Shown here: in pieces, positions 1 through 64,000 of the stretch
Layout: each line of letters starts with the position of its first letter
How positions within the stretch are numbered: the stretch's first letter is position 1
NCBI GenBank assembly: GCA_027487795.1
Contig: JAIYCX010000015.1
Span: 1 to 64,000 of the forward strand
Origin: Pseudomonadota bacterium
GTDB taxonomy: Bacteria > Bdellovibrionota_C > UBA2361 > SZUA-149 > DAOLCO01
Length of the DNA stretch: 64,000 nt
Direction: 5' to 3'
Notes under the pieces: generated by a model
What the model saw: the letters and a program-made list of their open reading frames with translations, nothing else
The model's database searches: none
Told to the model about the DNA's origin: nothing
Made by a program: the position numbers and the translations under genes

Positions 1-63
1 GGCACGCATCTTATAAATCTCTTGACGCTCCTCTAGCGTTAAGTGAGTTACGTTTTTTTTCAT
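1..63 (-). CDS. IS30-like transposase, N-terminal fragment (cut by window edge)
   Basis: Reading the minus strand from the ATG at 63 gives 21 residues containing THLTLEERQEIY, which resembles the N-terminal helix-turn-helix start of IS30-family transposases. The rest lies outside the window, so intactness cannot be judged. It is divergent from the next gene, which looks 5'-truncated, consistent with an insertion here. With only 21 residues the family call is tentative. Confidence 0.45.
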   Translation of the reverse strand, partial: MKKNVTHLTLEERQEIYKMRA

Positions 64-64
64 A

Positions 65-96
65 AACACCTAAGATGATTATTCTTCTTAGGTGTT
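65..96. terminator. 10-bp hairpin between the transposase and the next gene
   Basis: AACACCTAAG (65-74) and CTTAGGTGTT (87-96) are a perfect inverted repeat. On the plus strand it is followed by GCTTTTTATTT, so it can act as an intrinsic terminator shielding the downstream gene from readthrough. It could also be part of the end of the insertion sequence. Confidence 0.5.
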
Positions 97-127
97 GCTT
101 TTTATTTGAAAAAGTACCGGTGCATCT

Positions 128-817
128 TTGATTCTTTTACCTGAAGAGTTCAAGAATAAAAAGATTACTTTAACTAGTAAGGAACTAGTTAATATGCTTG
201 TTGCAAGCCAGTTAAAATCTTTAGCACTAACAGGTAAATTTGGTATTACTGTTTTTTCTGAGGGCATACTTGATTGTATTGATTTGGAGTCACAGCGTGC
301 TTTGGGTTGTAAGTTTAAAGACGGAAGTCATATTGATACAATTGATTTTTCTAAAAGCCGTTTTGAAGATTCATTGCGAGATTTAATGGCTGCAACTTTT
401 AAAGAATTTGATGTAACAACTCCTTCTGGGAATGGTCTTGAGACTTCTTGTCGAAGTATTGGATATTTTCCTAGAGCTGCTGATCCAGTAGTAGGTGATC
501 TTTTGTTAGCTGCTAACTATGGTGAAAGAGCAGGATCCTTGATCACTTCAGAAGGGCGTGGCTATAAAGTTATTACTCCTGATAGTGTAGAGGACTTGAG
601 TGATTTATTAGACCAGGAAGGTGAAGTTCAGCAATGTTGGGTTGATACAACAACTCCTGAGTTTGTTTCGCAAAGAAAAAAGCAGTATCGAATTAATCCT
701 GGCGATTTATCTGGGCACAATCTAGAAAAGATTACTAAGGTAACTAATCTTACTGCACAGCAAATGAAAGCATTTTTGATTCCCGTTCTTCAAATTTTTC
801 AAAGACTTTCCAACTAA
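128..817 (+). CDS. uncharacterised protein, probably 5'-truncated
   Basis: About 229 residues with no family I recognise. The frame opens after a TGA at 107-109 and has no ATG near its start; the first usable codon is TTG at 128, without a Shine-Dalgarno sequence, and the first ATG comes about 22 codons later. With the transposase fragment and hairpin just upstream, a gene that lost its 5' end to an insertion is the simplest reading. The protein looks soluble, with no membrane segment. A terminator follows at 843-887. Confidence 0.45.
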   Translation: MILLPEEFKNKKITLTSKELVNMLVASQLKSLALTGKFGITVFSEGILDCIDLESQRALGCKFKDGSHIDTIDFSKSRFEDSLRDLMAATFKEFDVTTPSGNGLETSCRSIGYFPRAADPVVGDLLLAANYGERAGSLITSEGRGYKVITPDSVEDLSDLLDQEGEVQQCWVDTTTPEFVSQRKKQYRINPGDLSGHNLEKITKVTNLTAQQMKAFLIPVLQIFQRLSN

Positions 818-842
818 GGAATTTAGTTTCCTTGTGTTTTTT

Positions 843-887
843 GTGGTGGTTTTCATGGTTTTTTAATGAACAACTACCACTTTTTTT
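843..887 (+). terminator. intrinsic terminator
   Basis: GTGGTGGTT (843-851) pairs with AACTACCAC (872-880) with one G-U pair, followed by seven T. It ends the preceding plus-strand gene. Confidence 0.65.
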
Positions 888-916
888 ATTTTTATAGTAA
901 TAAGCTAGTCATGTAA

Positions 917-989
917 GGGCCCTTAGCTCAGCTGGGAGAGCGCCACAATGGCATTGTGGAGGTCAGCGGTTCGATCCCGCTAGGGTCCA
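917..989 (+). tRNA. tRNA-Ala (anticodon GGC)
   Basis: A 73-nt cloverleaf is visible. The acceptor arm GGGCCCT pairs with AGGGTCC and the discriminator is A. The D arm contains AGCTCAGCTGGGAGAG. The anticodon arm CCACA-ATGGCAT-TGTGG places GGC at positions 34-36, reading alanine GCC/GCU codons. The T arm contains GGTTCGATCC. CCA is not encoded (ATT follows), so it must be added enzymatically. Confidence 0.95.
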
Positions 990-1018
990 TTCCTTAAGGG
1001 TTGGGACAGCGAAAAATT

Positions 1019-1043
1019 GTCTGGTTGGGGTTGCCAACCAGAC
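1019..1043. terminator. bidirectional hairpin between tRNA and nadE
   Basis: GTCTGGTTGG (1019-1028) and CCAACCAGAC (1034-1043) form a perfect 10-bp stem. On the minus strand it is followed by AATTTTTC, so it is likely the nadE terminator. A second weaker stem, CTAAACTCAA/TTGAGTTTAG, lies at 1071-1107. Confidence 0.6.
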
Positions 1044-1129
1044 ATAAAACATTTTTATTAAACTTTTAGCTAAACTCAAAGACTTAAAGAAAAGATCGTT
1101 GAGTTTAGGTTCTCGTTTGGGGAGGTTTT

Positions 1130-3142
1130 CTAGACCTCAAGAAATTCTTCTAGTTCTGCCAATTCTTCTTTGAAATTTCCAGAAAGCGTAGGCCACCTTA
1201 GCCAATTTCTTGGTGAAAGGTTGTGATCATCCATATGAAAAGTATTAGGTAGTCGTTCGCGCTTCCATTGGTTGATAGAGAACAACCAAAAGAATTTTGA
1301 AATCCACTTTGCAAGCACTTTCTTTTCATACATTGGATAAAGAATTTTGGTACGTTCAAGAATTTCAACTGGAGAAAGTCTATCCCAAAGGAAAAGCTTT
1401 TCCATATGATCTCTAACAACATAAGGTCCAAGTTCACCTTCATCAGTTTGAGGAGCTTGACCTTCCACGTTTGGTCTCAACTCTGCCGTATAGGCTAGAG
1501 CGTTAACAAATGAAAGATAAGGCGCAGGAGCCAGTCCCATTGGTCCTTCAACTTCCCTCCATTCAAGCCACTTTTTAAGATAGCTTTTTCTAACACCTCC
1601 AATTGGATTAATGCCACCACTATCATCACCTCCTTGTGTAAAGTAGCCAACCATTATCTCAGACATGTTGCCAGGCGGAATTAAAAGTTTGCCCTTCGCG
1701 TTTGCGATAGTCCAGCCTGTAATTCCACGTACTCTAGCTGGCATGTTTTGAAGTGTAAGGTCATGTTTCGGGTTATCCCAACTAAGTGTATCTCCCGTGA
1801 AACTCTCCACATTTTGCTTTAAGAGCTCAACCATCGAAGCGATATTAATGACGCCAAAATTAGCACCAACTCCATTTGCGACGGCTTTTGCAGATTCTAG
1901 AGTTTTTTCACCACTGGCCTCTGCGGGTTGATAGAAAGTATCAAGAAGATAATATACTATCTCTTCAACTGTAGATTCAGGTGTAAGTAGTTTTGACCAT
2001 TTTGCAAAAGAAAGGACAGAAATAAAATTTTCAAATCCAAGTTCTTTTAAGGCAAATTCTACAGTGTCACGAAGAAGCATTACTACTGAACATGAGTCAG
2101 CCCCGCCACTTAGAGATACAACGTAACCTTGTTGTTTAGACTTCCTTAGGTAGTCCCAAAGTCCTATTGCTTCAGCCCGGCTAAACTCTTCATGTTTGAG
2201 ATTCGAAGAGCTTTCCCAATCATCCGTGTTTAGTAATGGCTCTTCGTATTGACTAGAGTTAAGGAAATAATTTGACTTAATGACAAGTTCGCTATCAGTA
2301 GTTTCAGGATTAAAACTTACCTGCTCTGCTTGAGATGCTCGGTTCTTATTGATATCGATAACAGCAGTTGTTACTGTGTAAGGCTTAAATGAGAACCGTT
2401 TACTCTGTGCTAAGATTTTCCCTCCTGAAGAAATAATACCTTCTCCGGCATAAATCATAGATCCAGATTCATTTCCTAGTAAGTTTGCATAAACTATTCC
2501 GCAGTTAAATGCTCTCGAACCATCACGACAAAAATCAAGTCTAGTTTGGAGTTTTCCAAAACTAAAATGACTTGCGTTTGGACTAAGAATTAAGTCTACC
2601 GCCTTCTCAGCCATGTCACGACCTGGTCGATTACTCACCCAGGCATCTTCACAAATTTCAACTCCAATTCTCACACCAGAGATATCAAACATAATATCTC
2701 CAATTGGATACTCTTGATCATTAATTGTGAGTGTTCCTATTTTGCCTCTTGGCCATTCTTTGAAGTATCGATTTTCGTAATGATTTCCATCACCGGCAAG
2801 ATTTCTCTTTGCAACAAATCCAAGAATATCTCCATTCATGATTACAGCAGCACAGTTAAAAAGTGATTTTCTGTAAAAAATAGGAAGGCCGATTACTAAT
2901 AGTTGATTAGAAATATGAGCAATCTTAAAGAGCATATCAATTGCTTTTTCTTGAACTCCAGTAAGTAAAAATCCTTTTTCACAACCGTATCCAGTAACTG
3001 CTAGCTCTGGAAGTACTATTACTTCAGCTCCTTCCCTCTCTGCAGCTAGTATAGCATTTCTGATATTCTCAAAATTACCATCCCAGTCCATTGGTGTTTG
3101 GTTAACTGCACAAGCTGCGACCTTAATGAGTTGACTCATCAT
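1130..3142 (-). CDS. nadE: glutamine-dependent NAD+ synthetase
   Basis: Converts nicotinate adenine dinucleotide to NAD+ using ATP and ammonia from glutamine, the last step of both de novo and Preiss-Handler synthesis. An N-terminal nitrilase-type glutaminase domain shows the triad Glu46 (LPELAVTG), Lys112 (AKRNLAGDGN) and Cys164 (VEICEDAW). The C-terminal ATP-pyrophosphatase domain has the P-loop SGGADS at 345-350. At about 670 residues it is a normal length for the two-domain form. Two adjacent ATGs (3142, 3139) follow AAGGAAAAG; either may be used. It is transcribed alone from a leader with a GGGTAGA box and a terminator-like hairpin, and is the last gene of the minus-strand NAD+ locus. 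Confidence 0.95.
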   Translation of the reverse strand: MMSQLIKVAACAVNQTPMDWDGNFENIRNAILAAEREGAEVIVLPELAVTGYGCEKGFLLTGVQEKAIDMLFKIAHISNQLLVIGLPIFYRKSLFNCAAVIMNGDILGFVAKRNLAGDGNHYENRYFKEWPRGKIGTLTINDQEYPIGDIMFDISGVRIGVEICEDAWVSNRPGRDMAEKAVDLILSPNASHFSFGKLQTRLDFCRDGSRAFNCGIVYANLLGNESGSMIYAGEGIISSGGKILAQSKRFSFKPYTVTTAVIDINKNRASQAEQVSFNPETTDSELVIKSNYFLNSSQYEEPLLNTDDWESSSNLKHEEFSRAEAIGLWDYLRKSKQQGYVVSLSGGADSCSVVMLLRDTVEFALKELGFENFISVLSFAKWSKLLTPESTVEEIVYYLLDTFYQPAEASGEKTLESAKAVANGVGANFGVINIASMVELLKQNVESFTGDTLSWDNPKHDLTLQNMPARVRGITGWTIANAKGKLLIPPGNMSEIMVGYFTQGGDDSGGINPIGGVRKSYLKKWLEWREVEGPMGLAPAPYLSFVNALAYTAELRPNVEGQAPQTDEGELGPYVVRDHMEKLFLWDRLSPVEILERTKILYPMYEKKVLAKWISKFFWLFSINQWKRERLPNTFHMDDHNLSPRNWLRWPTLSGNFKEELAELEEFLEV

Positions 3143-3245
3143 CTTTTCCTTTTATAAAAAACCTAAACAAAAAACAGTTTTTCGCTGTCTACGAATGTAA
3201 GTACGTTACAATCGTAGACAGTTAATTTACATCTACCCGTGTATA
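3143..3245 (-). promoter_or_regulatory. nadE promoter and attenuator-like leader (GGGTAGA box)
   Basis: In the gene's direction, a TATTATACA -10-like stretch is followed at once by CGGGTAGA (3239 to 3232). A strong hairpin follows: CTGTCTACGA and TCGTAGACAG are 10-bp perfect arms at 3185-3221, with further inner pairing. Then come CTGTTTTTTG, a T-run starting GGTTTTTT, and the AAGGA ribosome binding site. A terminator-like hairpin upstream of the start suggests transcription attenuation. The layout recurs before many genes of this window. Confidence 0.65.
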
Positions 3246-3253
3246 ATATTAGA

Positions 3254-3942
3254 AGATGAGATATCGGCTGAACGCACTGTCAATAAGCACAGTTAAAACA
3301 CGTTATTAAAACATGCAGTTCCGCCGATTTCATTTTCCAAATGTGAAAGTTAACTCCATTTAGAATTTGGGTAGATTCCATTCTCTGCTATTATTTGCCG
3401 AATAGCTGGGTGAGGAGGGGTTTCGCCATTTCTAATACTTGTAGAATGAATCTGCCCATACATTGGCATTATTTTCATTTCTACATTTAGTGCTGGCCAG
3501 TCTTTCCAGTCTTTTTCATTACCGGCGCTATCGGTTGAAGTGACCCAGCTATGCGGACTTTTGTAAGTCTGTCTCCACCATTTGATAAAATCAGCAGAGT
3601 ATTCGTATATGTGATCACAAAGATAAACATGAGCAGCTTTTGGTTTCCTTGAATAGGGGATTTTTGAATCTTTTAGGATCGCCTCCCACATGGAAAGTCT
3701 TAGTTCATGCTTAGCGGGTTGAATCTTTGTCTTCCACGGGTTTTTAAAAGTGGTAGCAATGACAACAAGACCTAGATGAATTGATCCCATTTCATCATGT
3801 AATGTTTTTACTACCTTCAAATGACCTTCATGTACTGGATCAAAAGTCCCACCATAAATAACCGCATCAAAAAACATGATCTTATTAGCCTTTCTGGCTT
3901 TAGTGTAAAACCTTCAGGTGCGCACGCACCGATATCTCATCT
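3254..3942. repeat. 14-bp perfect inverted repeat flanking the adenylyltransferase gene
   Basis: AGATGAGATATCGG at 3254-3267 and CCGATATCTCATCT at 3929-3942 are exact reverse complements on either side of the adenylyltransferase gene. The right arm touches a second palindrome, GGTGCGCACGCACC (3917-3930). These could be regulator binding sites, pairing arms in the transcript, or ends of a small inserted cassette. No target duplication is evident. Confidence 0.6.
3350..3877 (-). CDS. nicotinate/nicotinamide mononucleotide adenylyltransferase
   Basis: Joins NaMN (or NMN) to AMP, forming NaAD (or NAD+). The signature of the HIGH nucleotidyltransferase superfamily, GGTFDPVHEGH, is at residues 9-19, and the second family motif appears as HSTSIRNG near the C-terminus (ISSTxIR in NadD). 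At 175 residues it is slightly shorter than typical NadD (about 190-220). The start at 3877 follows AAAGG. NadD fits the context, because the neighbouring enzymes make NaMN and consume NaAD. Substrate choice between NaMN and NMN cannot be read from sequence. Confidence 0.85.
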   Translation of the reverse strand: MFFDAVIYGGTFDPVHEGHLKVVKTLHDEMGSIHLGLVVIATTFKNPWKTKIQPAKHELRLSMWEAILKDSKIPYSRKPKAAHVYLCDHIYEYSADFIKWWRQTYKSPHSWVTSTDSAGNEKDWKDWPALNVEMKIMPMYGQIHSTSIRNGETPPHPAIRQIIAENGIYPNSKWS

Positions 3943-4295
3943 CTAATAAAAATTTCAAAGAACAAATAATATTGTATAAATATACTGCTCATAATTTGAT
4001 TTTCCGTATAGGAAAAGCAAATTGGGAATTAGCAGTATGGCGTAGGAGCAAGAGCGACTAGCCTTAATACAAGTATAGTGCCCACAAGATAAGAATGCCT
4101 GAAGGGCTTCAACTCAAGTAAAACATGAGCTGAAAGCACTAAAGTCCTTCGATTCTGTCTTTAGAGCAGTATATTTTTATTAATACTCATAGCTTACGCT
4201 GCTTCGACCGTGCCACACTTATGATAAATTTGAAAAGCTTAAAACTCATATGTGGGCACTATATACAAATGGAGAAAATGGTGAGTTTAAAAAAA
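3878..4295 (-). promoter_or_regulatory. long structured leader or ncRNA upstream of the adenylyltransferase
   Basis: No gene is seen in about 400 bases between the PRPP synthetase terminator and the adenylyltransferase. Two long-range perfect inverted repeats interleave: ATATACTGCTC (3980-3990) with GAGCAGTATAT (4164-4174), and TATAGTGCCCACA (4074-4086) with TGTGGGCACTATA (4251-4263). This is a pseudoknot-like topology. The first arm can instead pair locally with AGCAGTAT (4031-4038), enclosing nested stems AATTTG/CAAATT and TTTTCC/GGAAAA. Alternative pairing suggests a switching leader. Near the gene a hairpin (3917-3930) is followed by GAAGGTTTTAC, as in other leaders here. No known riboswitch class is recognised. 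Confidence 0.5.
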
Positions 4296-4325
4296 CTTCG
4301 CGCGTATCAGTTGATATGCGCGAAG
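4290..4325 (-). terminator. intrinsic terminator of PRPP synthetase gene
   Basis: CTTCGCGCGTATCA (4296-4309) pairs with TGATATGCGCGAAG (4312-4325), followed in the minus direction by TTTTTTT. Confidence 0.85.
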
Positions 4326-4341
4326 GGATAACGTAAAATCC

Positions 4342-5310
4342 TTACAGCTGATACTTTCTGATCATCAGATCCGCGAGGTAATGACCAGTCGGAACAATTG
4401 TTACGAAATTTGGATACTGCTTAGCAAGCTCGTAGCTTGGGTAGGTATCACCACAGATTAATCCTGAAATTAGCTTAGAGTCAATCATTTTCCGAATTGG
4501 ATCTCCAGCAAAATCTGGGTGTGTTACCAGAACATAAACTTGAAACGCTCCTGCTTTTAGATGTGATTTGGCTCCATCGATTGCTGTTGATCCACCGCGA
4601 AGCATGTCGTCATAAAGAATTACAGTACAACCGCTTACATCTCCAATAACATTGCCCATAGTGTGAGTTTCGTTACTAGAAACTCTCTCCTTAACAACAA
4701 GGCCGTATGGTTCCTCTAGCATCTTGGCTAGCTTTATAATCGTATTCTTTCGGCCTAGGTCGGCAGATCCAATAGAAATATTTTTACCGAAAATTCGACC
4801 TTCTCCGGTATTTTGTTTTATTAAATCTGCCCAAAGTTGAAGACTAGAAATAGTTTCTGTGACAATTTGCCTGCGATCACAATAGAATTCCATTGTCTCA
4901 GCGTGCAAGTCAAAGAAGAAAACTCGCTTTCTAATACCAGAAGATGGGACATCTGAGAGTCTTTCACAAAGATTTTTTGCTGCAACAATATCTCCAGGAT
5001 GATCTCTGCGCTCTTTAGTGCCATGTCTCATAAATGCAATTAGAAAGTTCAATTCACTTGCCACTCTTCCAAGCTCAGTTCCGCATCCTAACATCTCTTC
5101 AACATCTAATCGGTCAGAACTTCCAATTACGACTACTTTTCGTCCCCGAGCTGCATCCATTTGATTTTCAGGAATTGCTCCCCAGACTTCTCCATTTGGA
5201 TGAGAACCTTCATTAAAAATTCCATCTTCGAAGCAGCCTGTTTTTAAGAAGGCATCTTTGATGTGTTTATAGCGTTTGGTACAAAAAACGATTGTCTTTG
5301 AATTTTGCAT
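4342..5310 (-). CDS. prs: ribose-phosphate pyrophosphokinase (PRPP synthetase)
   Basis: Makes 5-phosphoribosyl-1-pyrophosphate from ribose 5-phosphate and ATP. PRPP is the co-substrate of the nicotinate phosphoribosyltransferase encoded next. Seen: the FDLHAE motif at about residue 153 and the PRPP loop VILYDDMLRGGST at about residue 230, in a 322-residue protein (family 310-320). The start at 5310 has GGAGA upstream. It is divergent from typical housekeeping Prs (for example RLDVEEML in place of the conserved N-terminal run), so it may be a second, pathway-dedicated copy. It has its own leader and terminator. Confidence 0.88.
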   Translation of the reverse strand: MQNSKTIVFCTKRYKHIKDAFLKTGCFEDGIFNEGSHPNGEVWGAIPENQMDAARGRKVVVIGSSDRLDVEEMLGCGTELGRVASELNFLIAFMRHGTKERRDHPGDIVAAKNLCERLSDVPSSGIRKRVFFFDLHAETMEFYCDRRQIVTETISSLQLWADLIKQNTGEGRIFGKNISIGSADLGRKNTIIKLAKMLEEPYGLVVKERVSSNETHTMGNVIGDVSGCTVILYDDMLRGGSTAIDGAKSHLKAGAFQVYVLVTHPDFAGDPIRKMIDSKLISGLICGDTYPSYELAKQYPNFVTIVPTGHYLADLMIRKYQL

Positions 5311-5430
5311 TGCAATTTCTCCGCAATTTATTCAGCTAAAAAAAGAAAAACCTTATTCACCAATTTCTCCCTTTGCATTATTTAATGTTTAAAGTGAGAA
5401 TTTATTTCTACCCGAATTATCTAGTTGTAA
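5311..5430 (-). promoter_or_regulatory. prs promoter and leader (GGGTAGA box)
   Basis: In sense orientation GATAAT, then T, then CGGGTAGA (5414 to 5407). The next about 40 bases fold as one imperfect hairpin (5362-5402: AATTCTC with GAGAAATT, CTTT with AAAG, CATT with AATG), followed by GGTTTTTCTTTTTTT and then GGAGA before the start. It has the same order of elements as the nadE leader. Confidence 0.6.
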
Positions 5431-5459
5431 AAGAGCTTAAAAATATTAAAAAAATAAGA

Positions 5460-5492
5460 GGAAAAAGTCAGAGCCTTAAATAAGGCTCTGAC
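5460..5492 (-). terminator. intrinsic terminator of nicotinate phosphoribosyltransferase gene
   Basis: GTCAGAGCCTTA (5467-5478) and TAAGGCTCTGAC (5481-5492) are 12-bp perfect arms, followed on the minus strand by TTTTTCC. Confidence 0.85.
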
Positions 5493-5523
5493 TGTGCTTA
5501 AAACCATGCGAAACTATCTTAAA

Positions 5524-7062
5524 CTAGGTTGCCATACGAAGCTCTTCTGCTGCCTTACGTCGAGCATTAGTCACGAGTTCATTTCTTAGGTTATACAAAC
5601 GAGTTGTCATACCAACCGTGTAGAGATGAGGATTAACAAGTCTTAAACATTCTTCTGGCAGGGAGTTAATCTGCTCACGAATGAACTTAGAAACCTCATG
5701 AACTTCATCAATTGGCGCAACAATTTCACCATTTCTAGCTAATGGAATTAGTAACTCCTTTTCTGTGACTCCAGATGGGATTAAGCCTTCTCCGCTACTA
5801 TTCAAGTATGTCATCCAGCATTCGCTTTCGAATTTGTCCTCATCTATGTCATAGATACAATCAGCAATCATTTTTCCAAATCTGTCAAAATAGCGCTTAG
5901 CACCGAGTCTGCCAGGAGTAGAAAGTTTGATTTCTTGATCAGAAAGTTTAACCGTCGGTCTCATTTCTCCATCATCTCCTTCGACTGACGCAAGCTTATA
6001 AACCAATCCAAAAAGTCCAGACTCGGCAATCGCATCTCCACTCGCGTATGAATCCATTGGGGTCTTTGCTCTTTCGATCGAATCCAAAGAGAATTCGTTA
6101 AGAGAGTTCGTGCCTCTAACCTCAACGAAATCAAGCCCAACTGCATCAAGCATTTTTCTGGCTAGCTTTCCTAAAGCAGATAAATCTCCGCTATCTAGAC
6201 GAATTCCCTTAAGTTTCAGACCTTGGCTTTTCATTATAAGACCAACTTTGATTGCATTTCTGATTCCATTAATGGTGTTTATGGTATCAGGTAAAAAAAT
6301 CGAATTAGTTGGAAATGCTTTAGCAAAAGTTATAAATGATTGAACTTCCTCTTCAAAACTCATTGGCCAGCAGTGAGCCATTGTTCCTGACGATTTCATG
6401 CCGAAATACTGAGATGCCAGCATATTTGAAGTAGAGACAAAGCCAGCCTTCCACGCTGCAAGAGCTTTTGACAATGAGCCACCGGGGCCCCCACCGCGAC
6501 GGAGAGAGTTGTCAGCTAGTGGTTTCCAATTAGCAGAAATCAGCATCCTAACTGCTCTGGTCATTGTAGAAGATTGATCGCTGATAAGATTTAGAAGCGC
6601 ACCTTCGATCAGCTCGCACATCCAGATAGGGCCTTCAACGCGTACCATCGGTTCGTGAGGAAAGACTAAGGTTCCTTCCTTTACAGCATATACGTTACAT
6701 CTCCACTTTTCAGTTCTTAGGAACTCTATAAACTCTTTTTCGTAAAGCGGGTTTCCGTAATCATCAACTTTTTCTGAGAGCCATTCAAGATCTTCATCGT
6801 GAAATTTAGCAAGTGCTAAAAATTCATTTAAGTGATCTATGCCCCCAGCTACAGCAAATCCACCATTGGCAGGAATCTTTCTAAATGAAGCATAGAAAAC
6901 AGCTTTTTTATTTGCCATTCCTGCTTTCCACCAAGCATAGGCCATTGAAATTGCATACTCATCCCCGAACAAGAAAGAAACCTTACCATCTGGAAAAGAA
7001 GTTGTGATCGTAGTCCGGTGAATTCTGCGTTTTGCCTTTGGTTCTGACAATTCTATTGTCAT
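5524..7062 (-). CDS. pncB: nicotinate phosphoribosyltransferase
   Basis: Forms nicotinate mononucleotide from nicotinate and PRPP, the committed step of the Preiss-Handler pathway. Family signatures: a SLRRGGGPGGSLSKA run, GFVSTSNMLA, SGTMAHCWPMSF (GTMAHS in relatives), the phosphate-binding KGIRLDSGDL, and a C-terminal AKRYFDRFGK segment. Length 512 residues. I start at the ATG at 7062 because it has AAGGA 10 bases upstream; the frame extends six codons further to a TTG. Gene order (nicotinamidase, this enzyme, PRPP synthetase, adenylyltransferase, NAD+ synthetase) supports nicotinate rather than nicotinamide as substrate. Confidence 0.9.
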   Translation of the reverse strand: MTIELSEPKAKRRIHRTTITTSFPDGKVSFLFGDEYAISMAYAWWKAGMANKKAVFYASFRKIPANGGFAVAGGIDHLNEFLALAKFHDEDLEWLSEKVDDYGNPLYEKEFIEFLRTEKWRCNVYAVKEGTLVFPHEPMVRVEGPIWMCELIEGALLNLISDQSSTMTRAVRMLISANWKPLADNSLRRGGGPGGSLSKALAAWKAGFVSTSNMLASQYFGMKSSGTMAHCWPMSFEEEVQSFITFAKAFPTNSIFLPDTINTINGIRNAIKVGLIMKSQGLKLKGIRLDSGDLSALGKLARKMLDAVGLDFVEVRGTNSLNEFSLDSIERAKTPMDSYASGDAIAESGLFGLVYKLASVEGDDGEMRPTVKLSDQEIKLSTPGRLGAKRYFDRFGKMIADCIYDIDEDKFESECWMTYLNSSGEGLIPSGVTEKELLIPLARNGEIVAPIDEVHEVSKFIREQINSLPEECLRLVNPHLYTVGMTTRLYNLRNELVTNARRKAAEELRMAT

Positions 7063-7215
7063 TTTGATTGTATCCTTCAAAAAAAAACTAAAAAACCGAA
7101 TAATGAACCTTCTTCACTATTCCTCGTTAGAATTAAATATCAGAATTATATATCCGTATATTTTTCTAAAGAAGAATAGCTCTTTTACTTCTACCTAGAT
7201 TTAATTTTAAAAGAA
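7063..7215 (-). promoter_or_regulatory. pncB promoter and attenuator leader
   Basis: Sense orientation: AATTAAAT, then a one-mismatch box AGGTAGA (7196 to 7190). A hairpin GAATAGTGAA/TTCATTATTC (7098-7122) is followed by GGTTTTTTAGTTTTTTTTT, a classic intrinsic-terminator shape just before the AAGGA site. An upstream CTATTCTTC (about 7175-7183) could pair with the terminator's 5' arm as an antiterminator. From 7216 to 7374 I see only A+T-rich sequence without a gene. Confidence 0.6.
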
Positions 7216-7377
7216 CGAAAATAACGATATCTGACTTATCGCAGTCGAATATTTATCTAAAATATAGACTCCTTTTGTGGAGACTAGTAAGCGCAAATGG
7301 GGCAATAATTTAGTCTGGAATATATGTTGATTGTATGGTGTTAGTCAAGAATGGGGGTGGGTATTTAAGTTAAAGTG

Positions 7378-7410
7378 AAAAAACAGCTCAAGCATTATTT
7401 ACTTGAGCTG
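7378..7410 (-). terminator. intrinsic terminator of the PP2C-kinase-nicotinamidase-vWA operon
   Basis: CAGCTCAAG (7384-7392) and CTTGAGCTG (7402-7410) form a perfect stem, followed on the minus strand by TTTTTT. Confidence 0.85.
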
Positions 7411-7430
7411 GGATTGTTTCTAAGAAAATC

Positions 7431-7811
7431 CTATTTTTTCAAATCGCGACGTAACTGTGTTATAAAACTATTCCAAGTCTTTCCTTTCTCTTTCCAGATC
7501 TTGCTAATAACAGTTTTAGTGTCGTTAGCATCGATACTTTTTAGAGCAATCAAACATAGCTGGTGCCTGCGTTCATCGTTCTCGCGTTTAAGCGTGTAGA
7601 TAAGGTATCGCGCGACACTTTCTTTGTGAGTATTAATTCTCTTTTTGAGTGCGCCTAGAGCTAACTCAAAAGTGTCATTGAACTCCAGCATCTGTGCCAG
7701 TGCTGCGATTGCTCCAACATCCGTTAGCTTGTCTAGTTCCGCGACTAGTGCAAAGCGAAAATCGGATTTCAATGCAGCTAAAGCCTTTTTCTCAGTTTTA
7801 CTAAATGTCAT
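7431..7811 (-). CDS. small helical protein, last gene of the TerY-P-type operon
   Basis: 126 residues, rich in Leu, Ala and Lys, with successive amphipathic helices such as ALAALKSDFRFALVAELDKL and VGAIAALAQMLEF. They look like short HEAT-like or all-helical repeats, but I do not recognise a family. The ATG at 7811 is chosen because GGAGG lies 8 bases upstream; the longer frame would run through a hairpin. It follows the vWA gene in the same direction, separated by that hairpin (7870-7898), so its level may be set separately. A partner or adaptor for the vWA protein is only a guess. Confidence 0.65.
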   Translation of the reverse strand: MTFSKTEKKALAALKSDFRFALVAELDKLTDVGAIAALAQMLEFNDTFELALGALKKRINTHKESVARYLIYTLKRENDERRHQLCLIALKSIDANDTKTVISKIWKEKGKTWNSFITQLRRDLKK

Positions 7812-7869
7812 CTTAATAACCTCCACAAAAAACGTTATAGAAACAAGTTGTCCGTTAACAAAGAAAAGT

Positions 7870-7898
7870 GGGAACAGAGAAATTTGTTCTCTGTTCCC
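7870..7898 (-). terminator. strong intercistronic hairpin
   Basis: GGGAACAGAGAA (7870-7881) and TTCTCTGTTCCC (7887-7898) are 12-bp perfect arms between the vWA gene and the small helical gene. On the minus strand only ACTTTTCTTT follows, so it may be a partial terminator or an mRNA-stabilising or processing hairpin. Confidence 0.55.
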
Positions 7899-7951
7899 GC
7901 ACATTTGACCTTAAAAATTAACCTTTTGGGTTGCTTTTTCTTAGAAGCTTT

Positions 7952-8776
7952 TTAGAGCTTAACTTGGGAGAAAGCGTTCACGTCAGCGGCTTCAGATCCT
8001 GCAACTGCGGATTGGCTAACTTGTTGCAACCATGCACGAATTGCACTTGGATCATTTGGAAGCTTGCGAACGCAATCATCATCGAGTCCGCATTCCTGTC
8101 CGAAAGCCTTGTAATCAGTATAGCCATCATCGATGCCACCAAGATAAATCTTGTGACGTTCTTGTCGACGAAGGTCCGTTACCAGAGTTTTCACGTCAGC
8201 AGGTTTCGCATTTCCAGAGTTATTTCCTCCGTCTGTTAGAAAAACAGTGATCGTAAAAACGTCAGATCCGTCTTGAGTGTAGACGGTCGACTGTGCCTGA
8301 ACGGAACCAAGTACCCGAATCATCCCATCACAAAGAGGAGTATGACTCTCCATTGTAACTTTTTTTGGCATCGTGGTAAAGTTTGGGTTCGGAGTCTTGG
8401 CTGAGTGCCCAGGAAGGACCAGATCTTTGAACGGAAAGAATATCCCGTTATTTCCATTCGTCGGGATCAAGAACGTCGAATGTGCAAGAATAGTACTTGC
8501 AGCTTTCGATCCTGCCAAAGAACTGAAAATCAGATCGTGCCCATCGGCGGCGATTTCCCAATTGGATTGGCTTGCTCCAGGGGTCTTGTATTTCATTGAA
8601 TCGGAATTATCAAGATCTAGGGTGACCAAAATAACTCTCGCCACTTGTTTCTGAGCACCAGTTGCTAAAGCCGCATTGATTTCAGTTTGCAACCCGTCGA
8701 GGAGTGCTACTGAATCTGACGACAATTCGCCAAGACTTTCTGCTGTATCAAATAGGTCTGCTGCGTTAGAAATCAT
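7952..8776 (-). CDS. TerY-like von Willebrand factor A domain protein
   Basis: A 274-residue vWA domain protein. A metal-ion-dependent adhesion site is visible: VTLDLDNSDSM (DxSxS) near residue 55, a Thr in the middle (SHTPLCDG) and FLTDGGNNSG. The N-terminal ~40 residues are helical. In known TerY-P systems a vWA protein is grouped with a PP2C phosphatase and a kinase; all three are present here in one operon, so I infer it scaffolds or is a substrate of the pair. No Ter membrane protein (TerC) or TerD-type calcium-binding protein is seen in the window. No secretion signal, so cytosolic. Confidence 0.8.
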   Translation of the reverse strand: MISNAADLFDTAESLGELSSDSVALLDGLQTEINAALATGAQKQVARVILVTLDLDNSDSMKYKTPGASQSNWEIAADGHDLIFSSLAGSKAASTILAHSTFLIPTNGNNGIFFPFKDLVLPGHSAKTPNPNFTTMPKKVTMESHTPLCDGMIRVLGSVQAQSTVYTQDGSDVFTITVFLTDGGNNSGNAKPADVKTLVTDLRRQERHKIYLGGIDDGYTDYKAFGQECGLDDDCVRKLPNDPSAIRAWLQQVSQSAVAGSEAADVNAFSQVKL

Positions 8777-8845
8777 GATTTGTACTTTCGTTTGTTAATG
8801 TTGAAACAGGCCCTCACAGTGAGAGCTATTTTAGAATCACCAGAA

Positions 8846-8871
8846 AGAGCAAGGCTCTTAAGCCTTGCTCT
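8846..8871 (-). terminator. intercistronic hairpin between nicotinamidase and vWA genes
   Basis: AGAGCAAGGCT (8846-8856) and AGCCTTGCTCT (8861-8871) form an 11-bp perfect stem followed on the minus strand by TTTCTGG. The arm AGAGCAAGG recurs in the terminators at 15245 and 16559. It is probably a partial terminator or processing site inside the operon. Confidence 0.5.
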
Positions 8872-8892
8872 AATACTTTTCCCCAAATAAAC

Positions 8893-10014
8893 TTAAGCTG
8901 CGTTCGCAAGTGCTTCTTGCATCGCGCCAGGCCATTGTTCAATTGGAAGAGTTGAAGGAACGACATGCATTCCCACATCGCGGAAGTCTTGAAGAGCTTC
9001 TGCGGCTTGCTTTTCATATCCTGGCACTGGCGACATGCAGTCGACTAGCAAGTAGATCTTCGAAGCAAGAGCAGGATTCTTTGCCAAAACTCGGCGAAGA
9101 ATATCATAAATCCCTGCGCGAACACAGTGACTTGCTGCTTCTCCACCAATGATAATGATGTCATATGTCAAGATCATTTGGATGATCTTTTCAGAATCGC
9201 GCCCGACAGGATCTCCATTAAAGTCAACTGTTACTTCAGATCCAAACGGACTGTAAGCTTCAGTTAATTTATCGAGTCCCTTAACTTGTCCAATCATTCT
9301 ACCACCACGGGCAAACTGATGAAACATCACTGCTTCTTCCACTTCTGGAAACAAGGTAAATCCTTGGCTTCCCATTTGAGCGTGAAGCGGCCACAGGATC
9401 AGTGGATCTCGCGGCCGATCACGGTCTTCTCCGTTGATTTTGAAGATACGCGGTTCTGCGAGTTTATTGACGTAATACGCCAGATACTGCTCGAGATACC
9501 GTCGATCTTTGCCAATCCAATAAGGAGCGTGGGCCGAAGGCTCGAACTCCTGATAGTTGTCAACTGTGATTGCAGTAAACGGATCCGGATGTGCTTTTGT
9601 GGTCTTCCATTGCCACATCGGAGTGTGGAATATTTGAGGCACGAAGTGACTATCGAAAGTCAACATAGTATCCGTTACGACTTTCAGGTTCTTCATCAAG
9701 AACGTTGAGAATCGGTATGAATCATCCATCGCACCTGCTACAAAAAGCTCTGCATCGGGATGTCCAAAAGTATCCGCGTAATCAATCCCCATCAAGAGTA
9801 CCCTCTTCTTGTCATCTCGGGCAGGACTAAGGTTATGTGCCTTTGCCCATTTTGTTCCGAGTTCTAACAATCCATCTCGTGCGAGAGCGGGAGCTCCGAC
9901 GAGGTTGGCAATAAAGGGATTTGCCTGATACCAGGGTCTACGACCATGGCCAGTTGCTTTTTTGGGGAACCAATCTGGAATAGGCAATGCAATCGAATTT
10001 GTCGCTGTAGACAT
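8893..10014 (-). CDS. nicotinamidase-like cysteine hydrolase
   Basis: Predicted to deamidate nicotinamide to nicotinate, feeding the pncB-encoded enzyme. The isochorismatase/nicotinamidase fold is recognised by the catalytic Asp78 (GIDYADTF), metal-ligand FDSH (Asp121, His123), WPLH (His211), the VKGxxxxxxAYSPFG segment (Lys245) and the nucleophile in GGEAASHCV (Cys297). At 373 residues it is much longer than usual nicotinamidases (about 180-220), with an N-terminal extension and inserts. The ATG at 10014 has AAGG 10 bases upstream. It sits between the kinase and vWA genes of a TerY-P operon. Another isochorismatase-family substrate is possible, but the surrounding pathway favours nicotinamide. 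Confidence 0.8.
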   Translation of the reverse strand: MSTATNSIALPIPDWFPKKATGHGRRPWYQANPFIANLVGAPALARDGLLELGTKWAKAHNLSPARDDKKRVLLMGIDYADTFGHPDAELFVAGAMDDSYRFSTFLMKNLKVVTDTMLTFDSHFVPQIFHTPMWQWKTTKAHPDPFTAITVDNYQEFEPSAHAPYWIGKDRRYLEQYLAYYVNKLAEPRIFKINGEDRDRPRDPLILWPLHAQMGSQGFTLFPEVEEAVMFHQFARGGRMIGQVKGLDKLTEAYSPFGSEVTVDFNGDPVGRDSEKIIQMILTYDIIIIGGEAASHCVRAGIYDILRRVLAKNPALASKIYLLVDCMSPVPGYEKQAAEALQDFRDVGMHVVPSTLPIEQWPGAMQEALANAA

Positions 10015-10070
10015 AACAAAACAACCTTTCAAAACTTAAAGAAACTTTAGCAATCACGACGTTGTGACTA

Positions 10071-12062
10071 CTACTTGGTACGAACAGTGTGAATCTGTCC
10101 ACCACGTATGCGGTAGAGGACATCTTCGTAAAGCAAGCGGTCGGTTGGTAAAACTTCCCCGGCTCCTGCTTCAAACTTCATGGCTTCAACGAGTTTTCCT
10201 CCTTGATCCATAACTCCGATGAGTGCGTCATCAGTAGCGGCCAACAGGCATTCAATCCTTTGGCCCTTTGAGCCCTTAAGCTGAGCCGCGCATTTTCCTA
10301 AATGGATAAAGCCGCTCAGCCAAGCATGGTCTGGATCTCCCTGCTCGACGCTCAATGATGATACGCATTCTCCGTTTGGTTTAATGACAAAGCAAGTGTT
10401 ATAAAGCACTCCTTTATCATCGGTGGTAACTAATAACCATGCTCTTGTTTTTGTAAAATATGCAGATGCATGTCGAAGTGTTCCACTTAAATCTGGCATG
10501 TTATTGACAGATACAGAACCTCGACCATCGACATTGAAGACTTTCAGCTTTTGAAGTCCACTTACAAAATAAAAAGCAAGTCCAATAGTTTCACCAACCC
10601 AAAGAAGGGTTTGGTTTGCTAGGGTTTCATCAATATATTCTCCCTCTGATGTGTTGGTCTCCTTAATTAGTTGACCACTTCTCAAATAAAAAATATCTTG
10701 ATGGTTTGCCCCATACTGAGGAGCTTTGCCACGAAACTTTTCTGCATTTATGCGAGCAGGATTCTTTCCTGGGGTAAACTTAATCGTATTCCCATTCATA
10801 GAAAGTACTGTTCGATCACCACTGATTGCATAATCGAGATCTCTCTCGATATTTTTTTTCAGTCCAATTGGACCAAATTCTCGGTGAAACTCTCCGTCCT
10901 TGTGTGCTAAGTAACGAAGTTTCGCATCTTGAAAACAAGCTGACAAGATTTTGGCATTACTAAGATCTAAGATCTTTTCCACGATAAAGCCCTTTGTAAT
11001 TGTAGCAACCGTTATTACACTTGGAGTAGGAGCGGCGCAATTAGGACAAGAACTTCGAGCATGATACTTTCCACATTTAGAACAATTAGTCCAACGAGTG
11101 TTTTCAAGCAATTTTCTCATACTCTCGCCTCGCACATCCCTGTGCAGAAGTTTATCGTAAAAGTGGAGCATATCATCTGGGAGCATACTAAAATGAGTTG
11201 CCCATGCGGGATATCTCACTTCTGGATGCATCGCTGATACTCTCTTCAGAGCTCTCTCATTAGGACGAACGCCCTGAATCTTAAGATCCTTCGTTTTTAA
11301 CGGTAGTACGCCTTCCCACGGCCCGATATACAATGTAGTAAGCCAATAGATTAAAGCAAAAGAATACAAGTCACTATTGATAGAATGCGGCTTTGTCATA
11401 ATCAATTGATCTGCTTGACAAATTAATGGATCAACAAATCTCGGAGTAAATGTTTCGCAATAAAACATTTTCCCACTTGAATCTGTCCATTGTGCTGCAT
11501 CTGCATCAATAATGTAGACTTTTCCATCCGGAGTAACGATTTGGTTATTATTATTCACATCTCCAAATACTAAACCCTTTGGATGGCACTCTTCGATGGT
11601 ATTTAGCCAATCAAGGTGAAAGTCACGAACAGTATTGTTGTCAATATTATTCTTTTCTCTGAAGTCAATATCGGCAAAGTCTGCCATGATATTTCCTTGA
11701 ACAAAAGGCATTTCATAGCCAATTACCCAGCGCTTTACTGGTTTGACTCCTTTTGCTGTATTTTTTACAGCGCTTGTTGCTGCGCTATATACAAGAGTAG
11801 AAGGACCAATAACTCGATCCGGTAACCATTTAGGAAATGCAGGCAACTTTTTCTGATGTACCTTTAATCTTCGAAGTGCACCGAGCTGATTGCGTTTCGT
11901 TTGTTCAGGATCACCTGGCGAATTATATATCGGATCGTTTTTTCCTCTGTAGAGCTTGACGATCTTTCCATTTACAAGAAATACAATACTTTCACCACCT
12001 TCTCCAAACGGATTATTTGGATCAATGGTGATTGGCAAATCATTTATGTAGACAGTAATCAT
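10071..12062 (-). CDS. protein kinase with zinc ribbon (TerY-P-type)
   Basis: 663 residues. Kinase-fold motifs: glycine loop FGEGGES at about 19-25, Lys36 in IVKLYRG, catalytic loop FGDVNNNN with Asp168, and IDAD at 185-188 in place of DFG. A zinc ribbon CxxC...CxxC occupies residues 327-342. About 320 residues of strand-rich sequence follow, possibly a beta-propeller or sensor region. The kinase-zinc ribbon order is typical of the kinase of TerY-P triads. The ATG at 12062 lies 13 bases after the PP2C stop; the longer frame overlaps that gene and is rejected. It probably phosphorylates the vWA protein or a common partner, opposed by the PP2C enzyme. Confidence 0.8.
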   Translation of the reverse strand: MITVYINDLPITIDPNNPFGEGGESIVFLVNGKIVKLYRGKNDPIYNSPGDPEQTKRNQLGALRRLKVHQKKLPAFPKWLPDRVIGPSTLVYSAATSAVKNTAKGVKPVKRWVIGYEMPFVQGNIMADFADIDFREKNNIDNNTVRDFHLDWLNTIEECHPKGLVFGDVNNNNQIVTPDGKVYIIDADAAQWTDSSGKMFYCETFTPRFVDPLICQADQLIMTKPHSINSDLYSFALIYWLTTLYIGPWEGVLPLKTKDLKIQGVRPNERALKRVSAMHPEVRYPAWATHFSMLPDDMLHFYDKLLHRDVRGESMRKLLENTRWTNCSKCGKYHARSSCPNCAAPTPSVITVATITKGFIVEKILDLSNAKILSACFQDAKLRYLAHKDGEFHREFGPIGLKKNIERDLDYAISGDRTVLSMNGNTIKFTPGKNPARINAEKFRGKAPQYGANHQDIFYLRSGQLIKETNTSEGEYIDETLANQTLLWVGETIGLAFYFVSGLQKLKVFNVDGRGSVSVNNMPDLSGTLRHASAYFTKTRAWLLVTTDDKGVLYNTCFVIKPNGECVSSLSVEQGDPDHAWLSGFIHLGKCAAQLKGSKGQRIECLLAATDDALIGVMDQGGKLVEAMKFEAGAGEVLPTDRLLYEDVLYRIRGGQIHTVRTK

Positions 12063-12075
12063 GTTTTTCTCATAC

Positions 12076-13026
12076 CTATAAAGTGTGGATGCGTTTGCCA
12101 ACTATCAACGTTGTATCGTCGAGTAGTAATCCAGGTTCACGAACCATTCGTGCTTTTTTACCTGCTGCTTCTTCTTCGGGTTTTGGTTTGATCATTCTAC
12201 AAGACTCATTATTTATCTGCCGAAAGTAGAGATCAAGAGTGTCATCTTTATAGAAATCGTCATTGTTCCAAAGATTTTGCAAGGGACAGACCAACTCTGT
12301 TCTCCCGGGCATTTTTTTTCCAACCGCGGACATGTAATGAACAAGTCCATCTGTCCCAATTAGAAAATTATCAAGCTTACCTGGTGGTACATACCGATGG
12401 ACAACAGTGTTCATCAGCTCAGGTTGATCTTGAAATTCGTTTGGTACAAAACGATAACAAGGCGAAATGGGTTTGTTGCCAAGTTGCGGTTCGCGCACGA
12501 CAACCTCCCCATTCACCGCGAAAACTCCATCTGAGCCTTTAGGCCCAAAAATCCAGGTGCCAAATTCTTCAGTATGAAGAACCCCAATTAACGTAAAGAT
12601 AAAAAGTTCTCTTAACGTTCGTCGGAAGCTTTCGTCATCTGGACCAAGAGCCATCATTAATGTGCTTAATGGAGCAAGAGCATTATTGTCTACTCTCGCC
12701 CAGAAAGCCGCGGGCAAAGGATCGGATTCTAACTTGTGTCCTTGCTTTTTAGCCTCGGCAAGTACTGCCCTAGCTCGATTAAACTCCCGAGAGAGTGTCG
12801 TGTAGTAAAGACGTACTGCGAGCTTAGAACCGACCTCTGCATCGACCGCGCTACTAACGCCGTCACTCACCAAACATATCAATGGTTCAGGTGGCCAGCG
12901 CACTGGCTCAGCAGAATTTTGCTGAGTAAACAGGAATGCATCCTGATTGTTTTTACCAATCAAAACTGTTCCCAGTCCGAGGTGCGCAGTTCCTGGAACC
13001 GAAGTTCCTTTAACATTGAAAGTCAT
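12076..13026 (-). CDS. PP2C-family serine/threonine phosphatase
   Basis: 316 residues with PP2C metal-binding motifs in order: NQDAFLF near residue 26, LVSDGVSS, IGTDGLVHY, and a terminal DDTTLIVG. First gene of the operon phosphatase-kinase-nicotinamidase-vWA-small helical protein. The ATG at 13026 is chosen over an upstream in-frame codon because the leader hairpin occupies the sequence before it. Expected to reverse phosphorylation by the kinase encoded next. Cytosolic; no membrane segment. Confidence 0.85.
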   Translation of the reverse strand: MTFNVKGTSVPGTAHLGLGTVLIGKNNQDAFLFTQQNSAEPVRWPPEPLICLVSDGVSSAVDAEVGSKLAVRLYYTTLSREFNRARAVLAEAKKQGHKLESDPLPAAFWARVDNNALAPLSTLMMALGPDDESFRRTLRELFIFTLIGVLHTEEFGTWIFGPKGSDGVFAVNGEVVVREPQLGNKPISPCYRFVPNEFQDQPELMNTVVHRYVPPGKLDNFLIGTDGLVHYMSAVGKKMPGRTELVCPLQNLWNNDDFYKDDTLDLYFRQINNESCRMIKPKPEEEAAGKKARMVREPGLLLDDTTLIVGKRIHTL

Positions 13027-13165
13027 GATTTTTTTAACCCTTAAAAAAGTATAGAACCTACAAAAAAAGAATGTGTTCATTCTTTGTTAACGTACAACTT
13101 ATTAAGAAAAGATTTGATTCTTTCTTATCTAAGTACTCATCTACCCGAAATTAAATTTTCAAAGA
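13027..13165 (-). promoter_or_regulatory. operon promoter and attenuator leader (GGGTAGA box)
   Basis: Sense: TTTAAT, TT, CGGGTAGA (13147 to 13140). Next an AAGAAAGA/TCTTTTCTT stem, then a compact hairpin AAAGAATG-AACA-CATTCTTT (13085 to 13066) running into TTTTTG, a terminator shape about 40 bases before the start. The remaining divergent spacer up to 13376 is A+T-rich and must carry the promoter of the TrmB-like gene. Confidence 0.6.
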
Positions 13166-13376
13166 TCTGAATCTTTAGTGAAATAGAAAAAACTTTCTAA
13201 ATCGCGCTACAATTAGGAGATATAACTTTCTATATTCTTGAACAAAGCAGGTCTCTAAATTAAGAGACTACTGATATGTGCATAAAAGCAGTGTTTATAT
13301 AGGATTTACAATTAGAAAAGTCAAGAGTATGCTACTTGTTATTAAAAATACTAACTATCTAATTTAAATCACTTTA

Positions 13377-14105
13377 ATGGAACACGAAATACTAAAAGAC
13401 CTAGGCCTAAGTCCATCTGAGATAAAAATTTATTTATCTTTACTAGAATTAGGTAGTGCAAAAGCAGGTGAAATAATTAAAGCCTCAGGGCTTCAAAACT
13501 CTGTAGTGCATTCTACACTGGGGCACTTAGTTGAAAAAGGATTAGCTAGCTTTGTTCTCGATCATAAAGTAAAAATATATTCTTCCACAAGCCCAAAGAA
13601 TTTACTTCGCTGGATAGATGAAAAAAAAGAAAGGTTTCAGGCCATACTTCCAAGTTTAATTGCAAAGCAAAGTGAAAAGGAAAAACAAGAAGCTGAAGTT
13701 TTTGAAGGTCCACGTGGATTTAGATCTATGTGTTATAACTTCATTGAAGGGGTCGAACCAGGAACAGACTATTTAATATTCGCCTTCGTTAGCGCAATGG
13801 AAGATCAGGACCGAGAGATTTATAGTTTTTATAAAGAGTTTACTAATGATCGACTACGTAGAGGACTAGCAATAAAAGGCATAGCACCAATGTCTAGAAA
13901 GGCTTTATTTAAAGAGTTAAAATTTGATCTAACACAATGGCTTTTTGTAGATTTCCCAACACTTGAAAATGTAAGCGTCTGCGGAAATAAAATTATCATG
14001 ACCCCTTGGCAGTATAAGCCAGTATCCTTTATGATTACTTCAAAACAACTTGCAGATAATTATAGAGATTACTTTTTTAGTATTTGGAATGGGTATAGGA
14101 ATTAG
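13377..14105 (+). CDS. TrmB-family transcriptional regulator
   Basis: 242 residues. The N-terminal winged helix (LGLSPSEIKIYLSLLELGSAKAGEI) and the following segment match the TrmB/sugar-specific regulator family, common in archaea and candidate-phylum bacteria. The C-terminal half looks like the TrmB effector/PLD-like domain. It is divergent from the PP2C operon and shares the 350-bp spacer, making it a candidate local regulator. No Shine-Dalgarno sequence precedes the ATG; an ACTATCTAAT-like -10 about 20 bases upstream suggests a short-leader or leaderless transcript. Confidence 0.75.
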   Translation: MEHEILKDLGLSPSEIKIYLSLLELGSAKAGEIIKASGLQNSVVHSTLGHLVEKGLASFVLDHKVKIYSSTSPKNLLRWIDEKKERFQAILPSLIAKQSEKEKQEAEVFEGPRGFRSMCYNFIEGVEPGTDYLIFAFVSAMEDQDREIYSFYKEFTNDRLRRGLAIKGIAPMSRKALFKELKFDLTQWLFVDFPTLENVSVCGNKIIMTPWQYKPVSFMITSKQLADNYRDYFFSIWNGYRN

Positions 14106-14115
14106 TTAAGACTAA

Positions 14116-15177
14116 TTATTTTTTTAGACTATACCAAACAGCACGAGCTTTGCCATACCTTGTAATTAGCTTACTTTCTACCAGCTCCCTGAGACGAACT
14201 TTTAATGTGTTTTTATTAGCATTCGCAATTGTTGCTAAGTCAGATATAGTTAGGCGTTCGTGCTCGTTTAACAGCTCTAATATTTTTTGTGATAAAATAG
14301 GAAGATTTTTTAAATCTAATTTTTCTGTATTATCATTACTTGAAACTTTAACTAATAAATTATCTTTTTGTTTTTTTAGAGATCTTAGGAAAAAACTGAT
14401 CCAAGGATCCCAATCTGATGCCTCAGTTTTTAAGGAGCTTTGAGTTCGTCTTAAAGCTTTATAATATAAATCTTTATTTTCTTCGATTATGGATTCTAAC
14501 GAGCTATATATTACATAATCATATTTGAATTTTATTAATATTAACGTCGTGAGTATTCGGGAGAGTCGTCCATTTCCATCTTGAAATGGATGAATCGCTA
14601 AAAATGTAACTATGAAAATAGCTAAAATTAGTAAGGGATGGTAGCTTTCTTCAAGTACTGCCTTATTATACCATTTGACTAATTCTTCCATTTCTCTGGG
14701 GGTTTCAAATGGTGTAGCGGTTTCAAAAATAATTCCTATTTCTTTGCCATGCTCATCTATTGCTACGACATGATTTGGAAGTTTCTTATAGTCTCCTCTA
14801 TGACGTTCATCTTTTGAACTATGCCTTAACAATAGTTGATGAAGTTGCCTAATATGATTTTCGCTAATATTTAAATCATCTGATGAGAGGAAAACAAGAT
14901 CCATAGCTTCTGCGTAGCCTGCTACTTCTTGTTCGTCGCGGTCTTTAAATGATTGAATTTTTAAATTTGATAGTAGTGTTTCTACTTGAATGTCAGAAAG
15001 CTTAGATCCTTCTATTCTGGTTGAAGAGCCAATACTTTCAATGGTCGCCGTTTTTTTTAAGAATTTTAGCCTATCAGGGGGTAGATTTTTAAAAGCCTCC
15101 CATTTCCCTTTAAATTCATCTATTTCAGAGATTAATTTAAGAAAATCTTGGCTTATTAGTAACTTAGGTTCTTTCAT
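14116..15177 (-). CDS. Fic-domain adenylyltransferase with self-inhibitory motif and C-terminal winged helix
   Basis: 353 residues. The Fic active site HPFQDGNGR starts at His196, so AMP transfer (or another nucleotide transfer) to a protein hydroxyl is expected. An inhibitory helix motif SxxxEG (Ser52-Gly57 in SSTRIEG) places it among Fic proteins inhibited by their own N-terminal segment. The last about 70 residues form a winged helix (LTISDLATIANANKNTLKVRL), so it may bind its own promoter. Convergent with the TrmB-like gene (10-bp gap). Targets are unknown; kinase, PP2C or NAD+ enzymes nearby are candidates only by position. Confidence 0.9.
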   Translation of the reverse strand: MKEPKLLISQDFLKLISEIDEFKGKWEAFKNLPPDRLKFLKKTATIESIGSSTRIEGSKLSDIQVETLLSNLKIQSFKDRDEQEVAGYAEAMDLVFLSSDDLNISENHIRQLHQLLLRHSSKDERHRGDYKKLPNHVVAIDEHGKEIGIIFETATPFETPREMEELVKWYNKAVLEESYHPLLILAIFIVTFLAIHPFQDGNGRLSRILTTLILIKFKYDYVIYSSLESIIEENKDLYYKALRRTQSSLKTEASDWDPWISFFLRSLKKQKDNLLVKVSSNDNTEKLDLKNLPILSQKILELLNEHERLTISDLATIANANKNTLKVRLRELVESKLITRYGKARAVWYSLKK

Positions 15178-15232
15178 TTATTTTTTCGGCTCATTGGTAT
15201 ACCCGATTATACCCGATTATACCCGAATTGTA
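15178..15232 (-). promoter_or_regulatory. three tandem CGGGTATAAT repeats before the Fic gene
   Basis: At 15199-15228 the unit ATACCCGATT (sense AATCGGGTAT) is repeated three times with a 10-bp period, 22-51 bases upstream of the Fic start. Each repeat carries a TATAAT-like hexamer next to CGGGTA, the core of the GGGTAGA box of other genes here. The one-turn spacing would put all copies on the same helix face, as in cooperative operators. Confidence 0.6.
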
Positions 15233-15237
15233 AATTA

Positions 15238-15284
15238 AAAAAAGAAGAGCAAGGAAGATTGGAAACCAAATCAACCTTGCTCTT
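15238..15284 (-). terminator. intrinsic terminator of duplicated gene copy 1
   Basis: AAGAGCAAGG (15245-15254) pairs with CCTTGCTCTT (15275-15284) and is followed on the minus strand by a run of seven T interrupted by one C. An almost identical terminator ends copy 2 at 16559-16598. Confidence 0.8.
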
Positions 15285-15309
15285 GGAGATGGAATTCGAA
15301 TTCAACGAT

Positions 15310-16044
15310 TTACTCGCCGCTGAGTTTTCTCTCTTTTAAGAAAAGCAATTCTTCGTTGCTGAACTGAGATACTGAAACTGTAAAGAATTGGATATCTTTT
15401 ACTTTCATCACTTCTTGTTCGGCGAACTCTGGTAATGTAGTTTCAGTGCCCTCAGACCGGATTTCATTGGGAGCGTTCTTTTCAAAAACAACTAACCAAA
15501 CTTTTCCATCTAGCTCGATAAGTTTTCTTTCGATAACCAAAGTTTGTCCGTGCTCTTTCTTAGGAGGCTGGATGCTTGACTTTAGAATAACGCCAGTCTC
15601 GCAAAGTCTGCGACCGAAAACTGTTCTCGCTTCTTGATCTTTTGCTATCTCTAAATCAAGTCTCTGCTTTTGTAATTCTGACTCAATTTTAAGCTGAGCA
15701 GGATCTATGAATTTGTCTTTAATTTTTCGAACAACTGTGTGAAATTCATATCTTCCATCAAACTTGTTGCCGCTAATCAAAGTTTTTTCTAGATCGAGCT
15801 CTCTCCGAAATAACTCATCCTCTATGCTGAATCCATAGAGTTTTGAACGCAACTTGCAAATTGCCATGTAGCGGCGGTAATCACTTATCGCGGTGCTAAT
15901 TTCCAGCCGATACTCCTTTTTTTTCTCAGGTGGCAATTTAATGCTTGGAAAATAGTACTCTTTTATTAAACGATACAGATTGTGATCGTAAAAAGAAAAA
16001 GATAGTGTATACAACAGCAAAACTACGATACATAGAATTTCCAT
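15310..16044 (-). CDS. membrane-anchored coiled-coil protein, duplicated gene copy 1
   Basis: 244 residues of unknown family. One N-terminal membrane segment (EILCIVVLLLYTLSFSFY), then charged helical sequence likely to form coiled coils, then an alpha/beta C-terminal part with LVIERKLIELDGKVWLVVF. The ATG at 16044 is chosen because AGGAG lies 7 bases upstream, exactly as in copy 2; a nearer upstream ATG would be only one base from it. It is a paralogue of the next gene: shared VIERKLIELDG/IVERRLVELDG and PSIKLPPEKKKEYR/PTIKLQPELRKEYR. Function unknown. Confidence 0.75.
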   Translation of the reverse strand: MEILCIVVLLLYTLSFSFYDHNLYRLIKEYYFPSIKLPPEKKKEYRLEISTAISDYRRYMAICKLRSKLYGFSIEDELFRRELDLEKTLISGNKFDGRYEFHTVVRKIKDKFIDPAQLKIESELQKQRLDLEIAKDQEARTVFGRRLCETGVILKSSIQPPKKEHGQTLVIERKLIELDGKVWLVVFEKNAPNEIRSEGTETTLPEFAEQEVMKVKDIQFFTVSVSQFSNEELLFLKERKLSGE

Positions 16045-16375
16045 AACCATTCTCCTCTCGAGTACCGCTCGATACGGTCGCCATATAGGCGAAGACTTTA
16101 TTCTCCTTTTACTCGCCGCTGGCGATAGGAGAAAAAATATTTTTTGCTGGCATATAGCCAACTCATGGATACAACATAGCATCCACTTGAAATTAAATTT
16201 TAATTTATATCAAGTGAATGCTACGTTGTTGTCCGTATATTAAAGTCTTAAAAAACCTTTTACTTCCTTGCTCTTACTTTTGTGTAAGATTGTCTAGTGT
16301 TTTGGCTGCAGCTTATAGACAACTATGCACAAAAGAATTTAGAGCTCTTCTACCCAATGTTTAATATTAATTTTA
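16045..16375 (-). promoter_or_regulatory. long conserved structured leader of duplicated gene copy 1
   Basis: The box TGGGTAGA (16356 to 16349) opens a leader of about 310 bases nearly identical to that of copy 2. Visible stems: ACAACATAGCATCCACTTGA (16171-16190) with its imperfect complement at 16210-16229; a TCTCCTATCGCC/GGCGAG...GGAGA stem around 16100-16140; GTCGCC/GGCGAA near 16077-16095; and GTACCGCTCGATACGG next to the ribosome site. A T-run starting GGTTTTTT occurs at about 16249-16256. From 16376 to 16556 I see only A+T-rich spacer. Confidence 0.65.
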
Positions 16376-16552
16376 TATGTTTTAATGCTGGTCATATTTA
16401 TATTTTTCTGTAAATTGGTCAAGTATTATTCGTGTGGGAGTTTTTATTCAATAACTTCAAATACTTGTCAGTATGTAATATCTTACTCCACTATACCGCT
16501 CTTTGTCTAAATTTCCAGAAACGGAAATTCAACTAAGATAGGTGTAAATTAA

Positions 16553-16598
16553 AAAAAGAAGAGCAAGGAAGATTGGAAACCAAATCAACCTTGCTCTT
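16553..16598 (-). terminator. intrinsic terminator of duplicated gene copy 2
   Basis: Arms at 16559-16568 and 16589-16598 as in copy 1, again followed by a T-rich run on the minus strand. Confidence 0.8.
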
Positions 16599-16624
16599 GG
16601 AGATCGAATGCGAATTCAACGAAT

Positions 16625-17392
16625 CTACGAAACGAGGAGTTCTTGGTCTTTTAAGTCATTCAACTCTTGTAGACTCAACTGAGACAATGTTTTAGTTACA
16701 TAGACGATATCCTCTACATTCATCATTTCTTGCCCAGTCATTTCACGTATCAAAGTATAAATATTCTCCAGCTGGACCTGGTTGTCTGCTGTATACGCTG
16801 AATACTTTGAGTTATTAGAGCCGGAGTCCTTTCGAAATGCAACTAACCAATTTTCGCCATCAAGCTCTACCAAACGTCTTTCGACGATATGGGCAGGTGT
16901 TGTCTCGTCAAGGTGTGACTCTTTATCTGGATGTAGATAGACCCATGCCTTGATTATAGTGCCTGATTCGTAAAGCCTTTTTGACAGAAGTGCTCTAGCG
17001 AGTTCTGCTTCCTTTTTTTCATTTTTGGCTTTTTCGACTAGCAACCTTTCGTTTCTTTCGCTGAACTCTCGTTGCAATCGGTCCAGCATACGATCTGGAA
17101 TAAAATAATTCTTGTCCCAGGCGCCAAGAGAAGTTTGTTCCTTATCTAGTTTTCTCCTTTTCAGTTCATCTTCTAAAGAGCTGGTCTTCAGTTTGGAAAG
17201 CTCCTTCCTGATTTTCTTAAAGCGGCGATAATCGTTTCTCTTTCCTAGGACTCTCTCGCGATACTCCTTTCTTAACTCAGGCTGTAGTTTGATAGTTGGA
17301 AACCAACTCTCTCTTTCGAGATCGTTCCAGACAACAAAATACACAAAGGCTACAAACAGCAACACAAAAACAATCAGCACAAAAACCGACAT
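16625..17392 (-). CDS. membrane-anchored coiled-coil protein, duplicated gene copy 2
   Basis: 255 residues, paralogue of the gene at 15310. N-terminal membrane segment (SVFVLIVFVLLFVAFVYFVVW), a PTIKLQPELRKEYR element, charged helices, and a C-terminal part with IVERRLVELDGENWLVAF. The ATG at 17392 has AGGAG 7 bases upstream. The whole unit, leader to terminator, is duplicated in tandem (about 15233-16356 and 16550-17709), but the proteins have diverged far more than the leaders and terminators. Its promoter lies directly behind the SLOG-like operon. Confidence 0.75.
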   Translation of the reverse strand: MSVFVLIVFVLLFVAFVYFVVWNDLERESWFPTIKLQPELRKEYRERVLGKRNDYRRFKKIRKELSKLKTSSLEDELKRRKLDKEQTSLGAWDKNYFIPDRMLDRLQREFSERNERLLVEKAKNEKKEAELARALLSKRLYESGTIIKAWVYLHPDKESHLDETTPAHIVERRLVELDGENWLVAFRKDSGSNNSKYSAYTADNQVQLENIYTLIREMTGQEMMNVEDIVYVTKTLSQLSLQELNDLKDQELLVS

Positions 17393-17730
17393 AACAAATC
17401 TCCTCTCGAGTACCGCTCGATACGGCCGCCATATAGACGAAGACTGTATCCTCCTATTTACTCGCCACTGGCGATAGGAGAATAAAAAAACTATTTGCCA
17501 GCATATAGCCAGCTCATGGATACAACTTAGCATCCACTTGAAATTATATTTTTATTTATCTCAAGTGGACGCTATGTCGTATGTCATTATAGTTTAGTCT
17601 AAAAAAAACCTTTTACTTCCTTGCCCTTACTTTTGTGAAAGGTTGTCTACAGTTTTGACTACAGCTTATAGACAACTATGCACAAAAGAATTTAGAGCTC
17701 TTCTACCCGAGATGTTATAAAAGCGTATAC
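17393..17730 (-). promoter_or_regulatory. long conserved structured leader of duplicated gene copy 2
   Basis: TATAAC, ATCT, CGGGTAGA (17709 to 17702) opens a leader closely matching that of copy 1, including the long stem 17522-17541 with 17561-17580. Differences from copy 1 within the stem mostly give G-U pairs on the minus-strand RNA, so pairing is largely kept. GGTTTTTTTT at about 17602-17611. Confidence 0.65.
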
Positions 17731-17740
17731 TCCAAATTAC

Positions 17741-17773
17741 TAAGGAACACTTGGTTTCCCAAATGTTCCTTAG
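17741..17773 (-). terminator. hairpin after the SLOG-like operon
   Basis: TAAGGAACA (17741-17750 region) and TGTTCCTTA (17764-17772) form a stem 27 bases after the stop. It has no clear T-run on the minus strand, so termination would be weak. Confidence 0.45.
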
Positions 17774-17799
17774 TTTAAAACCTTTTGTTTAACGAGTCA

Positions 17800-18714
17800 C
17801 TACGAAACTGGCGTTAGTAAGCCCAGTTCGTAATGTGCCTTTGCGAAAGTGCTTGCGCCGAGGTCTTCCAAGTTTTCGTCAAACTTGGCGATCCGGACAA
17901 GATCAGAGAAATTGATTTGATCAACGTAGTCTCTCTTACCAAGTTCCACATTCAGCTCACGACCTTCCGTGTTAAAGCTCTCTTCGAAAAGCTCTTTCCA
18001 CTTACCTTCAAGGTGGGCTGTTGCCAAGCGATCGGCAGAGCGTTCGGTTCCTTGAATGATAATGATCGGAATTCCATTCAACAAAGCGAGTAGTGCTTCA
18101 TCGAGAGTGACGTCTCCTCCATTGCAAATCGTCACAGCGCACTTAAATCCGTGTCGCATGCAAGACTTCATGAAAGAAATGTAAACCCTAAGATCACCAG
18201 ACCAAGAAAGAACTTCTTTCACGTCTTCTTGTACGACCATTGCAGCATGCTGTTTGGTGTCAAGACCCGTACCGTAGCTATCTACAGTAACTCCGCCGGT
18301 AACTCCAGTATCAATTCCCATTCGTGCTGTACGAGGGGTAGTTGAACCTGAGATACAATTGAAGATGCGCGCCAAGTAAGCTGGGACATTTGTAACAGCA
18401 TTCGTATCAGTTCCACCGCTGAAGCAGTATCCTTGAAAAACATGCTGAACTCCGTTAGCCTCAAAAACACATCCTTTAGCGAAGTAGCCAAAAAGAACCG
18501 GCATCTTAGCTTTGATAGGACCCTTGCATCCGCCAGCGACCCGAATGACTACCCTTGCAGGTGCTCGTTCAGCTTCGCCAAGTAGCATTGTTGAAATCTC
18601 GCTATCGTCCACATTGGCCACATCAAACGCCATTGATTTTCCAGAGTTCGGAATCATCAAGGGAAGTTCAGAGATGGCAGCATACGACAAATCAGCAGGT
18701 AGTTGAAATTTCAT
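17800..18714 (-). CDS. SLOG/LSDAT-like nucleotide-sensor protein
   Basis: 304 residues. Rossmann-like strands with glycine-rich turns: VVIRVAGGCKG near 60, GYCFSGGTDTNAV near 97, and a late AVTICNGGDVTLDEALLALLNGIPIIIIQGTERSAD. The last pattern (Gly-Gly turn, then helix, then PIIII-Gly-T) is like the SLOG superfamily, and the overall shape like its LSDAT branch (prokaryotic relatives of the TRPM N-terminal domain). Family knowledge: SLOG domains bind nucleotide ligands, including NAD+-derived ones. No membrane or enzymatic partner domain is fused. Second gene of a two-gene operon with another SLOG-like gene, gap 5 bases. Confidence 0.55.
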   Translation of the reverse strand: MKFQLPADLSYAAISELPLMIPNSGKSMAFDVANVDDSEISTMLLGEAERAPARVVIRVAGGCKGPIKAKMPVLFGYFAKGCVFEANGVQHVFQGYCFSGGTDTNAVTNVPAYLARIFNCISGSTTPRTARMGIDTGVTGGVTVDSYGTGLDTKQHAAMVVQEDVKEVLSWSGDLRVYISFMKSCMRHGFKCAVTICNGGDVTLDEALLALLNGIPIIIIQGTERSADRLATAHLEGKWKELFEESFNTEGRELNVELGKRDYVDQINFSDLVRIAKFDENLEDLGASTFAKAHYELGLLTPVS

Positions 18715-18719
18715 CTTGT

Positions 18720-19499
18720 TTATTCTTTCATCTTAGGAACGCCAAGCTCATCGAGCTTGAAATTAATTGATTCCACATCGCACAGTGCGCTGTGAACATT
18801 TGGGTACTCAGCACGGAAGGACTCGTTTTTAGCAAGTTCTTCCGTCATCCGGCCACTGTCTTCAATTAACAGTACCGGCCAACCTAACTTTGCGTGAGCT
18901 TTAATTTCCTTCGCTGTTTCAGCTCCTCCATTAAATGAAACGAGTAATGAACCCCAGCGTCGTCGAAGTAAACGTTCGATAACACTCAGGCATTCTTTCC
19001 ATTCCTGTGACCAATCTGAATGGTCATCAGGACTTGTCTGAAGAAGAACTGCAAGAGCTTGATGTGGCACCATTCTAGTAAAATAGCCATGCTCTGGCTC
19101 AACTAGAATAATGTTACCAAATTTTTGAGTCACTTTCAGTCTGTCGACTCTTGGCGTAATTGCGAATAACGCCATAGTCTTATCATCTAAGCAAGACTCC
19201 TTAGCCCAAAGCGGCACCGACATTATTGTCGGAATGACTTCGTGCGGGGGAATCAAACTACGAATCTCAGTCCCTCCAAATAAAAAAGCGCCGCGGCGCT
19301 TTTTAAATACTTCTCCAAGAATGGGAAGTTTAGCTCTTTCTTTAGCTTCTCCAAAACCGGACATGCCGGTAAAGCGAGTAGCAAAAGTAGGTAGTCCAGC
19401 TCTCGCAAATTCGAAAGCTTTCTCAACTGATTCCTCAGTTCCAGACTGAATCAATACTTCCATAGCTCGAAGGAGCCAGTCAGGTATTGGAACACTCAT
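18720..19499 (-). CDS. second SLOG/LSDAT-like protein
   Basis: 259 residues. Same pattern as its neighbour: GAFLFGGTEIRS near 90, a middle strand-rich part, and SLLVSFNGGAETAKEIKAHAKLGWPVLLIEDSGRMTEELA near 190-230, equivalent to the NGG...PIIIIQGT segment of the downstream gene. It starts with PIPDWLLRAME; the nicotinamidase N-terminus also has PIPDWFP, probably coincidence. The start at 19499 has AAAGGG upstream. First gene of the operon. A ligand such as ADP-ribose or a cyclic derivative is an inference from family and context. Confidence 0.5.
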   Translation of the reverse strand: MSVPIPDWLLRAMEVLIQSGTEESVEKAFEFARAGLPTFATRFTGMSGFGEAKERAKLPILGEVFKKRRGAFLFGGTEIRSLIPPHEVIPTIMSVPLWAKESCLDDKTMALFAITPRVDRLKVTQKFGNIILVEPEHGYFTRMVPHQALAVLLQTSPDDHSDWSQEWKECLSVIERLLRRRWGSLLVSFNGGAETAKEIKAHAKLGWPVLLIEDSGRMTEELAKNESFRAEYPNVHSALCDVESINFKLDELGVPKMKE

Positions 19500-19625
19500 G
19501 ATGACCCTTTCGGTTAAAAAGTAACGATAAAACCTAAAAAAGTATACGCTTGGCCTTATTCAAGATGGAATATGACCAAGCGTTACATAATATCTCTACG
19601 CAGATGAAGTATTTCTAGTAATTTG
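19500..19625 (-). promoter_or_regulatory. leader of the SLOG-like operon
   Basis: A degenerate box CATCTGCGTAGAG (around 19607 to 19595) resembles CATCTCGGGTAGAAG of the copy 2 leader. It is followed by a strong hairpin, ACGCTTGGCCTTATTC with GAATATGACCAAGCGT (19546-19583, 14 of 16 paired), then TATACTTTTTTAGGTTTTATC and AAAGGG. Layout as in the other leaders. Confidence 0.45.
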
Positions 19626-19779
19626 AAAATACTATTAATACGAATTTAAAGAGCTAATAAACTCAAATTAGTGTGTTTATTTTATGGGTGATTTAGAGGA
19701 TTATGACACAAGTTAAAAGTATAATGTGTATTAATTTTGATAAATATAAAACTTTAATAAAATCAGATAGATATTCATC

Positions 19780-19858
19780 CGCCCCTTAAAAGGGGCGAGA
19801 TTTTATCCGATTCTTTTAGTGGCGAGCCTCAGCTTCGCCCCTTTTAAGGGGCGAGATT
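19780..19858. repeat. paired REP-like palindromes overlapping a gene's 3' end
   Basis: CGCCCCTTAAAAGGGGCGAG (19780-19799) and CGCCCCTTTTAAGGGGCGAG (19836-19855) are each near-perfect palindromes, both followed by ATT, 56 bases apart. The second runs into the coding sequence ending at 19844 and supplies its last codons and stop. From 19626 to 19779 the spacer is A+T-rich with nothing else seen. Confidence 0.7.
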
Positions 19859-20533
19859 CTTCTGCGGCCTCTTAACCGGCTGCAATATCAACGCCGTTAA
19901 CAAATTCTTAATATCCTCAGAAAGAGTTTTTGACTCATAATCAATTTCTTTCTTTATCGAATTCGGAATTCGCTTTTGCATAAAACTTAGTTCTGAACTT
20001 GACCTTAAACTAATTTTTTCTGATGATACTAAATATACAGGACATCGCAGACGGTGAAGGGCGGGTCTTGGGTCGTAGTGATTGTTTAGGGGACGGAGTG
20101 GCAGACCGAGAGGTAATAGAGATTCTATTTTATCTATTATGCGCTCTGTTAGGCTAGAATTCATTCTTAATTCTGGGTCAAGAAATGCTACACGTCTGGC
20201 AAGTCCTAGAAAGTTTATACTAAGGGCAATGGCTAAGTTTGAGGCACTACCGGCTGCAAATATAGTTACTCTTTTAATTTTATTATTTTGTAGGCTGGTA
20301 TTAACTCTCTCTGAGAAGCTATCAACTTCTAAGCTATTAGGAAGTGCTGCGTTATATACTAGCACCCTAAAGTTATTAGCTAGGTCTTTTGCTACTTTTT
20401 CTGCGAGGGCTAAATTAAAAGTTTTCTCACAAGGAATAATTAAAAGTATCGAAGATTTATCCTTATCTGGACTTTCTACTTCTTCTATTATTTCTCTCCA
20501 TAGTAATTCATTATTGTGTAATTCTTGACTCAT
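19844..20533 (-). CDS. alpha/beta-hydrolase-like protein
   Basis: 229 residues. Alternating strands and helices (SSILLIIPCEKTFNLALAEKVAKDL, FRVLVYNAA, RVTIFAAGSASNLAIALSI, RVAFLDPELR, CPVYLVSSEK) fit an alpha/beta-hydrolase core. FAAGSASNLA may be the nucleophile elbow, though it lacks the usual GxSxG. No certain catalytic His. Last of three genes (FrhB-like, glycosyltransferase-methyltransferase, this), with a 3-bp gap to its neighbour. The C-terminus is encoded by an inserted palindromic repeat. Exact function unknown; an envelope-glycan role is possible from context. Confidence 0.5.
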   Translation of the reverse strand: MSQELHNNELLWREIIEEVESPDKDKSSILLIIPCEKTFNLALAEKVAKDLANNFRVLVYNAALPNSLEVDSFSERVNTSLQNNKIKRVTIFAAGSASNLAIALSINFLGLARRVAFLDPELRMNSSLTERIIDKIESLLPLGLPLRPLNNHYDPRPALHRLRCPVYLVSSEKISLRSSSELSFMQKRIPNSIKKEIDYESKTLSEDIKNLLTALILQPVKRPQKNLAP

Positions 20534-20536
20534 AAA

Positions 20537-22459
20537 TTATTTTTCTTTCTTTATGCTCATAATAACAGGCGAGCCTATTATTTTTGTTAAACCTATCTGT
20601 CTTAATAGATCTTCTGATCTTCTTGAAAATTTTTCTTTCTTTAACATTCTATGAAGTCCCATCGGTAAAGCAAATTGGGGATATGAACTTGCTTCTGTAA
20701 AATTATTCTTTGAGAGTTCGGCTGTAATCTCAACTTTACTTTGTTTTAAAAAAGGTCTGGTACTACGCTCAATCCTTTTTTTAAGATTGAATATTATTTC
20801 TGAGAAGTAATTAATATTACCTTTCTTTGAGTAATCAAAGATTACTAAATTTGATGAAACTCTGGACATTTCTTTTAGAAAAATTGGCCAGACTTCAATG
20901 TGGGATAGTAATCTAATCCCAATAACAAGATCAAAGCTATTATTTTGAAAAGGAAGACTTAGTAGATCTCCGGTCTGATAATGTAAGTTATCATTAGCTG
21001 CATATCCAAGTGATAGCGGTCTTTCAAAAGATCTTTCATCACTGCCAAGTATTGTAATGTCGAAGTTTCTTTCTAAAAATAACTTCGTTAATTGACAATG
21101 CCCGCCCCCGATATCTAGTACTTTACTACCACTAGGAAGCTGCTTGATCATCTCTCTGATGGCAGATTCTTGAACTTCCAAAAAATATTCTCCTACAGGG
21201 CCAGAAAATCTTTTTGCATACTGATTACTAGAGGAGGCTACGTCTGGTGGAATATCTACTCTTGTTTCTATTGAGCTAGTGAGAGCAGATTTATAGACAG
21301 CTTTTATTTTTTTATGAAATGAACTTACTGAATATTGAGTTTCTACTAGCGTTTTTGCATTTTGAATCTTAGCTAATCTAATTTCTGTAGACTGCAAATC
21401 AGGGGAGAGTGCTTCTATGGTTTTACTGGAAAAACTCTCAGCTGTTAACTCACTTAAATAGGAATTTTCATTATTTAAAACTTGAGTATGTGAGAAAATA
21501 TTAGTTGCAACAATTGCTTTCCCTGACTGCATATAGCCGTAGATCTTTAGGGGAGTGTTGGTGCCAGATAATCTAGGAGAGGCTAATATATCTGCTTGGG
21601 ATTGTGCTAGACTGATTAATCTTGATGGGATTCTGCCGAGGAATTTTATTTTGTCTGATAAGCCCAGATTTGCAACTTTGGTTTTATAATTTGCAATATG
21701 AGCTTCTTCGCCGCCTATTAAAATTAAGGAGTGCGGTATATCAGTTTCTTTTAAAGTTAAAGCTATGCTATCAATCAATAAATCCACACCCTGATAAGGC
21801 TCAAAGTTTCCTGCATATAATATGATTTTATCTTCTGCTGGGATATTTAGTTTTTCTCTAATATTTAATGAATCAGATTCTTGCAATTTCTCTTCAACAG
21901 GGAAGTCTTCAACTTGGGAAATATTTGCATTACTAGCAAGTTTTCTGATTTCATCAGAGAGAGCAGTGCAAACCGTTAGATTAGTTTTCGCTCGCTTCCA
22001 AAAGAAAATTTCTAGTTTTTCAAATAATTTTAGAATAAAATTACATTTTATAAATCCACTTTGGCGGAGCTGATCGCTCATAGAAGAATCAACGTCGAAA
22101 ATATAAGGAGTATTTGTTAATACTCCGAGCATTCCGACAATTAGTCCAGCTTCTTCTATGCCGTGGTATAGATCATATTTATTCGTTAAAGAAAGCTTTA
22201 TTGCTTTTAGGAGAAAGGGGATATCTAGAATTATTTTTTTAAGAGACGGCCCGATAGGAATATTTTTTATATTTCCAATATTAGTAGAGCGAATGATATT
22301 AACATTTTCTATGTTGATACTGTCCCCTAGGGGGTATGTTAATAAATCAATCTTGTAGCCTTCCCCAGAGAGAGCATTAAGCATTTCTCTGACATTTATC
22401 GGTGTCCCCCTTTCCGTAAAAAAGGGCTGTGGTGCTAGCATTAAGATTTTTTTAGTCAT
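20537..22459 (-). CDS. glycosyltransferase family 4 fused to SAM-dependent methyltransferase
   Basis: 640 residues, two domains. Residues 1-390 are a GT-B glycosyltransferase: N-terminal TERGTPINVREML, nucleotide-sugar part IILYAGNFEPYQGVDLL, and SPRLSGTNTPLKIYGYMQSGKAIVAT near the end of the domain. Residues about 425-640 are a class I methyltransferase: GSKVLDIGGGHCQLT, then NNSFDLVIGIRLLSHI. The fusion suggests a sugar is transferred and then methylated during glycan or glycolipid synthesis. The start overlaps the stop of the FrhB-like gene, so they are co-translated. A single domain type would normally be about 380 or 230 residues. Confidence 0.85.
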   Translation of the reverse strand: MTKKILMLAPQPFFTERGTPINVREMLNALSGEGYKIDLLTYPLGDSINIENVNIIRSTNIGNIKNIPIGPSLKKIILDIPFLLKAIKLSLTNKYDLYHGIEEAGLIVGMLGVLTNTPYIFDVDSSMSDQLRQSGFIKCNFILKLFEKLEIFFWKRAKTNLTVCTALSDEIRKLASNANISQVEDFPVEEKLQESDSLNIREKLNIPAEDKIILYAGNFEPYQGVDLLIDSIALTLKETDIPHSLILIGGEEAHIANYKTKVANLGLSDKIKFLGRIPSRLISLAQSQADILASPRLSGTNTPLKIYGYMQSGKAIVATNIFSHTQVLNNENSYLSELTAESFSSKTIEALSPDLQSTEIRLAKIQNAKTLVETQYSVSSFHKKIKAVYKSALTSSIETRVDIPPDVASSSNQYAKRFSGPVGEYFLEVQESAIREMIKQLPSGSKVLDIGGGHCQLTKLFLERNFDITILGSDERSFERPLSLGYAANDNLHYQTGDLLSLPFQNNSFDLVIGIRLLSHIEVWPIFLKEMSRVSSNLVIFDYSKKGNINYFSEIIFNLKKRIERSTRPFLKQSKVEITAELSKNNFTEASSYPQFALPMGLHRMLKKEKFSRRSEDLLRQIGLTKIIGSPVIMSIKKEK

Positions 22460-23930
22460 TAGTCTGACTATCTTTTTTGCTTGAATTCTTTAGCTTATAC
22501 TTAGTATCCCGTCTCCAAGTTCTAAAAGTACGACGTAGGTTATTTAACCAAAGCGAATAATATCCAATCTTTGATAAGCTAACTTTTAGTATAAGTCCTT
22601 TAACGATAGGCCAATCTAGAAAACAGAAAATATGAGTAAAGATATTAATTTCTGTTAGAACAAATTCTTTCCCATTATTTTTAGGAGTAGGCATGCCATA
22701 ATCGGGCACTGGTAATCCTTGTCTTCTTCTTGTTTCAATAATTCGAAAAGCACGGCCTCGTTTCTCATGACCCATCATCACATTTGAGCTTCTTGCATGA
22801 TCAGGGTTTAGAGTTATTAATCTCACATCTTGTTCTGCTTTTGTTAAAGCAGCCATTCCGCGTTCTGTCCTAGCTAGTACAAAGCTATAACCATCATAGA
22901 AATTAATAGATTTATCAGGCGGAGCCATCCACGGGTCACCAACTGCAATATCTGCAAACTCTGCTGTGGAGTCGTAACAAGTCATGCATCTACCCGGTGT
23001 ATATAGTCTATAAAGAATATTTAAAATTTCCATAGAACTTGGTCTGTAGCCAGTTTCTTTTGGAAAATATACTGGATAGTATGAGCCATCATCTAGTTCT
23101 AAATGCGGTGTCCCAGGGTGCTTTCCAATTCTTGAAATAAATCTTTTTGTTTTAGATTTTATTTTCTCATCTATACCGGCCCAGATTTGCTTCATCGGAT
23201 CATGTTCAACAGCTGCGTGACAAAATAATCCAATAGTAAGAACTATTCTTTCTTTAAGCTTTCTATTTAAGCTGGTCGCTTTGTGAATACCATGAATTTG
23301 GCAAGGCAGTCCGACTACGGCGTAGCGGCCTTCTTGTTCTATTATTTGATCAAGCAAAGAATTAGTAGGGGAGATAGCGTACTTTGATTTCATAGTACTT
23401 AGTATCTCTTCTTTAGTTCTTGCGATAATTGGCTTTCCCTTCCAAGGAGTTTCTGGATCTGAGGCGATTAGTAGTGCGCCGTCAATTTCATTTTTTTCTA
23501 ACATTGAAACAAGCAAGCCAGTTATAGTCCCGCCACTGGTAGAGCCCTCTCTGATTTCTTTATCGTTAGCATAACTTAAGTAAGCATTTTTAAAATGACC
23601 ATGCATGTCGTGAATGTCTGGCACTTCATTAAAAAGTTCTTTACTTAAACTAGGAACGCTAAACTCATCTCCTGGGCAAACTTTCACACACAGGTCACAA
23701 TCAGTACAAGCAGATAAATTTTTAACAACAGGGTATCCATCTTCTTCTAGACCTAGTACTCCAGTTGGGCAAATACCTACACAACTTCCGCAGCGGTGAC
23801 ACAGGTCTCCTTCAATAATAGCAGCAAGTGATTTTAGTGCTCTTGGCGGCTCTGTATTATTGGAAGTGGAGGAATCTTCTACTAGCGGCTCTACTAAGAT
23901 ACCTGTTCTTTTTAGTTGTACTAGGGTCAT
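22452..23930 (-). CDS. FrhB/FdhB-family protein with two [4Fe-4S] ferredoxin motifs
   Basis: 492 residues. Two ferredoxin clusters near the N-terminus: CHRCGSCVGICP and CTDCDLCVKVCP. These are followed by the coenzyme F420 hydrogenase/dehydrogenase beta-subunit fold (EGSTSGGTITGLL, YAVVGLPCQIHGIHKA, CMTCYDSTAEFADIAVGDPW). Bacterial members often sit in polysaccharide clusters or act as reductases on flavin or F420. Here it is the first gene of an operon with the glycosyltransferase fusion, so a redox step in a glycan or lipid path is likely; F420 use cannot be concluded. The C-terminal tail is lysine-rich. Confidence 0.8.
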   Translation of the reverse strand: MTLVQLKRTGILVEPLVEDSSTSNNTEPPRALKSLAAIIEGDLCHRCGSCVGICPTGVLGLEEDGYPVVKNLSACTDCDLCVKVCPGDEFSVPSLSKELFNEVPDIHDMHGHFKNAYLSYANDKEIREGSTSGGTITGLLVSMLEKNEIDGALLIASDPETPWKGKPIIARTKEEILSTMKSKYAISPTNSLLDQIIEQEGRYAVVGLPCQIHGIHKATSLNRKLKERIVLTIGLFCHAAVEHDPMKQIWAGIDEKIKSKTKRFISRIGKHPGTPHLELDDGSYYPVYFPKETGYRPSSMEILNILYRLYTPGRCMTCYDSTAEFADIAVGDPWMAPPDKSINFYDGYSFVLARTERGMAALTKAEQDVRLITLNPDHARSSNVMMGHEKRGRAFRIIETRRRQGLPVPDYGMPTPKNNGKEFVLTEINIFTHIFCFLDWPIVKGLILKVSLSKIGYYSLWLNNLRRTFRTWRRDTKYKLKNSSKKDSQTND

Positions 23931-24034
23931 TTTAACTGTTTGATTTAATCATAGAAAATTCTTATAAGTTATTGTTAGTTTTATATTTTTTAGCGAAATC
24001 AGTAAATACTTTAGAAGCACAATTTTAGTCGTTT

Positions 24035-25033
24035 ATGGAAAAGAAAATTTATCTAGTTACAGGTGCTACAGGCTTTGTTGGCAGTCATATGGTTCGATTG
24101 CTTGTAAACAAAGGTGTTCAAGTTCGAGTCTTTGTTCGAGATAAAGCTAAGGCTGTGCGGGTTCTTGGCGAAATGGCTAATAAAGTAGAAATTTATGAAG
24201 GAACTTTAGAAGACAAAGCCGCTGTAATAAAGGCTCTTCAAGGGATCTACGGGGTGTATCACATTGGAGCAGCTTATCGCGAGGCTAAACATCCTGAGGA
24301 ATATTTCTTTAAAGTAAATTTTGAGGGAACTAAGACTATATTTGAAGAGGGTATAAAGTCAGGAGTTCAGAGGATTATATATTGTTCAACTACTGGAGTA
24401 TTAGGAGATGTAAAAAATCCTCCTGCTGATCATACTACACCTTATGCGCCACTTGATATGTATCAGCGTAGTAAATGTGAAGCGGAGAAGTTAGTATTAG
24501 ATTATTATAAGCAAGGTAGAATGTCTGGAGTCGTTATTCGGCCGGCTATGATTTATGGTCCAGAAGACACTCGCTTTTTAAAAATGTTTAAGATGATTGC
24601 TCGCGGTACTTTCTTCTATGTTGGAACTGGGCAGCAATTAGTTCATTATATAAATGTAGAAGATTTAGTTAGAGCATTTCTTCTGGCGATGGATAATCAG
24701 GAACTAAATGGAGAAATTTATACTATAGCAGGGGAGAAAATAGTCAGTCTTAAAGTTATGGTAGATTTAATAGCTGAGAACTTAGGTGTTAGAAAACCTT
24801 GGATTTATTTACCAATTGTTCCTATGCAGCTAGTAGGGGTACTTTGTGAGACATTATGTAAGCCTTTCGGGATAGAACCACCTTTATATAAGCGTAGAGT
24901 TGATTTCTTCACTAAAAATAGAAGCTTTGACACTACAAAAGCATCAAAAGAATTAGGCTATTATCCTGAGAGAAATTTTCAGGATGAAGTGAAGTATGTG
25001 ACTAATTGGTATAAGAATAGTGGCTGGCTTTAA
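24035..25033 (+). CDS. NAD(P)-dependent epimerase/dehydratase (extended SDR)
   Basis: 332 residues. Cofactor loop GATGFVGSH at residues 8-16, active-site YQRSK near residue 149, and the substrate-end motif GPED...FLKMFKMI. It fits extended short-chain dehydrogenases such as nucleotide-sugar epimerases or 3-beta-hydroxysteroid/dihydroflavonol reductase-like proteins. No Shine-Dalgarno sequence before the ATG. The next gene starts 2 bases after the stop, so they are co-transcribed. Substrate unknown. Confidence 0.85.
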   Translation: MEKKIYLVTGATGFVGSHMVRLLVNKGVQVRVFVRDKAKAVRVLGEMANKVEIYEGTLEDKAAVIKALQGIYGVYHIGAAYREAKHPEEYFFKVNFEGTKTIFEEGIKSGVQRIIYCSTTGVLGDVKNPPADHTTPYAPLDMYQRSKCEAEKLVLDYYKQGRMSGVVIRPAMIYGPEDTRFLKMFKMIARGTFFYVGTGQQLVHYINVEDLVRAFLLAMDNQELNGEIYTIAGEKIVSLKVMVDLIAENLGVRKPWIYLPIVPMQLVGVLCETLCKPFGIEPPLYKRRVDFFTKNRSFDTTKASKELGYYPERNFQDEVKYVTNWYKNSGWL

Positions 25034-25035
25034 CT

Positions 25036-26298
25036 ATGTTAGATGAGGAACTTTCAACATTAGTATCATTAACTCAACTTGATGCTTTCCAGTGCATTGG
25101 CTCTAGTTGTGAAGATACTTGTTGTGCAGGTTGGAATGTTCAAATAGATGCCCCAACAATTGCAAAGTGGTCTAGCAGCGAGAGTACTAGTCACTATAAA
25201 AAACACTTGCGTATTGTTGATTCTGGTAACTTAGTCCCTCAGGAAGCAGAAATACAGCTTGAAAAAAATGGCAATTGTCCATTTTTAGATGCCGAAAAAC
25301 TTTGTAAAATTCAAAAAGAAAACGGCCATGATTATTTAAGTCATGTATGCAGATCATTTCCAAGAAGTAGAAATAGTTTCTTTGGAATGAGGGAAGAAAG
25401 CATGTCTCTAGCATGCCCAGAAGCTGCAAGGCTAATTCTAAATGCAGTAGAGCCAATAGAAATTGGATTTAAAGAAGAGAAGGTAACACAACCTGATGTT
25501 ATCAACATGAACTTACCAAGTCGTGATTTGTTTGGTGAGATAGATGTAGCTAATGCGTGGGAATTTCGAAGTCTGATTATGAAAATAATTCAGAATAGAA
25601 GTATAACTCTGGAAAATCGCTTAATTTTAATTGGGATTATAAGTAAGAACTTAGATGATGAATTGAGTAGGCCACAAATAGATAAAAGCAGCGTAGATAA
25701 AAGCAAAGTTTTCGTTTCAGTATACAATAAATTCAAAGAACTATTAGACTCAAATCAAGAATTATCGTCTATAATACCAAGCCTACCAGACTCTCCTAAA
25801 ACAAAGCTAATATTTTTAAAGACATTGTTTAATGTAGTAGCTCCTTATTCACGAGCACATCAAAGATATAGTCAATTTTTTAAAAATTTAGTTAGTGGAT
25901 TAAAGTTGGATACTAACAGCACTGAAGAAGAGTTAATTAGTAATTACGTTTCGCTCAGAACTCAGTACTTGAAAAATAGTAATATAACTTTAATTTTAGA
26001 GAATTATATATTTCATTTATTTTTTAAGGAGTTATTTCCTTATCAAAGTTTAGATAATGAAACTGCACCTTGCTTAAAGCAATTTTTAAATTTAACGCTG
26101 AGGATTTTTTTAATTAAAGAACATTTAATAGCCTTATCTAATGATAAAGATATTGTATCAAGCGAAGCTGTCAGCCTAATACAATCTTTTACAAGAGTTT
26201 ATGAGCACAGTGAGTCTTTTCAAAAGGAACTAAAATCACTTACTAATTCAAATAATTTTAATTCTCTGCCGCACTTGTGCATTCTTTTGCAGAGTTAG
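25036..26298 (+). CDS. FliB-like protein N-methylase family (cysteine-rich)
   Basis: 420 residues. The N-terminal cysteine motif FQCIGSSCEDTCCAGW, then CPFLDAEKLCKIQKE and HVCRSFPR, matches FliB/YkgJ-type proteins that bind an Fe-S cluster or metal; FliB is required for lysine methylation of flagellin. No flagellin is in the window, so the target is unknown. The C-terminal 250 residues are helical and less conserved. Convergent with the TadG-like gene (9-bp gap). Confidence 0.75.
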   Translation: MLDEELSTLVSLTQLDAFQCIGSSCEDTCCAGWNVQIDAPTIAKWSSSESTSHYKKHLRIVDSGNLVPQEAEIQLEKNGNCPFLDAEKLCKIQKENGHDYLSHVCRSFPRSRNSFFGMREESMSLACPEAARLILNAVEPIEIGFKEEKVTQPDVINMNLPSRDLFGEIDVANAWEFRSLIMKIIQNRSITLENRLILIGIISKNLDDELSRPQIDKSSVDKSKVFVSVYNKFKELLDSNQELSSIIPSLPDSPKTKLIFLKTLFNVVAPYSRAHQRYSQFFKNLVSGLKLDTNSTEEELISNYVSLRTQYLKNSNITLILENYIFHLFFKELFPYQSLDNETAPCLKQFLNLTLRIFLIKEHLIALSNDKDIVSSEAVSLIQSFTRVYEHSESFQKELKSLTNSNNFNSLPHLCILLQS

Positions 26299-26307
26299 GG
26301 TTGTTTT

Positions 26308-28437
26308 CTATCCTAGCCCAATTATTCTCAATTTCGCCAGCTGCACAATAGACGTAATCATATTTGCTAGATCCTTTCCCACAGGAGACTCGTAATATAC
26401 GCCATCACTTTGTCCTGCAGTTTTTCTATCTGCAGATTTTTTATAATCACCTTTATAATTTGGTAGCGTGTCGAATTCTTTGTAGCCTTTTTTTGTTAAT
26501 TCTTCATTTTTATAATAATGATTGCTCATATTTGCCATGATTGCTGATTTTTGCTTAGTTGCATCATTTATATTTTGAGCAGGATCAGTAATATCACTTG
26601 AGGGAGGACCAAAGCCTACTGCATAAATCCTACCACCATTTCTTCTTACAAAGTCAGCTGCATTTAGTGCAGCGATATAATAGAGGTAGCGAAACTGTCC
26701 ACCAATATCTGTTAAGAATTCACTATCGTTCATTACTGGTCCGCCAAAACTAAGGGATCCTGCTGTACTTACTGATGATGGATTAAAAGTTCCTAAAATA
26801 CTACCACTTCCAAAACAAGCAGAAATTGCTGCTTTTCTTTCTTCTTTATTTATTGAGAACATTTTAGGGCTAAGAGAATTACCATTTTTTTGACAAGTTG
26901 CTATGGCATCAGAATCATATCCCCTTGGATTCATATCTTTCGGAACAAATTGTACTTGTTGTAAAATATTTCCACCATTAAGAGAATTGTTTACATTACT
27001 GTGAAAGTCTCTTTTGTATTCGGCTGTTTTTACAAATGGTCCAGGTGTAGTTATGTAATTATCCGGATCGTTTGGATTGCCTAGTGCTACTTGATAGTTA
27101 ATAAAGTCATTATCACTAAATTTTTCTGCGTACAGATTTCCGGCTGTAGTAGATAATGTTCTGGGTGTTAAACTTGAGCCTGTTCCTAAGCCGGGAAAAC
27201 TTGCTCTCATCGCAGTAGCAGCTCCATCACTATAATAAATAATATTATATGGCATATTGTTAGCAACTAGTCTTGCTTGCCGAGCTTCTTGAAAAGCTGT
27301 TATCATGGCATCTGAGATATTAGTACTTCCTTCTGGTATAATAGGAGGCTCTGCTCCAGGGAATTCTGCCGCATATGTTGCGGCTTCTTCTTTTGTTCTT
27401 AGGCGATTAATTGCAGCTGTCGCTTGATCTCTATCAAAACCTTGTTGTGCAATATTTAGATTTCCAGCTGGACCATTAAATGGTAACAACACAAAAGCAC
27501 TATTATTAAAGCCGATAATGCTAAGCCTATCTCTTCCATTATCTAATTGATTTATAACTGGCAAAAGTGAATTTCTGACAGTTTGAATTCTTATGCTTTT
27601 AAGATCAGTATCCGATACGCCATTTACAGCGACGGCAGCATTTGCTTCTTGTTGGCAAGTTAATATAATCCCACCATTATTTCTTTGAGGCGTGTTGCAA
27701 TCACAGTATCCACTACCATCGGCGCTATCGGCATAAGTAGGGCATGATTGAGAACTGGAAAGATCTAGTAAGATTATAAAATTAGCTCCTACAATTGGTG
27801 CAGACGCAAATCCAGAAACTGTTGTCCCATTTCCTTTATTGGCATGCGGATTATTACCGTTTTCAGAACCTGAAGAGCCTCCTGAAGGTCCACCTCTTGG
27901 AGTTCGACTTCCCGCAGGTGGGGCGCCTCGAGAATCATTATTTTTTCCATTTAGATTAGGGACCATATGCATTAACAAGGTAGGTACTTCTACTCTCGCA
28001 GTTACTGTAAGTACATTTCCTTGTGGAGTATTATCAGTATCTGCTATTAGACCTGCTTCTTTAAATTTTACACTCATTTTATCATTTGAGGAGTCACTTT
28101 GTGCTTCCTGATCCTTAAATCCGATAGCAAGAAGGTTACTTCTTAATGCTTGTATTGCTCTGGATTGTAAGTATAAATCTTCTTCTTGAGTAGTTTGCCC
28201 AGGTGCTGCTGTCCCAAAAGCAGCTCTTATATTTGGATCTGTTTCAGTAATAAAAGAAGCAATTGCATTAGTCACAGCAGCTTCAGATGCGGAAGCCGTT
28301 TTTAATTTCGCCGCATAAATATTAGCAGAATCCACTACCATCGCTAGGGAAGCAAGTAATGTAATAAAAACAAAGGGAAATAAGGCTAATATAAATCCTT
28401 TTTCCGACTTATTTATTTTTACTAAGTTTTCTTTCAT
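26308..28437 (-). CDS. TadG-like pilus assembly protein with von Willebrand A domain
   Basis: 709 residues. An N-terminal TadE/G-like membrane segment (EKGFILALFPFVFITLLASLAMVVDSA) anchors a large exported part. A Gly/Pro/Asn-rich linker (about residues 168-205) precedes a vWA domain starting near 218 (NFIILLDLSSSQSC, DxSxS) and containing NGGRIYAVGFGPP. Such proteins belong to Flp/Tad pilus systems and help anchor or assemble the fibre. It is downstream of two TadE-like genes in one operon. Eight cysteines in the exported part suggest disulfides. Confidence 0.8.
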   Translation of the reverse strand: MKENLVKINKSEKGFILALFPFVFITLLASLAMVVDSANIYAAKLKTASASEAAVTNAIASFITETDPNIRAAFGTAAPGQTTQEEDLYLQSRAIQALRSNLLAIGFKDQEAQSDSSNDKMSVKFKEAGLIADTDNTPQGNVLTVTARVEVPTLLMHMVPNLNGKNNDSRGAPPAGSRTPRGGPSGGSSGSENGNNPHANKGNGTTVSGFASAPIVGANFIILLDLSSSQSCPTYADSADGSGYCDCNTPQRNNGGIILTCQQEANAAVAVNGVSDTDLKSIRIQTVRNSLLPVINQLDNGRDRLSIIGFNNSAFVLLPFNGPAGNLNIAQQGFDRDQATAAINRLRTKEEAATYAAEFPGAEPPIIPEGSTNISDAMITAFQEARQARLVANNMPYNIIYYSDGAATAMRASFPGLGTGSSLTPRTLSTTAGNLYAEKFSDNDFINYQVALGNPNDPDNYITTPGPFVKTAEYKRDFHSNVNNSLNGGNILQQVQFVPKDMNPRGYDSDAIATCQKNGNSLSPKMFSINKEERKAAISACFGSGSILGTFNPSSVSTAGSLSFGGPVMNDSEFLTDIGGQFRYLYYIAALNAADFVRRNGGRIYAVGFGPPSSDITDPAQNINDATKQKSAIMANMSNHYYKNEELTKKGYKEFDTLPNYKGDYKKSADRKTAGQSDGVYYESPVGKDLANMITSIVQLAKLRIIGLG

Positions 28438-28445
28438 AAAAGAAT

Positions 28446-29123
28446 CTATATTATACCAAATTCATAATAAGCATTTGCACGTTGATCGCCGAAATTAAAA
28501 AACGGTGCTTCTAGAATGTTAAATTCAGTAAGCATTATCGTAAAATTGTTTAAACAATATTGTCTGGCAATAGCTTTCATTTCAGCGCTATTATCACTGT
28601 ATTGATTACTTAAAATAGTTCTTAAAGTTAAAGGTGGTAGAGGTCCAGGAGGTTGTGGACCGAGCGCCGGTTCAGGTGGTGTAAATTTAAAGTAATCATT
28701 ACCAGGCTTTGATTTTTTAGATTTATATGGAGCTATAACTGAATCTAAAATTGCAGCAGAGTCGTCACAGTTATTGTTTTGTCTATCAATAGCAGGAGGA
28801 TTTGCAACATCAATTGGTCTGTAAATAGTCACAGCATAGCTAGTTTTACCGGCTACATTTCCTTCTATTAGAGCGAGAATATTAAAAACATTTTGAAAAC
28901 AAATTTCAGCATAATCAGGACCTGCGATCCCATCTTTAGGTTGAAAAGAACAAGCATAAGCACTAGCAAGTGTATGAGAGATATTTCTTTTTACGATTTG
29001 AATTTCAATTTGCCGAACTATGTTGTAGCCCATGAAACAAAGTCCAAATAGTATAGGAAGTATAAAAGCAAATTCTACAATTACACCGCCTTTTTCTATA
29101 TTTTGTGATTTTTTTGTTAACAT
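28446..29123 (-). CDS. TadE-like pseudopilin family protein
   Basis: 225 residues. One N-terminal membrane segment after a short charged start (EKGGVIVEFAFILPILFGLCFMGYNIV) is typical of TadE minor pseudopilins, where the Gly/Val-Glu stretch marks the processing site. A proline-rich region (PPEPALGPQPPGPLPPL) lies near 150. Middle gene of the TadE-TadE-TadG operon, separated by 8 bases from TadG. Confidence 0.75.
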   Translation of the reverse strand: MLTKKSQNIEKGGVIVEFAFILPILFGLCFMGYNIVRQIEIQIVKRNISHTLASAYACSFQPKDGIAGPDYAEICFQNVFNILALIEGNVAGKTSYAVTIYRPIDVANPPAIDRQNNNCDDSAAILDSVIAPYKSKKSKPGNDYFKFTPPEPALGPQPPGPLPPLTLRTILSNQYSDNSAEMKAIARQYCLNNFTIMLTEFNILEAPFFNFGDQRANAYYEFGII

Positions 29124-29124
29124 A

Positions 29125-29646
29125 TTAAGGCGTCCATTCTTGAGTTTTAATAATTGAACGGACTCGGGATTGAGGTAGGGTCATCCATGGTAGTTGTAAA
29201 TCGATAAATTGAATCGAAGATTCTAAAGTGTAATATGATGAAGGTAGAACTGTAAAAAGAGGTCTGCTAGCATTAAATGCACCACACGTATCAGTCGGCC
29301 AGTATTCTGGCGGATTTGATGCTTTTAACTGCATACATGTTCCATCAGATCCTCTTGCTATGATCTTTTCTCTGGTTATGTTTGTTTGGTAAGTTTTTAG
29401 TCTTGCATCTAGTGCATCATTTAGTTTCTCTGTGGCATTTTCTCCAGCAGCTTGAACAGAAGATATTCTCATCGACTCAAACATTGCATAATAAGTCGAA
29501 AAAATTCTAAAACATTGACCGAAAATTAAAAGTGCACAGAGAATAGTAAATAGAAATATAGGCAATACTATAGCGGCTTCAACGAAAGTGACGCCTTTTT
29601 CGTTTTTTCCTAGCTCGTTTTTAGATAATGACGAATCAATCTTCAC
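29125..29646 (-). CDS. TadE-like pseudopilin family protein
   Basis: 173 residues with GVTFVEAAIVLPIFLFTILCALLIF as the membrane segment, the Glu following GVTFV as in TadE/TadG proteins. Start codon GTG at 29646 with no clear ribosome site. First gene of the three-gene pilus operon, 1 base from the next. The core Tad machinery (CpaF/TadA ATPase, TadB/C) is not in the window. Confidence 0.75.
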   Translation of the reverse strand: MKIDSSLSKNELGKNEKGVTFVEAAIVLPIFLFTILCALLIFGQCFRIFSTYYAMFESMRISSVQAAGENATEKLNDALDARLKTYQTNITREKIIARGSDGTCMQLKASNPPEYWPTDTCGAFNASRPLFTVLPSSYYTLESSIQFIDLQLPWMTLPQSRVRSIIKTQEWTP

Positions 29647-29765
29647 TAGTAACTTACCCTGCTATAAACACAACACCCATTTTGGAACAATCACACTAAA
29701 GGGTATTCGTCAGTAAGTAGTATAAGCTTTAGTATCTGGTGCAGAATCTCTAAAAAGTTGAAGTC

Positions 29766-30809
29766 TTAGTTTAGCTTACTAGCAAACTCTATAAAAGGCT
29801 TAGGGTCTATTATAGAACCTAAGTACCTGATTTCATAATGTAGATGAGGGCCGGTAGATCTACCTGATGAGCCGATTGCTCCGATATTCTGTCCGCGAGT
29901 GACTGTATCCCCATTTTTTACATGCATTTTTGCTAAATGGGCATACAAGGTTTCATAACCTTTGTCATTTTTGATTACAATTGTTCTGCCATATGCACCT
30001 TTTCTCGCTGCAAAAATTACTGTTCCATCAATACTGGATACAACAGGCGTATTTGCCTCTGCTGCTATATCAATTCCTGTATGAAAATCATTTGAACTAT
30101 TTTTTGCAGTATCCTCTTCTTCGTTACTATTATATTCAAAAGGGGATCTCCTTATTCCAAATTCTGAAGTTAAGCGTCCAAGTACTGGAGTTCCAATAGG
30201 AGTAGACGAGATAAGTCTTTCAAGTTCGTGCTCATCATTTAGCATATCGTCTAGTTTTATTTTATCACTTGAAGCAGCTTGCTCTTTATTTTGTAGACTG
30301 TTTTTAATACTTTTAGAAGCTAAGGAGAATAAGTTCCCTAAGGTTCCAACTCCGCCACCTTGACCATTGAGCGAAGATTTATCAATATTTTTTTGATTAT
30401 TATTCTTAGAGTTTAATTCGGGTAATTCTAGAACTATTGAGGCGAGTTCTTTTTTTTCTTTTAATAATGCATCTCTCTGAGCCTGAAGATCTCGCATTTC
30501 TGAATAGAGAGTTAAAAGTCTTTCTTGTTCGGCTTTTGTAGCTATTTGGTGTTTAATATTAATAGAAGAGATATCTTGATTATGTTCTGTAATATTTTTT
30601 TGTATTGTCTCGTTTAATATTTCTGGTATCATTTCCTGTAGAGGGAGCTTTCTGGCCGATAGTACTCCTACTGAAAGAGACATTATACTGAATAATGAAA
30701 TTAAGCAGAAAGTAAGAAGTATTCCATCAAACGATGAATTTGAAACAAACTTAACCAACTGGGCAAAATAGCCAGGTCTTTTTAAGTTATATTTAATTAT
30801 TTCATCCAC
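29766..30809 (-). CDS. M23-family (LytM-type) peptidase, membrane-anchored
   Basis: 347 residues. A membrane segment near residues 33-52, then a coiled coil (about 60-115: EQERLLTLYSEMRDLQAQRDALLKEKKELAS), then a C-terminal LytM domain with zinc ligands HTGIDIA and HLHYEIR, and LYAHL. It cuts or remodels peptidoglycan cross-links, or acts as an amidase activator if inactive; the zinc motifs look intact. Upstream of the pilus operon in the same direction, with a 119-bp gap. Confidence 0.88.
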   Translation of the reverse strand: MDEIIKYNLKRPGYFAQLVKFVSNSSFDGILLTFCLISLFSIMSLSVGVLSARKLPLQEMIPEILNETIQKNITEHNQDISSINIKHQIATKAEQERLLTLYSEMRDLQAQRDALLKEKKELASIVLELPELNSKNNNQKNIDKSSLNGQGGGVGTLGNLFSLASKSIKNSLQNKEQAASSDKIKLDDMLNDEHELERLISSTPIGTPVLGRLTSEFGIRRSPFEYNSNEEEDTAKNSSNDFHTGIDIAAEANTPVVSSIDGTVIFAARKGAYGRTIVIKNDKGYETLYAHLAKMHVKNGDTVTRGQNIGAIGSSGRSTGPHLHYEIRYLGSIIDPKPFIEFASKLN

Positions 30810-30948
30810 AATATTTTACATCCCAAGGTGGAAGTACTGCATTAGGCAGCATAATTAGCAGCTTAGAGCCCCTAATTCAAACTTTCTATTTTAACAGACT
30901 AGAATCAATCAAAATTTCTATAAGAGAGTATTTTTATGGAGAATGCTT

Positions 30949-31281
30949 TTAGCTTAGATAAGTTAGTAAGGCATCTTTGATTTTTTTTAGATCTGCTTCA
31001 GAGATTTCAAATATATTATTCAAAATCCGAGTTTTAGAAACTTGCCTAATGCCTGGTATCACTGCAAAAGAAGGCTTAGATTGATTTTCAAGTTTTATTC
31101 TTAAAGGCCAGATTTCAGGGGCTTTGCTTGATAAGGGGATTACAACTACAGAGGATAATATTTCATTCTGTTCCGTATTCGAAATAATCAAACAGGGCCT
31201 AGTTTTACCAAATTCTGGCCCTTTGTTTAGAAGTGGATGGCTAGGTTCAAGATTAACCCAACATACTGTTCCGCTTCTCAT
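30949..31281 (-). CDS. MazF/PemK-family endoribonuclease toxin
   Basis: 110 residues. GTVCWVNLEP at the start, KTRPCLIISNTEQN and VVVIPLSSKAPEIWPLRI are family signatures of MazF toxins, which cleave mRNA. The start codon shares one base with the antitoxin stop (TAATG), so the pair is translationally coupled, antitoxin first. Confidence 0.88.
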   Translation of the reverse strand: MRSGTVCWVNLEPSHPLLNKGPEFGKTRPCLIISNTEQNEILSSVVVIPLSSKAPEIWPLRIKLENQSKPSFAVIPGIRQVSKTRILNNIFEISEADLKKIKDALLTYLS

Positions 31282-31550
31282 TATTTATTTTTAGGAAATC
31301 TGCTAGAAGAAGATTCAACAGTAGGGTTACTAGTTAAGTCAGCGGACTCCCAAAGCAATTCAACCTCTGCCTCATCTTTGTTTTCACTCAAGAACTCTCT
31401 ATACTTAATAGCCGATTCTGCTAGCTTACTTCTTATTATCTCTCTATTTAAAATTTCTTTAACAAAAGCCGACAAACTCTTGTTTTCAGGCATAAGCCTA
31501 TATAATTCTTCAAGTAATTGTTTTTCTAGTTTTATAGTAGTAGCTCTCAT
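31281..31550 (-). CDS. ribbon-helix-helix-like antitoxin
   Basis: 89 residues. The N-terminal strand RATTIKLEKQLLEELYRLM and helices LSAFVKEILNREIIRSKL fit a ribbon-helix-helix DNA-binding unit, followed by an acidic, disordered toxin-binding tail (SENKDEAEVELLWESAD). The promoter just upstream holds ACTATAATAGTATAAT (31551-31566) and TATACTATTAGTA, a palindromic A+T-rich site suited to autoregulation. Confidence 0.8.
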   Translation of the reverse strand: MRATTIKLEKQLLEELYRLMPENKSLSAFVKEILNREIIRSKLAESAIKYREFLSENKDEAEVELLWESADLTSNPTVESSSSRFPKNK

Positions 31551-31682
31551 ACTATAATAGTATAATGTTTTATACTATTAGTAAAGCTCTATTTTTTATT
31601 CTTAGTTAAAATAATTTAGTAAGTGTGACCTATGCAAAACGCTATAAGTCACAGTTTGGGATTGGAAAATTGAAGCCCGTAT

Positions 31683-32468
31683 TTATGCAGCTTGGTAATC
31701 GCGCGGCATGAAGAATTTACTTGCAATCTCATAATTTCTTGCAAAGATCACATTTTGGTAGCGCTGCTTCCAGAGAACATTTTTTCCGAATTCATCAACG
31801 ACTACTCCGCCCGCTTTTTCAACGATTAGTTGAAGGGCAGCAAGATCAAGAACGTCACCTGAACCTGGGTTGATGTATGCATCGATATGCCCATTTAGCA
31901 AAGCTACTATATTTGCAACAGCGCAGCCGTAGCCATGCAGTCCATTTATCAAGCGCTTTTCGTAGAGAAAGTTTTGATAACGAACGCAATGAGGTTTCTT
32001 TGAAGCCTTTGGAGATATCGGGATTGCAGCAAGAATTGACTTTGAATTACTCGATACTCTGAGTGAGGTCAGCCTATTATCGCAGTGATCATTTGCTACT
32101 ACTCCAACTAGTCCTTTTGAACTAAGTACAACAGACCCAACAACAAATCCGTTAATCATTTTAAAGGCACTCATTCCCCAGTCAGAGTTGCCTCTCATAT
32201 AATTTCCAGTTCCGTCTATTGGATCAAATCCAATCCACTCTCCATCTGGCAAAATATCAGGAAGTAGATTATTTTCATCTTCTTCTCCAAATATTGGTAC
32301 ACCAGGAAAAGCCTCTTCTAGTTCCTCACGAATTCTAATATTGGACTCTCGATCGACGTCAGTAACAAAGTCACCAGGACTTTTTTCATCTATTAAATGA
32401 GTCCTTCCAAAATTTCTTTTACAATAGTTATGAGTAGCTATTAGCGCCAAGTGTAGTTGTGAAGGCAT
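31683..32468 (-). CDS. inositol-monophosphatase-family phosphatase
   Basis: 261 residues. Metal-binding motifs of the IMPase superfamily: FVTDVDRESN, GEEDEN, DPIDGTGNY and GSGDVLDLAAL. Members dephosphorylate inositol phosphate, histidinol phosphate, PAP or NADP. The start at 32468 has an unusually strong AAAGGAGG. It is a lone gene with a leader containing CGGGTAGA, the box of the NAD+/TerY-P locus, so a role on a nucleotide such as NADP 2'-phosphate or PAP is an inference from regulation, not from the sequence of the active site. Confidence 0.85.
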   Translation of the reverse strand: MPSQLHLALIATHNYCKRNFGRTHLIDEKSPGDFVTDVDRESNIRIREELEEAFPGVPIFGEEDENNLLPDILPDGEWIGFDPIDGTGNYMRGNSDWGMSAFKMINGFVVGSVVLSSKGLVGVVANDHCDNRLTSLRVSSNSKSILAAIPISPKASKKPHCVRYQNFLYEKRLINGLHGYGCAVANIVALLNGHIDAYINPGSGDVLDLAALQLIVEKAGGVVVDEFGKNVLWKQRYQNVIFARNYEIASKFFMPRDYQAA

Positions 32469-32565
32469 TGTGGCCTCCTTTCCTAAAAAAACATTTTCAA
32501 AAAACCAAAAGTCACACTGACTAAATTTATTTACTATGCACTTCTACCCGAGATTTATTAATTTA
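32469..32565 (-). promoter_or_regulatory. IMPase-gene promoter and leader (GGGTAGA box)
   Basis: Sense: TTAATAAAT, CT, CGGGTAGA (32550 to 32543), then a short hairpin AGTCA-GTG-TGACT (about 32509-32521) running into TTTTGGTTTTTT, then TTTTTTTAGG and GGAGG. Same order of elements as the nadE and prs leaders, 13 kb away from that locus. Confidence 0.6.
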
Positions 32566-32729
32566 AAATTTATGTTTGCTACAGCCTTATGTGAGTAAGG
32601 TAAAGAACGAGTGCGTTTTATTGTATAAACGCCATTTTTTCAACTGGATCCCTGCTTTAGCCTTCGCAGGCAAGACGGAAAGGGGCAAAGGGAAGAGATA
32701 ACTATCTAAAAACAAACAACCGGGGCCGG

Positions 32730-33163
32730 AGAGTTCAGAGCGTTTGGGTCTAATTTTGCGGACTTCGAGCAAATTTTTTTCCTCAGCTAAATACCCCTCT
32801 TGATATGAATTTCCGTTTTCGGACAATTTATATCAAGAGGGGTATAGCGAAGCAACGCGGAGCCATATACAACATATGCTGAACGCAAGAATAGAACAGC
32901 ACCGTAGGTATCAACTAAGGAAAACTTATATTTCTTGAGTTGTAAGCACCTTTGGTGCTTTTGTATCTTAAAGAGGGGTATGTTGTATAATGCTACGCGC
33001 TGCTTCGCCAAATATACTTCACGCAAGGTAAGCTTGAATTAGATACGGAAAGCTAATCTGCGTTCAGTATATTTAGCTGAAAAAAATTTGTGGTACCTAG
33101 GAAATACGTTCCAGGTGGAACGTTTGAGAATGAGCAAAATTAGACCCAAACGCTCTGAACTCT
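32730..33163. mobile_element. MITE-like element with 30-bp inverted ends, interrupted by a second palindromic insertion
   Basis: Exact 30-bp inverted ends at 32730-32759 and 33134-33163. Inside, CTCAGCTAAATA (to 32793) and TATTTAGCTGA (33070-33080) are the two halves of a hairpin tip that is continuous in the related element at 60469. Here it is split by about 276 bp that begins with another palindrome, ATACCCCTCTTGATAT (32791-32806)/ATATCAAGAGGGGTAT (32830-32845). No credible gene in 32569-33200; the short frames present are inside the repeat. It lies between the IMPase and RecN genes. Confidence 0.7.
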
Positions 33164-33200
33164 GGTGGGGAGGCTATAATAACGAAAGAAAATAAATATC

Positions 33201-34916
33201 CTATTTCCCCAACAACAACCTGCGAGCAGAATCCTCAAACTCCTTAGTTACTTCCTTCCCCGCAAGCATCCTAGCAATAGACCCTAAACGTTCATCAAAA
33301 TTCAAAATCTTAGCTTTAGAATAAGTCCTACCGTCTCTAACCAACTTGTCTATATATATATGCGTATCAGCAAGTGACGCAACTTGAGCCGAATGAGTGA
33401 TAATCAAAACTTGCCTAGTAGTGCTCAAGCTCTTCAGCTTTTCTCCCACGACCTGAGCAATGGCACCACTGACTCCAACGTCAATCTCATCAAATATTTG
33501 TAACACGCATTCATCAGATTTTTTTATTGCACTTTTTATAGCAAGTAATAATCTAGAAACTTCGCCACCTGAAGCTACTTTATCAAGTGGTTTAAATTCT
33601 TCACCAGGGTTTGCATTAAATAAGAACTGTACCTGATCTGCGCCGTTGCTAGTTGATTCTCCCTTTGTGATCGCAATAGCAAACTCAGCTTTTTTTAGAC
33701 CTAAATCTTTTAAGCTTTGATTTACGTGTTTAGTAAGTAGCAAAGAAATTTTAGTTCTTTCTTTTGTAAGAATTTCTTCTTTTTCAGTGACAACTTTCTT
33801 TAGCATATCAACAGATTTTTGAAGCTTATCCTCATCAAAAACCCCACCTTCAAACATACTAAGTTCTTCTGTGATTTTTTGCTGATATACTACTAATTCA
33901 TCAGAAGTTTTTCTATATTTCTTCTCTATGCGGATTATATCCCCAAGACGGTTCTGCATTTTCTCAAATGCAGCACTATTAAAATCTAGGTTCTCTAAAT
34001 TATCTTTAAGCTGTAATTCAATCTCTGATATTTGTGCTCTACTAGATTCAATTAGTTCAAACAGTGGCACAAGTGAAGCATCATATTTCATTAATCCTTC
34101 GATCAATCTAGAGACTCTGTTTATGCCACCTGCTATACCAGGACTGCTTACATTACTAGATGACCGACTATTAGCTTCAATAAGACTGATCGCTTCTTTT
34201 AGGGCACTTTCTAAAATATCAGAAGCATTTGCTTTTTCTAAATCAGCTTCTAACTTTTCTCTTTCCCCGGCTTTGATTTTGATTTGTTCAAGCTCTTCTC
34301 GCTCAGCGTTAAGGCGAAAAATCTTAGCTTCAAACTCTTCTCTTTTTTGTCTAAATTCTTCTAATAGATCCGCTTCTTTTTTATAATTTAAATAAGCAAT
34401 TCTTGTATCATTAAGTGCACTTTCACTTACTCCGAAGGCATCTAGTACGCCCCTGTGTTTAGATTTTTCAAGAAGTGCTTTTTGTTCATGCTGAGAAGTA
34501 GCATTCACTAAGGCTTCCATAAAATTTGCGACAGTTCCTTGAGTCATTAAGGAGCCGTTGATGTAGAATTTACTACGCCCTGATTTATCTATGATTCTTT
34601 TAAGAAGTACTTCTAGGGTTTCTTCAGTGTTCTCTTCATTAGTATTACCAATGATAGAGTATATCTCTTCAAAGTGTTGTGCGATAAATTTTACAGTGTC
34701 TTGTTTTAGGAAGAAGATACCTTCAATAAGTGCTTTATCAGTACCAGTTCTTACGATACCACTTGGGACTTTTTTCCCAGATAATAGATCTATAGATTTT
34801 AAAATAATAGATTTCCCCGCGCCCGTTTCTCCAGTGAGGACATTTAGTCCTTCGGAGAATTCTACTTCTAGAGATTCTATTACTGCTAAGTTCTCTATTC
34901 TTAAAGTTTGAAGCAT
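33201..34916 (-). CDS. recN: DNA repair protein RecN
   Basis: SMC-like ATPase for double-strand break repair. Walker A GETGAGKS is at residues 29-36, two long coiled-coil arms span about 160-370, the signature VASGGEVSRLLLAIK is near 450 and Walker B LQIFDEIDVGVSG follows. 571 residues, normal for RecN. No Shine-Dalgarno sequence; AGATAAT lies 13 bases before the ATG, compatible with a very short leader. Likely follows nadK in one operon (30-bp gap). Confidence 0.95.
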   Translation of the reverse strand: MLQTLRIENLAVIESLEVEFSEGLNVLTGETGAGKSIILKSIDLLSGKKVPSGIVRTGTDKALIEGIFFLKQDTVKFIAQHFEEIYSIIGNTNEENTEETLEVLLKRIIDKSGRSKFYINGSLMTQGTVANFMEALVNATSQHEQKALLEKSKHRGVLDAFGVSESALNDTRIAYLNYKKEADLLEEFRQKREEFEAKIFRLNAEREELEQIKIKAGEREKLEADLEKANASDILESALKEAISLIEANSRSSSNVSSPGIAGGINRVSRLIEGLMKYDASLVPLFELIESSRAQISEIELQLKDNLENLDFNSAAFEKMQNRLGDIIRIEKKYRKTSDELVVYQQKITEELSMFEGGVFDEDKLQKSVDMLKKVVTEKEEILTKERTKISLLLTKHVNQSLKDLGLKKAEFAIAITKGESTSNGADQVQFLFNANPGEEFKPLDKVASGGEVSRLLLAIKSAIKKSDECVLQIFDEIDVGVSGAIAQVVGEKLKSLSTTRQVLIITHSAQVASLADTHIYIDKLVRDGRTYSKAKILNFDERLGSIARMLAGKEVTKEFEDSARRLLLGK

Positions 34917-34946
34917 TTTAAATTATCTTATTAAATTATTACTATA

Positions 34947-35831
34947 TTAACCTTGGCCCCATTTTAGTTTAGTTCTTAATATTTGGAAGTAAGACTTTGA
35001 TGGAGACTTTATAAAGTTCACACCATAATCGCTTTTTTTGATTTTTAAAATCGCCCCTTTTGACATAGCCTCACCTTCTTGGCCGTCTACAGTGAGATAA
35101 ACTATATTATCTTTGCTATCTTCCTCTAATGTAAGGGTAATTTCTGCGGAGCCTGGTAATATTAAAGGTCTCGAAGTCAGAGAGTGGGGGCAAATAGGGG
35201 TAATCCCTATGGCATCTACTTGGGGGTGGATGATAGATCCGCCTGCTGCTAGGGAGTATGCTGTAGATCCGCCGGGAGTGGTGATAATGATACCATCACC
35301 GCGGAGTAGGATTGCTTCTTCTTGATTGACAGTGACGTTAACTGCAAAAATTCTTGCAAGTGCTTGTTTACCAAGAACTATATCGTTTACTGCAAAGAAG
35401 TCGTAGACTTCATCATTTTGACTTAATTCTGCACAAAGTAGACTTCTATATTCTTTTTTAGTTTCGCCTTTTAGGTAGAGCTCTAAGGTCTCAATTAATT
35501 CTTCTGGTAATATTTCTGTTAGAAAACCAAGGGTGCCAAGATTGATTCCAATTACATCAAGTGGTTTTTCCTTAGGATATCTTGATGCGCTGATCAATGT
35601 ACCATCTCCGCCTAATACTACTAAGCAGTCAGAGAGTATTGCTAATTGTTCTCTTGAAACTACAGGTGAAGTAGGGGAGGGGTTTCCGTATTCTGAAGTT
35701 GTTTCTAGGTCTACTAGAAATGTTATATTACGTTCAGTGAAGAATTTTGTAGTTTTCTCTAGTAGTAATGCACCAAGCTCATGCTTAGGTTTAACTACTA
35801 TTCCAAAAACTTTATTTGATAAATTATTCAC
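34947..35831 (-). CDS. nadK: NAD kinase
   Basis: Phosphorylates NAD+ to NADP+. Seen: the GGDGTLISASR motif near residue 75, NLGTLGFLTE, VNDIVLGKQ, and the glycine-rich GDGIIITTPGGSTAYSLAAGG near 180. 294 residues, standard. Arranged lipoprotein-nadK-recN, the common bacterial nadK-recN neighbourhood. Unlike the NAD+ locus, it lacks a GGGTAGA leader, so it looks like the housekeeping part of NAD metabolism. Confidence 0.95.
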   Translation of the reverse strand: MNNLSNKVFGIVVKPKHELGALLLEKTTKFFTERNITFLVDLETTSEYGNPSPTSPVVSREQLAILSDCLVVLGGDGTLISASRYPKEKPLDVIGINLGTLGFLTEILPEELIETLELYLKGETKKEYRSLLCAELSQNDEVYDFFAVNDIVLGKQALARIFAVNVTVNQEEAILLRGDGIIITTPGGSTAYSLAAGGSIIHPQVDAIGITPICPHSLTSRPLILPGSAEITLTLEEDSKDNIVYLTVDGQEGEAMSKGAILKIKKSDYGVNFIKSPSKSYFQILRTKLKWGQG

Positions 35832-35837
35832 TCAGCC

Positions 35838-36332
35838 TTATTTACTCAACTCAGATACAAATTCTTTATTATTAGCATATGCATTAACACGCCCTGGGAT
35901 ACTAGTAACATCATTGTACATTTCATCAACGACTTCTTTAGGACCTTCGGGTATCGCATCCGTTAATTTAATCGGTTCATAACCTGAAAAACTAAGCCCT
36001 GCATTAGTCAGTAAGTATAGCGCATATGGAGGGAATATTATAACAGTTCCTATATTTAAAGCTGTTCGACCCATTCCAGGGCCAAATAACCACCAGTCGC
36101 CCATTTGATTTAACTTTTCTTCTGCTTCATTATTTTTAACAGCTTTTGTTATTTCGCCTATAGTAGGTGGCTTTTCTGTAGTCCAGCTTTTATTAGATTT
36201 TTGCTGAGTGGTATTCTCTTGGTACATATTTAAAGCGGGGTGCATATTTAAAGTATGTGTCTTATTCTGACTCGCGCAAGAGCTCAGTATTAATAGACTG
36301 ATACAGATAAATAATATGAGAGATTTTTTCAT
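35838..36332 (-). CDS. predicted lipoprotein
   Basis: 164 residues. Signal peptide MKKSLILFICISLLILSSC with a lipobox LLILSSC, so lipidation at Cys19 or so is expected. The mature part is not recognised; it has a short hydrophobic run (IGTVIIFPPYALYLLTNAGL) at about 100-120. First gene of the operon with nadK (6-bp gap) and recN. Confidence 0.75.
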   Translation of the reverse strand: MKKSLILFICISLLILSSCASQNKTHTLNMHPALNMYQENTTQQKSNKSWTTEKPPTIGEITKAVKNNEAEEKLNQMGDWWLFGPGMGRTALNIGTVIIFPPYALYLLTNAGLSFSGYEPIKLTDAIPEGPKEVVDEMYNDVTSIPGRVNAYANNKEFVSELSK

Positions 36333-36505
36333 TTTTTTCGCTAATTCCTAAGGGCAGCCATTATGGATCAAACTTAAGTATTGGAAAAACTTCATTTAAA
36401 TTAAACCTAGATTATTTTGTAAAAAGCCCTGAACCTGCCGCCAATGGAGCTACATCATAAAAGTAGAATCTAGTATAAATTCAGAGGAATTAAAGATAAA
36501 ATCAT

Positions 36506-36763
36506 ATGGCCGCTCAAGCACTTACAGATGAAAGAAAGATTGAAACCTTCCTTAAATCCCTAGTTGAGGCTGCTGCCTTACAGCTGCTTTGGACTCGTTG
36601 GGCAGATGAGGATGATTTAGAGAATAATGAGTGGCAGATAAAGATGGAAATCCTTACTGAATTACTAGATAAAAAGCTTGCTAAGCGTGATAGACTCCTA
36701 GTTGAGTTAAAAGACCATTTCCCAGAGATTACTCAGTTCAAATGGGCACAGCTTTCTCATTAA
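36506..36763 (+). CDS. small uncharacterised protein
   Basis: 85 residues, helical and charged (AALQLLWTRWADEDDLENNEW, LLDKKLAKRDRLLVELKDHF), no family recognised. ATG at 36506 with only a distant AGAGGA upstream. First of a run of plus-strand genes; likely real because of its uninterrupted helical pattern and position. Confidence 0.6.
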   Translation: MAAQALTDERKIETFLKSLVEAAALQLLWTRWADEDDLENNEWQIKMEILTELLDKKLAKRDRLLVELKDHFPEITQFKWAQLSH

Positions 36764-36862
36764 TTCTTACTTTAGACTTTTCACTAATAGAAAAAGTTTA
36801 GTAGTATATCTCTAATATAATTAATTTTATTCCATTCCTAATTTTTTAAGGACTAATAAGAC

Positions 36863-37186
36863 ATGGGTTCGCACTCAAATAACGACATTTTAAAAGACGA
36901 ATGCTCCTCTTGGACAAAGACTCAAAGCTGGGCAGTATTCTGGTTTGTAGCTGTTATTGTTCTCGGACCATTGTTTGCTATGAATTTAGCTAGAATCGAC
37001 GACTGGATGTATAAGTCAAATGGTGAAGTTAATATTGCTGGCGTGAAGTTATTTGATAATGAGAAATATGTTGATAACAGACATGCTGGATTTTCAATTA
37101 AATCTGAAAGAGTTGATCTAAGAGCAAAAAATGATTTGAGCTTAGTTTATAAAAAACTAGTCGATCCAGAATACAGCACTAAGTAG
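36863..37186 (+). CDS. small single-pass membrane protein
   Basis: 107 residues. One membrane segment, SWAVFWFVAVIVLGPLFAMNL (about 22-42), with the C-terminal 65 residues probably outside the membrane. No family recognised. It ends 22 bases before the phosphoribosyltransferase gene in the same direction. Confidence 0.65.
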   Translation: MGSHSNNDILKDECSSWTKTQSWAVFWFVAVIVLGPLFAMNLARIDDWMYKSNGEVNIAGVKLFDNEKYVDNRHAGFSIKSERVDLRAKNDLSLVYKKLVDPEYSTK

Positions 37187-37208
37187 TTTCATATTAAGCA
37201 GTACTAAC

Positions 37209-37760
37209 ATGAAAAACCTGCCATCAAACTATGAGCTTCAATTCTCAAAAGAGCAGGTAGCAACTGTAGTAAAAGATATTGGTAAAACTTTAACACCTTG
37301 GGTGGGGGATAGATCTAGTAGCTCCGATCCGATTGCTTTATGCATTCTTCGCGGTGGAGTTTATTTCTTCTGCGATTTAATTCGAGAAATAGATCAAAGC
37401 TTGAAAATTGAGTTTCTAAGATTTAGTACTTACTCTAAAGACACTAATGAACCTCTAACAGACGATCAAATACCAGATCCTGAGCTTAGTGTTTCAGTTA
37501 AGGGCAGATCGGTTATCTTAGTAGATGAAATTTGTGATTCCGGCCGAGTGCTTAGAATTCTAAAAAATAAATTACTCAAGCTCGGCGCTACTGAAGTTCT
37601 AACTGTAACTCTAGTTTACCGAAATATTCCTAACTCTACTTTTAAGCCAGATCATTACGGCTTTGAAATATCTCATAATGAATGGTTAGTTGGCCTTGGC
37701 CTTGATGATAAGGATAGATTCTCTAATCTTCCTGATATATATAAAATTAAACACAGTTAA
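37209..37760 (+). CDS. hypoxanthine-type purine phosphoribosyltransferase
   Basis: 183 residues. PRPP-binding loop SVILVDEICDSGRVLRIL near residue 103 and the early ALCILRGGVYFFCDLIR (PPi loop) fit hypoxanthine/guanine phosphoribosyltransferases, which salvage purine bases with PRPP. The late FEISHNEWLVGLGLDD segment matches the purine-binding hood. It would draw on the same PRPP pool as pncB. Xanthine rather than hypoxanthine preference cannot be excluded. Confidence 0.8.
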   Translation: MKNLPSNYELQFSKEQVATVVKDIGKTLTPWVGDRSSSSDPIALCILRGGVYFFCDLIREIDQSLKIEFLRFSTYSKDTNEPLTDDQIPDPELSVSVKGRSVILVDEICDSGRVLRILKNKLLKLGATEVLTVTLVYRNIPNSTFKPDHYGFEISHNEWLVGLGLDDKDRFSNLPDIYKIKHS

Positions 37761-37781
37761 ATTAAACAAAACTAGACTCTC

Positions 37782-38285
37782 TTGATAAAAAAGTTTCTTA
37801 AAAAATATAGAAAAGAAGCTTTATGGTATCTGCGTTTTTTAGTTTATAAACTAAAAAATAAAGAACTACTGGAGAAAGATTTAAGATCCTTACTTAGACT
37901 TAAGCCATCGTGGATAACAGGACATCTTCTTCTAGGTATCTATTCTTATAAAACGTATCTTGTAAATAAAGACTATTTTCAAGTCGGAGCACTTCGAGCT
38001 AGTGCAGAAGCTTTGGTTCAAATTGAAGACGTTCCAAAGTTCCAATTGTTATTAAAAGGCTTACTAAGCTCACTGGAGAAAGAATTAGTTGAATCAAGTT
38101 ATTTGCTAGCAGATTTTTTAAATACTTATAAACAAACTGATCCGTACAGTATTCTTGCGATGAATTCTCTAGGTAGTAATTATTTAGTTCTAGACGAAAA
38201 GGATAAAGCTAGGGATGTTTATAATAAAATTCCTATTCGTCTTAGATCTCAAGAAGTTGTAACAGCGCTAGCCTTACTTAAGTAA
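37782..38285 (+). CDS. TPR-like helical protein
   Basis: 167 residues, likely starting at TTG 37782 since no ATG fits. Helical repeats (ALRASAEALVQIEDVPKFQLLL, AMNSLGSNYLVLDEKDKARDVYNKI) suggest one or two tetratricopeptide units. Basic N-terminus (KKFLKKYRKEALWYLRF). Directly downstream of the phosphoribosyltransferase gene. Function unknown. Confidence 0.55.
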   Translation: MIKKFLKKYRKEALWYLRFLVYKLKNKELLEKDLRSLLRLKPSWITGHLLLGIYSYKTYLVNKDYFQVGALRASAEALVQIEDVPKFQLLLKGLLSSLEKELVESSYLLADFLNTYKQTDPYSILAMNSLGSNYLVLDEKDKARDVYNKIPIRLRSQEVVTALALLK

Positions 38286-38308
38286 GCTCTTCTAAGTAAA
38301 ATTCACTT

Positions 38309-38354
38309 GACCTTACTTTACTCATGAGTATAATAAGATAGACCTTACTTTACT
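38309..38354 (+). repeat. 14-bp direct repeat before the DUF4143 ATPase gene
   Basis: GACCTTACTTTACT occurs at 38309-38322 and 38341-38354, 32 bases apart, in the promoter region of the ATPase gene. Possibly operator half-sites on one DNA face. Confidence 0.4.
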
Positions 38355-38377
38355 AACGTTTATCTTTCTTTTGGAAA

Positions 38378-39502
38378 ATGAAAAGATACATTACTTCTAA
38401 TATTATCAAAGACTTAGCTAGTAAAATGGTTTTTGTCGGAGGTCCACGCCAAGTGGGGAAAACTACACTTTCATATCAACTTATAAAGTCTGATCAAACT
38501 TCAGAAGCGTATTTAAATTGGGATGATACTTTTGATCGAAAAAAAATCTTAGCCGGTGAATTCCCTCCAGATCAAAAAATAGTTGTTCTGGATGAGATAC
38601 ATAAATATAGACTTTGGAGAGGCTTGGTTAAGGGTTTTTATGATAAACGAAAATCAAAACATTCATTTTTAGTCACAGGTTCTGCAAGATTAGATTATTA
38701 TAGAAGAGGTGGAGACTCTCTACAGGGGAGGTATCATTATTATAGATTACATCCCTTGTCTGTTGGTGAACTATTAAATTCTAAACAAGAAGTTGATATC
38801 AAGAGGCTATTAAAATACGGAGGATTTCCTGAGCCGTATCTATTAGGCGATGATAGAAGTTGGAGAAGGTGGCAACAAGATAGAGTCACCAGAGTATTGC
38901 AAGAAGATTTAATATCTCTTGAAAAAGTGAACGAGATTTCATCCTTGCAGATATTAATTGATACCTTGCCCTCAAAAGTTGCCTCTATATTATCAATCAA
39001 AAGTTTAGCAGAGGATTTAGAAGTTGCTCATAGTACAGTTAAAAGATGGGTTCAGATCTTAGATAACTTATATTTTTCTTTTCGACTTTCGCCATATGGT
39101 GCTCCTAAAATTAGAGCAGTAAAGAAAGAACAAAAACTATATTTATGGGACTGGTCTTCATGTGAGAATGAAGGGGGTAGATTTGAAAATATGGTTGCAT
39201 CTCAGCTTTTAAAGTATTGTCATTATCGAGAAGATACTGAAGGCTATCGAATGGAGCTGCGTTATATCAGAGATACAGATAAGAGAGAGGTTGATTTTGT
39301 CGTTCTAGAAAATAAAAAAGCTATTTTTGCAGTTGAAGCAAAAATGAGCGAAGAAAATATTTCACCTCATTTAAAATATTTTTCACAAAGAATTAAATTA
39401 GATAAATGGTATCAAGTACATCTAGGTGAAAGGCATTATGAAAAAGATGATATAGAAGTTATTCCATTTGTAAAATTTGTTAAGAAATTAGGGCTGCCGT
39501 AA
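38378..39502 (+). CDS. AAA_14 / DUF4143-family ATPase
   Basis: 374 residues. Walker A GGPRQVGKTTL at residues 21-31, Walker B VVLDEIHKY, a sensor FLVTGSARLDYYRRGG, a winged-helix middle (SIKSLAEDLEVAHSTVKRWVQIL), and a C-terminal nuclease-like DUF4143 part with REVDFVVLENKKAIFAVEAK. Widespread, often mobile and horizontally spread; role unclear. Its 3' end overlaps the convergent cyclo-ligase gene by 23 bp. Confidence 0.88.
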   Translation: MKRYITSNIIKDLASKMVFVGGPRQVGKTTLSYQLIKSDQTSEAYLNWDDTFDRKKILAGEFPPDQKIVVLDEIHKYRLWRGLVKGFYDKRKSKHSFLVTGSARLDYYRRGGDSLQGRYHYYRLHPLSVGELLNSKQEVDIKRLLKYGGFPEPYLLGDDRSWRRWQQDRVTRVLQEDLISLEKVNEISSLQILIDTLPSKVASILSIKSLAEDLEVAHSTVKRWVQILDNLYFSFRLSPYGAPKIRAVKKEQKLYLWDWSSCENEGGRFENMVASQLLKYCHYREDTEGYRMELRYIRDTDKREVDFVVLENKKAIFAVEAKMSEENISPHLKYFSQRIKLDKWYQVHLGERHYEKDDIEVIPFVKFVKKLGLP

Positions 39503-40073
39503 CTCCCGTTTCGCTTACTATAATATGAACTCCTTGATCATGATCTTCGACAGGAAGTTCTTCTAAAAGTAAGTCTGCAAAACAGAGACCAATTTTTTTA
39601 AATGACTTACTAGCTATTTCTTTCTTTGCTAAAAATTTATCATAATGTCCCTTACCGTACCCAAGTCTTTGACCCTTTTTATCAAAACCAAGAGCAGGCA
39701 GTATTATTACATCAATATTTATTGATGTAAGATAATCATCACTCAAAATTTCTTTTTCTTTGAAATTCTGTGGCTCTCTAATGCCTAAGCTATTAACCTG
39801 ATGTAGTCTCTCAAGTGAGTCAATCTCAACAGGTATCATTTCAGAATTAATAATTTTAGGTACTAGAATAGTTTTTCTATTACTCAAACACCAAGAAATA
39901 AACTTATCAGTACTAGCTTCTAATTCTGTCGATAAATAACAGAAAATCGAACGAGCATGGATAACCTCTTCAAGTGCAATTAAATTCTCTAAGATCTTAG
40001 AATTTTTCTCTTTTCTACTCTGGATCGCCTTTCTTTTTTCTTTAAGAAAAGCTCTAGTTTCTTGCTTATTCAT
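39480..40073 (-). CDS. 5-formyltetrahydrofolate cyclo-ligase
   Basis: 197 residues. Converts 5-formyl-THF to 5,10-methenyl-THF with ATP. Family motifs: N-terminal EKRKAIQSR, substrate loop LPALGFDKKGQRLGYGKGHYDKFL near 128-150. Standard length. Single gene, convergent with the ATPase gene. ATG at 40073 with no obvious ribosome site. Confidence 0.88.
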   Translation of the reverse strand: MNKQETRAFLKEKRKAIQSRKEKNSKILENLIALEEVIHARSIFCYLSTELEASTDKFISWCLSNRKTILVPKIINSEMIPVEIDSLERLHQVNSLGIREPQNFKEKEILSDDYLTSINIDVIILPALGFDKKGQRLGYGKGHYDKFLAKKEIASKSFKKIGLCFADLLLEELPVEDHDQGVHIIVSETGVTAALIS

Positions 40074-40165
40074 CTAGCTATCAGTGTTGTTTATTAAATA
40101 TTGGAGCACGTTTAAGATTTTTTTATCATACCATGTATGGATAAAATTCGTTAGATTCTTTCACT

Positions 40166-40615
40166 ATGACAAATTTAAATCAATTTCACCCTTTCAGAGC
40201 AAGTGTAGATTCTACTGGGCCATTAAATATTGCTTCTACTAGTATAGATCAGAGCAGCAACAATAACTCAGGTGATAGTAAAAAAGACAAAGATGATATC
40301 GAAAGAGTCCCGATGCTTAGTTGGAAAACTAAGCTTAGATTATTAGTCTTTGGTCTGGTAGGTATTTGTTTCTTTTTTATATTTTCAAATGTTTATTCGA
40401 GTATCAGTCCACTTTTAGAAAACTTCGGTTCTGGTGCAAAGCAGGAAGTAGCAAAGAAAGGGTCTAAAAAAGAAGAAATTTTCCAAGCTTCGGTCTATGA
40501 TAAAGATGATCTAAACGACAGAGGTCGCTCTGTCGATGAAGCCAGAAAAAAGTCTGGATTTTTTCAGGGATTGTTTTGTAAGGGTGGCAAAAGAGCTGGG
40601 TTTTGCTCTAATTAG
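40166..40615 (+). CDS. single-pass membrane protein of unknown function
   Basis: 149 residues. A Ser/Asn-rich N-terminal 50 residues, one membrane segment (KLRLLVFGLVGICFFFIFSNVY, about 53-74), and a basic C-terminal tail with three cysteines at the end (LFCKGGKRAGFCSN). No family recognised. The stop codon lies inside the left arm of a 19-bp inverted repeat. No Shine-Dalgarno sequence. Confidence 0.6.
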   Translation: MTNLNQFHPFRASVDSTGPLNIASTSIDQSSNNNSGDSKKDKDDIERVPMLSWKTKLRLLVFGLVGICFFFIFSNVYSSISPLLENFGSGAKQEVAKKGSKKEEIFQASVYDKDDLNDRGRSVDEARKKSGFFQGLFCKGGKRAGFCSN

Positions 40616-40872
40616 ATTTTATTATAGTTAATTTATTTTTGTTTTGTTGGTCAGGGGGTGAAATTTTACTGCTTGGCTTGCATCGACACGGAGGCCACCG
40701 CTTGTTTCGGAACTCCGCTTGCATAGCAACCGTATTTCCGAAATCAAGCCCACTACAACAACCACTCCTCGCTGTCTGCGCCAAGCATTAAAATTTCACC
40801 CCCTGACCAACCCCCTCAATTGAATCCCCCTAATTATTTTTAATTTTTTCTTCTAAAATCTAATTAGAGCAA
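40603..40872. repeat. nested inverted repeats with a 164-bp MITE-like element
   Basis: The outer arms TTGCTCTAATTAGATTTTA (40603-40621) and their exact complement (40854-40872) enclose an inner element bounded by 22-bp exact inverted ends at 40647-40668 and 40789-40810. The inner element is richer in G+C and has no coding frame of note. The outer arms may be the terminator of the preceding gene, split by insertion of the element. The following 90 bases to 40962 hold the thiol peroxidase promoter. Confidence 0.7.
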
Positions 40873-40962
40873 TTGGTTGGGTAAGGGGGGAAGTCAATTA
40901 GGATTGCTATAGCTTTTACTGTCCTGAAAAGGTATAAACAATCAAAAATTTAGGAGCAGACT

Positions 40963-41478
40963 ATGGGAACTACAAATCAAAATATGACTATTCATGGCGA
41001 TCCGCTTGAGGTGACTGGTACTTGTCTTCAAGTTGGTGGTAAAATGCCTACTTTTACTTTAAGTGGTGCAGATCTTAAGGATATTTCTTCTACAAGTTTT
41101 AGTGGTAAAGTTTTAGTGATTTCTGTGGTGCCAAGTTTGGATACTCCGACTTGTGATCTTCAAACAAAAAGATTTAATAAAGAAGCGTCAACTTTATCAG
41201 ATGATGTAGTTGTTCTTACTGTTAGTAGAGATTTACCGTTTGCACAAAAAAGATGGTGCGGTGCTAATGATGCTGCAAGTATTACTGTAGCTAGTGATTA
41301 TAAGTACAGAACTTTTGGTCAAGCTTTTGGAGTAGATGTTCCAGGTGTTGGGCTTTTGGCTAGAGCTGTATTTGTAGTCGATACTACTGGAACTATTCAG
41401 TATATAGATTATGTTAGTGAATTAACTGCTGAGCCAGAGTACGCACCAGTTCTTGAAACTGTTAAGGGTCTAGTTTAG
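40963..41478 (+). CDS. tpx: thiol peroxidase
   Basis: 171 residues. Reduces hydroperoxides with thioredoxin. The peroxidatic cysteine is in PSLDTPTCDLQT (near residue 64) and the resolving one in KRWCGAN (near 98), the Tpx spacing. N-terminal GDPLEVTGTCLQVGGKMPTFTL matches the family. Clear AGGAG before the ATG, and codon use closer to the island genes than to the background. Followed by a GATACG/CGTATC hairpin at about 41508-41533. Confidence 0.92.
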   Translation: MGTTNQNMTIHGDPLEVTGTCLQVGGKMPTFTLSGADLKDISSTSFSGKVLVISVVPSLDTPTCDLQTKRFNKEASTLSDDVVVLTVSRDLPFAQKRWCGANDAASITVASDYKYRTFGQAFGVDVPGVGLLARAVFVVDTTGTIQYIDYVSELTAEPEYAPVLETVKGLV

Positions 41479-41539
41479 ACTGCTTTAAATCGTTCTTTAA
41501 AATTAGGGATACGTTTTTTTATATCTGCGTATCTCTTTC

Positions 41540-41639
41540 ATATGGGGTAGTTGGTGATAATATGTTTTTAGCTCTTAATTTTTAAGAGCGATCAAAAGGT
41601 TTTACTTTTTTTAGGCCCTCTTTATGGAGGAGAGGTGAT
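41540..41639 (+). promoter_or_regulatory. structured leader of the 41.6-kb unit
   Basis: Elements in order: TATGGGGTAG (41541-41550) overlapping AGTTGGTGATAA (41549-41560); hairpin GCTCTTAATTTTTAAGAGC (about 41571-41589); the T-run GGTTTTACTTTTTTT; then CCTC-TTTATG-GAGG, a small hairpin that masks part of the ribosome site GGAGGAGAGG. Matches the leader at 43.2 kb element by element, and the general layout of the GGGTAGA leaders. Confidence 0.6.
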
Positions 41640-42839
41640 ATGACAAATCAGAATACAGATCCTGAAGATATCTTTGAAGATGAAGTATCCGAGGATGAAC
41701 TTTCGAGTCAGTCTATGATTATAAAATCGAACGAGACTGAAGTGACAACTCAAGAAGTGCTTACGCAAATTGAAGCAGCTAAACGAAAAAATGAAGAATT
41801 GGAAATCGAGTACGGCAAGTGCTTTACTAATTTTCACCAGTTAATTCGTTCAGGTTGTGATCTAAAAAAAGCGTACAAATCTGTTTTAGCTAATTTCCCA
41901 AATATTACTGAATCCACTAGGGATGCTTTAATTTTAGAAGCTATGACAGAAGCTAAAATGCGAGGTCAACATCATTTCGAGACAGCAAGTAGTATGAGGA
42001 TTCATCTCGAAACGCCTGACTTACCTAAAGCGGAGCAAAGAAAAGACGAAAGTAAATCTGAATTCACTGAGTTCAATATTAAAGACAAATTCATCAAGAA
42101 TTGGCTTTGGTATTTAGGGTATTCTTTGGGATGTTTCTTGATTCTAATTACGGTAGTTTATTTAGCGGCGGCAGTTGGTAATTTGCTAAAATCTAAAGAG
42201 GAAGTTGCTGATAAGCAAGTCGCAAATGATTTAGTTGTTCAACAGCAAGAGCTAGTTCAAGATGATCAGCTTTTGCAGCAAGAGATTAAACAACCGTTAA
42301 CGGAATTGACAAGTCAACTTGATGTCCAGCCTCAAGTGCTAATTAAACCAGAGCTCTCGCCAGTTCAGCCAGAATTAAAACAAGTTGAAATACCTGTAGT
42401 AATTCCTGAAGTTACTAGAATACCTTTGCCAAAAATCAGTGGTATCGAGAGTCCCACCAAGGATTTACTTTTTGCTATAGGCGATCAGACTTCTGTGCTT
42501 GGTAGAGTATGTTATAAGATTTCGGCATTCAAAATTGCAACAGAGAAGGGCGGCTTGATTCCAAATGGAGATTTAGCAGAGTACTGGACTATTGTAGACT
42601 GGGCAAACTCGCAGAAAGATGCTCCCGATTTGAAAAAAATCAGAGAGATTCAGAAGCGTATTCTGGCTCATTGGGATTGCGAAATTACTAGTGAACTAAA
42701 AGTCGTAAGCAATCAGCCCATTAATGAAAAAAATAAAAATAACCGAGAAGTTAAAAAAAATGAGGATAAAGCAGTGCAAGCGATAGTAGATCAAGCGATT
42801 CTGGATCTTAGCGCTCGGCCTCCATTGGTTAGACCTTAG
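41640..42839 (+). CDS. single-pass membrane protein with novel C-terminal domain (paralogue 1)
   Basis: 399 residues. An acidic N-terminal region, a helical part (about 45-110), one membrane segment (WYLGYSLGCFLILITVVYLAAAVGNLL, about 158-184), a Gln/Pro/Val-rich linker, and a conserved C-terminal domain from about 265 with LLFAIGDQTSVLGRVCYKISAF and AEYWTIVDWANSQKD. The same domain ends the protein at 44617 (LLFAIGHQQSPMGKVCYKIKAY, EEYWAIVDWVAAQEN). No known family recognised. Strong Shine-Dalgarno sequence. The unit is flanked by an exact inverted 12-mer. Confidence 0.75.
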   Translation: MTNQNTDPEDIFEDEVSEDELSSQSMIIKSNETEVTTQEVLTQIEAAKRKNEELEIEYGKCFTNFHQLIRSGCDLKKAYKSVLANFPNITESTRDALILEAMTEAKMRGQHHFETASSMRIHLETPDLPKAEQRKDESKSEFTEFNIKDKFIKNWLWYLGYSLGCFLILITVVYLAAAVGNLLKSKEEVADKQVANDLVVQQQELVQDDQLLQQEIKQPLTELTSQLDVQPQVLIKPELSPVQPELKQVEIPVVIPEVTRIPLPKISGIESPTKDLLFAIGDQTSVLGRVCYKISAFKIATEKGGLIPNGDLAEYWTIVDWANSQKDAPDLKKIREIQKRILAHWDCEITSELKVVSNQPINEKNKNNREVKKNEDKAVQAIVDQAILDLSARPPLVRP

Positions 42840-42870
42840 TTTTCTGAGATCTAGACTATTTTAAAAAGAC

Positions 42871-42945
42871 TAAGCTAAGTTTACGGATTTAGCTTAAAGT
42901 TGCAGAGGATTTTACAGAGGGTTATGATTTATCACCAACTCTCCG
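42871..42945 (+). terminator. terminator hairpin plus conserved 3' box
   Basis: TAAGCTAA (42871-42878)/TTAGCTTA (42889-42896) form a stem after paralogue 1, matching the one at 46246-46271. About 25 bases later is GGGTTATGATTTATCACC; its TTATCACCAACT (42929-42940) is the exact complement of the leader's 12-mer. Confidence 0.6.
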
Positions 42946-42960
42946 CTTTCTTTTTGCATC

Positions 42961-43037
42961 CCCCCTTCCAACCTCCTATCCTTCCTGTTCAATTTTATTT
43001 ATAAAAAAAACAGGAAGGATAGGAGGATAGGAGGGGG
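42961..43037. repeat. 18-bp perfect inverted repeat (long hairpin)
   Basis: CCTCCTATCCTTCCTGTT (42972-42989) and its exact complement (43009-43026), with outer CCCCC/GGGGG. Loop of 19 bases, A+T-rich. It lies between the two units, in a 620-bp gene-free stretch that also holds the terminator before it and the next leader after it. A short frame at 43165-43383 is inside that leader and is not called. Confidence 0.7.
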
Positions 43038-43220
43038 TTAGACTTTTAGCTTTAAATCTGTCCCAAATAAAACAACTTTTTTCACTTTTCTCGTTTATAG
43101 TACCCAAATGACAGCTTTTTTATCATAAACTATATAAGTCAAAACATAGTCATTTAAATGGCTAGTGTTTAATCGTTCTTTCAGATCCGTAAAGTGTCAT
43201 ACATGTATGCATTTTATTTT

Positions 43221-43459
43221 CATATGGATAGTTGGTGATAATTTGTTTTCAGCTCCTAAATTTTTTAGGGAGCTTATGGTTTTATTTTTTTTAGCACCAA
43301 ATTTTTTTAATAGCAGACAGAATGTGAGTTGCTCTCTGTGGAGAGAACTAGAGAGAGCAATTCACAGCTCTGCCTGCATCTAGACTTGGATCACTTGTAG
43401 TGTGAAAAGGTGGGCGGGGCGTTTTTCAATGTTTCCTCTGTTTTAGAGGAGAGGGTATA
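43221..43459 (+). promoter_or_regulatory. structured leader of the 43.5-kb unit
   Basis: CATATGGATAGTTGGTGATAA (the AGTTGGTGATAA 12-mer is 43230-43241), hairpin AGCTCCTAAA/TTTAGGGAGCT (about 43249-43272), GGTTTTATTTTTTTT, then an extra large hairpin (43313-43379) with arms GTGAGTTGCTCTCT (43324-43337) and AGAGAGCAATTCAC (43352-43365). Finally CCTCT-GTTTT-AGAGG partly masks the ribosome site AGAGGAGAGGG. Confidence 0.6.
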
Positions 43460-44620
43460 ATGACATTAGATGAGTTAGGGGCTCTTGTTGAAGGGCTAAC
43501 AGATCAAGCAGAGGTAAGAGAACTCTGTTGGGGTTATCTGTTGAGAGAATTTGAGCAGGCCTTTCCAGGCCAAGTCGTTCAAGTCAAGGACTTTGACGAA
43601 GAGTTTGCAAAGCTTTGGCAAGAAACTGTTATTGACAAAAATGGCACTGCTATTGATATAGCAGGAGTTTTTGTTGATCAGGTTTCGGTTATTATTGAGA
43701 ACTATGAGCAACAAGAAGTTGTAGAGGGCTCTGAAGTCGATGAAGAAGGATTAGGCCCCTTTGATTTCTCCGACGATGATGAAGTCATCGAAATTTCGGG
43801 AGATAGCACTGAAACAGAAGTCGCTGAGAATAACCAAGCTACTGAAAGTAGCGAGGTTATTTCTACGTCAGCTGCTGTAGTACCCGCTGCACCAAAAGTA
43901 GAAGTTACAATTGAGCAGAAAGCGACACTTCCAACCGAGAAATTAAATCTTGGTGGAGTCGTTGTTGATGTTCCAGTTGTAGCTGCTTCTAGTAACGAAT
44001 CTGTTGCCAATTCACAGGTACAGGTAAAATTCGTGAGAGCGCAGTATGTCAAATGGGATGAGTTTCTCGATTTTTGGAATGAGGCTTCGAGGACAGATGA
44101 GCAAGAGCAAGAATACAATGTTCTTGCCTATCAAAAGGCTCTACTGGAGCTTCTTGATCCCGAATTTGCTAGTTTCGGAAAGCAATTTCTCGAAATGAAA
44201 ATCCTTAGATGGATGCAAGCTGAAAAAAGGGCTCATCCTCAAAGGATCTCCAAGTTAATTTCTTTGCTTGAAAGAGCATCGGGTCGCTTGACTAATGAGG
44301 TCTACGAAACTTTTTTTGATGTCTACCAGCCAAAAGCTGGCTATGAGACTTATCGAAAAGAGTGGCATGATCGCTGTAATCAGCGATTGGAAGAGATTGC
44401 TGATGAATGTTTGAAAGAACAGTCACAAACTCCAGAAGTCAGTCCGAAAACAGCGCAAGCTGATTCCGGAAACGGCTCTGGAGCGCCAGCTCAGGAGCCA
44501 AAAATTGCAGTGAAGGAAATGTTTGCTATGCTAAAAGTGATCGTCGCAGACAGATCAACCAGCGTCGCTGAACGAATGGGCAAAATGAAATTACTATTCA
44601 AAAGAAAGGCCGTATCGTGA
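43460..44620 (+). CDS. uncharacterised soluble protein of the 43-46 kb unit
   Basis: 386 residues. Helical N-terminus (about 1-85), acidic low-complexity middle (EGSEVDEEGLGPFDFSDDDEV onward) with Ala/Val/Ser-rich linker, helical domain about 190-315 (LLELLDPEFASFGKQFLEMKILRWM), and a basic C-terminal helix. No membrane segment and no family recognised. Its TGA overlaps the GTG start of the next gene, so the two proteins are made together and may act together at the membrane. Confidence 0.7.
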   Translation: MTLDELGALVEGLTDQAEVRELCWGYLLREFEQAFPGQVVQVKDFDEEFAKLWQETVIDKNGTAIDIAGVFVDQVSVIIENYEQQEVVEGSEVDEEGLGPFDFSDDDEVIEISGDSTETEVAENNQATESSEVISTSAAVVPAAPKVEVTIEQKATLPTEKLNLGGVVVDVPVVAASSNESVANSQVQVKFVRAQYVKWDEFLDFWNEASRTDEQEQEYNVLAYQKALLELLDPEFASFGKQFLEMKILRWMQAEKRAHPQRISKLISLLERASGRLTNEVYETFFDVYQPKAGYETYRKEWHDRCNQRLEEIADECLKEQSQTPEVSPKTAQADSGNGSGAPAQEPKIAVKEMFAMLKVIVADRSTSVAERMGKMKLLFKRKAVS

Positions 44621-46215
44621 AAGATACTATTGAAACATTTCAAGTCTTTTTGGCAATGTGTCAGGAAGACGAGAAGCAAGAAGCAACAAATGCTGCATTT
44701 GAGGATTTATTAAAAGCCGGCGTCGATCCAGCAATAGCGAAAGCTGAGCTGGGGAAAATCGACGGCGGAAAGTACTCTTCGGAACTTGTAGTACCGCAGA
44801 GTGATCCGGTTCCGGAGCCATCTACACCGCCACCTGAGCCAGTTAAGGAAAAGCCTCAGGATCTTCCTAAGCCTCAAGTCCTAGAAGGAGAAATCGTCGA
44901 AGACGAAGGCAATGAAGAAGAGTTGACAGAAGAAGAGCTTGAGATCCGAAACGCAGTTGCTGCCTTAGAGAAGTCTCTGCCGGATGTCAAAGGCCAAAAT
45001 ATGCAGTTTGTCATGGAAGAGTTTGCTCGAGCTTATCACTTGGCATTGCGCCAAGATTATAAGTTCAAGTCAACTACTGACTTGATCACTCGTAGGCTTC
45101 GCGAGATTTTTGCAAGTGTTCGTACCAATGAGTCTGAGTTCGCAAGAATGGAGAGATACAATGCTTTTTGTTCTCGAGTTGAACTGATTCGAAAAGAACT
45201 ACTTGAAAAAGTCGAGGAAAAACTTTGTAAAGTCGAAGACGAAACTAAACGTTCGCCTGATGACTCTGCAAAGGATTCTGGCTCATCCGGGATTCCAGGT
45301 TGGGTGAAAAAGCCTGCTGATCATGCTTGGAAACTTCTCAAAGACTACTGGCCCAGAGTACTAGCAGTGATCGCCATTTTGGCGATTTGCTATTGGTTGT
45401 TTGGTGAGACAGTGTATGAAGTTCGGAAATGGCTTACGCATTATGAAGTTTTTGGCTTCATTTTTCAAGGCAGTTTTTGCGTACTAGTTGCTGTTCTTAT
45501 CGGTTTCGTAATAGACCGGAGCAAAGATGAGTACTTTAAAAAGGTGCTTGCCTGGCCTTGCTTTTTTGTCGCATGCTTTGCAATCGCGTTCTTTGGATCA
45601 GCTGTATGGAGATATAGTGTGACTACGAAGCCGAAGCCGCAGAATGTTGTTGCGATAACGTCCGAACAGGCTCAACCTGTTCTGCCCGTGCCGCAGCTAC
45701 TGCAGCGAGAGCAATCGCTACAAGTTCCTCAGGATCAAGGACAATCTGGCGGTTACACGCCCTTTGTACCTAATCCACCGTTAAATCAGCAGCAGCAACC
45801 ACAGGTTTCACCTGTTTATGTTCCTCTGGTAATCCCAAAACCTTGGCCTACCATAAGTGGTATGGTATGCAAAGACAGGGAACTGCTCTTTGCTATCGGA
45901 CATCAGCAATCTCCTATGGGTAAGGTCTGTTACAAGATCAAAGCTTATAAGTATGCTGAAGAGAAGAAGCTAGACAAGGAGCTTTGGAATGGCAAGGTTG
46001 AAGAGTACTGGGCTATTGTCGATTGGGTGGCAGCTCAAGAAAATGTTCCGAATTGGAAAGTAATACGAGAAAACCAGAGGCAAATTTTAGCTTTATGGAA
46101 TTGTGATATTGAAAACGACCAGCAAGTCGTTTGTAGATATCCTAATCCGGATGATACGATAAGAGTTCAAGGATATGCCGATCAGGCAATCCGAGATCTA
46201 TCGTATCGTCCATAG
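44617..46215 (+). CDS. three-pass membrane protein with novel C-terminal domain (paralogue 2)
   Basis: 532 residues, GTG start at 44617 coupled to the preceding stop. N-terminal helical cytosolic part with a UBA-like FEDLLKAGVDPAIAKAEL, acidic Pro/Glu linker, helical region 110-205, three membrane segments (about 247-268, 280-302, 312-335), a Gln/Pro-rich linker, and the C-terminal domain (about 415-530) shared with the 41640 protein, carrying CYKIKAY and EEYWAIVDW. A cysteine pair and aromatic residues are conserved between both. Unknown function. Confidence 0.72.
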   Translation: MKDTIETFQVFLAMCQEDEKQEATNAAFEDLLKAGVDPAIAKAELGKIDGGKYSSELVVPQSDPVPEPSTPPPEPVKEKPQDLPKPQVLEGEIVEDEGNEEELTEEELEIRNAVAALEKSLPDVKGQNMQFVMEEFARAYHLALRQDYKFKSTTDLITRRLREIFASVRTNESEFARMERYNAFCSRVELIRKELLEKVEEKLCKVEDETKRSPDDSAKDSGSSGIPGWVKKPADHAWKLLKDYWPRVLAVIAILAICYWLFGETVYEVRKWLTHYEVFGFIFQGSFCVLVAVLIGFVIDRSKDEYFKKVLAWPCFFVACFAIAFFGSAVWRYSVTTKPKPQNVVAITSEQAQPVLPVPQLLQREQSLQVPQDQGQSGGYTPFVPNPPLNQQQQPQVSPVYVPLVIPKPWPTISGMVCKDRELLFAIGHQQSPMGKVCYKIKAYKYAEEKKLDKELWNGKVEEYWAIVDWVAAQENVPNWKVIRENQRQILALWNCDIENDQQVVCRYPNPDDTIRVQGYADQAIRDLSYRP

Positions 46216-46245
46216 TTTTTCTCGTTTTCTTCCATTTTGGAAATC

Positions 46246-46304
46246 TAAGCTAAATCTCCGGATTTAGCTTAACAGGTGCGTAGGGTTGTGATGTATCACC
46301 AACT
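46246..46304 (+). terminator. terminator hairpin with UNCG-type loop plus conserved 3' box
   Basis: TAAGCTAAATC (46246-46256)/GATTTAGCTTA (46261-46271) are perfect arms closing a C(UCCG)G tetraloop. Then GGGTTGTGATGTATCACC with TATCACCAACT (46294-46304), complementary to the leader's AGTTGGTGATA. Same arrangement as after paralogue 1. Confidence 0.65.
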
Positions 46305-46318
46305 CTCCACCTTTTTTT

Positions 46319-46444
46319 GTCAGCGTCCATAATTTCCCGCACTTTGCGTTTCCTAAGTAGCTAAAAATGCTCATTTACTATACGTACACTCCGCTTTTTC
46401 GCTTCTCAGAAAGCCTTAATTGCGGAACAATTCTGAACGCTGAC
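46319..46444. repeat. palindromic intergenic element, copy 1 (about 125 bp, degenerate)
   Basis: Starts GTCAGCGT and ends GAACGCTGAC. The interior (TGCGTTTCCTAAGTAGCTAAAAATGCTC, with its inverted partner GCCTTAATTGCGGAACAATTC) matches copies at 47827 and 55397. This copy has lost part of the symmetry. The rest of the gap to 46542 is A+T-rich, with the next gene's promoter. Confidence 0.7.
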
Positions 46445-46542
46445 GTTTATCAAGCTTAGTTTTTTAAATTTCTTAAAATTTTAAGCCACTTTTTAACTAT
46501 ACACCCTAATAACATAGTAGTTAATTTTTTATATTTAAAATT

Positions 46543-47826
46543 ATGGCATATCAAGATTACGGAAGAATAGTCCCACATTATCAAGCACCTATTCAGCAAG
46601 CTCAAAATAGTCAGTCTTATCCTATAGCTCCTCAGGGGAATGTTTATTATTCTTATCCAAGCCAGCAGTCATACAATAATCCGGTTCTGCCACCTGCAAA
46701 TATAATCTCAAAACCAGTTCCCAAAAATACAGATGAACGTTTAAGTATAAATGGAACGGAGAAAACTTTATCAGAGAGTCAAATTTCAGTAGATCCTTTA
46801 ACTAAAGAAACTATACTTACTATCAAAACATCAGCTACAAATTATAATTTAAACTACAGCACTAAAGACGGAAGCTACAGTATTAGCGATAAATTTTCTA
46901 ACGCAAGATACGGCGCTCCGGGAATGGAGACTAAAGTAACGTCTGAACGTAATGATAATCGATACTCCATGGACATCGCACACGGAGCAGATGGATCTGT
47001 AGAATATAAAATTAAGCTAAATAAAAATCTAGATGGAATTAAATTTTCAGTAGGCAATGAGACTTATGTTTATAAAGCTGTCAGTGCCGCAAGTACACTT
47101 AAGGCAGCTAATTTACCCAGTTCTAGTGTCACTAATAATAGCTTAGCTAATACTAATGTAAATAATAATATAGCACCACAAGAATTCAATCCCTTAAATA
47201 ATGGAAGCGTTGATCATTTATCCTATGGTCCTTCTCCCAGCACTTATATCCCAAAGAGTATGAATACGGGTCCTATTTTAACTTTACCAAATACTCTACC
47301 AAAAAATAGCGCCCCAGTAGATGTTAAACCAATAACTCCATCAAGTAGCGCTCCTATAGACGTTAAACCAATGGACACAATTCCAAATAATACGGCTCCA
47401 ACAGATGTGCTTCCAATGTCTAAATCTAATACTGCGCCGAACAATAGTGCACCGATAGATGTGCAACCTATGAGCCAACTTAACAGTTCTCCTAACAGTG
47501 CTCCAGTTGATGTGCGACCAATGGAGACATCGCATGTAGTTCAGGCTATTCCTGATATTCAACTAAATAAAGCATCTAGATACATAGATAATGACCTAAA
47601 AGAATTTAAAAATACGTTAAGTTCTTTTATGTATTCTCCAACTTACTATTTAAATGAACTATCAAAAGCTACAGATGGACCAGATAGATTACAAGCTTTG
47701 CAAGGAGCCTATGACCAGGAAAAAGGTCAGAAGGGTAGCATGAAAAAAGATGTATTAGCATCACGAACCATTTATGGACTATCCGATATGGCCTTAGAGA
47801 TATTAGGTTGGAATATTAAATCTTAG
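46543..47826 (+). CDS. uncharacterised protein with APxDVxPM tandem repeats
   Basis: 427 residues. Low-complexity Gln/Tyr/Pro-rich N-terminus, a strand-rich middle (about 65-180: ILTIKTSATNYNLNYSTKDGSYSISDKF), then a repeat region about 255-330 with at least six units of S/T-AP-V/I/T-DV-x-PM, spaced 13-19 residues. Helical C-terminus. No signal peptide seen. The repeats suggest a flexible, variable linker or surface region. No Shine-Dalgarno sequence. Confidence 0.65.
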   Translation: MAYQDYGRIVPHYQAPIQQAQNSQSYPIAPQGNVYYSYPSQQSYNNPVLPPANIISKPVPKNTDERLSINGTEKTLSESQISVDPLTKETILTIKTSATNYNLNYSTKDGSYSISDKFSNARYGAPGMETKVTSERNDNRYSMDIAHGADGSVEYKIKLNKNLDGIKFSVGNETYVYKAVSAASTLKAANLPSSSVTNNSLANTNVNNNIAPQEFNPLNNGSVDHLSYGPSPSTYIPKSMNTGPILTLPNTLPKNSAPVDVKPITPSSSAPIDVKPMDTIPNNTAPTDVLPMSKSNTAPNNSAPIDVQPMSQLNSSPNSAPVDVRPMETSHVVQAIPDIQLNKASRYIDNDLKEFKNTLSSFMYSPTYYLNELSKATDGPDRLQALQGAYDQEKGQKGSMKKDVLASRTIYGLSDMALEILGWNIKS

Positions 47827-47949
47827 TAAGCGTTCACTATTTTCTGCACTCTGCGTTTTCTAAGTGGCTAAAATGCTCATGTACTATATGTACACTCCGC
47901 TTTTTAGCCACTTAGAAAGCCTTAATTGCGGAACAATTCTGAACGCTTA
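47827..47949. repeat. palindromic intergenic element, copy 2 (123 bp)
   Basis: Begins TAAGCGTTCA and ends TGAACGCTTA; the two halves are inverted copies with scattered mismatches, tip at CATGTACTATATGTACA. It could fold into one long hairpin between the convergent genes at 46543 and 47979. Confidence 0.8.
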
Positions 47950-47978
47950 TATATCGAGTGAACAGCTATAAATTTTTA

Positions 47979-49580
47979 TCACTCCGGCACTGCATCTTTA
48001 GCAAATAAATACCCAAGCCTACCCGCATTAGATCTTATTTCTACCCACTGGCCCATTTTAGATGTGACTCTAATAGGAGTTCCACTTTCTACTCTAGTTA
48101 ATTTTGCAGCAAACAATGACGGAGCAGATAGTATATCAGTAGCTGTTGTCGTTTTATATATCAAAGGCGGGTCATATTTTTCTACAACATAGGACTTAAG
48201 CGGTGAGCCATCTAGGGCATTACCTTTGTCAGTATTTCCTAAATCCGTAGTATTTGTATTTGTTGGAAGATTAACTGGCGGTAGCTTAGGAAGCGGCTTT
48301 TTTATTTCTGGAGTAGCTGTCGTATTCACTGTATTACTTGCCGTATTATTTGAGGGGCCTTTATCTGGAATAGTATTTAAAGACTCTACTTCCTCTAAGT
48401 CTACTGGTTTGTTCGGGTCTACTTCTTTCGAAGGAGAAGAAGCCGGTTTACTTGAGGGCACTTCTGTAATAGTTCCAGAGCTTGTATCAACTCTAGCAGT
48501 AGTTAATCTCTCTGTTAAAGAATCTAGAGAATATTTTTTCTCTAGCTGAGCGAGATCTGGAAGAGTTCCAGCTACAGGAAGTACTTTTATATCTTCAAGA
48601 GTAGGATTAAAACTTATATTATCTCTTATATCAGTGGTGCGAAGAAATGATAAATTTGTAATGCCTTTAAGTTTTTCTTTTATAAGTTCTGAGTTATAAA
48701 AAAGTAAAGAAAGTACAATTAAGGCTGATAAAATAAGGGCAATATTGTTCTTTCTTGATTTATTAGTTTCGTTTAGAGCTTCATAATCTATGCTTTTAGC
48801 TTCTTCGTTGATTCCAATATTTGGAGCAATGCCAATTATTTTACTCTTACTTTCTTCATGAAGTCTTTCTTCAGGTATTCTAAATTCACCTGTTGGATCT
48901 CCTAAGGTAAACTCTCCAGTGGAAAAATTTCCTCTTTTAGATTCTTCTTTTAATGATTTTTCTATTGGTGTTGTAGATAACTCAATCTTCTTTTCTGCTT
49001 TCGAATTAGAAAGCTTATTTTTAAGATTTTCAAGAAATACTAAATAATCTCTAGTTTCTTTTCTTTTTATAGAATTCTCTTCTTCTATAGAAATAAACTT
49101 TGACAAATTAGAAACTAGCTTTATTTTTTCTTCTTTAAATGATTCGTCAGTTAGATTACTTTTAAAGATATTTTCAATAATCTTCTCAGAAGTTAGCAGC
49201 CCCAGTCTATGTTCTTTTTCTTTATCAAGTTCTGTTAAGATATTATTATAGACAAAAGCCAAAAGTGGTAAGGTATTTTCTTCTACAGATTTATGAGCCG
49301 CTAAATCTTCAGCTAGAGAACTAGCAATAAAAGAATAAGGCAATTCTCCTTCCTTAGTTTTTAAGTAGCACCATAGTAGCTTGATAACTATGTCTTTTGA
49401 ATTTTCTTGCTGTAACTGACTAATTTGCTCATCTGCGGATAATGCGTCGGTTTGCTCTGAATTTGCTACATTTGAGCCTAATAGTTGTATAAGTTCTGAT
49501 CTGCCTGCAAAATTGAGATAATATCTTAATTTTTGCTGTTCTTTATCCTTACTTGATGTAGAATTTGATGAAATGGCCAT
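47979..49580 (-). CDS. membrane protein with C-terminal SH3-like domain
   Basis: 533 residues. Helical, Glu/Lys-rich N-terminal 280 residues (cytosolic), one membrane segment near 283-300 (NIALILSALIVLSLLFYNS), a Pro/Thr/Asn-rich linker, and a C-terminal bacterial SH3-type domain (about 470-533: ILSAPSLFAAKLTRVESGTPIRVTSKMGQWVEIRS). SH3 domains of this kind often bind cell wall. Function unknown. Divergent from the CPBP gene. Confidence 0.7.
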   Translation of the reverse strand: MAISSNSTSSKDKEQQKLRYYLNFAGRSELIQLLGSNVANSEQTDALSADEQISQLQQENSKDIVIKLLWCYLKTKEGELPYSFIASSLAEDLAAHKSVEENTLPLLAFVYNNILTELDKEKEHRLGLLTSEKIIENIFKSNLTDESFKEEKIKLVSNLSKFISIEEENSIKRKETRDYLVFLENLKNKLSNSKAEKKIELSTTPIEKSLKEESKRGNFSTGEFTLGDPTGEFRIPEERLHEESKSKIIGIAPNIGINEEAKSIDYEALNETNKSRKNNIALILSALIVLSLLFYNSELIKEKLKGITNLSFLRTTDIRDNISFNPTLEDIKVLPVAGTLPDLAQLEKKYSLDSLTERLTTARVDTSSGTITEVPSSKPASSPSKEVDPNKPVDLEEVESLNTIPDKGPSNNTASNTVNTTATPEIKKPLPKLPPVNLPTNTNTTDLGNTDKGNALDGSPLKSYVVEKYDPPLIYKTTTATDILSAPSLFAAKLTRVESGTPIRVTSKMGQWVEIRSNAGRLGYLFAKDAVPE

Positions 49581-49654
49581 TTAAAACTTGAGAGTATCTA
49601 ATATATAAATTATTACTAAAGTTTAAGTAAAGTATCCATTAAAAAACATTTATT

Positions 49655-50296
49655 TTGATTTTTTTTCATCTAATAGCCCTAACAGCTACTTTAACTGAGC
49701 CTCTCTTAGACCCTAAATTAGAAGCAGAGCCTAAAATACTTAAGGTAGCCCTTATTTTTGAAGGTGCAATGGTGCTATCTTTTTTTGTTTTTAGCTACTT
49801 TGACCCTAGCTTATCTAAATTAGCCGCTCCGACATTATTACATTTTCTCCTAGGAGTAGGTTCTGCATGTCTGCTCTTTATTTTTAATCTTTTATTTGTT
49901 TTTTATAGCTATAAATTTCGTATAGTTAAATCTATAAAATTTATCGAAGGCATAGTTGAGCCATTATCAAGAGCCTTATCATTTAGAGGCGCATTGTATG
50001 TCTCACTATTAGCAGGCCTTGGAGAAGAATTATTTTTTAGGGGTGTTCTGCTTCCATATACTGGTCTTATTTTTTCTTCTATTTTATTTTCCGTAGCTCA
50101 TTTTCTAGTAGAAGTTAAAAAGTATATTTTTATAGCATCTGTATATGCAGGTATTGGATTATTGTTTGGGGTCCTTTTTGAATATACTGGTACTTTAATA
50201 GTCCCAATTATTTTTCATGTTTTATACGATTTTTTAGCGATATTATTTTTTAAGTCACCATTAAAAAATCGCTTGCGTGATTATGCTGTGAGTTAA
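49655..50296 (+). CDS. CPBP-family intramembrane metalloprotease
   Basis: 213 residues, several membrane helices. Motifs of the ABI/CPBP (Rce1-like) family: GLGEELFFRGVL (EExxxR), FSVAHFL (FxxxH) and IIFHVLYDF (HxxxD). Probable peptidase or bacteriocin-immunity-type protein. The start codon is uncertain: TTG at 49655 opens the frame and no ATG fits better. It converges with the helicase gene (3-bp gap). Confidence 0.82.
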   Translation: MIFFHLIALTATLTEPLLDPKLEAEPKILKVALIFEGAMVLSFFVFSYFDPSLSKLAAPTLLHFLLGVGSACLLFIFNLLFVFYSYKFRIVKSIKFIEGIVEPLSRALSFRGALYVSLLAGLGEELFFRGVLLPYTGLIFSSILFSVAHFLVEVKKYIFIASVYAGIGLLFGVLFEYTGTLIVPIIFHVLYDFLAILFFKSPLKNRLRDYAVS

Positions 50297-50299
50297 TTT

Positions 50300-52225
50300 T
50301 TAATTTTCTGAGTTATCTTCCTCTGGCATTCTCGCGTCATAAACTCTGTGAAGTTTTGAAGTAATACTAGGTACTATTGAAGCAGGCTCACCCCAAGTAA
50401 TTAGTGTCAAATGTTCTTCTGCTCTTGTAGCGGCTAAATATAAAAGTCTTCTTGAGAGTTTTGATCTTGGGAAAATCTTCTCTGTGGCGCCCCAAATGCA
50501 GACATGAGGAAATTCTAGTCCTTTTACTTGGTCGATGGAAGCGACGAGAACTAGAGATTGAATATTCCTTGGTGCATCTGAAATACTTGTTATACCGTCA
50601 TTAAAATGAGGTTTTAAGGCTGATAGTAAGAATTTAGACTGCTCTAGGTTTTTTGTTAAAATTAAAATCGGATCATTTTCAAATTTATCAGAAACCCTAT
50701 CTATCCAAAGTTGAAGTTCGCTTATTGAGTGCTCGCTTGAGTCACAAATTAATAACAGCGGAGGTTTGCCGGCTCTTCCGTCAGCTGTCCGCTGCTCCCC
50801 TAAAAGGTGATCAGCATAATCCATAATCTGCTTAGTAGAACGGTGAGAGACTTTGAGTGAGAGTAGATTTGTGGGATTAATTTTCTCATTATCAGGAAGA
50901 ATTAAATTAAGAGCTTTTAGCCCTTCATGGCTAACTTGTACTCCGGTGGTAACTTCAGTTTTAGAAAAATTTAAAGTTCTCTGCTGCGGATCTCCACTTA
51001 TTGTAAGATTTTTAGGTTTATCTATTAAGGTCCCAATTAATACAAGCTCAGATAAGTTAAAATCTTGAAATTCATCAATATAGATATGACTATAGTTTAT
51101 TCTATCTTTTTTTTCTCTTTGTAGTTGAGCAAGTATTAGTTGATGAATTAGATTAGTAGGCTTAATGTTGCTTGTAGGATTTTTGGCCTCTTCTACTAAA
51201 TTACTCAAATAGGAATAAGAATGTAGCTGTCCGTTTTCTTGATCATTATTAACTGATTGAGCTTGGCTATCTTGAATTCCAAGTTTGTTCTTTAAGTCTA
51301 AAGTAATTTGTTGAATAGTTTTTACAGTAATATTTTGATTTTCAAGTTCTGAGAAAGAATTACTAACGTATCTAGATAAAATTACGGATGGAGTTATAAC
51401 CAGCGGTGTGGGAGAGTCGTCATTCGACACTTGCCAAGCTAGCCTGTGTAATGCCACTGCTGTTTTCCCAGATCCTGCTATTCCAACTAGTGCTACTGGA
51501 GACTGTGAATCTGATGTTATAAGGTCAAATTGATCTTTAGATATTAGTGATAAAATAGACGGAAGCTCAAAACTTCTATTTTTTCTGCCGCTATTCCCTT
51601 TAATCCAGTTACCTTTATCTTTCGAGAAATTTCCGACTTTGCAGTTTAGTTCAGTTAATTCTCCATCCTCGATTTTTACAGAATTCCTAACAACTAGAGT
51701 TCCTGTTCTTTCAGTCTCTCTGATCCATTCAAGGTATTCTTCACCCTCGTTATATTCGTAATATAATCTAGCTAAAGGGGCATTCTTCCAGTCGATGATG
51801 TTTGCATCAGCTACAGCCCTTTTCCCGATTTTATATTCTATTTTTCTGTCTTTACCATTTGAATTATCTAGTAGAACAATTCTCGCAAAATATGGTTTAT
51901 CTGTTAATTTATCTATCTGCCTAATACTAGACATACTTTTACTTGCGATAGCATGAGATACGGCTTCGTCATTAGCTAGTAGTTGCTTATCAGATTCTCT
52001 TTGAGAGTTTACTACTTCTGAAGTAATTCTGCGGGCTTCATCCGCGTATCTATTGTGTCTATCAGAATCTTCTGCTCGTAATTTAACTAGATCAGCTTTG
52101 GTTTTTTGAAGTGCAGCTTCTTCATCGAGAATTCTCGCAGCTTCTTCCTCTGTAAAATCACTAGCTATTTTTATTTCTTCTTGGTTCACAACTATAGGTT
52201 TTATTAATGATAAATGAATAAACAA
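50300..52225 (-). CDS. HelD-like UvrD/Rep-family ATPase
   Basis: 641 residues. N-terminal charged coiled coil (about 20-90), then PYFARIVLLD and NIIDWKNAPLARLYYEYNEGEEY, a pattern typical of HelD before the motor. Walker A VGIAGSGKTAVALHRLAW is near residue 247, Walker B HIYIDEFQDF near 385, late motifs LVLVASIDQVKGLEFPHVCIW and YLAATRAEEHLTLITW. HelD frees RNA polymerase from DNA; a general repair helicase is the alternative. Length matches HelD (about 680-770) on the short side. Confidence 0.8.
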   Translation of the reverse strand: MFIHLSLIKPIVVNQEEIKIASDFTEEEAARILDEEAALQKTKADLVKLRAEDSDRHNRYADEARRITSEVVNSQRESDKQLLANDEAVSHAIASKSMSSIRQIDKLTDKPYFARIVLLDNSNGKDRKIEYKIGKRAVADANIIDWKNAPLARLYYEYNEGEEYLEWIRETERTGTLVVRNSVKIEDGELTELNCKVGNFSKDKGNWIKGNSGRKNRSFELPSILSLISKDQFDLITSDSQSPVALVGIAGSGKTAVALHRLAWQVSNDDSPTPLVITPSVILSRYVSNSFSELENQNITVKTIQQITLDLKNKLGIQDSQAQSVNNDQENGQLHSYSYLSNLVEEAKNPTSNIKPTNLIHQLILAQLQREKKDRINYSHIYIDEFQDFNLSELVLIGTLIDKPKNLTISGDPQQRTLNFSKTEVTTGVQVSHEGLKALNLILPDNEKINPTNLLSLKVSHRSTKQIMDYADHLLGEQRTADGRAGKPPLLLICDSSEHSISELQLWIDRVSDKFENDPILILTKNLEQSKFLLSALKPHFNDGITSISDAPRNIQSLVLVASIDQVKGLEFPHVCIWGATEKIFPRSKLSRRLLYLAATRAEEHLTLITWGEPASIVPSITSKLHRVYDARMPEEDNSEN

Positions 52226-52438
52226 TTAATTATATTTTTGCTCGGATCAGTGATTATCATAGGAAATAAATAGGGGCTATTAAATCCAAGAAATTAGTAG
52301 TTTAGGTTAATTTATTGGCTATCATGCTGTAATTATAAGCTAATAATAACCGCTAATCTTAAGGGAAACGATAACCCCTGAAAAGTACTCTAAATATAGT
52401 GTAAATTCTTAAATTTAAACAATTTTGAGCAGGCAAAT

Positions 52439-55393
52439 TTGAGCGGGCAAAAGACTAACATCACTATTTCATTTAAAAGTGGGGAAGCGGTCACTGTGCA
52501 GCCTGCTAAAGAAGACTCTAAGTATCAAAGAGCTTTCAGCTGCGAGGAAATTTCTGCTAGTTTTCAAAAGCAAGGAACATCGATCACACTTAAAGGGGTA
52601 GTAGACGGTAGGGTACATTACCAAGGTACCTTAAAGCCTGATACAAGAAGTAAAGTTAATCTACTCGGGTACCTGAGAGATAAGCTTGATATAAAAAAAG
52701 ATCAAAAGCAATACCAAGCAATAATCAATCTAATTGACTCTGAGCTTCAAACAATAAGAGAAATTAATGAAGAGTCTGCGGAATCTATCTCCGAGATTGT
52801 AGAAGTTTTTGTTTCCGATTTTGAATGGAACAGAAAAAAGAAACAAAAAAATAAAATTATTGAGGTAACTAATGCCCAACAGTCTTTAGATACCTTTGCT
52901 GCAAAAACAAATAATATACTGACTAATAATGCACTCAGAGCTAGTCCTAGAGTGTTATTATTTGGGTCATTACAAAACAGTGCTAAAAATAAGCCAAATT
53001 ATCAAGATATTTCAGGCTTCATCTCTGTTGAAATAGAAGAAGCTGATAAGGTCATCACTAAAGATAACCTAAAGAACATCCCTTTAAGTGAGAGAATTTA
53101 TTTTGCAGAAAGGTTATATACAGCCCAACCTGAATACTTAACTGCTCATATAGTTCAGAAGTTAGGAGAGGTATCCGACTTATTATTTTTCTTTCACGTT
53201 TATAATAAAAATACTGAAGCCGATTATCAAGCAGAAGTAACAGTTCACGATGATAAAATAACAGTGTCTCTTCCGCAAAGTTATAATCTGCTTACAGGAG
53301 AGTATTCATATTCACTCTATGCAGAGTCAGTACTAAGCGGTGAAAAATTATGGGCGACAAGTTATGGAGATTCTTTTAGCTTAATAGCTACTCACATTGA
53401 ACAGCCTTTAGTTCGTCAGAATTCATTAAGGCAAGTAAAGGAAAATTCAAATTCTGCAATTCCTTTGAATACATTTGAAGATTTTTCTAAATGGTGTTTA
53501 AAATCTATGATGCAGGGGAATCAATTAACTCCTGAGCAAATAACTAATCTCGATGAAGTAGGTAAAAGTAAAGTCTGTAACTACTACGAAGAAGCATTAA
53601 AAAGACTAAAAAGAAGATCAAGTAAGAGAGCATCGGCTTTAATCCGAAGTATTAGAAACTTAGGAATAAAGAATATCGCAATGGTCACCCCCGAGGGGCC
53701 TCATGCTGTCGCTGGTGGTTTGTCCCAAGTAGTTTCTGGTTTATCTTATTCCTTAATCAGAGACGGAGTCTCTGTAACTATAATCTCACCATTATACGAT
53801 CAAGAACTTGGTTCAAATCATCAAAGTGCTGATTCTTTAATTAAAAACGGCATAAAGCTTTTTGGAGTTAACTCTGAAATAAAAAGAATAGGCGAGATAA
53901 AATTATCACTAGGAAAGCTTAATATTTTAACAGAAGTATTAGAAGCCAGATATCAACAAGGATCAGCTAATCTAAGAATTTTATTTCTCAAAAATAAAAA
54001 AATAGCTGATAGACTTTACGGTGGAGTCTCTGCAAAAGATCAACTCAGAAGAAGTATGTTTTTAGCGAGAGGGGCATTAGAGCTTTTGCTTGATGAGGAC
54101 TATAAAATAAACAGTAGTTTTGTTCTAACTAACGACTGGATGTCTGCCCCATTAGAGCCGCTTTTATTGTTAGATGAAAAGTATAAAAATTCAAAACTGG
54201 CCTCAACTTTAACCCCAATTCATGTTTTACATAATGCAGGTGCGCCATACCAAGGTAGATTTAATAGATACGAGGACGGGGAAGATATTTGGCCGATATT
54301 AGGATTATCTAATGAGCACTTAGGTGGGTTTTTAGAAGAACAAAATATAGAAACTATAAACTTAACTAAGGCCACATTATTTCATGCTAAAAATGCTATT
54401 CTAACTGTTAGTAAGCCATATGCGGAGCAGTTAGTTTCCGGTTCTATTGCAGCAGCTTCACTTGATATTGATACTGGGATTTCTCAGATACTTGCTACAA
54501 AAAAAGATAAGTTCTACGGTATCAGTAATGGTATCAACCAAGAAGTCGTAAGGTCAGCAGCTTTTGCAGAAGTTTCTGAAAGCAAAACTATAAATTTTAC
54601 TTCTGAAAATATAGCACTAATCAGTAGCTATAAAGCAAAACTGAAAGCGGATATTCAAAAAGAATTTAATTTAGAAGTAGATCCAAGCAGAATTTTATGC
54701 GTAATGGTCGGTCGTTTGACTGAGCAAAAGGGGATATCATTATTTACACCTGATAGAACTACTCCTGATATAAATAAGCCTGAATTCGGAAGTTCTGTTT
54801 CTACTATTTCTAAAATTTTAGAGACCTATCCTAAAACCCAGTTTATTTTTGCTGGCCCTCCTTCATACGGCGAGACCTGCTTTAGAGAATTTGAAGAGCA
54901 TATTAATTATTTAATGAGCAAATTCCCTAAGTCAATAGCTACTAGATTTAAGTTTATTCCTCATGATTTAGCAATTAAGTTAACAGCTTCTGCTGATATT
55001 TTTCTAATGCCTAGTAAATACGAGCCCGGTGGTATAACTCAGCTTGAAGCTTTGGCATGCGGCACTACAGTAGTCGCACACCGAGTAGGTGGATTATCAG
55101 CTACTTTAAAACAATTTAAAAAATCTTCTGGATCAAGTTTCTTATTTGAAGAGTTTACGAAGGAAAGTTTTCTTAACTCTACTGAATTAGCTATAAAAAC
55201 TTTACTCTCACAAGATGATAGACAGGAGATCATAAAAAGAGCTGTTTCTGAACGACATGATTGGTCAAGTAGAGTACCTTATTACCTGACATTATTTCAA
55301 AAAGTCGTAGGTAGTCTTGATAGCCTAAAAGATTTTTCTCCATTGTTAATAGAAAATAGGGCGCAGTTACTAAGTAAGGTTTCTATTAGTTAG
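52439..55393 (+). CDS. glgA: glycogen/starch synthase (GT5) with long N-terminal extension
   Basis: 984 residues, about twice the usual length. The GT5 catalytic half starts near residue 412 (NIAMVTPEGPHAVAGGLSQVV, cf. KTGGL in GlgA) and ends with CVMVGRLTEQKGISLF, PSKYEPGGITQLEALACGTTVVAHRVGGL. Residues 1-400 have no recognised domain but contain strand-rich segments that could bind glycan. The start codon is probably TTG at 52439, after GAGCAGG. Makes alpha-1,4-glucan from a nucleotide sugar; no other glycogen gene is adjacent. Confidence 0.82.
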   Translation: MSGQKTNITISFKSGEAVTVQPAKEDSKYQRAFSCEEISASFQKQGTSITLKGVVDGRVHYQGTLKPDTRSKVNLLGYLRDKLDIKKDQKQYQAIINLIDSELQTIREINEESAESISEIVEVFVSDFEWNRKKKQKNKIIEVTNAQQSLDTFAAKTNNILTNNALRASPRVLLFGSLQNSAKNKPNYQDISGFISVEIEEADKVITKDNLKNIPLSERIYFAERLYTAQPEYLTAHIVQKLGEVSDLLFFFHVYNKNTEADYQAEVTVHDDKITVSLPQSYNLLTGEYSYSLYAESVLSGEKLWATSYGDSFSLIATHIEQPLVRQNSLRQVKENSNSAIPLNTFEDFSKWCLKSMMQGNQLTPEQITNLDEVGKSKVCNYYEEALKRLKRRSSKRASALIRSIRNLGIKNIAMVTPEGPHAVAGGLSQVVSGLSYSLIRDGVSVTIISPLYDQELGSNHQSADSLIKNGIKLFGVNSEIKRIGEIKLSLGKLNILTEVLEARYQQGSANLRILFLKNKKIADRLYGGVSAKDQLRRSMFLARGALELLLDEDYKINSSFVLTNDWMSAPLEPLLLLDEKYKNSKLASTLTPIHVLHNAGAPYQGRFNRYEDGEDIWPILGLSNEHLGGFLEEQNIETINLTKATLFHAKNAILTVSKPYAEQLVSGSIAAASLDIDTGISQILATKKDKFYGISNGINQEVVRSAAFAEVSESKTINFTSENIALISSYKAKLKADIQKEFNLEVDPSRILCVMVGRLTEQKGISLFTPDRTTPDINKPEFGSSVSTISKILETYPKTQFIFAGPPSYGETCFREFEEHINYLMSKFPKSIATRFKFIPHDLAIKLTASADIFLMPSKYEPGGITQLEALACGTTVVAHRVGGLSATLKQFKKSSGSSFLFEEFTKESFLNSTELAIKTLLSQDDRQEIIKRAVSERHDWSSRVPYYLTLFQKVVGSLDSLKDFSPLLIENRAQLLSKVSIS

Positions 55394-55396
55394 CAC

Positions 55397-55520
55397 TAAG
55401 CGTTCACAATTTTCCGTACTCTGCGTTTTCTAAGTGGATAAAAATGCTCATGTACCACATGTACACTCCGCTTTTTACACACTTAGAAAGCCTTAATTAC
55501 GGAACAATTCTGAACGCTTA
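55397..55520. repeat. palindromic intergenic element, copy 3 (124 bp)
   Basis: Same family as 47827: TAAGCGTTCA ... TGAACGCTTA, tip CATGTACCACATGTACA. Found directly after the glgA stop; may serve as its transcription end. Confidence 0.8.
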
Positions 55521-55628
55521 AAGATTATATTAAGTACTATAGTAAATATAAGGTCTAGCCTTAACCCCTTATTTTCATTAACAAAAAAACCCCTTTTGTT
55601 TTAACTAAAACATGCCGTTCTAAATATT

Positions 55629-56420
55629 ATGTATTTTACTTCAGCAGTCTCTGAAAATGTCGAGTTAAAATTAGCGGATTATAAATCTGCTTCTCTAGCT
55701 ATGCGTCCGTATTTGGATGCCTATGCTATGTCAGAGGTGGTTATTTCTTCACAAAAATCAGTCTTTCAAAAAGTAGAACGCATTCCTGGAAAGCTATATT
55801 TTATAAAAGAAGGTTCTCTTAATTGCATAAGAGATTCAAAACTTTTATTTGTTCTCGAAGAAGGTGATGTCATTGGACTTGAAGGTTCATGTTCGGATAC
55901 GGCAACAGATTTTCATGCTGAGTTTGCAGTAGTTATAGCAGAACTAAATTTAGCTGAGCTACTTTCAGCCCCAGAAATTTCAAAGCTATGGGGACATTAC
56001 CATTCTAGTTTTGTTTGCACTGTATTTGCTGGATTATCTGAGGGTCATAAAGCTGACTCTTTATTTTCTCCAGAAATAAGAAATTTTTATCCGGGAGACA
56101 TTATAGTAGAGCAGGGTGAATATAGTTTAGAAATTTTTTCTTTAATAGACGGAATTGCAGAATCTGTAATAGACGGAAAAGTAGTAGGGGAGATAGGACA
56201 AGAAACTTTATTTGGTGCAGTCTCAGTTTTAACTAACAGGGAAAGATTTGCTACAGTTAGAGCAAAAACAGAATGTATGGCCGTTGTGTTATCAAAAGAA
56301 CAATTTTTAGCACTAATAAGCTCTAAGCCTGATACCTTACTAAAACTTACAGAAGACTTATCAAAAACTATAGTCGCATTAAACGACCAAGTAAGTGCTG
56401 ATCAAAGAAGTCCTGGATAA
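55629..56420 (+). CDS. cyclic-nucleotide-binding-domain protein
   Basis: 263 residues. A clear cNMP-binding beta-roll in the second half (FYPGDIIVEQGEYSLEIFSLIDGIAE ... IGQETLFGAVSVLTNRERFATVRAKTECMAVVL) and a more degenerate one in the first (PGKLYFIKEGSLNCIRDSKLLFVLEEGDVIGLE). No DNA-binding helix-turn-helix, so not a CRP regulator. The Arg of the phosphate cassette is not in its usual place, so ligand binding is uncertain. No Shine-Dalgarno sequence. Confidence 0.75.
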   Translation: MYFTSAVSENVELKLADYKSASLAMRPYLDAYAMSEVVISSQKSVFQKVERIPGKLYFIKEGSLNCIRDSKLLFVLEEGDVIGLEGSCSDTATDFHAEFAVVIAELNLAELLSAPEISKLWGHYHSSFVCTVFAGLSEGHKADSLFSPEIRNFYPGDIIVEQGEYSLEIFSLIDGIAESVIDGKVVGEIGQETLFGAVSVLTNRERFATVRAKTECMAVVLSKEQFLALISSKPDTLLKLTEDLSKTIVALNDQVSADQRSPG

Positions 56421-56489
56421 TTTTACTTTCTAAGTCCCTTCTCCTATACTCCTGCGCTTCCTGTTTTTATTAATTAATATTTTAAAATA

Positions 56490-57296
56490 ATGAAACAATA
56501 CCAAGAACTAATCAGAGATATTTTAGAAAACGGTGCTACTCCAGAGGGTGGGATTAGACCTGATAGAACAGGAGTAGGGACTTTGTCGGTTTTTGGCAGA
56601 CAGTTAAGATTTAATTTAGATGAGGGCTTTCCACTAGTAACGACAAAAAAAGTTCATCTAAGATCAATTATCCATGAGTTACTTTGGTTTCTAAACGGGG
56701 AAACTTCTACAAAGTATTTACATGAACACAAAGTTTCTATTTGGGATGAGTGGGCAAATGAAGAAGGCGAGCTTGGACCTATTTATGGCAAGCAGTGGCG
56801 CAGATGGGAAGGGCCAGATGGTACAGTTGATCAAATATCTAGAGTAGTTGAGACTTTAAAAAATAACCCATACAGCAGAAGAAATTTAGTAATAGCATTT
56901 AATCCGGCGAATCTTCCAGATTTTGCCCCACCAGCTTGTCATACTCTTTTTCAGTTGTATGTTTCAGGAGATAAACTTAGTTTACAGTTATATCAAAGGT
57001 CTGCTGATTTAATGTTAGGAGTGCCGTTTAATATAGCTAGTTACGCATTACTTCTGATGATGTTCGCCCAAGTTGCTGGCTTTAAGGCGCATGAATTTGT
57101 TCATACTTTCGGAGATGTTCATATCTATTCTAATCATGTTGAAGGTGCAAAGTTACAACTTTCACGTGAGCCAAGAGCGCTACCTAAAATGATTATAAAC
57201 CCTGATGTAAAAGATATCTTTAGTTTTAAGTTTGAAGACTTTGAGCTTCAAGATTACAATCCTTACGATCATATAAAATTTGAGATAGCTGTTTAA
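56490..57296 (+). CDS. thyA: thymidylate synthase
   Basis: 268 residues. Methylates dUMP with 5,10-methylene-THF. All signatures present: [14 protein letters not shown], catalytic cysteine in [30 protein letters not shown], and HIYSNH. Its TAA overlaps the ATG of the DHFR gene (TAATG), coupling the two as in many bacteria: DHFR regenerates the folate that ThyA oxidises. Confidence 0.97.
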
Positions 57297-57859
57297 TGTT
57301 TCAGACTACTTCAAATAGCATTATAAAAGTTTGCTCTATCGTAGCCATGGGTTCTAATAGAGTTATTGGAAATGCTGGAACGCTTCCTTGGTATTTACCT
57401 GAAGACTTAAAAAGATTTTCTAAGCTTACTACAGGGCATACAGTCGTAATGGGGAGGAAAACTTTTGATTCGCTCCCAGAAAAATATCGCCCACTTCCAA
57501 ATCGTCTAAATTTAGTTTTATCAAGAAATACTGATTTAAAAACAGAAGGCGCGTTAATTTATTCTTCTGTAGAGAATTTAAGTGCTGCAATAAAAACTGG
57601 AGAACTCACACTCCCTAGTGATTTACTCTGGGTTATCGGAGGAGGAGAAATTTATAAAATATTCATGCCCTATACCGATGAGGTACATTTAACTGAAGTA
57701 ATAGGAAAGTATTCAGGAGATACATTTCTACCTGAGTTTGAATCCGAATTTAGTGAAAAGTCCTCCGAAGTTTTTACTAAGGGAGAGCTTGAAAGAGGGG
57801 TAGAATCTTGTATTTTTAAAATATATGCCAAGAAGCCTATTGGTAACCTTTCTAAGTAG
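57296..57859 (+). CDS. folA: dihydrofolate reductase
   Basis: 187 residues. NADPH-dependent reduction of dihydrofolate. Motifs: SNRVIGNAGTLPWYLPEDLKRF, VVMGRKTFDSLP, and the NADPH-binding LWVIGGGEIYKIFM near 113. Slightly longer than average at the N-terminus. Co-translated with thyA. Confidence 0.95.
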   Translation: MFQTTSNSIIKVCSIVAMGSNRVIGNAGTLPWYLPEDLKRFSKLTTGHTVVMGRKTFDSLPEKYRPLPNRLNLVLSRNTDLKTEGALIYSSVENLSAAIKTGELTLPSDLLWVIGGGEIYKIFMPYTDEVHLTEVIGKYSGDTFLPEFESEFSEKSSEVFTKGELERGVESCIFKIYAKKPIGNLSK

Positions 57860-57954
57860 CTGAAATTACACGTAAATAAATATTTTCCAAGACACTAGCA
57901 GTTTTTCTTTTTCTTCTTTAAGTTAGCTAAAGTAAAAATCTAGTTCAATTACAT

Positions 57955-58974
57955 ATGTATTCAGAATACGCTTCAGATTTAGAACAATTCAGGGTTAATT
58001 TATCCTTCTTCGCTGGCCCGATGGATTTACTTTTGCACCTTGTTACTCAAAAAGAAGTTCCAATCGAACAAGTACAAATGTCTGAAGTTGTAGACCAGTA
58101 CTTAGACATTGTTAATACTTTATCCAAAGATTTATCAAAAGAAATAGACTTAGAAAAAGCTTCTGAGTTTTTGGTTATCGCTGCAACTTTAATGGTAATA
58201 AAGAGCAAAGCTTTGATACCAAAAGATGAAAATACAGATGATGAATCTGTTGAAGATGAATACAGTAGATTCTTCGAAGATTTAAGATCAAGACTTATTG
58301 CATATCAAACCACCAAGTTACGAGCTGAAGCATTAATCGCTTCTCCGCAATTAGGTATCGATACATTTCAACGTATTGATAGATCTGCAGTTCAAGTGCC
58401 ACCAGAAGAACTAGGTGAGGGTGAAGATATTAGCCGCTTAGGTCAGTTGTTTTTGTCTTTAGTAAAAAGAGTAGGCGGCTTTGCACGAAAGATGATGATT
58501 TCTATTGAGCCAATATCAATAGTCAGTCACATGATGAGAATTGTAGATGCCTTAAAAATAAGAAACCCTGAAGCATCTGTTTCAACATCTTCAAAATTTA
58601 AATACTATGTAACCGATGCATTAAACTTAGAAGATACCTCAAAACAAGTCACAGGCTTTGCAGTAAAAAATGCAGTTTTAGGTTCTTTTATCGCTATCTT
58701 AGAACTTGCAAAGCGTGGTTTAATTTCTATTAGTTATGATGCCTACTCTGATACTGTATTATCTTCACTAGCAATTGCACCAAAGATAGTAGATGCAACC
58801 TCTGCTTCTGAATTAGAATTAGTTTCTGAGTTTGATGAACCAGCCGCAGAAAATAAAGAAGAAAATAAAGTAGTTTCAATTGAAGACTATAGAAATACAG
58901 ACACTAGCAGTACAGAGATAAATACCCCTATAGATACAAATACTGATCAGGAGAAGAAAATTGGAAACGTTTGA
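57955..58974 (+). CDS. scpA: segregation and condensation protein A
   Basis: 339 residues. Kleisin partner of SMC. N-terminal LSFFAGPMDLLLHLVTQKEVPIEQVQMSEVVDQYLDIV and ASEFLVIAATLMVIKSKALIP are typical; a C-terminal winged helix (LGSFIAILELAKRGLISISYD) closes the domain. An acidic low-complexity tail of about 60 residues follows. The ScpB start overlaps its end by 14 bp, so the subunits are coupled. Confidence 0.92.
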   Translation: MYSEYASDLEQFRVNLSFFAGPMDLLLHLVTQKEVPIEQVQMSEVVDQYLDIVNTLSKDLSKEIDLEKASEFLVIAATLMVIKSKALIPKDENTDDESVEDEYSRFFEDLRSRLIAYQTTKLRAEALIASPQLGIDTFQRIDRSAVQVPPEELGEGEDISRLGQLFLSLVKRVGGFARKMMISIEPISIVSHMMRIVDALKIRNPEASVSTSSKFKYYVTDALNLEDTSKQVTGFAVKNAVLGSFIAILELAKRGLISISYDAYSDTVLSSLAIAPKIVDATSASELELVSEFDEPAAENKEENKVVSIEDYRNTDTSSTEINTPIDTNTDQEKKIGNV

Positions 58975-59698
58975 GAATAATAATTCTATTGAAACTACAC
59001 TAGCTAAAGAAGTTTCAGCTATACTTTTTGTTAGCACAAAGCCTGTACCTTTAGAAAAACTAACTGAGCTTTTTAAAAATAACTCAGAAGATGAAATTAG
59101 TTCTGCTCTAAGTGAAGTAAAAACTAAGATCGATGAAATGGATTTAGGTTTTGAGTTATTAACTATTGGAGATTCTTATCAGCTTAGATCTCGACCTGAG
59201 TTAGCTTCTACTATACAAAAGTTAATCACTCCGAAGATGAAGCGCCTTAGTAAGGCAGCAGCAGAAACTTTAGCTGTTGTTGCTTACAAACAACCAGTTT
59301 CTAAGGCTGAAATCGAAGCTATCAGAGGAGTCGATGCGTTGCCGACTATTAAAACATTATTAGATGCTAAGCTAATCAGAGTAATAGGAAGAGAAGATAC
59401 TCCTGGTTCTCCTGCTTTATATGGTACTACACCGTACTTTTTAGAAAAATTTGGTCTAACTGATTTATCTCATTTACCAACAGTAAGAGAAATTACTGAA
59501 CTAGATAGTGAAGTAGGCAGTGAAATCGCTAGTGAATTAGATAGCGAAACAAATAGTGAAGAAGAGGATAGCGAAGTATCTCAAAATTTAAGTAGTGAAC
59601 TTGAAGTTTCAGATACTGAAGAGTCAGAATTTGAGGACTCAAGCGATATCGAAATAACAGAAGAAAATAGAGATACAGAAGATGCCATCAATGTCTAA
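58961..59698 (+). CDS. scpB: segregation and condensation protein B
   Basis: 245 residues, TTG start after GGAGAAGAAAA. Two winged helices: SAILFVSTKPVPLEKL and AAAETLAVVAYKQPVSKAEIEAIRGV, followed by ALYGTTPYFLEKFGL. The C-terminal 70 residues are almost only Ser, Asp and Glu. Overlaps scpA upstream and rluB downstream (17 bp). Confidence 0.93.
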   Translation: METFENNNSIETTLAKEVSAILFVSTKPVPLEKLTELFKNNSEDEISSALSEVKTKIDEMDLGFELLTIGDSYQLRSRPELASTIQKLITPKMKRLSKAAAETLAVVAYKQPVSKAEIEAIRGVDALPTIKTLLDAKLIRVIGREDTPGSPALYGTTPYFLEKFGLTDLSHLPTVREITELDSEVGSEIASELDSETNSEEEDSEVSQNLSSELEVSDTEESEFEDSSDIEITEENRDTEDAINV

Positions 59699-60470
59699 AA
59701 AATCAGAAATAGAATCATCTAGAGTTCCAGTAAGACTACAGAAGCTTTTAGCTGAAGCCGGCATAGGCTCAAGAAGAGCCTGTGAGGTCTTAATAAAAGA
59801 TGGTCGAATAAAAGTTAATGGCTTACTTGTTACTGAGTTAGGTACTAAGGCTATCCCAGAGCTAGATCATGTAACTGTTGATGGTCAACCTATAAAATTA
59901 CCTCAAAAAGCTATTTATCTTTTTAATAAACCAAGAAAAGTAATCTCTAGTATGCATGATCCAGAAGGGAGAAAATGTATTGGAGACTTCCTTGGTGATT
60001 TAAGTCATAGAGTTTTCCCAGTAGGTCGTTTAGATTATGATGTATCAGGTTTAATGGTACTTACTAACGACGGAGAATTTGCTAATAGATTACTTCATCC
60101 TAGTTTTGGAAGTAAGAGAGTTTATGTAGCTAGAGTGCTTGGAAATCTAGATGAAAAGAAGATGGAAGCTCTACTAAAGGGAGTTTATCTTCCTGATGGA
60201 GTAGCAAAATTATCTGATGTTCAAATTTTAATACCACCTTCTAAAGCTTATAAGTCTGCGATTAAGTTAGTTGGGCAAGAAAAAACTGATGAGTCGATTA
60301 TCAGAGTAGAAGCTCAAGAAGGAAGAAATCATTTTATAAAAAGAATTCTTGAAGCAGTAGGGCATCCAGTAAGTAAGTTATCAAGAATACAATTCGGGCC
60401 TTTTAGACTTGAAAGTATAGAGCCTGGGAGTTTGAGGCAGATTTCGTTGAAAGAAGAGTTGTTGGGGTAA
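59682..60470 (+). CDS. rluB: RluB/RsuA-family pseudouridine synthase
   Basis: 262 residues. N-terminal S4 RNA-binding domain (RLQKLLAEAGIGSRRACEVLIKDGRI) and catalytic GRLDYDVSGLMVLTNDG (Asp). Isomerises a uridine in 23S (RluB) or 16S (RsuA) rRNA; the scpA-scpB neighbourhood favours RluB. The stop lies inside the left arm of the MITE-like element that follows. Confidence 0.92.
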   Translation: MPSMSKKSEIESSRVPVRLQKLLAEAGIGSRRACEVLIKDGRIKVNGLLVTELGTKAIPELDHVTVDGQPIKLPQKAIYLFNKPRKVISSMHDPEGRKCIGDFLGDLSHRVFPVGRLDYDVSGLMVLTNDGEFANRLLHPSFGSKRVYVARVLGNLDEKKMEALLKGVYLPDGVAKLSDVQILIPPSKAYKSAIKLVGQEKTDESIIRVEAQEGRNHFIKRILEAVGHPVSKLSRIQFGPFRLESIEPGSLRQISLKEELLG

Positions 60471-60624
60471 AAGTTCTAGACCCATAAATCTTCCTGGCCT
60501 CATTCTCGCACATTCCACCTGGAATGTAGCTGCGAGGTGCCCTAAATTTTTTCCAGCTATATTTAGCTGAGGAAAAAAATTTACTCGAAGTCCGGCCAGT
60601 AAGACTTATGGGTCTAGAACTTTT
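60469..60624. mobile_element. MITE-like element (156 bp) with 19-bp inverted ends
   Basis: AAAAGTTCTAGACCCATAA (60469-60487) and its exact complement (60606-60624). Inner matches with the element at 32730: GGACTTCGAG, AAATTTTTTTCCTCAGCTAAATA-like arms and CATTCCACCTGGAATG. The hairpin tip here is intact (CAGCTATATTTAGCTG). It follows rluB directly and, with TTTTTTT behind it, can end that transcript. Confidence 0.75.
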
Positions 60625-60639
60625 TTTGTTGTTCGTAAT

Positions 60640-60777
60640 ATAATTGTTCTTTAAATTTTTTTGTTTGGGTAGATTTTAGTAATAATATTGCATTCCTTTT
60701 TGCTTTTTAAAAGCTTTAAGCAATGCAATGTTGGCAGATTTATTAATGGTTTTTTTAAGAGAGATTCAGAGGTTATT
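60640..60777 (+). promoter_or_regulatory. leader of receiver-like gene 1 (GGGTAGA box)
   Basis: TTGTTTGGGTAGATTTTAGT with the box at 60666-60673, then a hairpin ATTGCATT...AATGCAAT (about 60687-60730) enclosing GCTT/AAGC, then GGTTTTTTT and AGAGG before the ATG. Nearly the same leader precedes the second copy. Confidence 0.6.
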
Positions 60778-61143
60778 ATGAAAGATGTAGTGATCTATAC
60801 TGCAGATGAAATTTTTTCACCTAAACTGAGGGAGGCTCTGCAAGGAGAAGCCCTTCATTTTTTCGATCATCAAAATCAAATTCGTTTAGGGTATTACTTG
60901 GCAAGAAATAAAATTAGTATCCTAATTGTTGATGCCTCAGCAGAAACGCTAGCTAGTGCGTGTCAAGTTTTCCAAACTTTCCAAGATTACAGTTTCGATA
61001 GAGATTACTTTGTACTTCGAGTGCTACTAGTACCCGAAGATGGAAGTACTTACGATACTGCTGAGCTCAAAGTCGATATGGTGGAGAAAAAGACTATTGA
61101 TATGAAAGTCTTTGCAGATAAAATTCAACAGCGTTTTAAATAA
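60778..61143 (+). CDS. small receiver-like protein, tandem copy 1
   Basis: 121 residues. VVIYTADEIF, ISILIVDASAETLASACQVF and FVLRVLLVPEDGSTYDT alternate like a response-regulator receiver fold, but with a degenerate acidic pocket, so phosphorylation is uncertain. Shares LIVDAS/LIIDAS, LRVLLVP-DGST and KVDMV with the next gene. ATG at 60778 chosen for its AGAGG and the matching start of copy 2. A terminator follows. Confidence 0.65.
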   Translation: MKDVVIYTADEIFSPKLREALQGEALHFFDHQNQIRLGYYLARNKISILIVDASAETLASACQVFQTFQDYSFDRDYFVLRVLLVPEDGSTYDTAELKVDMVEKKTIDMKVFADKIQQRFK

Positions 61144-61167
61144 CGATTAAGGTTTACAACTAACTAA

Positions 61168-61195
61168 AAGATGCTAAGAAATAAATCTTAGCATC
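61168..61195 (+). terminator. hairpin after receiver-like gene 1
   Basis: AGATGCTAAGA and TCTTAGCATCT form an 11-bp perfect stem, repeated identically after copy 2. Followed by CTGGAAAAATC, no T-run. The gap on to 61310 shows nothing else recognisable. Confidence 0.6.
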
Positions 61196-61310
61196 TCTGG
61201 AAAAATCTTGCTGACATTGTATTGTGTTTAACTAAAACTTTATCATGCTACAAAAGTGTCATGCCTTTGAAAGCAGGGACAAGGGAAAAAGAAGTGGGAT
61301 AACTTATTAG

Positions 61311-61475
61311 TCTAGAGCTTTTTTGTTGTGATAGGTAAATATAATTGTTCTTTAAATTTTTTTGTTTGGGTAGATTTTAGTAATAATATTGCATTCCTTT
61401 TTGTTTTTTTGAAAGTTGAAAGTAATGCAATGTTAGCAGATTTTAAAAAAAAGGTTCACTTTGAAAGGTTATTTT
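61311..61475 (+). promoter_or_regulatory. leader of receiver-like gene 2 (GGGTAGA box)
   Basis: Box TGGGTAGA at 61367-61374, ATTGCATT...AATGCAAT hairpin, then AAAAAAAAGGTTCAC and AAAGG. Upstream, ACTTATTAGTCTAGAGCTTTTTTT is a remnant of the MITE right end found at 60604-60627, showing the duplication included that junction. Confidence 0.6.
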
Positions 61476-61832
61476 ATGAAAAAAGTTGTGCTCTATACCA
61501 ATGATGCTGTTCTAAAAGAGATTTTTGGTAAGGCTATGAACGATGAAGGCATTGTCTATTACGAGGATCAGATAAGTTTAGGGATGCACTTCGGCGGTGG
61601 TGTTGTACCTAATGTCCTTATTATTGATGCCTCAGTTGATGGGCTAGAAGCTTCGTGTAAAAGTTTCGAAATTTTGGAATTAATATGTAAGGTTAAAAAA
61701 GTACTTCGAGTGCTACTAGTGCCTGGAGATGGATCGACTCACGATGCGACTAGATACAAAGTCGATATGGTGAAAGAAAAGCCTTTTGATATTACAGTCT
61801 TTTTAGAAGAAATTCGACAACTTCTTAAGTAA
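61476..61832 (+). CDS. small receiver-like protein, tandem copy 2
   Basis: 118 residues, paralogue of the gene at 60778, with VVLYTNDAVLKEIFGKAM, NVLIIDASVDGLEASCKSF and LRVLLVPGDGSTHDAT. ATG at 61476 chosen because AAAGG lies 8 bases upstream; an in-frame TTG five codons earlier is rejected. Leader and 3' hairpin are better conserved than the protein, as with the 15.3/16.6 kb duplication. Confidence 0.65.
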   Translation: MKKVVLYTNDAVLKEIFGKAMNDEGIVYYEDQISLGMHFGGGVVPNVLIIDASVDGLEASCKSFEILELICKVKKVLRVLLVPGDGSTHDATRYKVDMVKEKPFDITVFLEEIRQLLK

Positions 61833-61857
61833 CGATTAAGGTTTACTGCTAACTAAT

Positions 61858-61885
61858 AGATGCTAAGAAATAAATCTTAGCATCT
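61858..61885 (+). terminator. hairpin after receiver-like gene 2
   Basis: Same AGATGCTAAGA/TCTTAGCATCT stem and following bases as at 61168. Confidence 0.6.
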
Positions 61886-61937
61886 CTGGAAAAATCTTGC
61901 TGACATTGTATTATCCTTCTGATCTAAAAGCTCTGAA

Positions 61938-63932
61938 CTATTGGACTACCTTACTAAAACTCTCCCCATTAAATATATAAGGCTCATAGTTTGGATATAG
62001 TGAAATTAAGTTAACATTAAGCTCTCTTAAGTCTTTCACTACTATAAAATCTCCATCTAAGTTAGGACTATTAACTCTCATGTGCGGTTCATAGTTAGTG
62101 TAGTCTTGGAGATTATTTTTTAAATCGTATTTTAACTCTTCTGTACATTCTCTAGTTAAGGTTCTATTTGGGTCAAGTAGTAAACTTGGATCAAAGTTAG
62201 CTTTATAGCTTTTAAGTTGTGGTTTAATGTCTAGATCTATATTAGTTTTTACTAGACTAATTTCTTCTTCAAGTTTTTCTTTATTTTTAGCTTTAACAAG
62301 TTCGTCAAGATAACAATGATCTATGTGAGAATAAGCTATTTGTGAATCTGAAGCTGAGATACCAAGCCCACGAATTCTAGAAAAAATCCTAACTCCCCAT
62401 GAAGATTTAACAAAGATTAACCCGCGTTCTATGCCGCTTTCTTTTGCTTTTGAAACTAAATCTATTTTCATAGATCCTAGACCAGTGCTGTATTGATGAA
62501 AACGGGCTGGAATTGAAATAGTAGCAGAATAAACTAAGCAGGAGATGAATATGGATGTAGAAAAGTGTTTATATTTAACAGGTTTTAATAGTTTGAAAAT
62601 ATGTATTGTTTTATCTTCAAAAATATTTGTCGTAAATGAATGTATCGCATATGCACTAAGAGGTACTAAGCCTATTAAACTAGAATATAAAAATCTTGGC
62701 CCAAGAAATGAATCTCTATGCCAGTAGAAGAAGTAGAATGCTGGGAAAATTATAGTGATTGCTAGTAATCTTTTAAACCAGAGGTGGGTACTTTTTTGAG
62801 TGAATATAAGAACACTAATGGGAAGTAAGGCAGGGATAGGCCATTCAAAAAGATAGTCTTGTAAAAGTTGTAAGTCTACGAGCTCGTTTCTAAGTCCAGT
62901 TAATGGGGTATGATGTATTCCCCAGGGAGACATGTGGAAACCTAAGTTATGTCCTGCACCCCAAAGTTTGATGTATCCTGCGAGTAAGTACTCACCGGTA
63001 GTAAGTTTATTATATACTAGAAGAGAGAATACTGAGGGTAGGGCACATAATGCAGAAATAAATATTAGTATTTTATCTTTAATAAAACTAGAAAAAATAG
63101 CAGGAATAAAAACTATTCCGATAACAATAGCATCAAGTGGCCTTACTAAGAGGGTTAGCGATAGAAAAAAAATGAACAAACAAAAGTTTAGTCTTTTATT
63201 TGTTCTTTCATATATTTCAATATTAAATACACTAAGTGTTATGAGTAATAGTGTAGTAGTATGGTTCATATAACTACTACCTAGAAATATAAAGAAGGGG
63301 CAAAATGCTAAGAGTAGTAAAGTAATTTTAGTGACTTCTGAGCCAAATATATTTTTACTAAATCTATATATAAAATAAGAACTAAGCGAAGATATAATAA
63401 CGGGAATTAGCCAAACTTTTTTTATTAAGATTCCAAGTACTAAAAGTAGTGAATGACCGGGAGGATATTGTCCAAACCAGCCGTATCTGCAAGCTCCACA
63501 TCTTCCATTTTCGCTCCAATCATCAAATAGCATATGTTGAGTAACAAAAAATTCATGGATTGGAGGAAGTTTCGCTTTTAATTGACCAAATGAGAAAATC
63601 TGCGCTTGAAAAAGTTGCACTATCGAGTCAATGATAAGTGGTTTGTGTTCAAAAACGTATATTTGGCTACCAATTAGAGAAGAAATTATTATTAGAAAGA
63701 AAAATATATTAGGAATTTTATAGAATAGCCTATTAAGCTTAGAGCCGATCTTATCAAAAAATGAACTTCCGATTAATGCAAGTAATAGCCAGTTAGAAAG
63801 TAAAATAATAGAGATAGATAAAATCCATATCTTAGGAGGAGTACCGCCCTTATAGCCTTTTATTTCACCAAAAATACTTTCCAGCGGAAGAAAGCAAATT
63901 AAAAAAAGAAATAAGCTATATAATTTTAGCAA
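61938..63932 (-). CDS. GT-C-type membrane glycosyltransferase
   Basis: 664 residues with about eleven membrane helices in the first 450 and a soluble C-terminal part. The first long loop after helix 3 (about 120-160) has acidic MLFDDWSENGRC and FGQYPPGHSLLLVLG, the layout of PMT/ArnT-like enzymes that use lipid-linked sugars. It probably glycosylates an envelope component. No specific subfamily recognised. Confidence 0.72.
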   Translation of the reverse strand: MLKLYSLFLFLICFLPLESIFGEIKGYKGGTPPKIWILSISIILLSNWLLLALIGSSFFDKIGSKLNRLFYKIPNIFFFLIIISSLIGSQIYVFEHKPLIIDSIVQLFQAQIFSFGQLKAKLPPIHEFFVTQHMLFDDWSENGRCGACRYGWFGQYPPGHSLLLVLGILIKKVWLIPVIISSLSSYFIYRFSKNIFGSEVTKITLLLLAFCPFFIFLGSSYMNHTTTLLLITLSVFNIEIYERTNKRLNFCLFIFFLSLTLLVRPLDAIVIGIVFIPAIFSSFIKDKILIFISALCALPSVFSLLVYNKLTTGEYLLAGYIKLWGAGHNLGFHMSPWGIHHTPLTGLRNELVDLQLLQDYLFEWPIPALLPISVLIFTQKSTHLWFKRLLAITIIFPAFYFFYWHRDSFLGPRFLYSSLIGLVPLSAYAIHSFTTNIFEDKTIHIFKLLKPVKYKHFSTSIFISCLVYSATISIPARFHQYSTGLGSMKIDLVSKAKESGIERGLIFVKSSWGVRIFSRIRGLGISASDSQIAYSHIDHCYLDELVKAKNKEKLEEEISLVKTNIDLDIKPQLKSYKANFDPSLLLDPNRTLTRECTEELKYDLKNNLQDYTNYEPHMRVNSPNLDGDFIVVKDLRELNVNLISLYPNYEPYIFNGESFSKVVQ

Positions 63933-63940
63933 AGCGTTCC

Positions 63941-64000
63941 TTAGTAAGCTCTAACTAATCTCTCTACATGCCCAAGAATAAACTCATTAAAACTACTTAA
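63941..64000 (-). CDS. C-terminal end of a gene running off the window
   Basis: The minus strand is open from the edge to a TAA at 63943-63941, reading SSFNEFILGHVERLVRAY at the end. It is co-directional with, and 9 bases before, the glycosyltransferase start, as expected for an operon neighbour. Family not recognised from 19 residues. Confidence 0.35.
   Translation of the reverse strand, partial: LSSFNEFILGHVERLVRAY

Follow-up and report, generated by a model that had tools for sequence, protein, structure and literature searches.

A candidate class of bacterial single-gene mRNAs whose leaders are complementary to their own 3′ ends

The leader shared by the tandem genes F1A and F1B, found in a stretch of bacterial DNA of 64,000 nucleotides (the window), appears to belong to a class of bracketed mRNAs, each with a gene-specific leader segment (X) whose reverse complement (X*) lies in its own 3′ untranslated region (3′UTR). 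As anatomy the finding is strong: common sequence boxes, a local hairpin (P2), the complementarity of X and X*, an overlap through which P2 and the X:X* helix exclude each other, and a mostly single-gene layout can be read directly from the DNA. We think it probable that X:X* acts as a fold-back clamp that alters completed mRNAs. With distinctly less confidence, and as a proposal that could well fail, we suggest a lineage-wide regulon: a common 5′ GGGUAGAAG/AAGGUUUU signature would bring dozens of unrelated mRNAs, each of a single gene, under one control, together with a helix between the two ends that evolved separately in each and would sense transcript completeness. If this is true, pairing between mRNA ends can serve as a general layer of control, an unfamiliar RNA-binding factor is implied, and nature offers many replicates for the study of transcript-completion sensing.

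Results

The F1 pair and its untranslated regions

F1B and F1A form tandem units on the minus strand (Table 1). Their proteins share 35–40% amino-acid identity (dN 0.58, dS 1.80) and, as the sequence-only reading of this DNA had noticed, the leaders are kept better than the proteins: the 5′UTRs are 89% identical, 34 of the 316 alignment columns being substituted and 5 gapped. That reading missed the 3′UTR with its terminator, where conservation exceeds that of the 5′UTR (2 substitutions in 82 columns). The 65 nt 5′ of GGGTAG are 37.5% identical between the copies, which is the level of chance. Taken together, the identities of the UTRs, flank and coding regions indicate that the conserved stretches run from the putative transcript start to the start codon, and from the stop codon to a little beyond the terminator. 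Relative to synonymous sites, the 5′UTR has evolved approximately 15-fold more slowly and the 3′UTR approximately 70-fold more slowly. The leader was also considered as a coding extension, and this was rejected: although the frame is open 5′ of the ATG in both copies, the changes are mostly non-synonymous and include internal frame shifts.

Both leaders fold far better than shuffled sequences (z scores in Table 1). The 20-bp stem described earlier is present in both; in copy B it carries three changes of G-U type and a single mismatch. When the structure of one copy alone was used and the substitutions of the other were compared with random placement of matched types, 5 pairs are broken versus 11.9 expected (p = 0.003) and 9 versus 17.1 (p = 0.002), the p values ranging from 0.002 to 0.008; the reverse strand gave no comparable effect. 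Selection on RNA structure, as first proposed, is therefore upheld, on the sense strand alone, and the sequence comparison supports the F1 leader as a transcribed, structured RNA under selection. The suggestion of a new cis-regulatory RNA survives only in part: a structured RNA under selection it appears to be, but not a stand-alone leader peculiar to this gene pair, as its first ~105 nt are those of a recurrent class. The 20-bp stem emphasised earlier sits in an extra domain absent from other class members, a structured addition of ~200 nt downstream of the box and before the ribosome site.

Neither 46 phylum genomes nor 383 broader ones yielded a homologue of the F1 proteins, and no homologue of the F1 RNA came from the 46 phylum genomes, where covariance models of the 5′ domain (R1) and the 3′ domain (R2) returned F1 itself and weak hits judged to be chance. 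Rfam 15 covariance models gave no match in the window at the gathering score, and a single spurious miRNA match (mir-989, E = 0.67) at a relaxed threshold. Since no orthologue of F1 was found, the classical orthologue test was impossible, and the homologue test was run instead across unrelated genes with the same leader architecture and across families of paralogues.

Two neighbouring SLOG-type (LSDAT_prok) genes lie immediately upstream of F1 (17800–19499). Immediately downstream is a Fic/DOC gene (14116–15177) whose best match is the SoFic defence model; just 5′ of it, a ATTATACCCG-like sequence occurs three times in tandem (15200–15226) and is a possible operator.

Table 1. Coordinates of the F1 features and of further class members in the window
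Feature	Position	Strand	Remarks
F1B unit	17708–16543	−	
F1A unit	16355–15229	−	
F1B ORF	16625–17392	−	255 aa; N-terminal membrane helix and coiled coil (low-confidence model); no family
F1A ORF	15310–16044	−	244 aa; F1B paralogue
F1B 5′UTR	17393–17708	−	starts GGGTAGAAG (putative transcript start); conserved with F1A, flank random; fold z −6.2
F1A 5′UTR	16045–16355	−	conserved with F1B; fold z −7.3
F1B segment X	17616–17634	−	AAAAGTAAGGGCAAGGAAG; overlaps 3′ arm of hairpin P2
F1A segment X	16263–16281	−	AAAAGTAAGAGCAAGGAAG
F1B box	17603–17614	−	AAAAGGTTTTTT; class motif
F1A box	16250–16261	−	AAAAGGTTTTTT
F1B 20-bp stem	17522–17580	−	extra domain
F1A 20-bp stem	16171–16229	−	extra domain
F1B 3′UTR and terminator-like hairpin	16543–16624	−	97.5% identical to F1A
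F1A 3′UTR and terminator-like hairpin	15229–15309	−	
F1B X*	16553–16571	−	CTTCCTTGCTCTTCTTTTT; 3′ arm of terminator-like hairpin and T-run
F1A X*	15239–15257	−	3′ arm of terminator-like hairpin
Leader, NAD synthase-like gene	3143–3238	−	X 3172–3189; X* 1005–1022
Leader, ribose-phosphate diphosphokinase-like gene	5311–5413	−	X 5357–5378; X* 4263–4284
Leader, inositol-monophosphatase-family gene	32469–32549	−	X 32506–32527; X* 31613–31634
Leader F3a	41545–41639	+	X 41545–41560; X* 42929–42944
F3b (F3a paralogue)			X 43226–43241; X* 46293–46308
Leader F2a	60667–60777	+	X 60720–60737; X* 61208–61225
Leader F2b	61368–61475	+	X 61422–61439; X* 61897–61914; one C-G to U-A change vs F2a

Anatomy of the class

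A typical unit has GGGTAGAAG at or near its 5′ end, followed by hairpin P2, the gene-specific X, a AAGGTTTT box, usually a single ORF, and a 3′UTR containing X*, the reverse complement of X over 9–25 nt. The leader start has the consensus GGGTAGA(A/T)G and is preceded by AT-rich sequence. P2 is more stable than its shuffles (median z −3.4, as against −0.3 for matched upstream control segments). In F1B, X can pair with X* at 18 of 19 positions, a score with p ~0.001 relative to shuffled leaders.

When X was sought over whole leaders with no restriction on its position, it ended a median of 4 nt 5′ of the box; in 30 of the 34 significant sites the end fell between −8 and +20 nt of the box, where 29% would be expected. 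Of these 34 sites, 32 have X overlapping the P2 3′ arm and 6 the 5′ arm. Since X shares the 3′ arm, P2 and the long-range helix are mutually exclusive, and X* in effect mimics the 5′ arm of P2 and reaches over the adjacent single-stranded stretch. This arrangement is, as far as sequence can tell, the layout of a strand-displacement switch. The predicted median energies are comparable (P2, −20 kcal/mol; X:X*, −17 kcal/mol).

Ahead of X*, the 3′ side often has a further AGGTT box together with a local hairpin. In several genes a terminator-like hairpin precedes X*, which may therefore not always be transcribed. Almost all units are monocistronic. The encoded proteins are diverse and of ordinary size (95–685 aa); many are orphans, and others belong to the NAD synthase, PRPP synthetase and inositol phosphatase families, apparently core metabolism among them.

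Members in the window and beyond

Nine upstream regions in the window carry GGGTAG in the sense orientation, among them those of NAD synthase-like, ribose-phosphate diphosphokinase-like, PP2C-like and inositol-monophosphatase genes. Two further sets of tandem paralogues (60778/61476 and 41640/43460–46215) have UTRs better kept than their coding sequences. In all the tandem paralogues of the window X complements the X* of its own 3′UTR, and the leaders start with GGGTAG, or GGATAG in one copy.

Several other observations concern the window itself. An island of NAD-related genes (1130–13026; NAD synthase-like, nicotinate-nucleotide adenylyltransferase-like, PRPP synthetase-like and nicotinate phosphoribosyltransferase) lies beside kinase and PP2C genes, several of the genes being individually bracketed. 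The first 20 kb are atypical in base and tetranucleotide composition. An intergenic palindromic repeat family of ~124 nt occurs in three places (46316–46441, 47827–47949 and 55397–55520; 84–92% identical). A long hairpin, CCTCCTATCCTTCCTGTT...AACAGGAAGGATAGGAGG, occupies 42961–43037, and similar sequence is found elsewhere in the genome, on contigs C57, C33 and C61 near 67 kb.

In stretches sampled from the same genome (847 kb of 3.2 Mb, with simple ORF calling), GGTAGA, GGGTAG, AGGTTT and GGTTTT are among the most sense-enriched upstream hexamers, and GGGTAG followed by WGGTTT occurs upstream of genes 14 times in the sense and once in the antisense orientation. Against a null of non-cognate 3′UTRs from the same genome, cognate 5′/3′ complementarity reached p ≤ 0.02 in 9 of the 13 testable units of this genome (binomial ~3e-13). 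In a genome of the same order and another family (G005), 3 of 11 units reached p ≤ 0.05, with perfect matches of 16, 13 and 12 nt. Elsewhere in the same genome as the window (L091, G000:C57:1-9998), three tandem paralogues of ~240 aa have conserved UTRs and a variant leader motif, GTGTAGAAG; their X:X* is retained with G-U changes.

A search of the phylum for the leader pattern led us to fetch 40 sites from 20 genomes and to seek X* within 400 nt past the ORF; it was present at p ≤ 0.05 in 17 of the 40. In some genomes the sites had been chosen by eye, because a hairpin could be seen in them, before the 3′ side was inspected. When X had to lie in the 30 nt preceding the box, p ≤ 0.05 was reached by 37 of 58 units (~3 expected) and p ≤ 0.1 by 43, figures that rest on simple ORF calls, on paralogue sites that are not independent and on a mixed-genome null that may be biased by base composition. 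About one third of the leaders bearing the motif have no significant X*. Members also occur in other orders of the same taxonomic class (G037, 12 nt; G039, 21 nt). The reversed-pattern control was clearly exceeded across the phylum in G000, G003, G005 and G007 only. A tight form of the leader pattern matched 58 times in 85,000 genomes, nearly all in unrelated phyla, and ~58 matches were expected by estimate; as a negative control, leaders with the same pattern in other phyla gave significant X:X* in 2 of 56 cases.

Discussion

A proposed fold-back clamp

We suspect that the two helices form in succession. P2 would fold first, during transcription; once the 3′UTR had been made, X* would pair with the unpaired 3′ portion of X and oust the 5′ arm of P2, and the resulting X:X* helix would clamp both ends of the mRNA together, in the manner of the hok fold-back. 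The clamp would alter the stability or the translation of complete, intact mRNAs, probably through a putative factor that reads the common GGGUAGAAG and AAGGUUUU boxes. We infer that X* is co-transcribed with the gene and that X:X* forms in the cell, replacing P2 after transcription. F1 would add to this scheme its structured domain ahead of the ribosome site. The X:X* helix usually leaves the ribosome site uncovered, and since X lies upstream of that site, nothing indicates direct occlusion or a translation block in the style of icaR or aapA. A possible pairing of the F1 Shine-Dalgarno sequence with the 3′UTR (UCUCC opposite GGAGA) is not significant (p 0.05–0.45).

The long-range helix could instead be a processing or termination device, either a substrate for RNase III or a split intrinsic terminator to which X contributes the 5′ arm. 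We regard this as unlikely. It would fit the F1 X*, which forms the 3′ arm of a terminator-like hairpin with a T-run after it, and the T-runs that follow several other X*; RNase III does cut the 5′/3′ pairing of icaR (PMC3868564). Yet at least four T within 12 nt after X* occur in only 8 of the 34 significant cases, many genes possess a local terminator-like hairpin of their own as well, and neither the shared boxes nor the overlap with P2 is explained by such a device.

Nor does it seem probable that the bracket is a feature of the DNA, in which X and X* would be structural inverted repeats at the ends of single-gene cassettes, acted on by a recombinase or transposase on folded single strands. 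A cassette origin would account for units that are nearly all monocistronic, for the many orphan proteins, for ends shared by tandem paralogues (F1, F2, F3, C57) and for the atypical composition at the start of the window. But X is gene-specific, unlike the terminal repeats that recombinases recognise or the inverted repeats that copies of a transposon share. The orientation of the units relative to the gene is fixed (14:1), the F1 fold is preserved on the sense strand alone, and apparently core metabolic genes are included. Mismatches point the same way when they lie inside the helix: 20 are G-U and 4 A-C on the mRNA strand, and the changes in X:X* between paralogues comprise one double compensatory change (C-G to U-A), six of G-U type, none of A-C type and two that break a pair. 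Counted over all mismatches, alignment tails included, the ratio of G-U to A-C does not exceed that of non-cognate pairs (cognate 38:23 versus non-cognate 165:107; Fisher p = 0.88). Fixed gene orientation and the sense-strand effect in F1 also favour pairing in RNA over pairing in DNA.

A third reading makes the F1 leader an ordinary cis-regulatory element that acts alone and whose complementarity to the terminator is incidental. It would suit the strong local fold and a 20-bp stem kept with G-U changes; we consider it very unlikely, as the same 5′ architecture, each time with its own X*, stands at many unrelated genes and the F1 3′UTR is better conserved than the 5′UTR. That the F1 UTRs are similar only because the genes were duplicated or converted recently, and that they have no function as RNA, is scarcely credible: the genes are indeed tandem duplicates with near-identical 3′UTRs, but conservation ends where the transcript or the coding sequence has its limits, substitutions are biased toward keeping pairs on one strand, and the architecture is also found outside duplicates. 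The fold-back clamp is the preferred reading.

Comparison with known systems

To our knowledge, pairing between the 5′ and 3′ ends of one bacterial mRNA is confined to a few single cases, mostly toxins. Broader parallels exist. In precursor rRNA the leader and trailer of the transcript pair in processing stems that bracket the gene and serve as substrates for RNase III; the class, however, consists of short helices around single protein genes, with no rRNA. Integron gene cassettes with their attC sites are likewise single-gene units, many of them orphans, in which structure is kept over sequence, but the helix arms of the class bracket the gene and its boxes are unlike attC core sites.

Closer to the class is the icaR mRNA of Staphylococcus aureus, in which the 5′UTR and 3′UTR of an ordinary gene base pair (PMC3868564). 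There, a single gene places a UCCCCUG motif on the Shine-Dalgarno sequence, whereas the class has many genes and a gene-specific helix beside fixed boxes. The aapA/IsoA mRNAs of Helicobacter form sequential local hairpins and then a long-distance 5′-3′ interaction (PMC6733600); the long-distance helix of aapA masks the Shine-Dalgarno sequence, whereas X lies upstream of the ribosome site, which is usually free.

By analogy, the nearest worked-out mechanism is that of hok of plasmid R1, in which the 5′ region first folds, while transcription is under way, into a metastable hairpin and afterwards pairs with the 3′ end through the tac/fbi fold-back (PMC3868564, PMC6733600). As in hok, a 5′ segment of the class mRNAs complements the 3′ region of the same mRNA, and a competing local 5′ hairpin shares a strand with X (32/34). 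Where hok encodes a small toxin (with an antisense antitoxin), the class is made up of diverse genes of ordinary size with shared GGGTAGAAG and AAGGTTTT boxes, and no small membrane toxin was found among the class genes examined (95–685 aa, metabolic families included). In its anatomy, then, the class appears to resemble hok and aapA, yet the genes concerned are ordinary single ones with sequence boxes in common.
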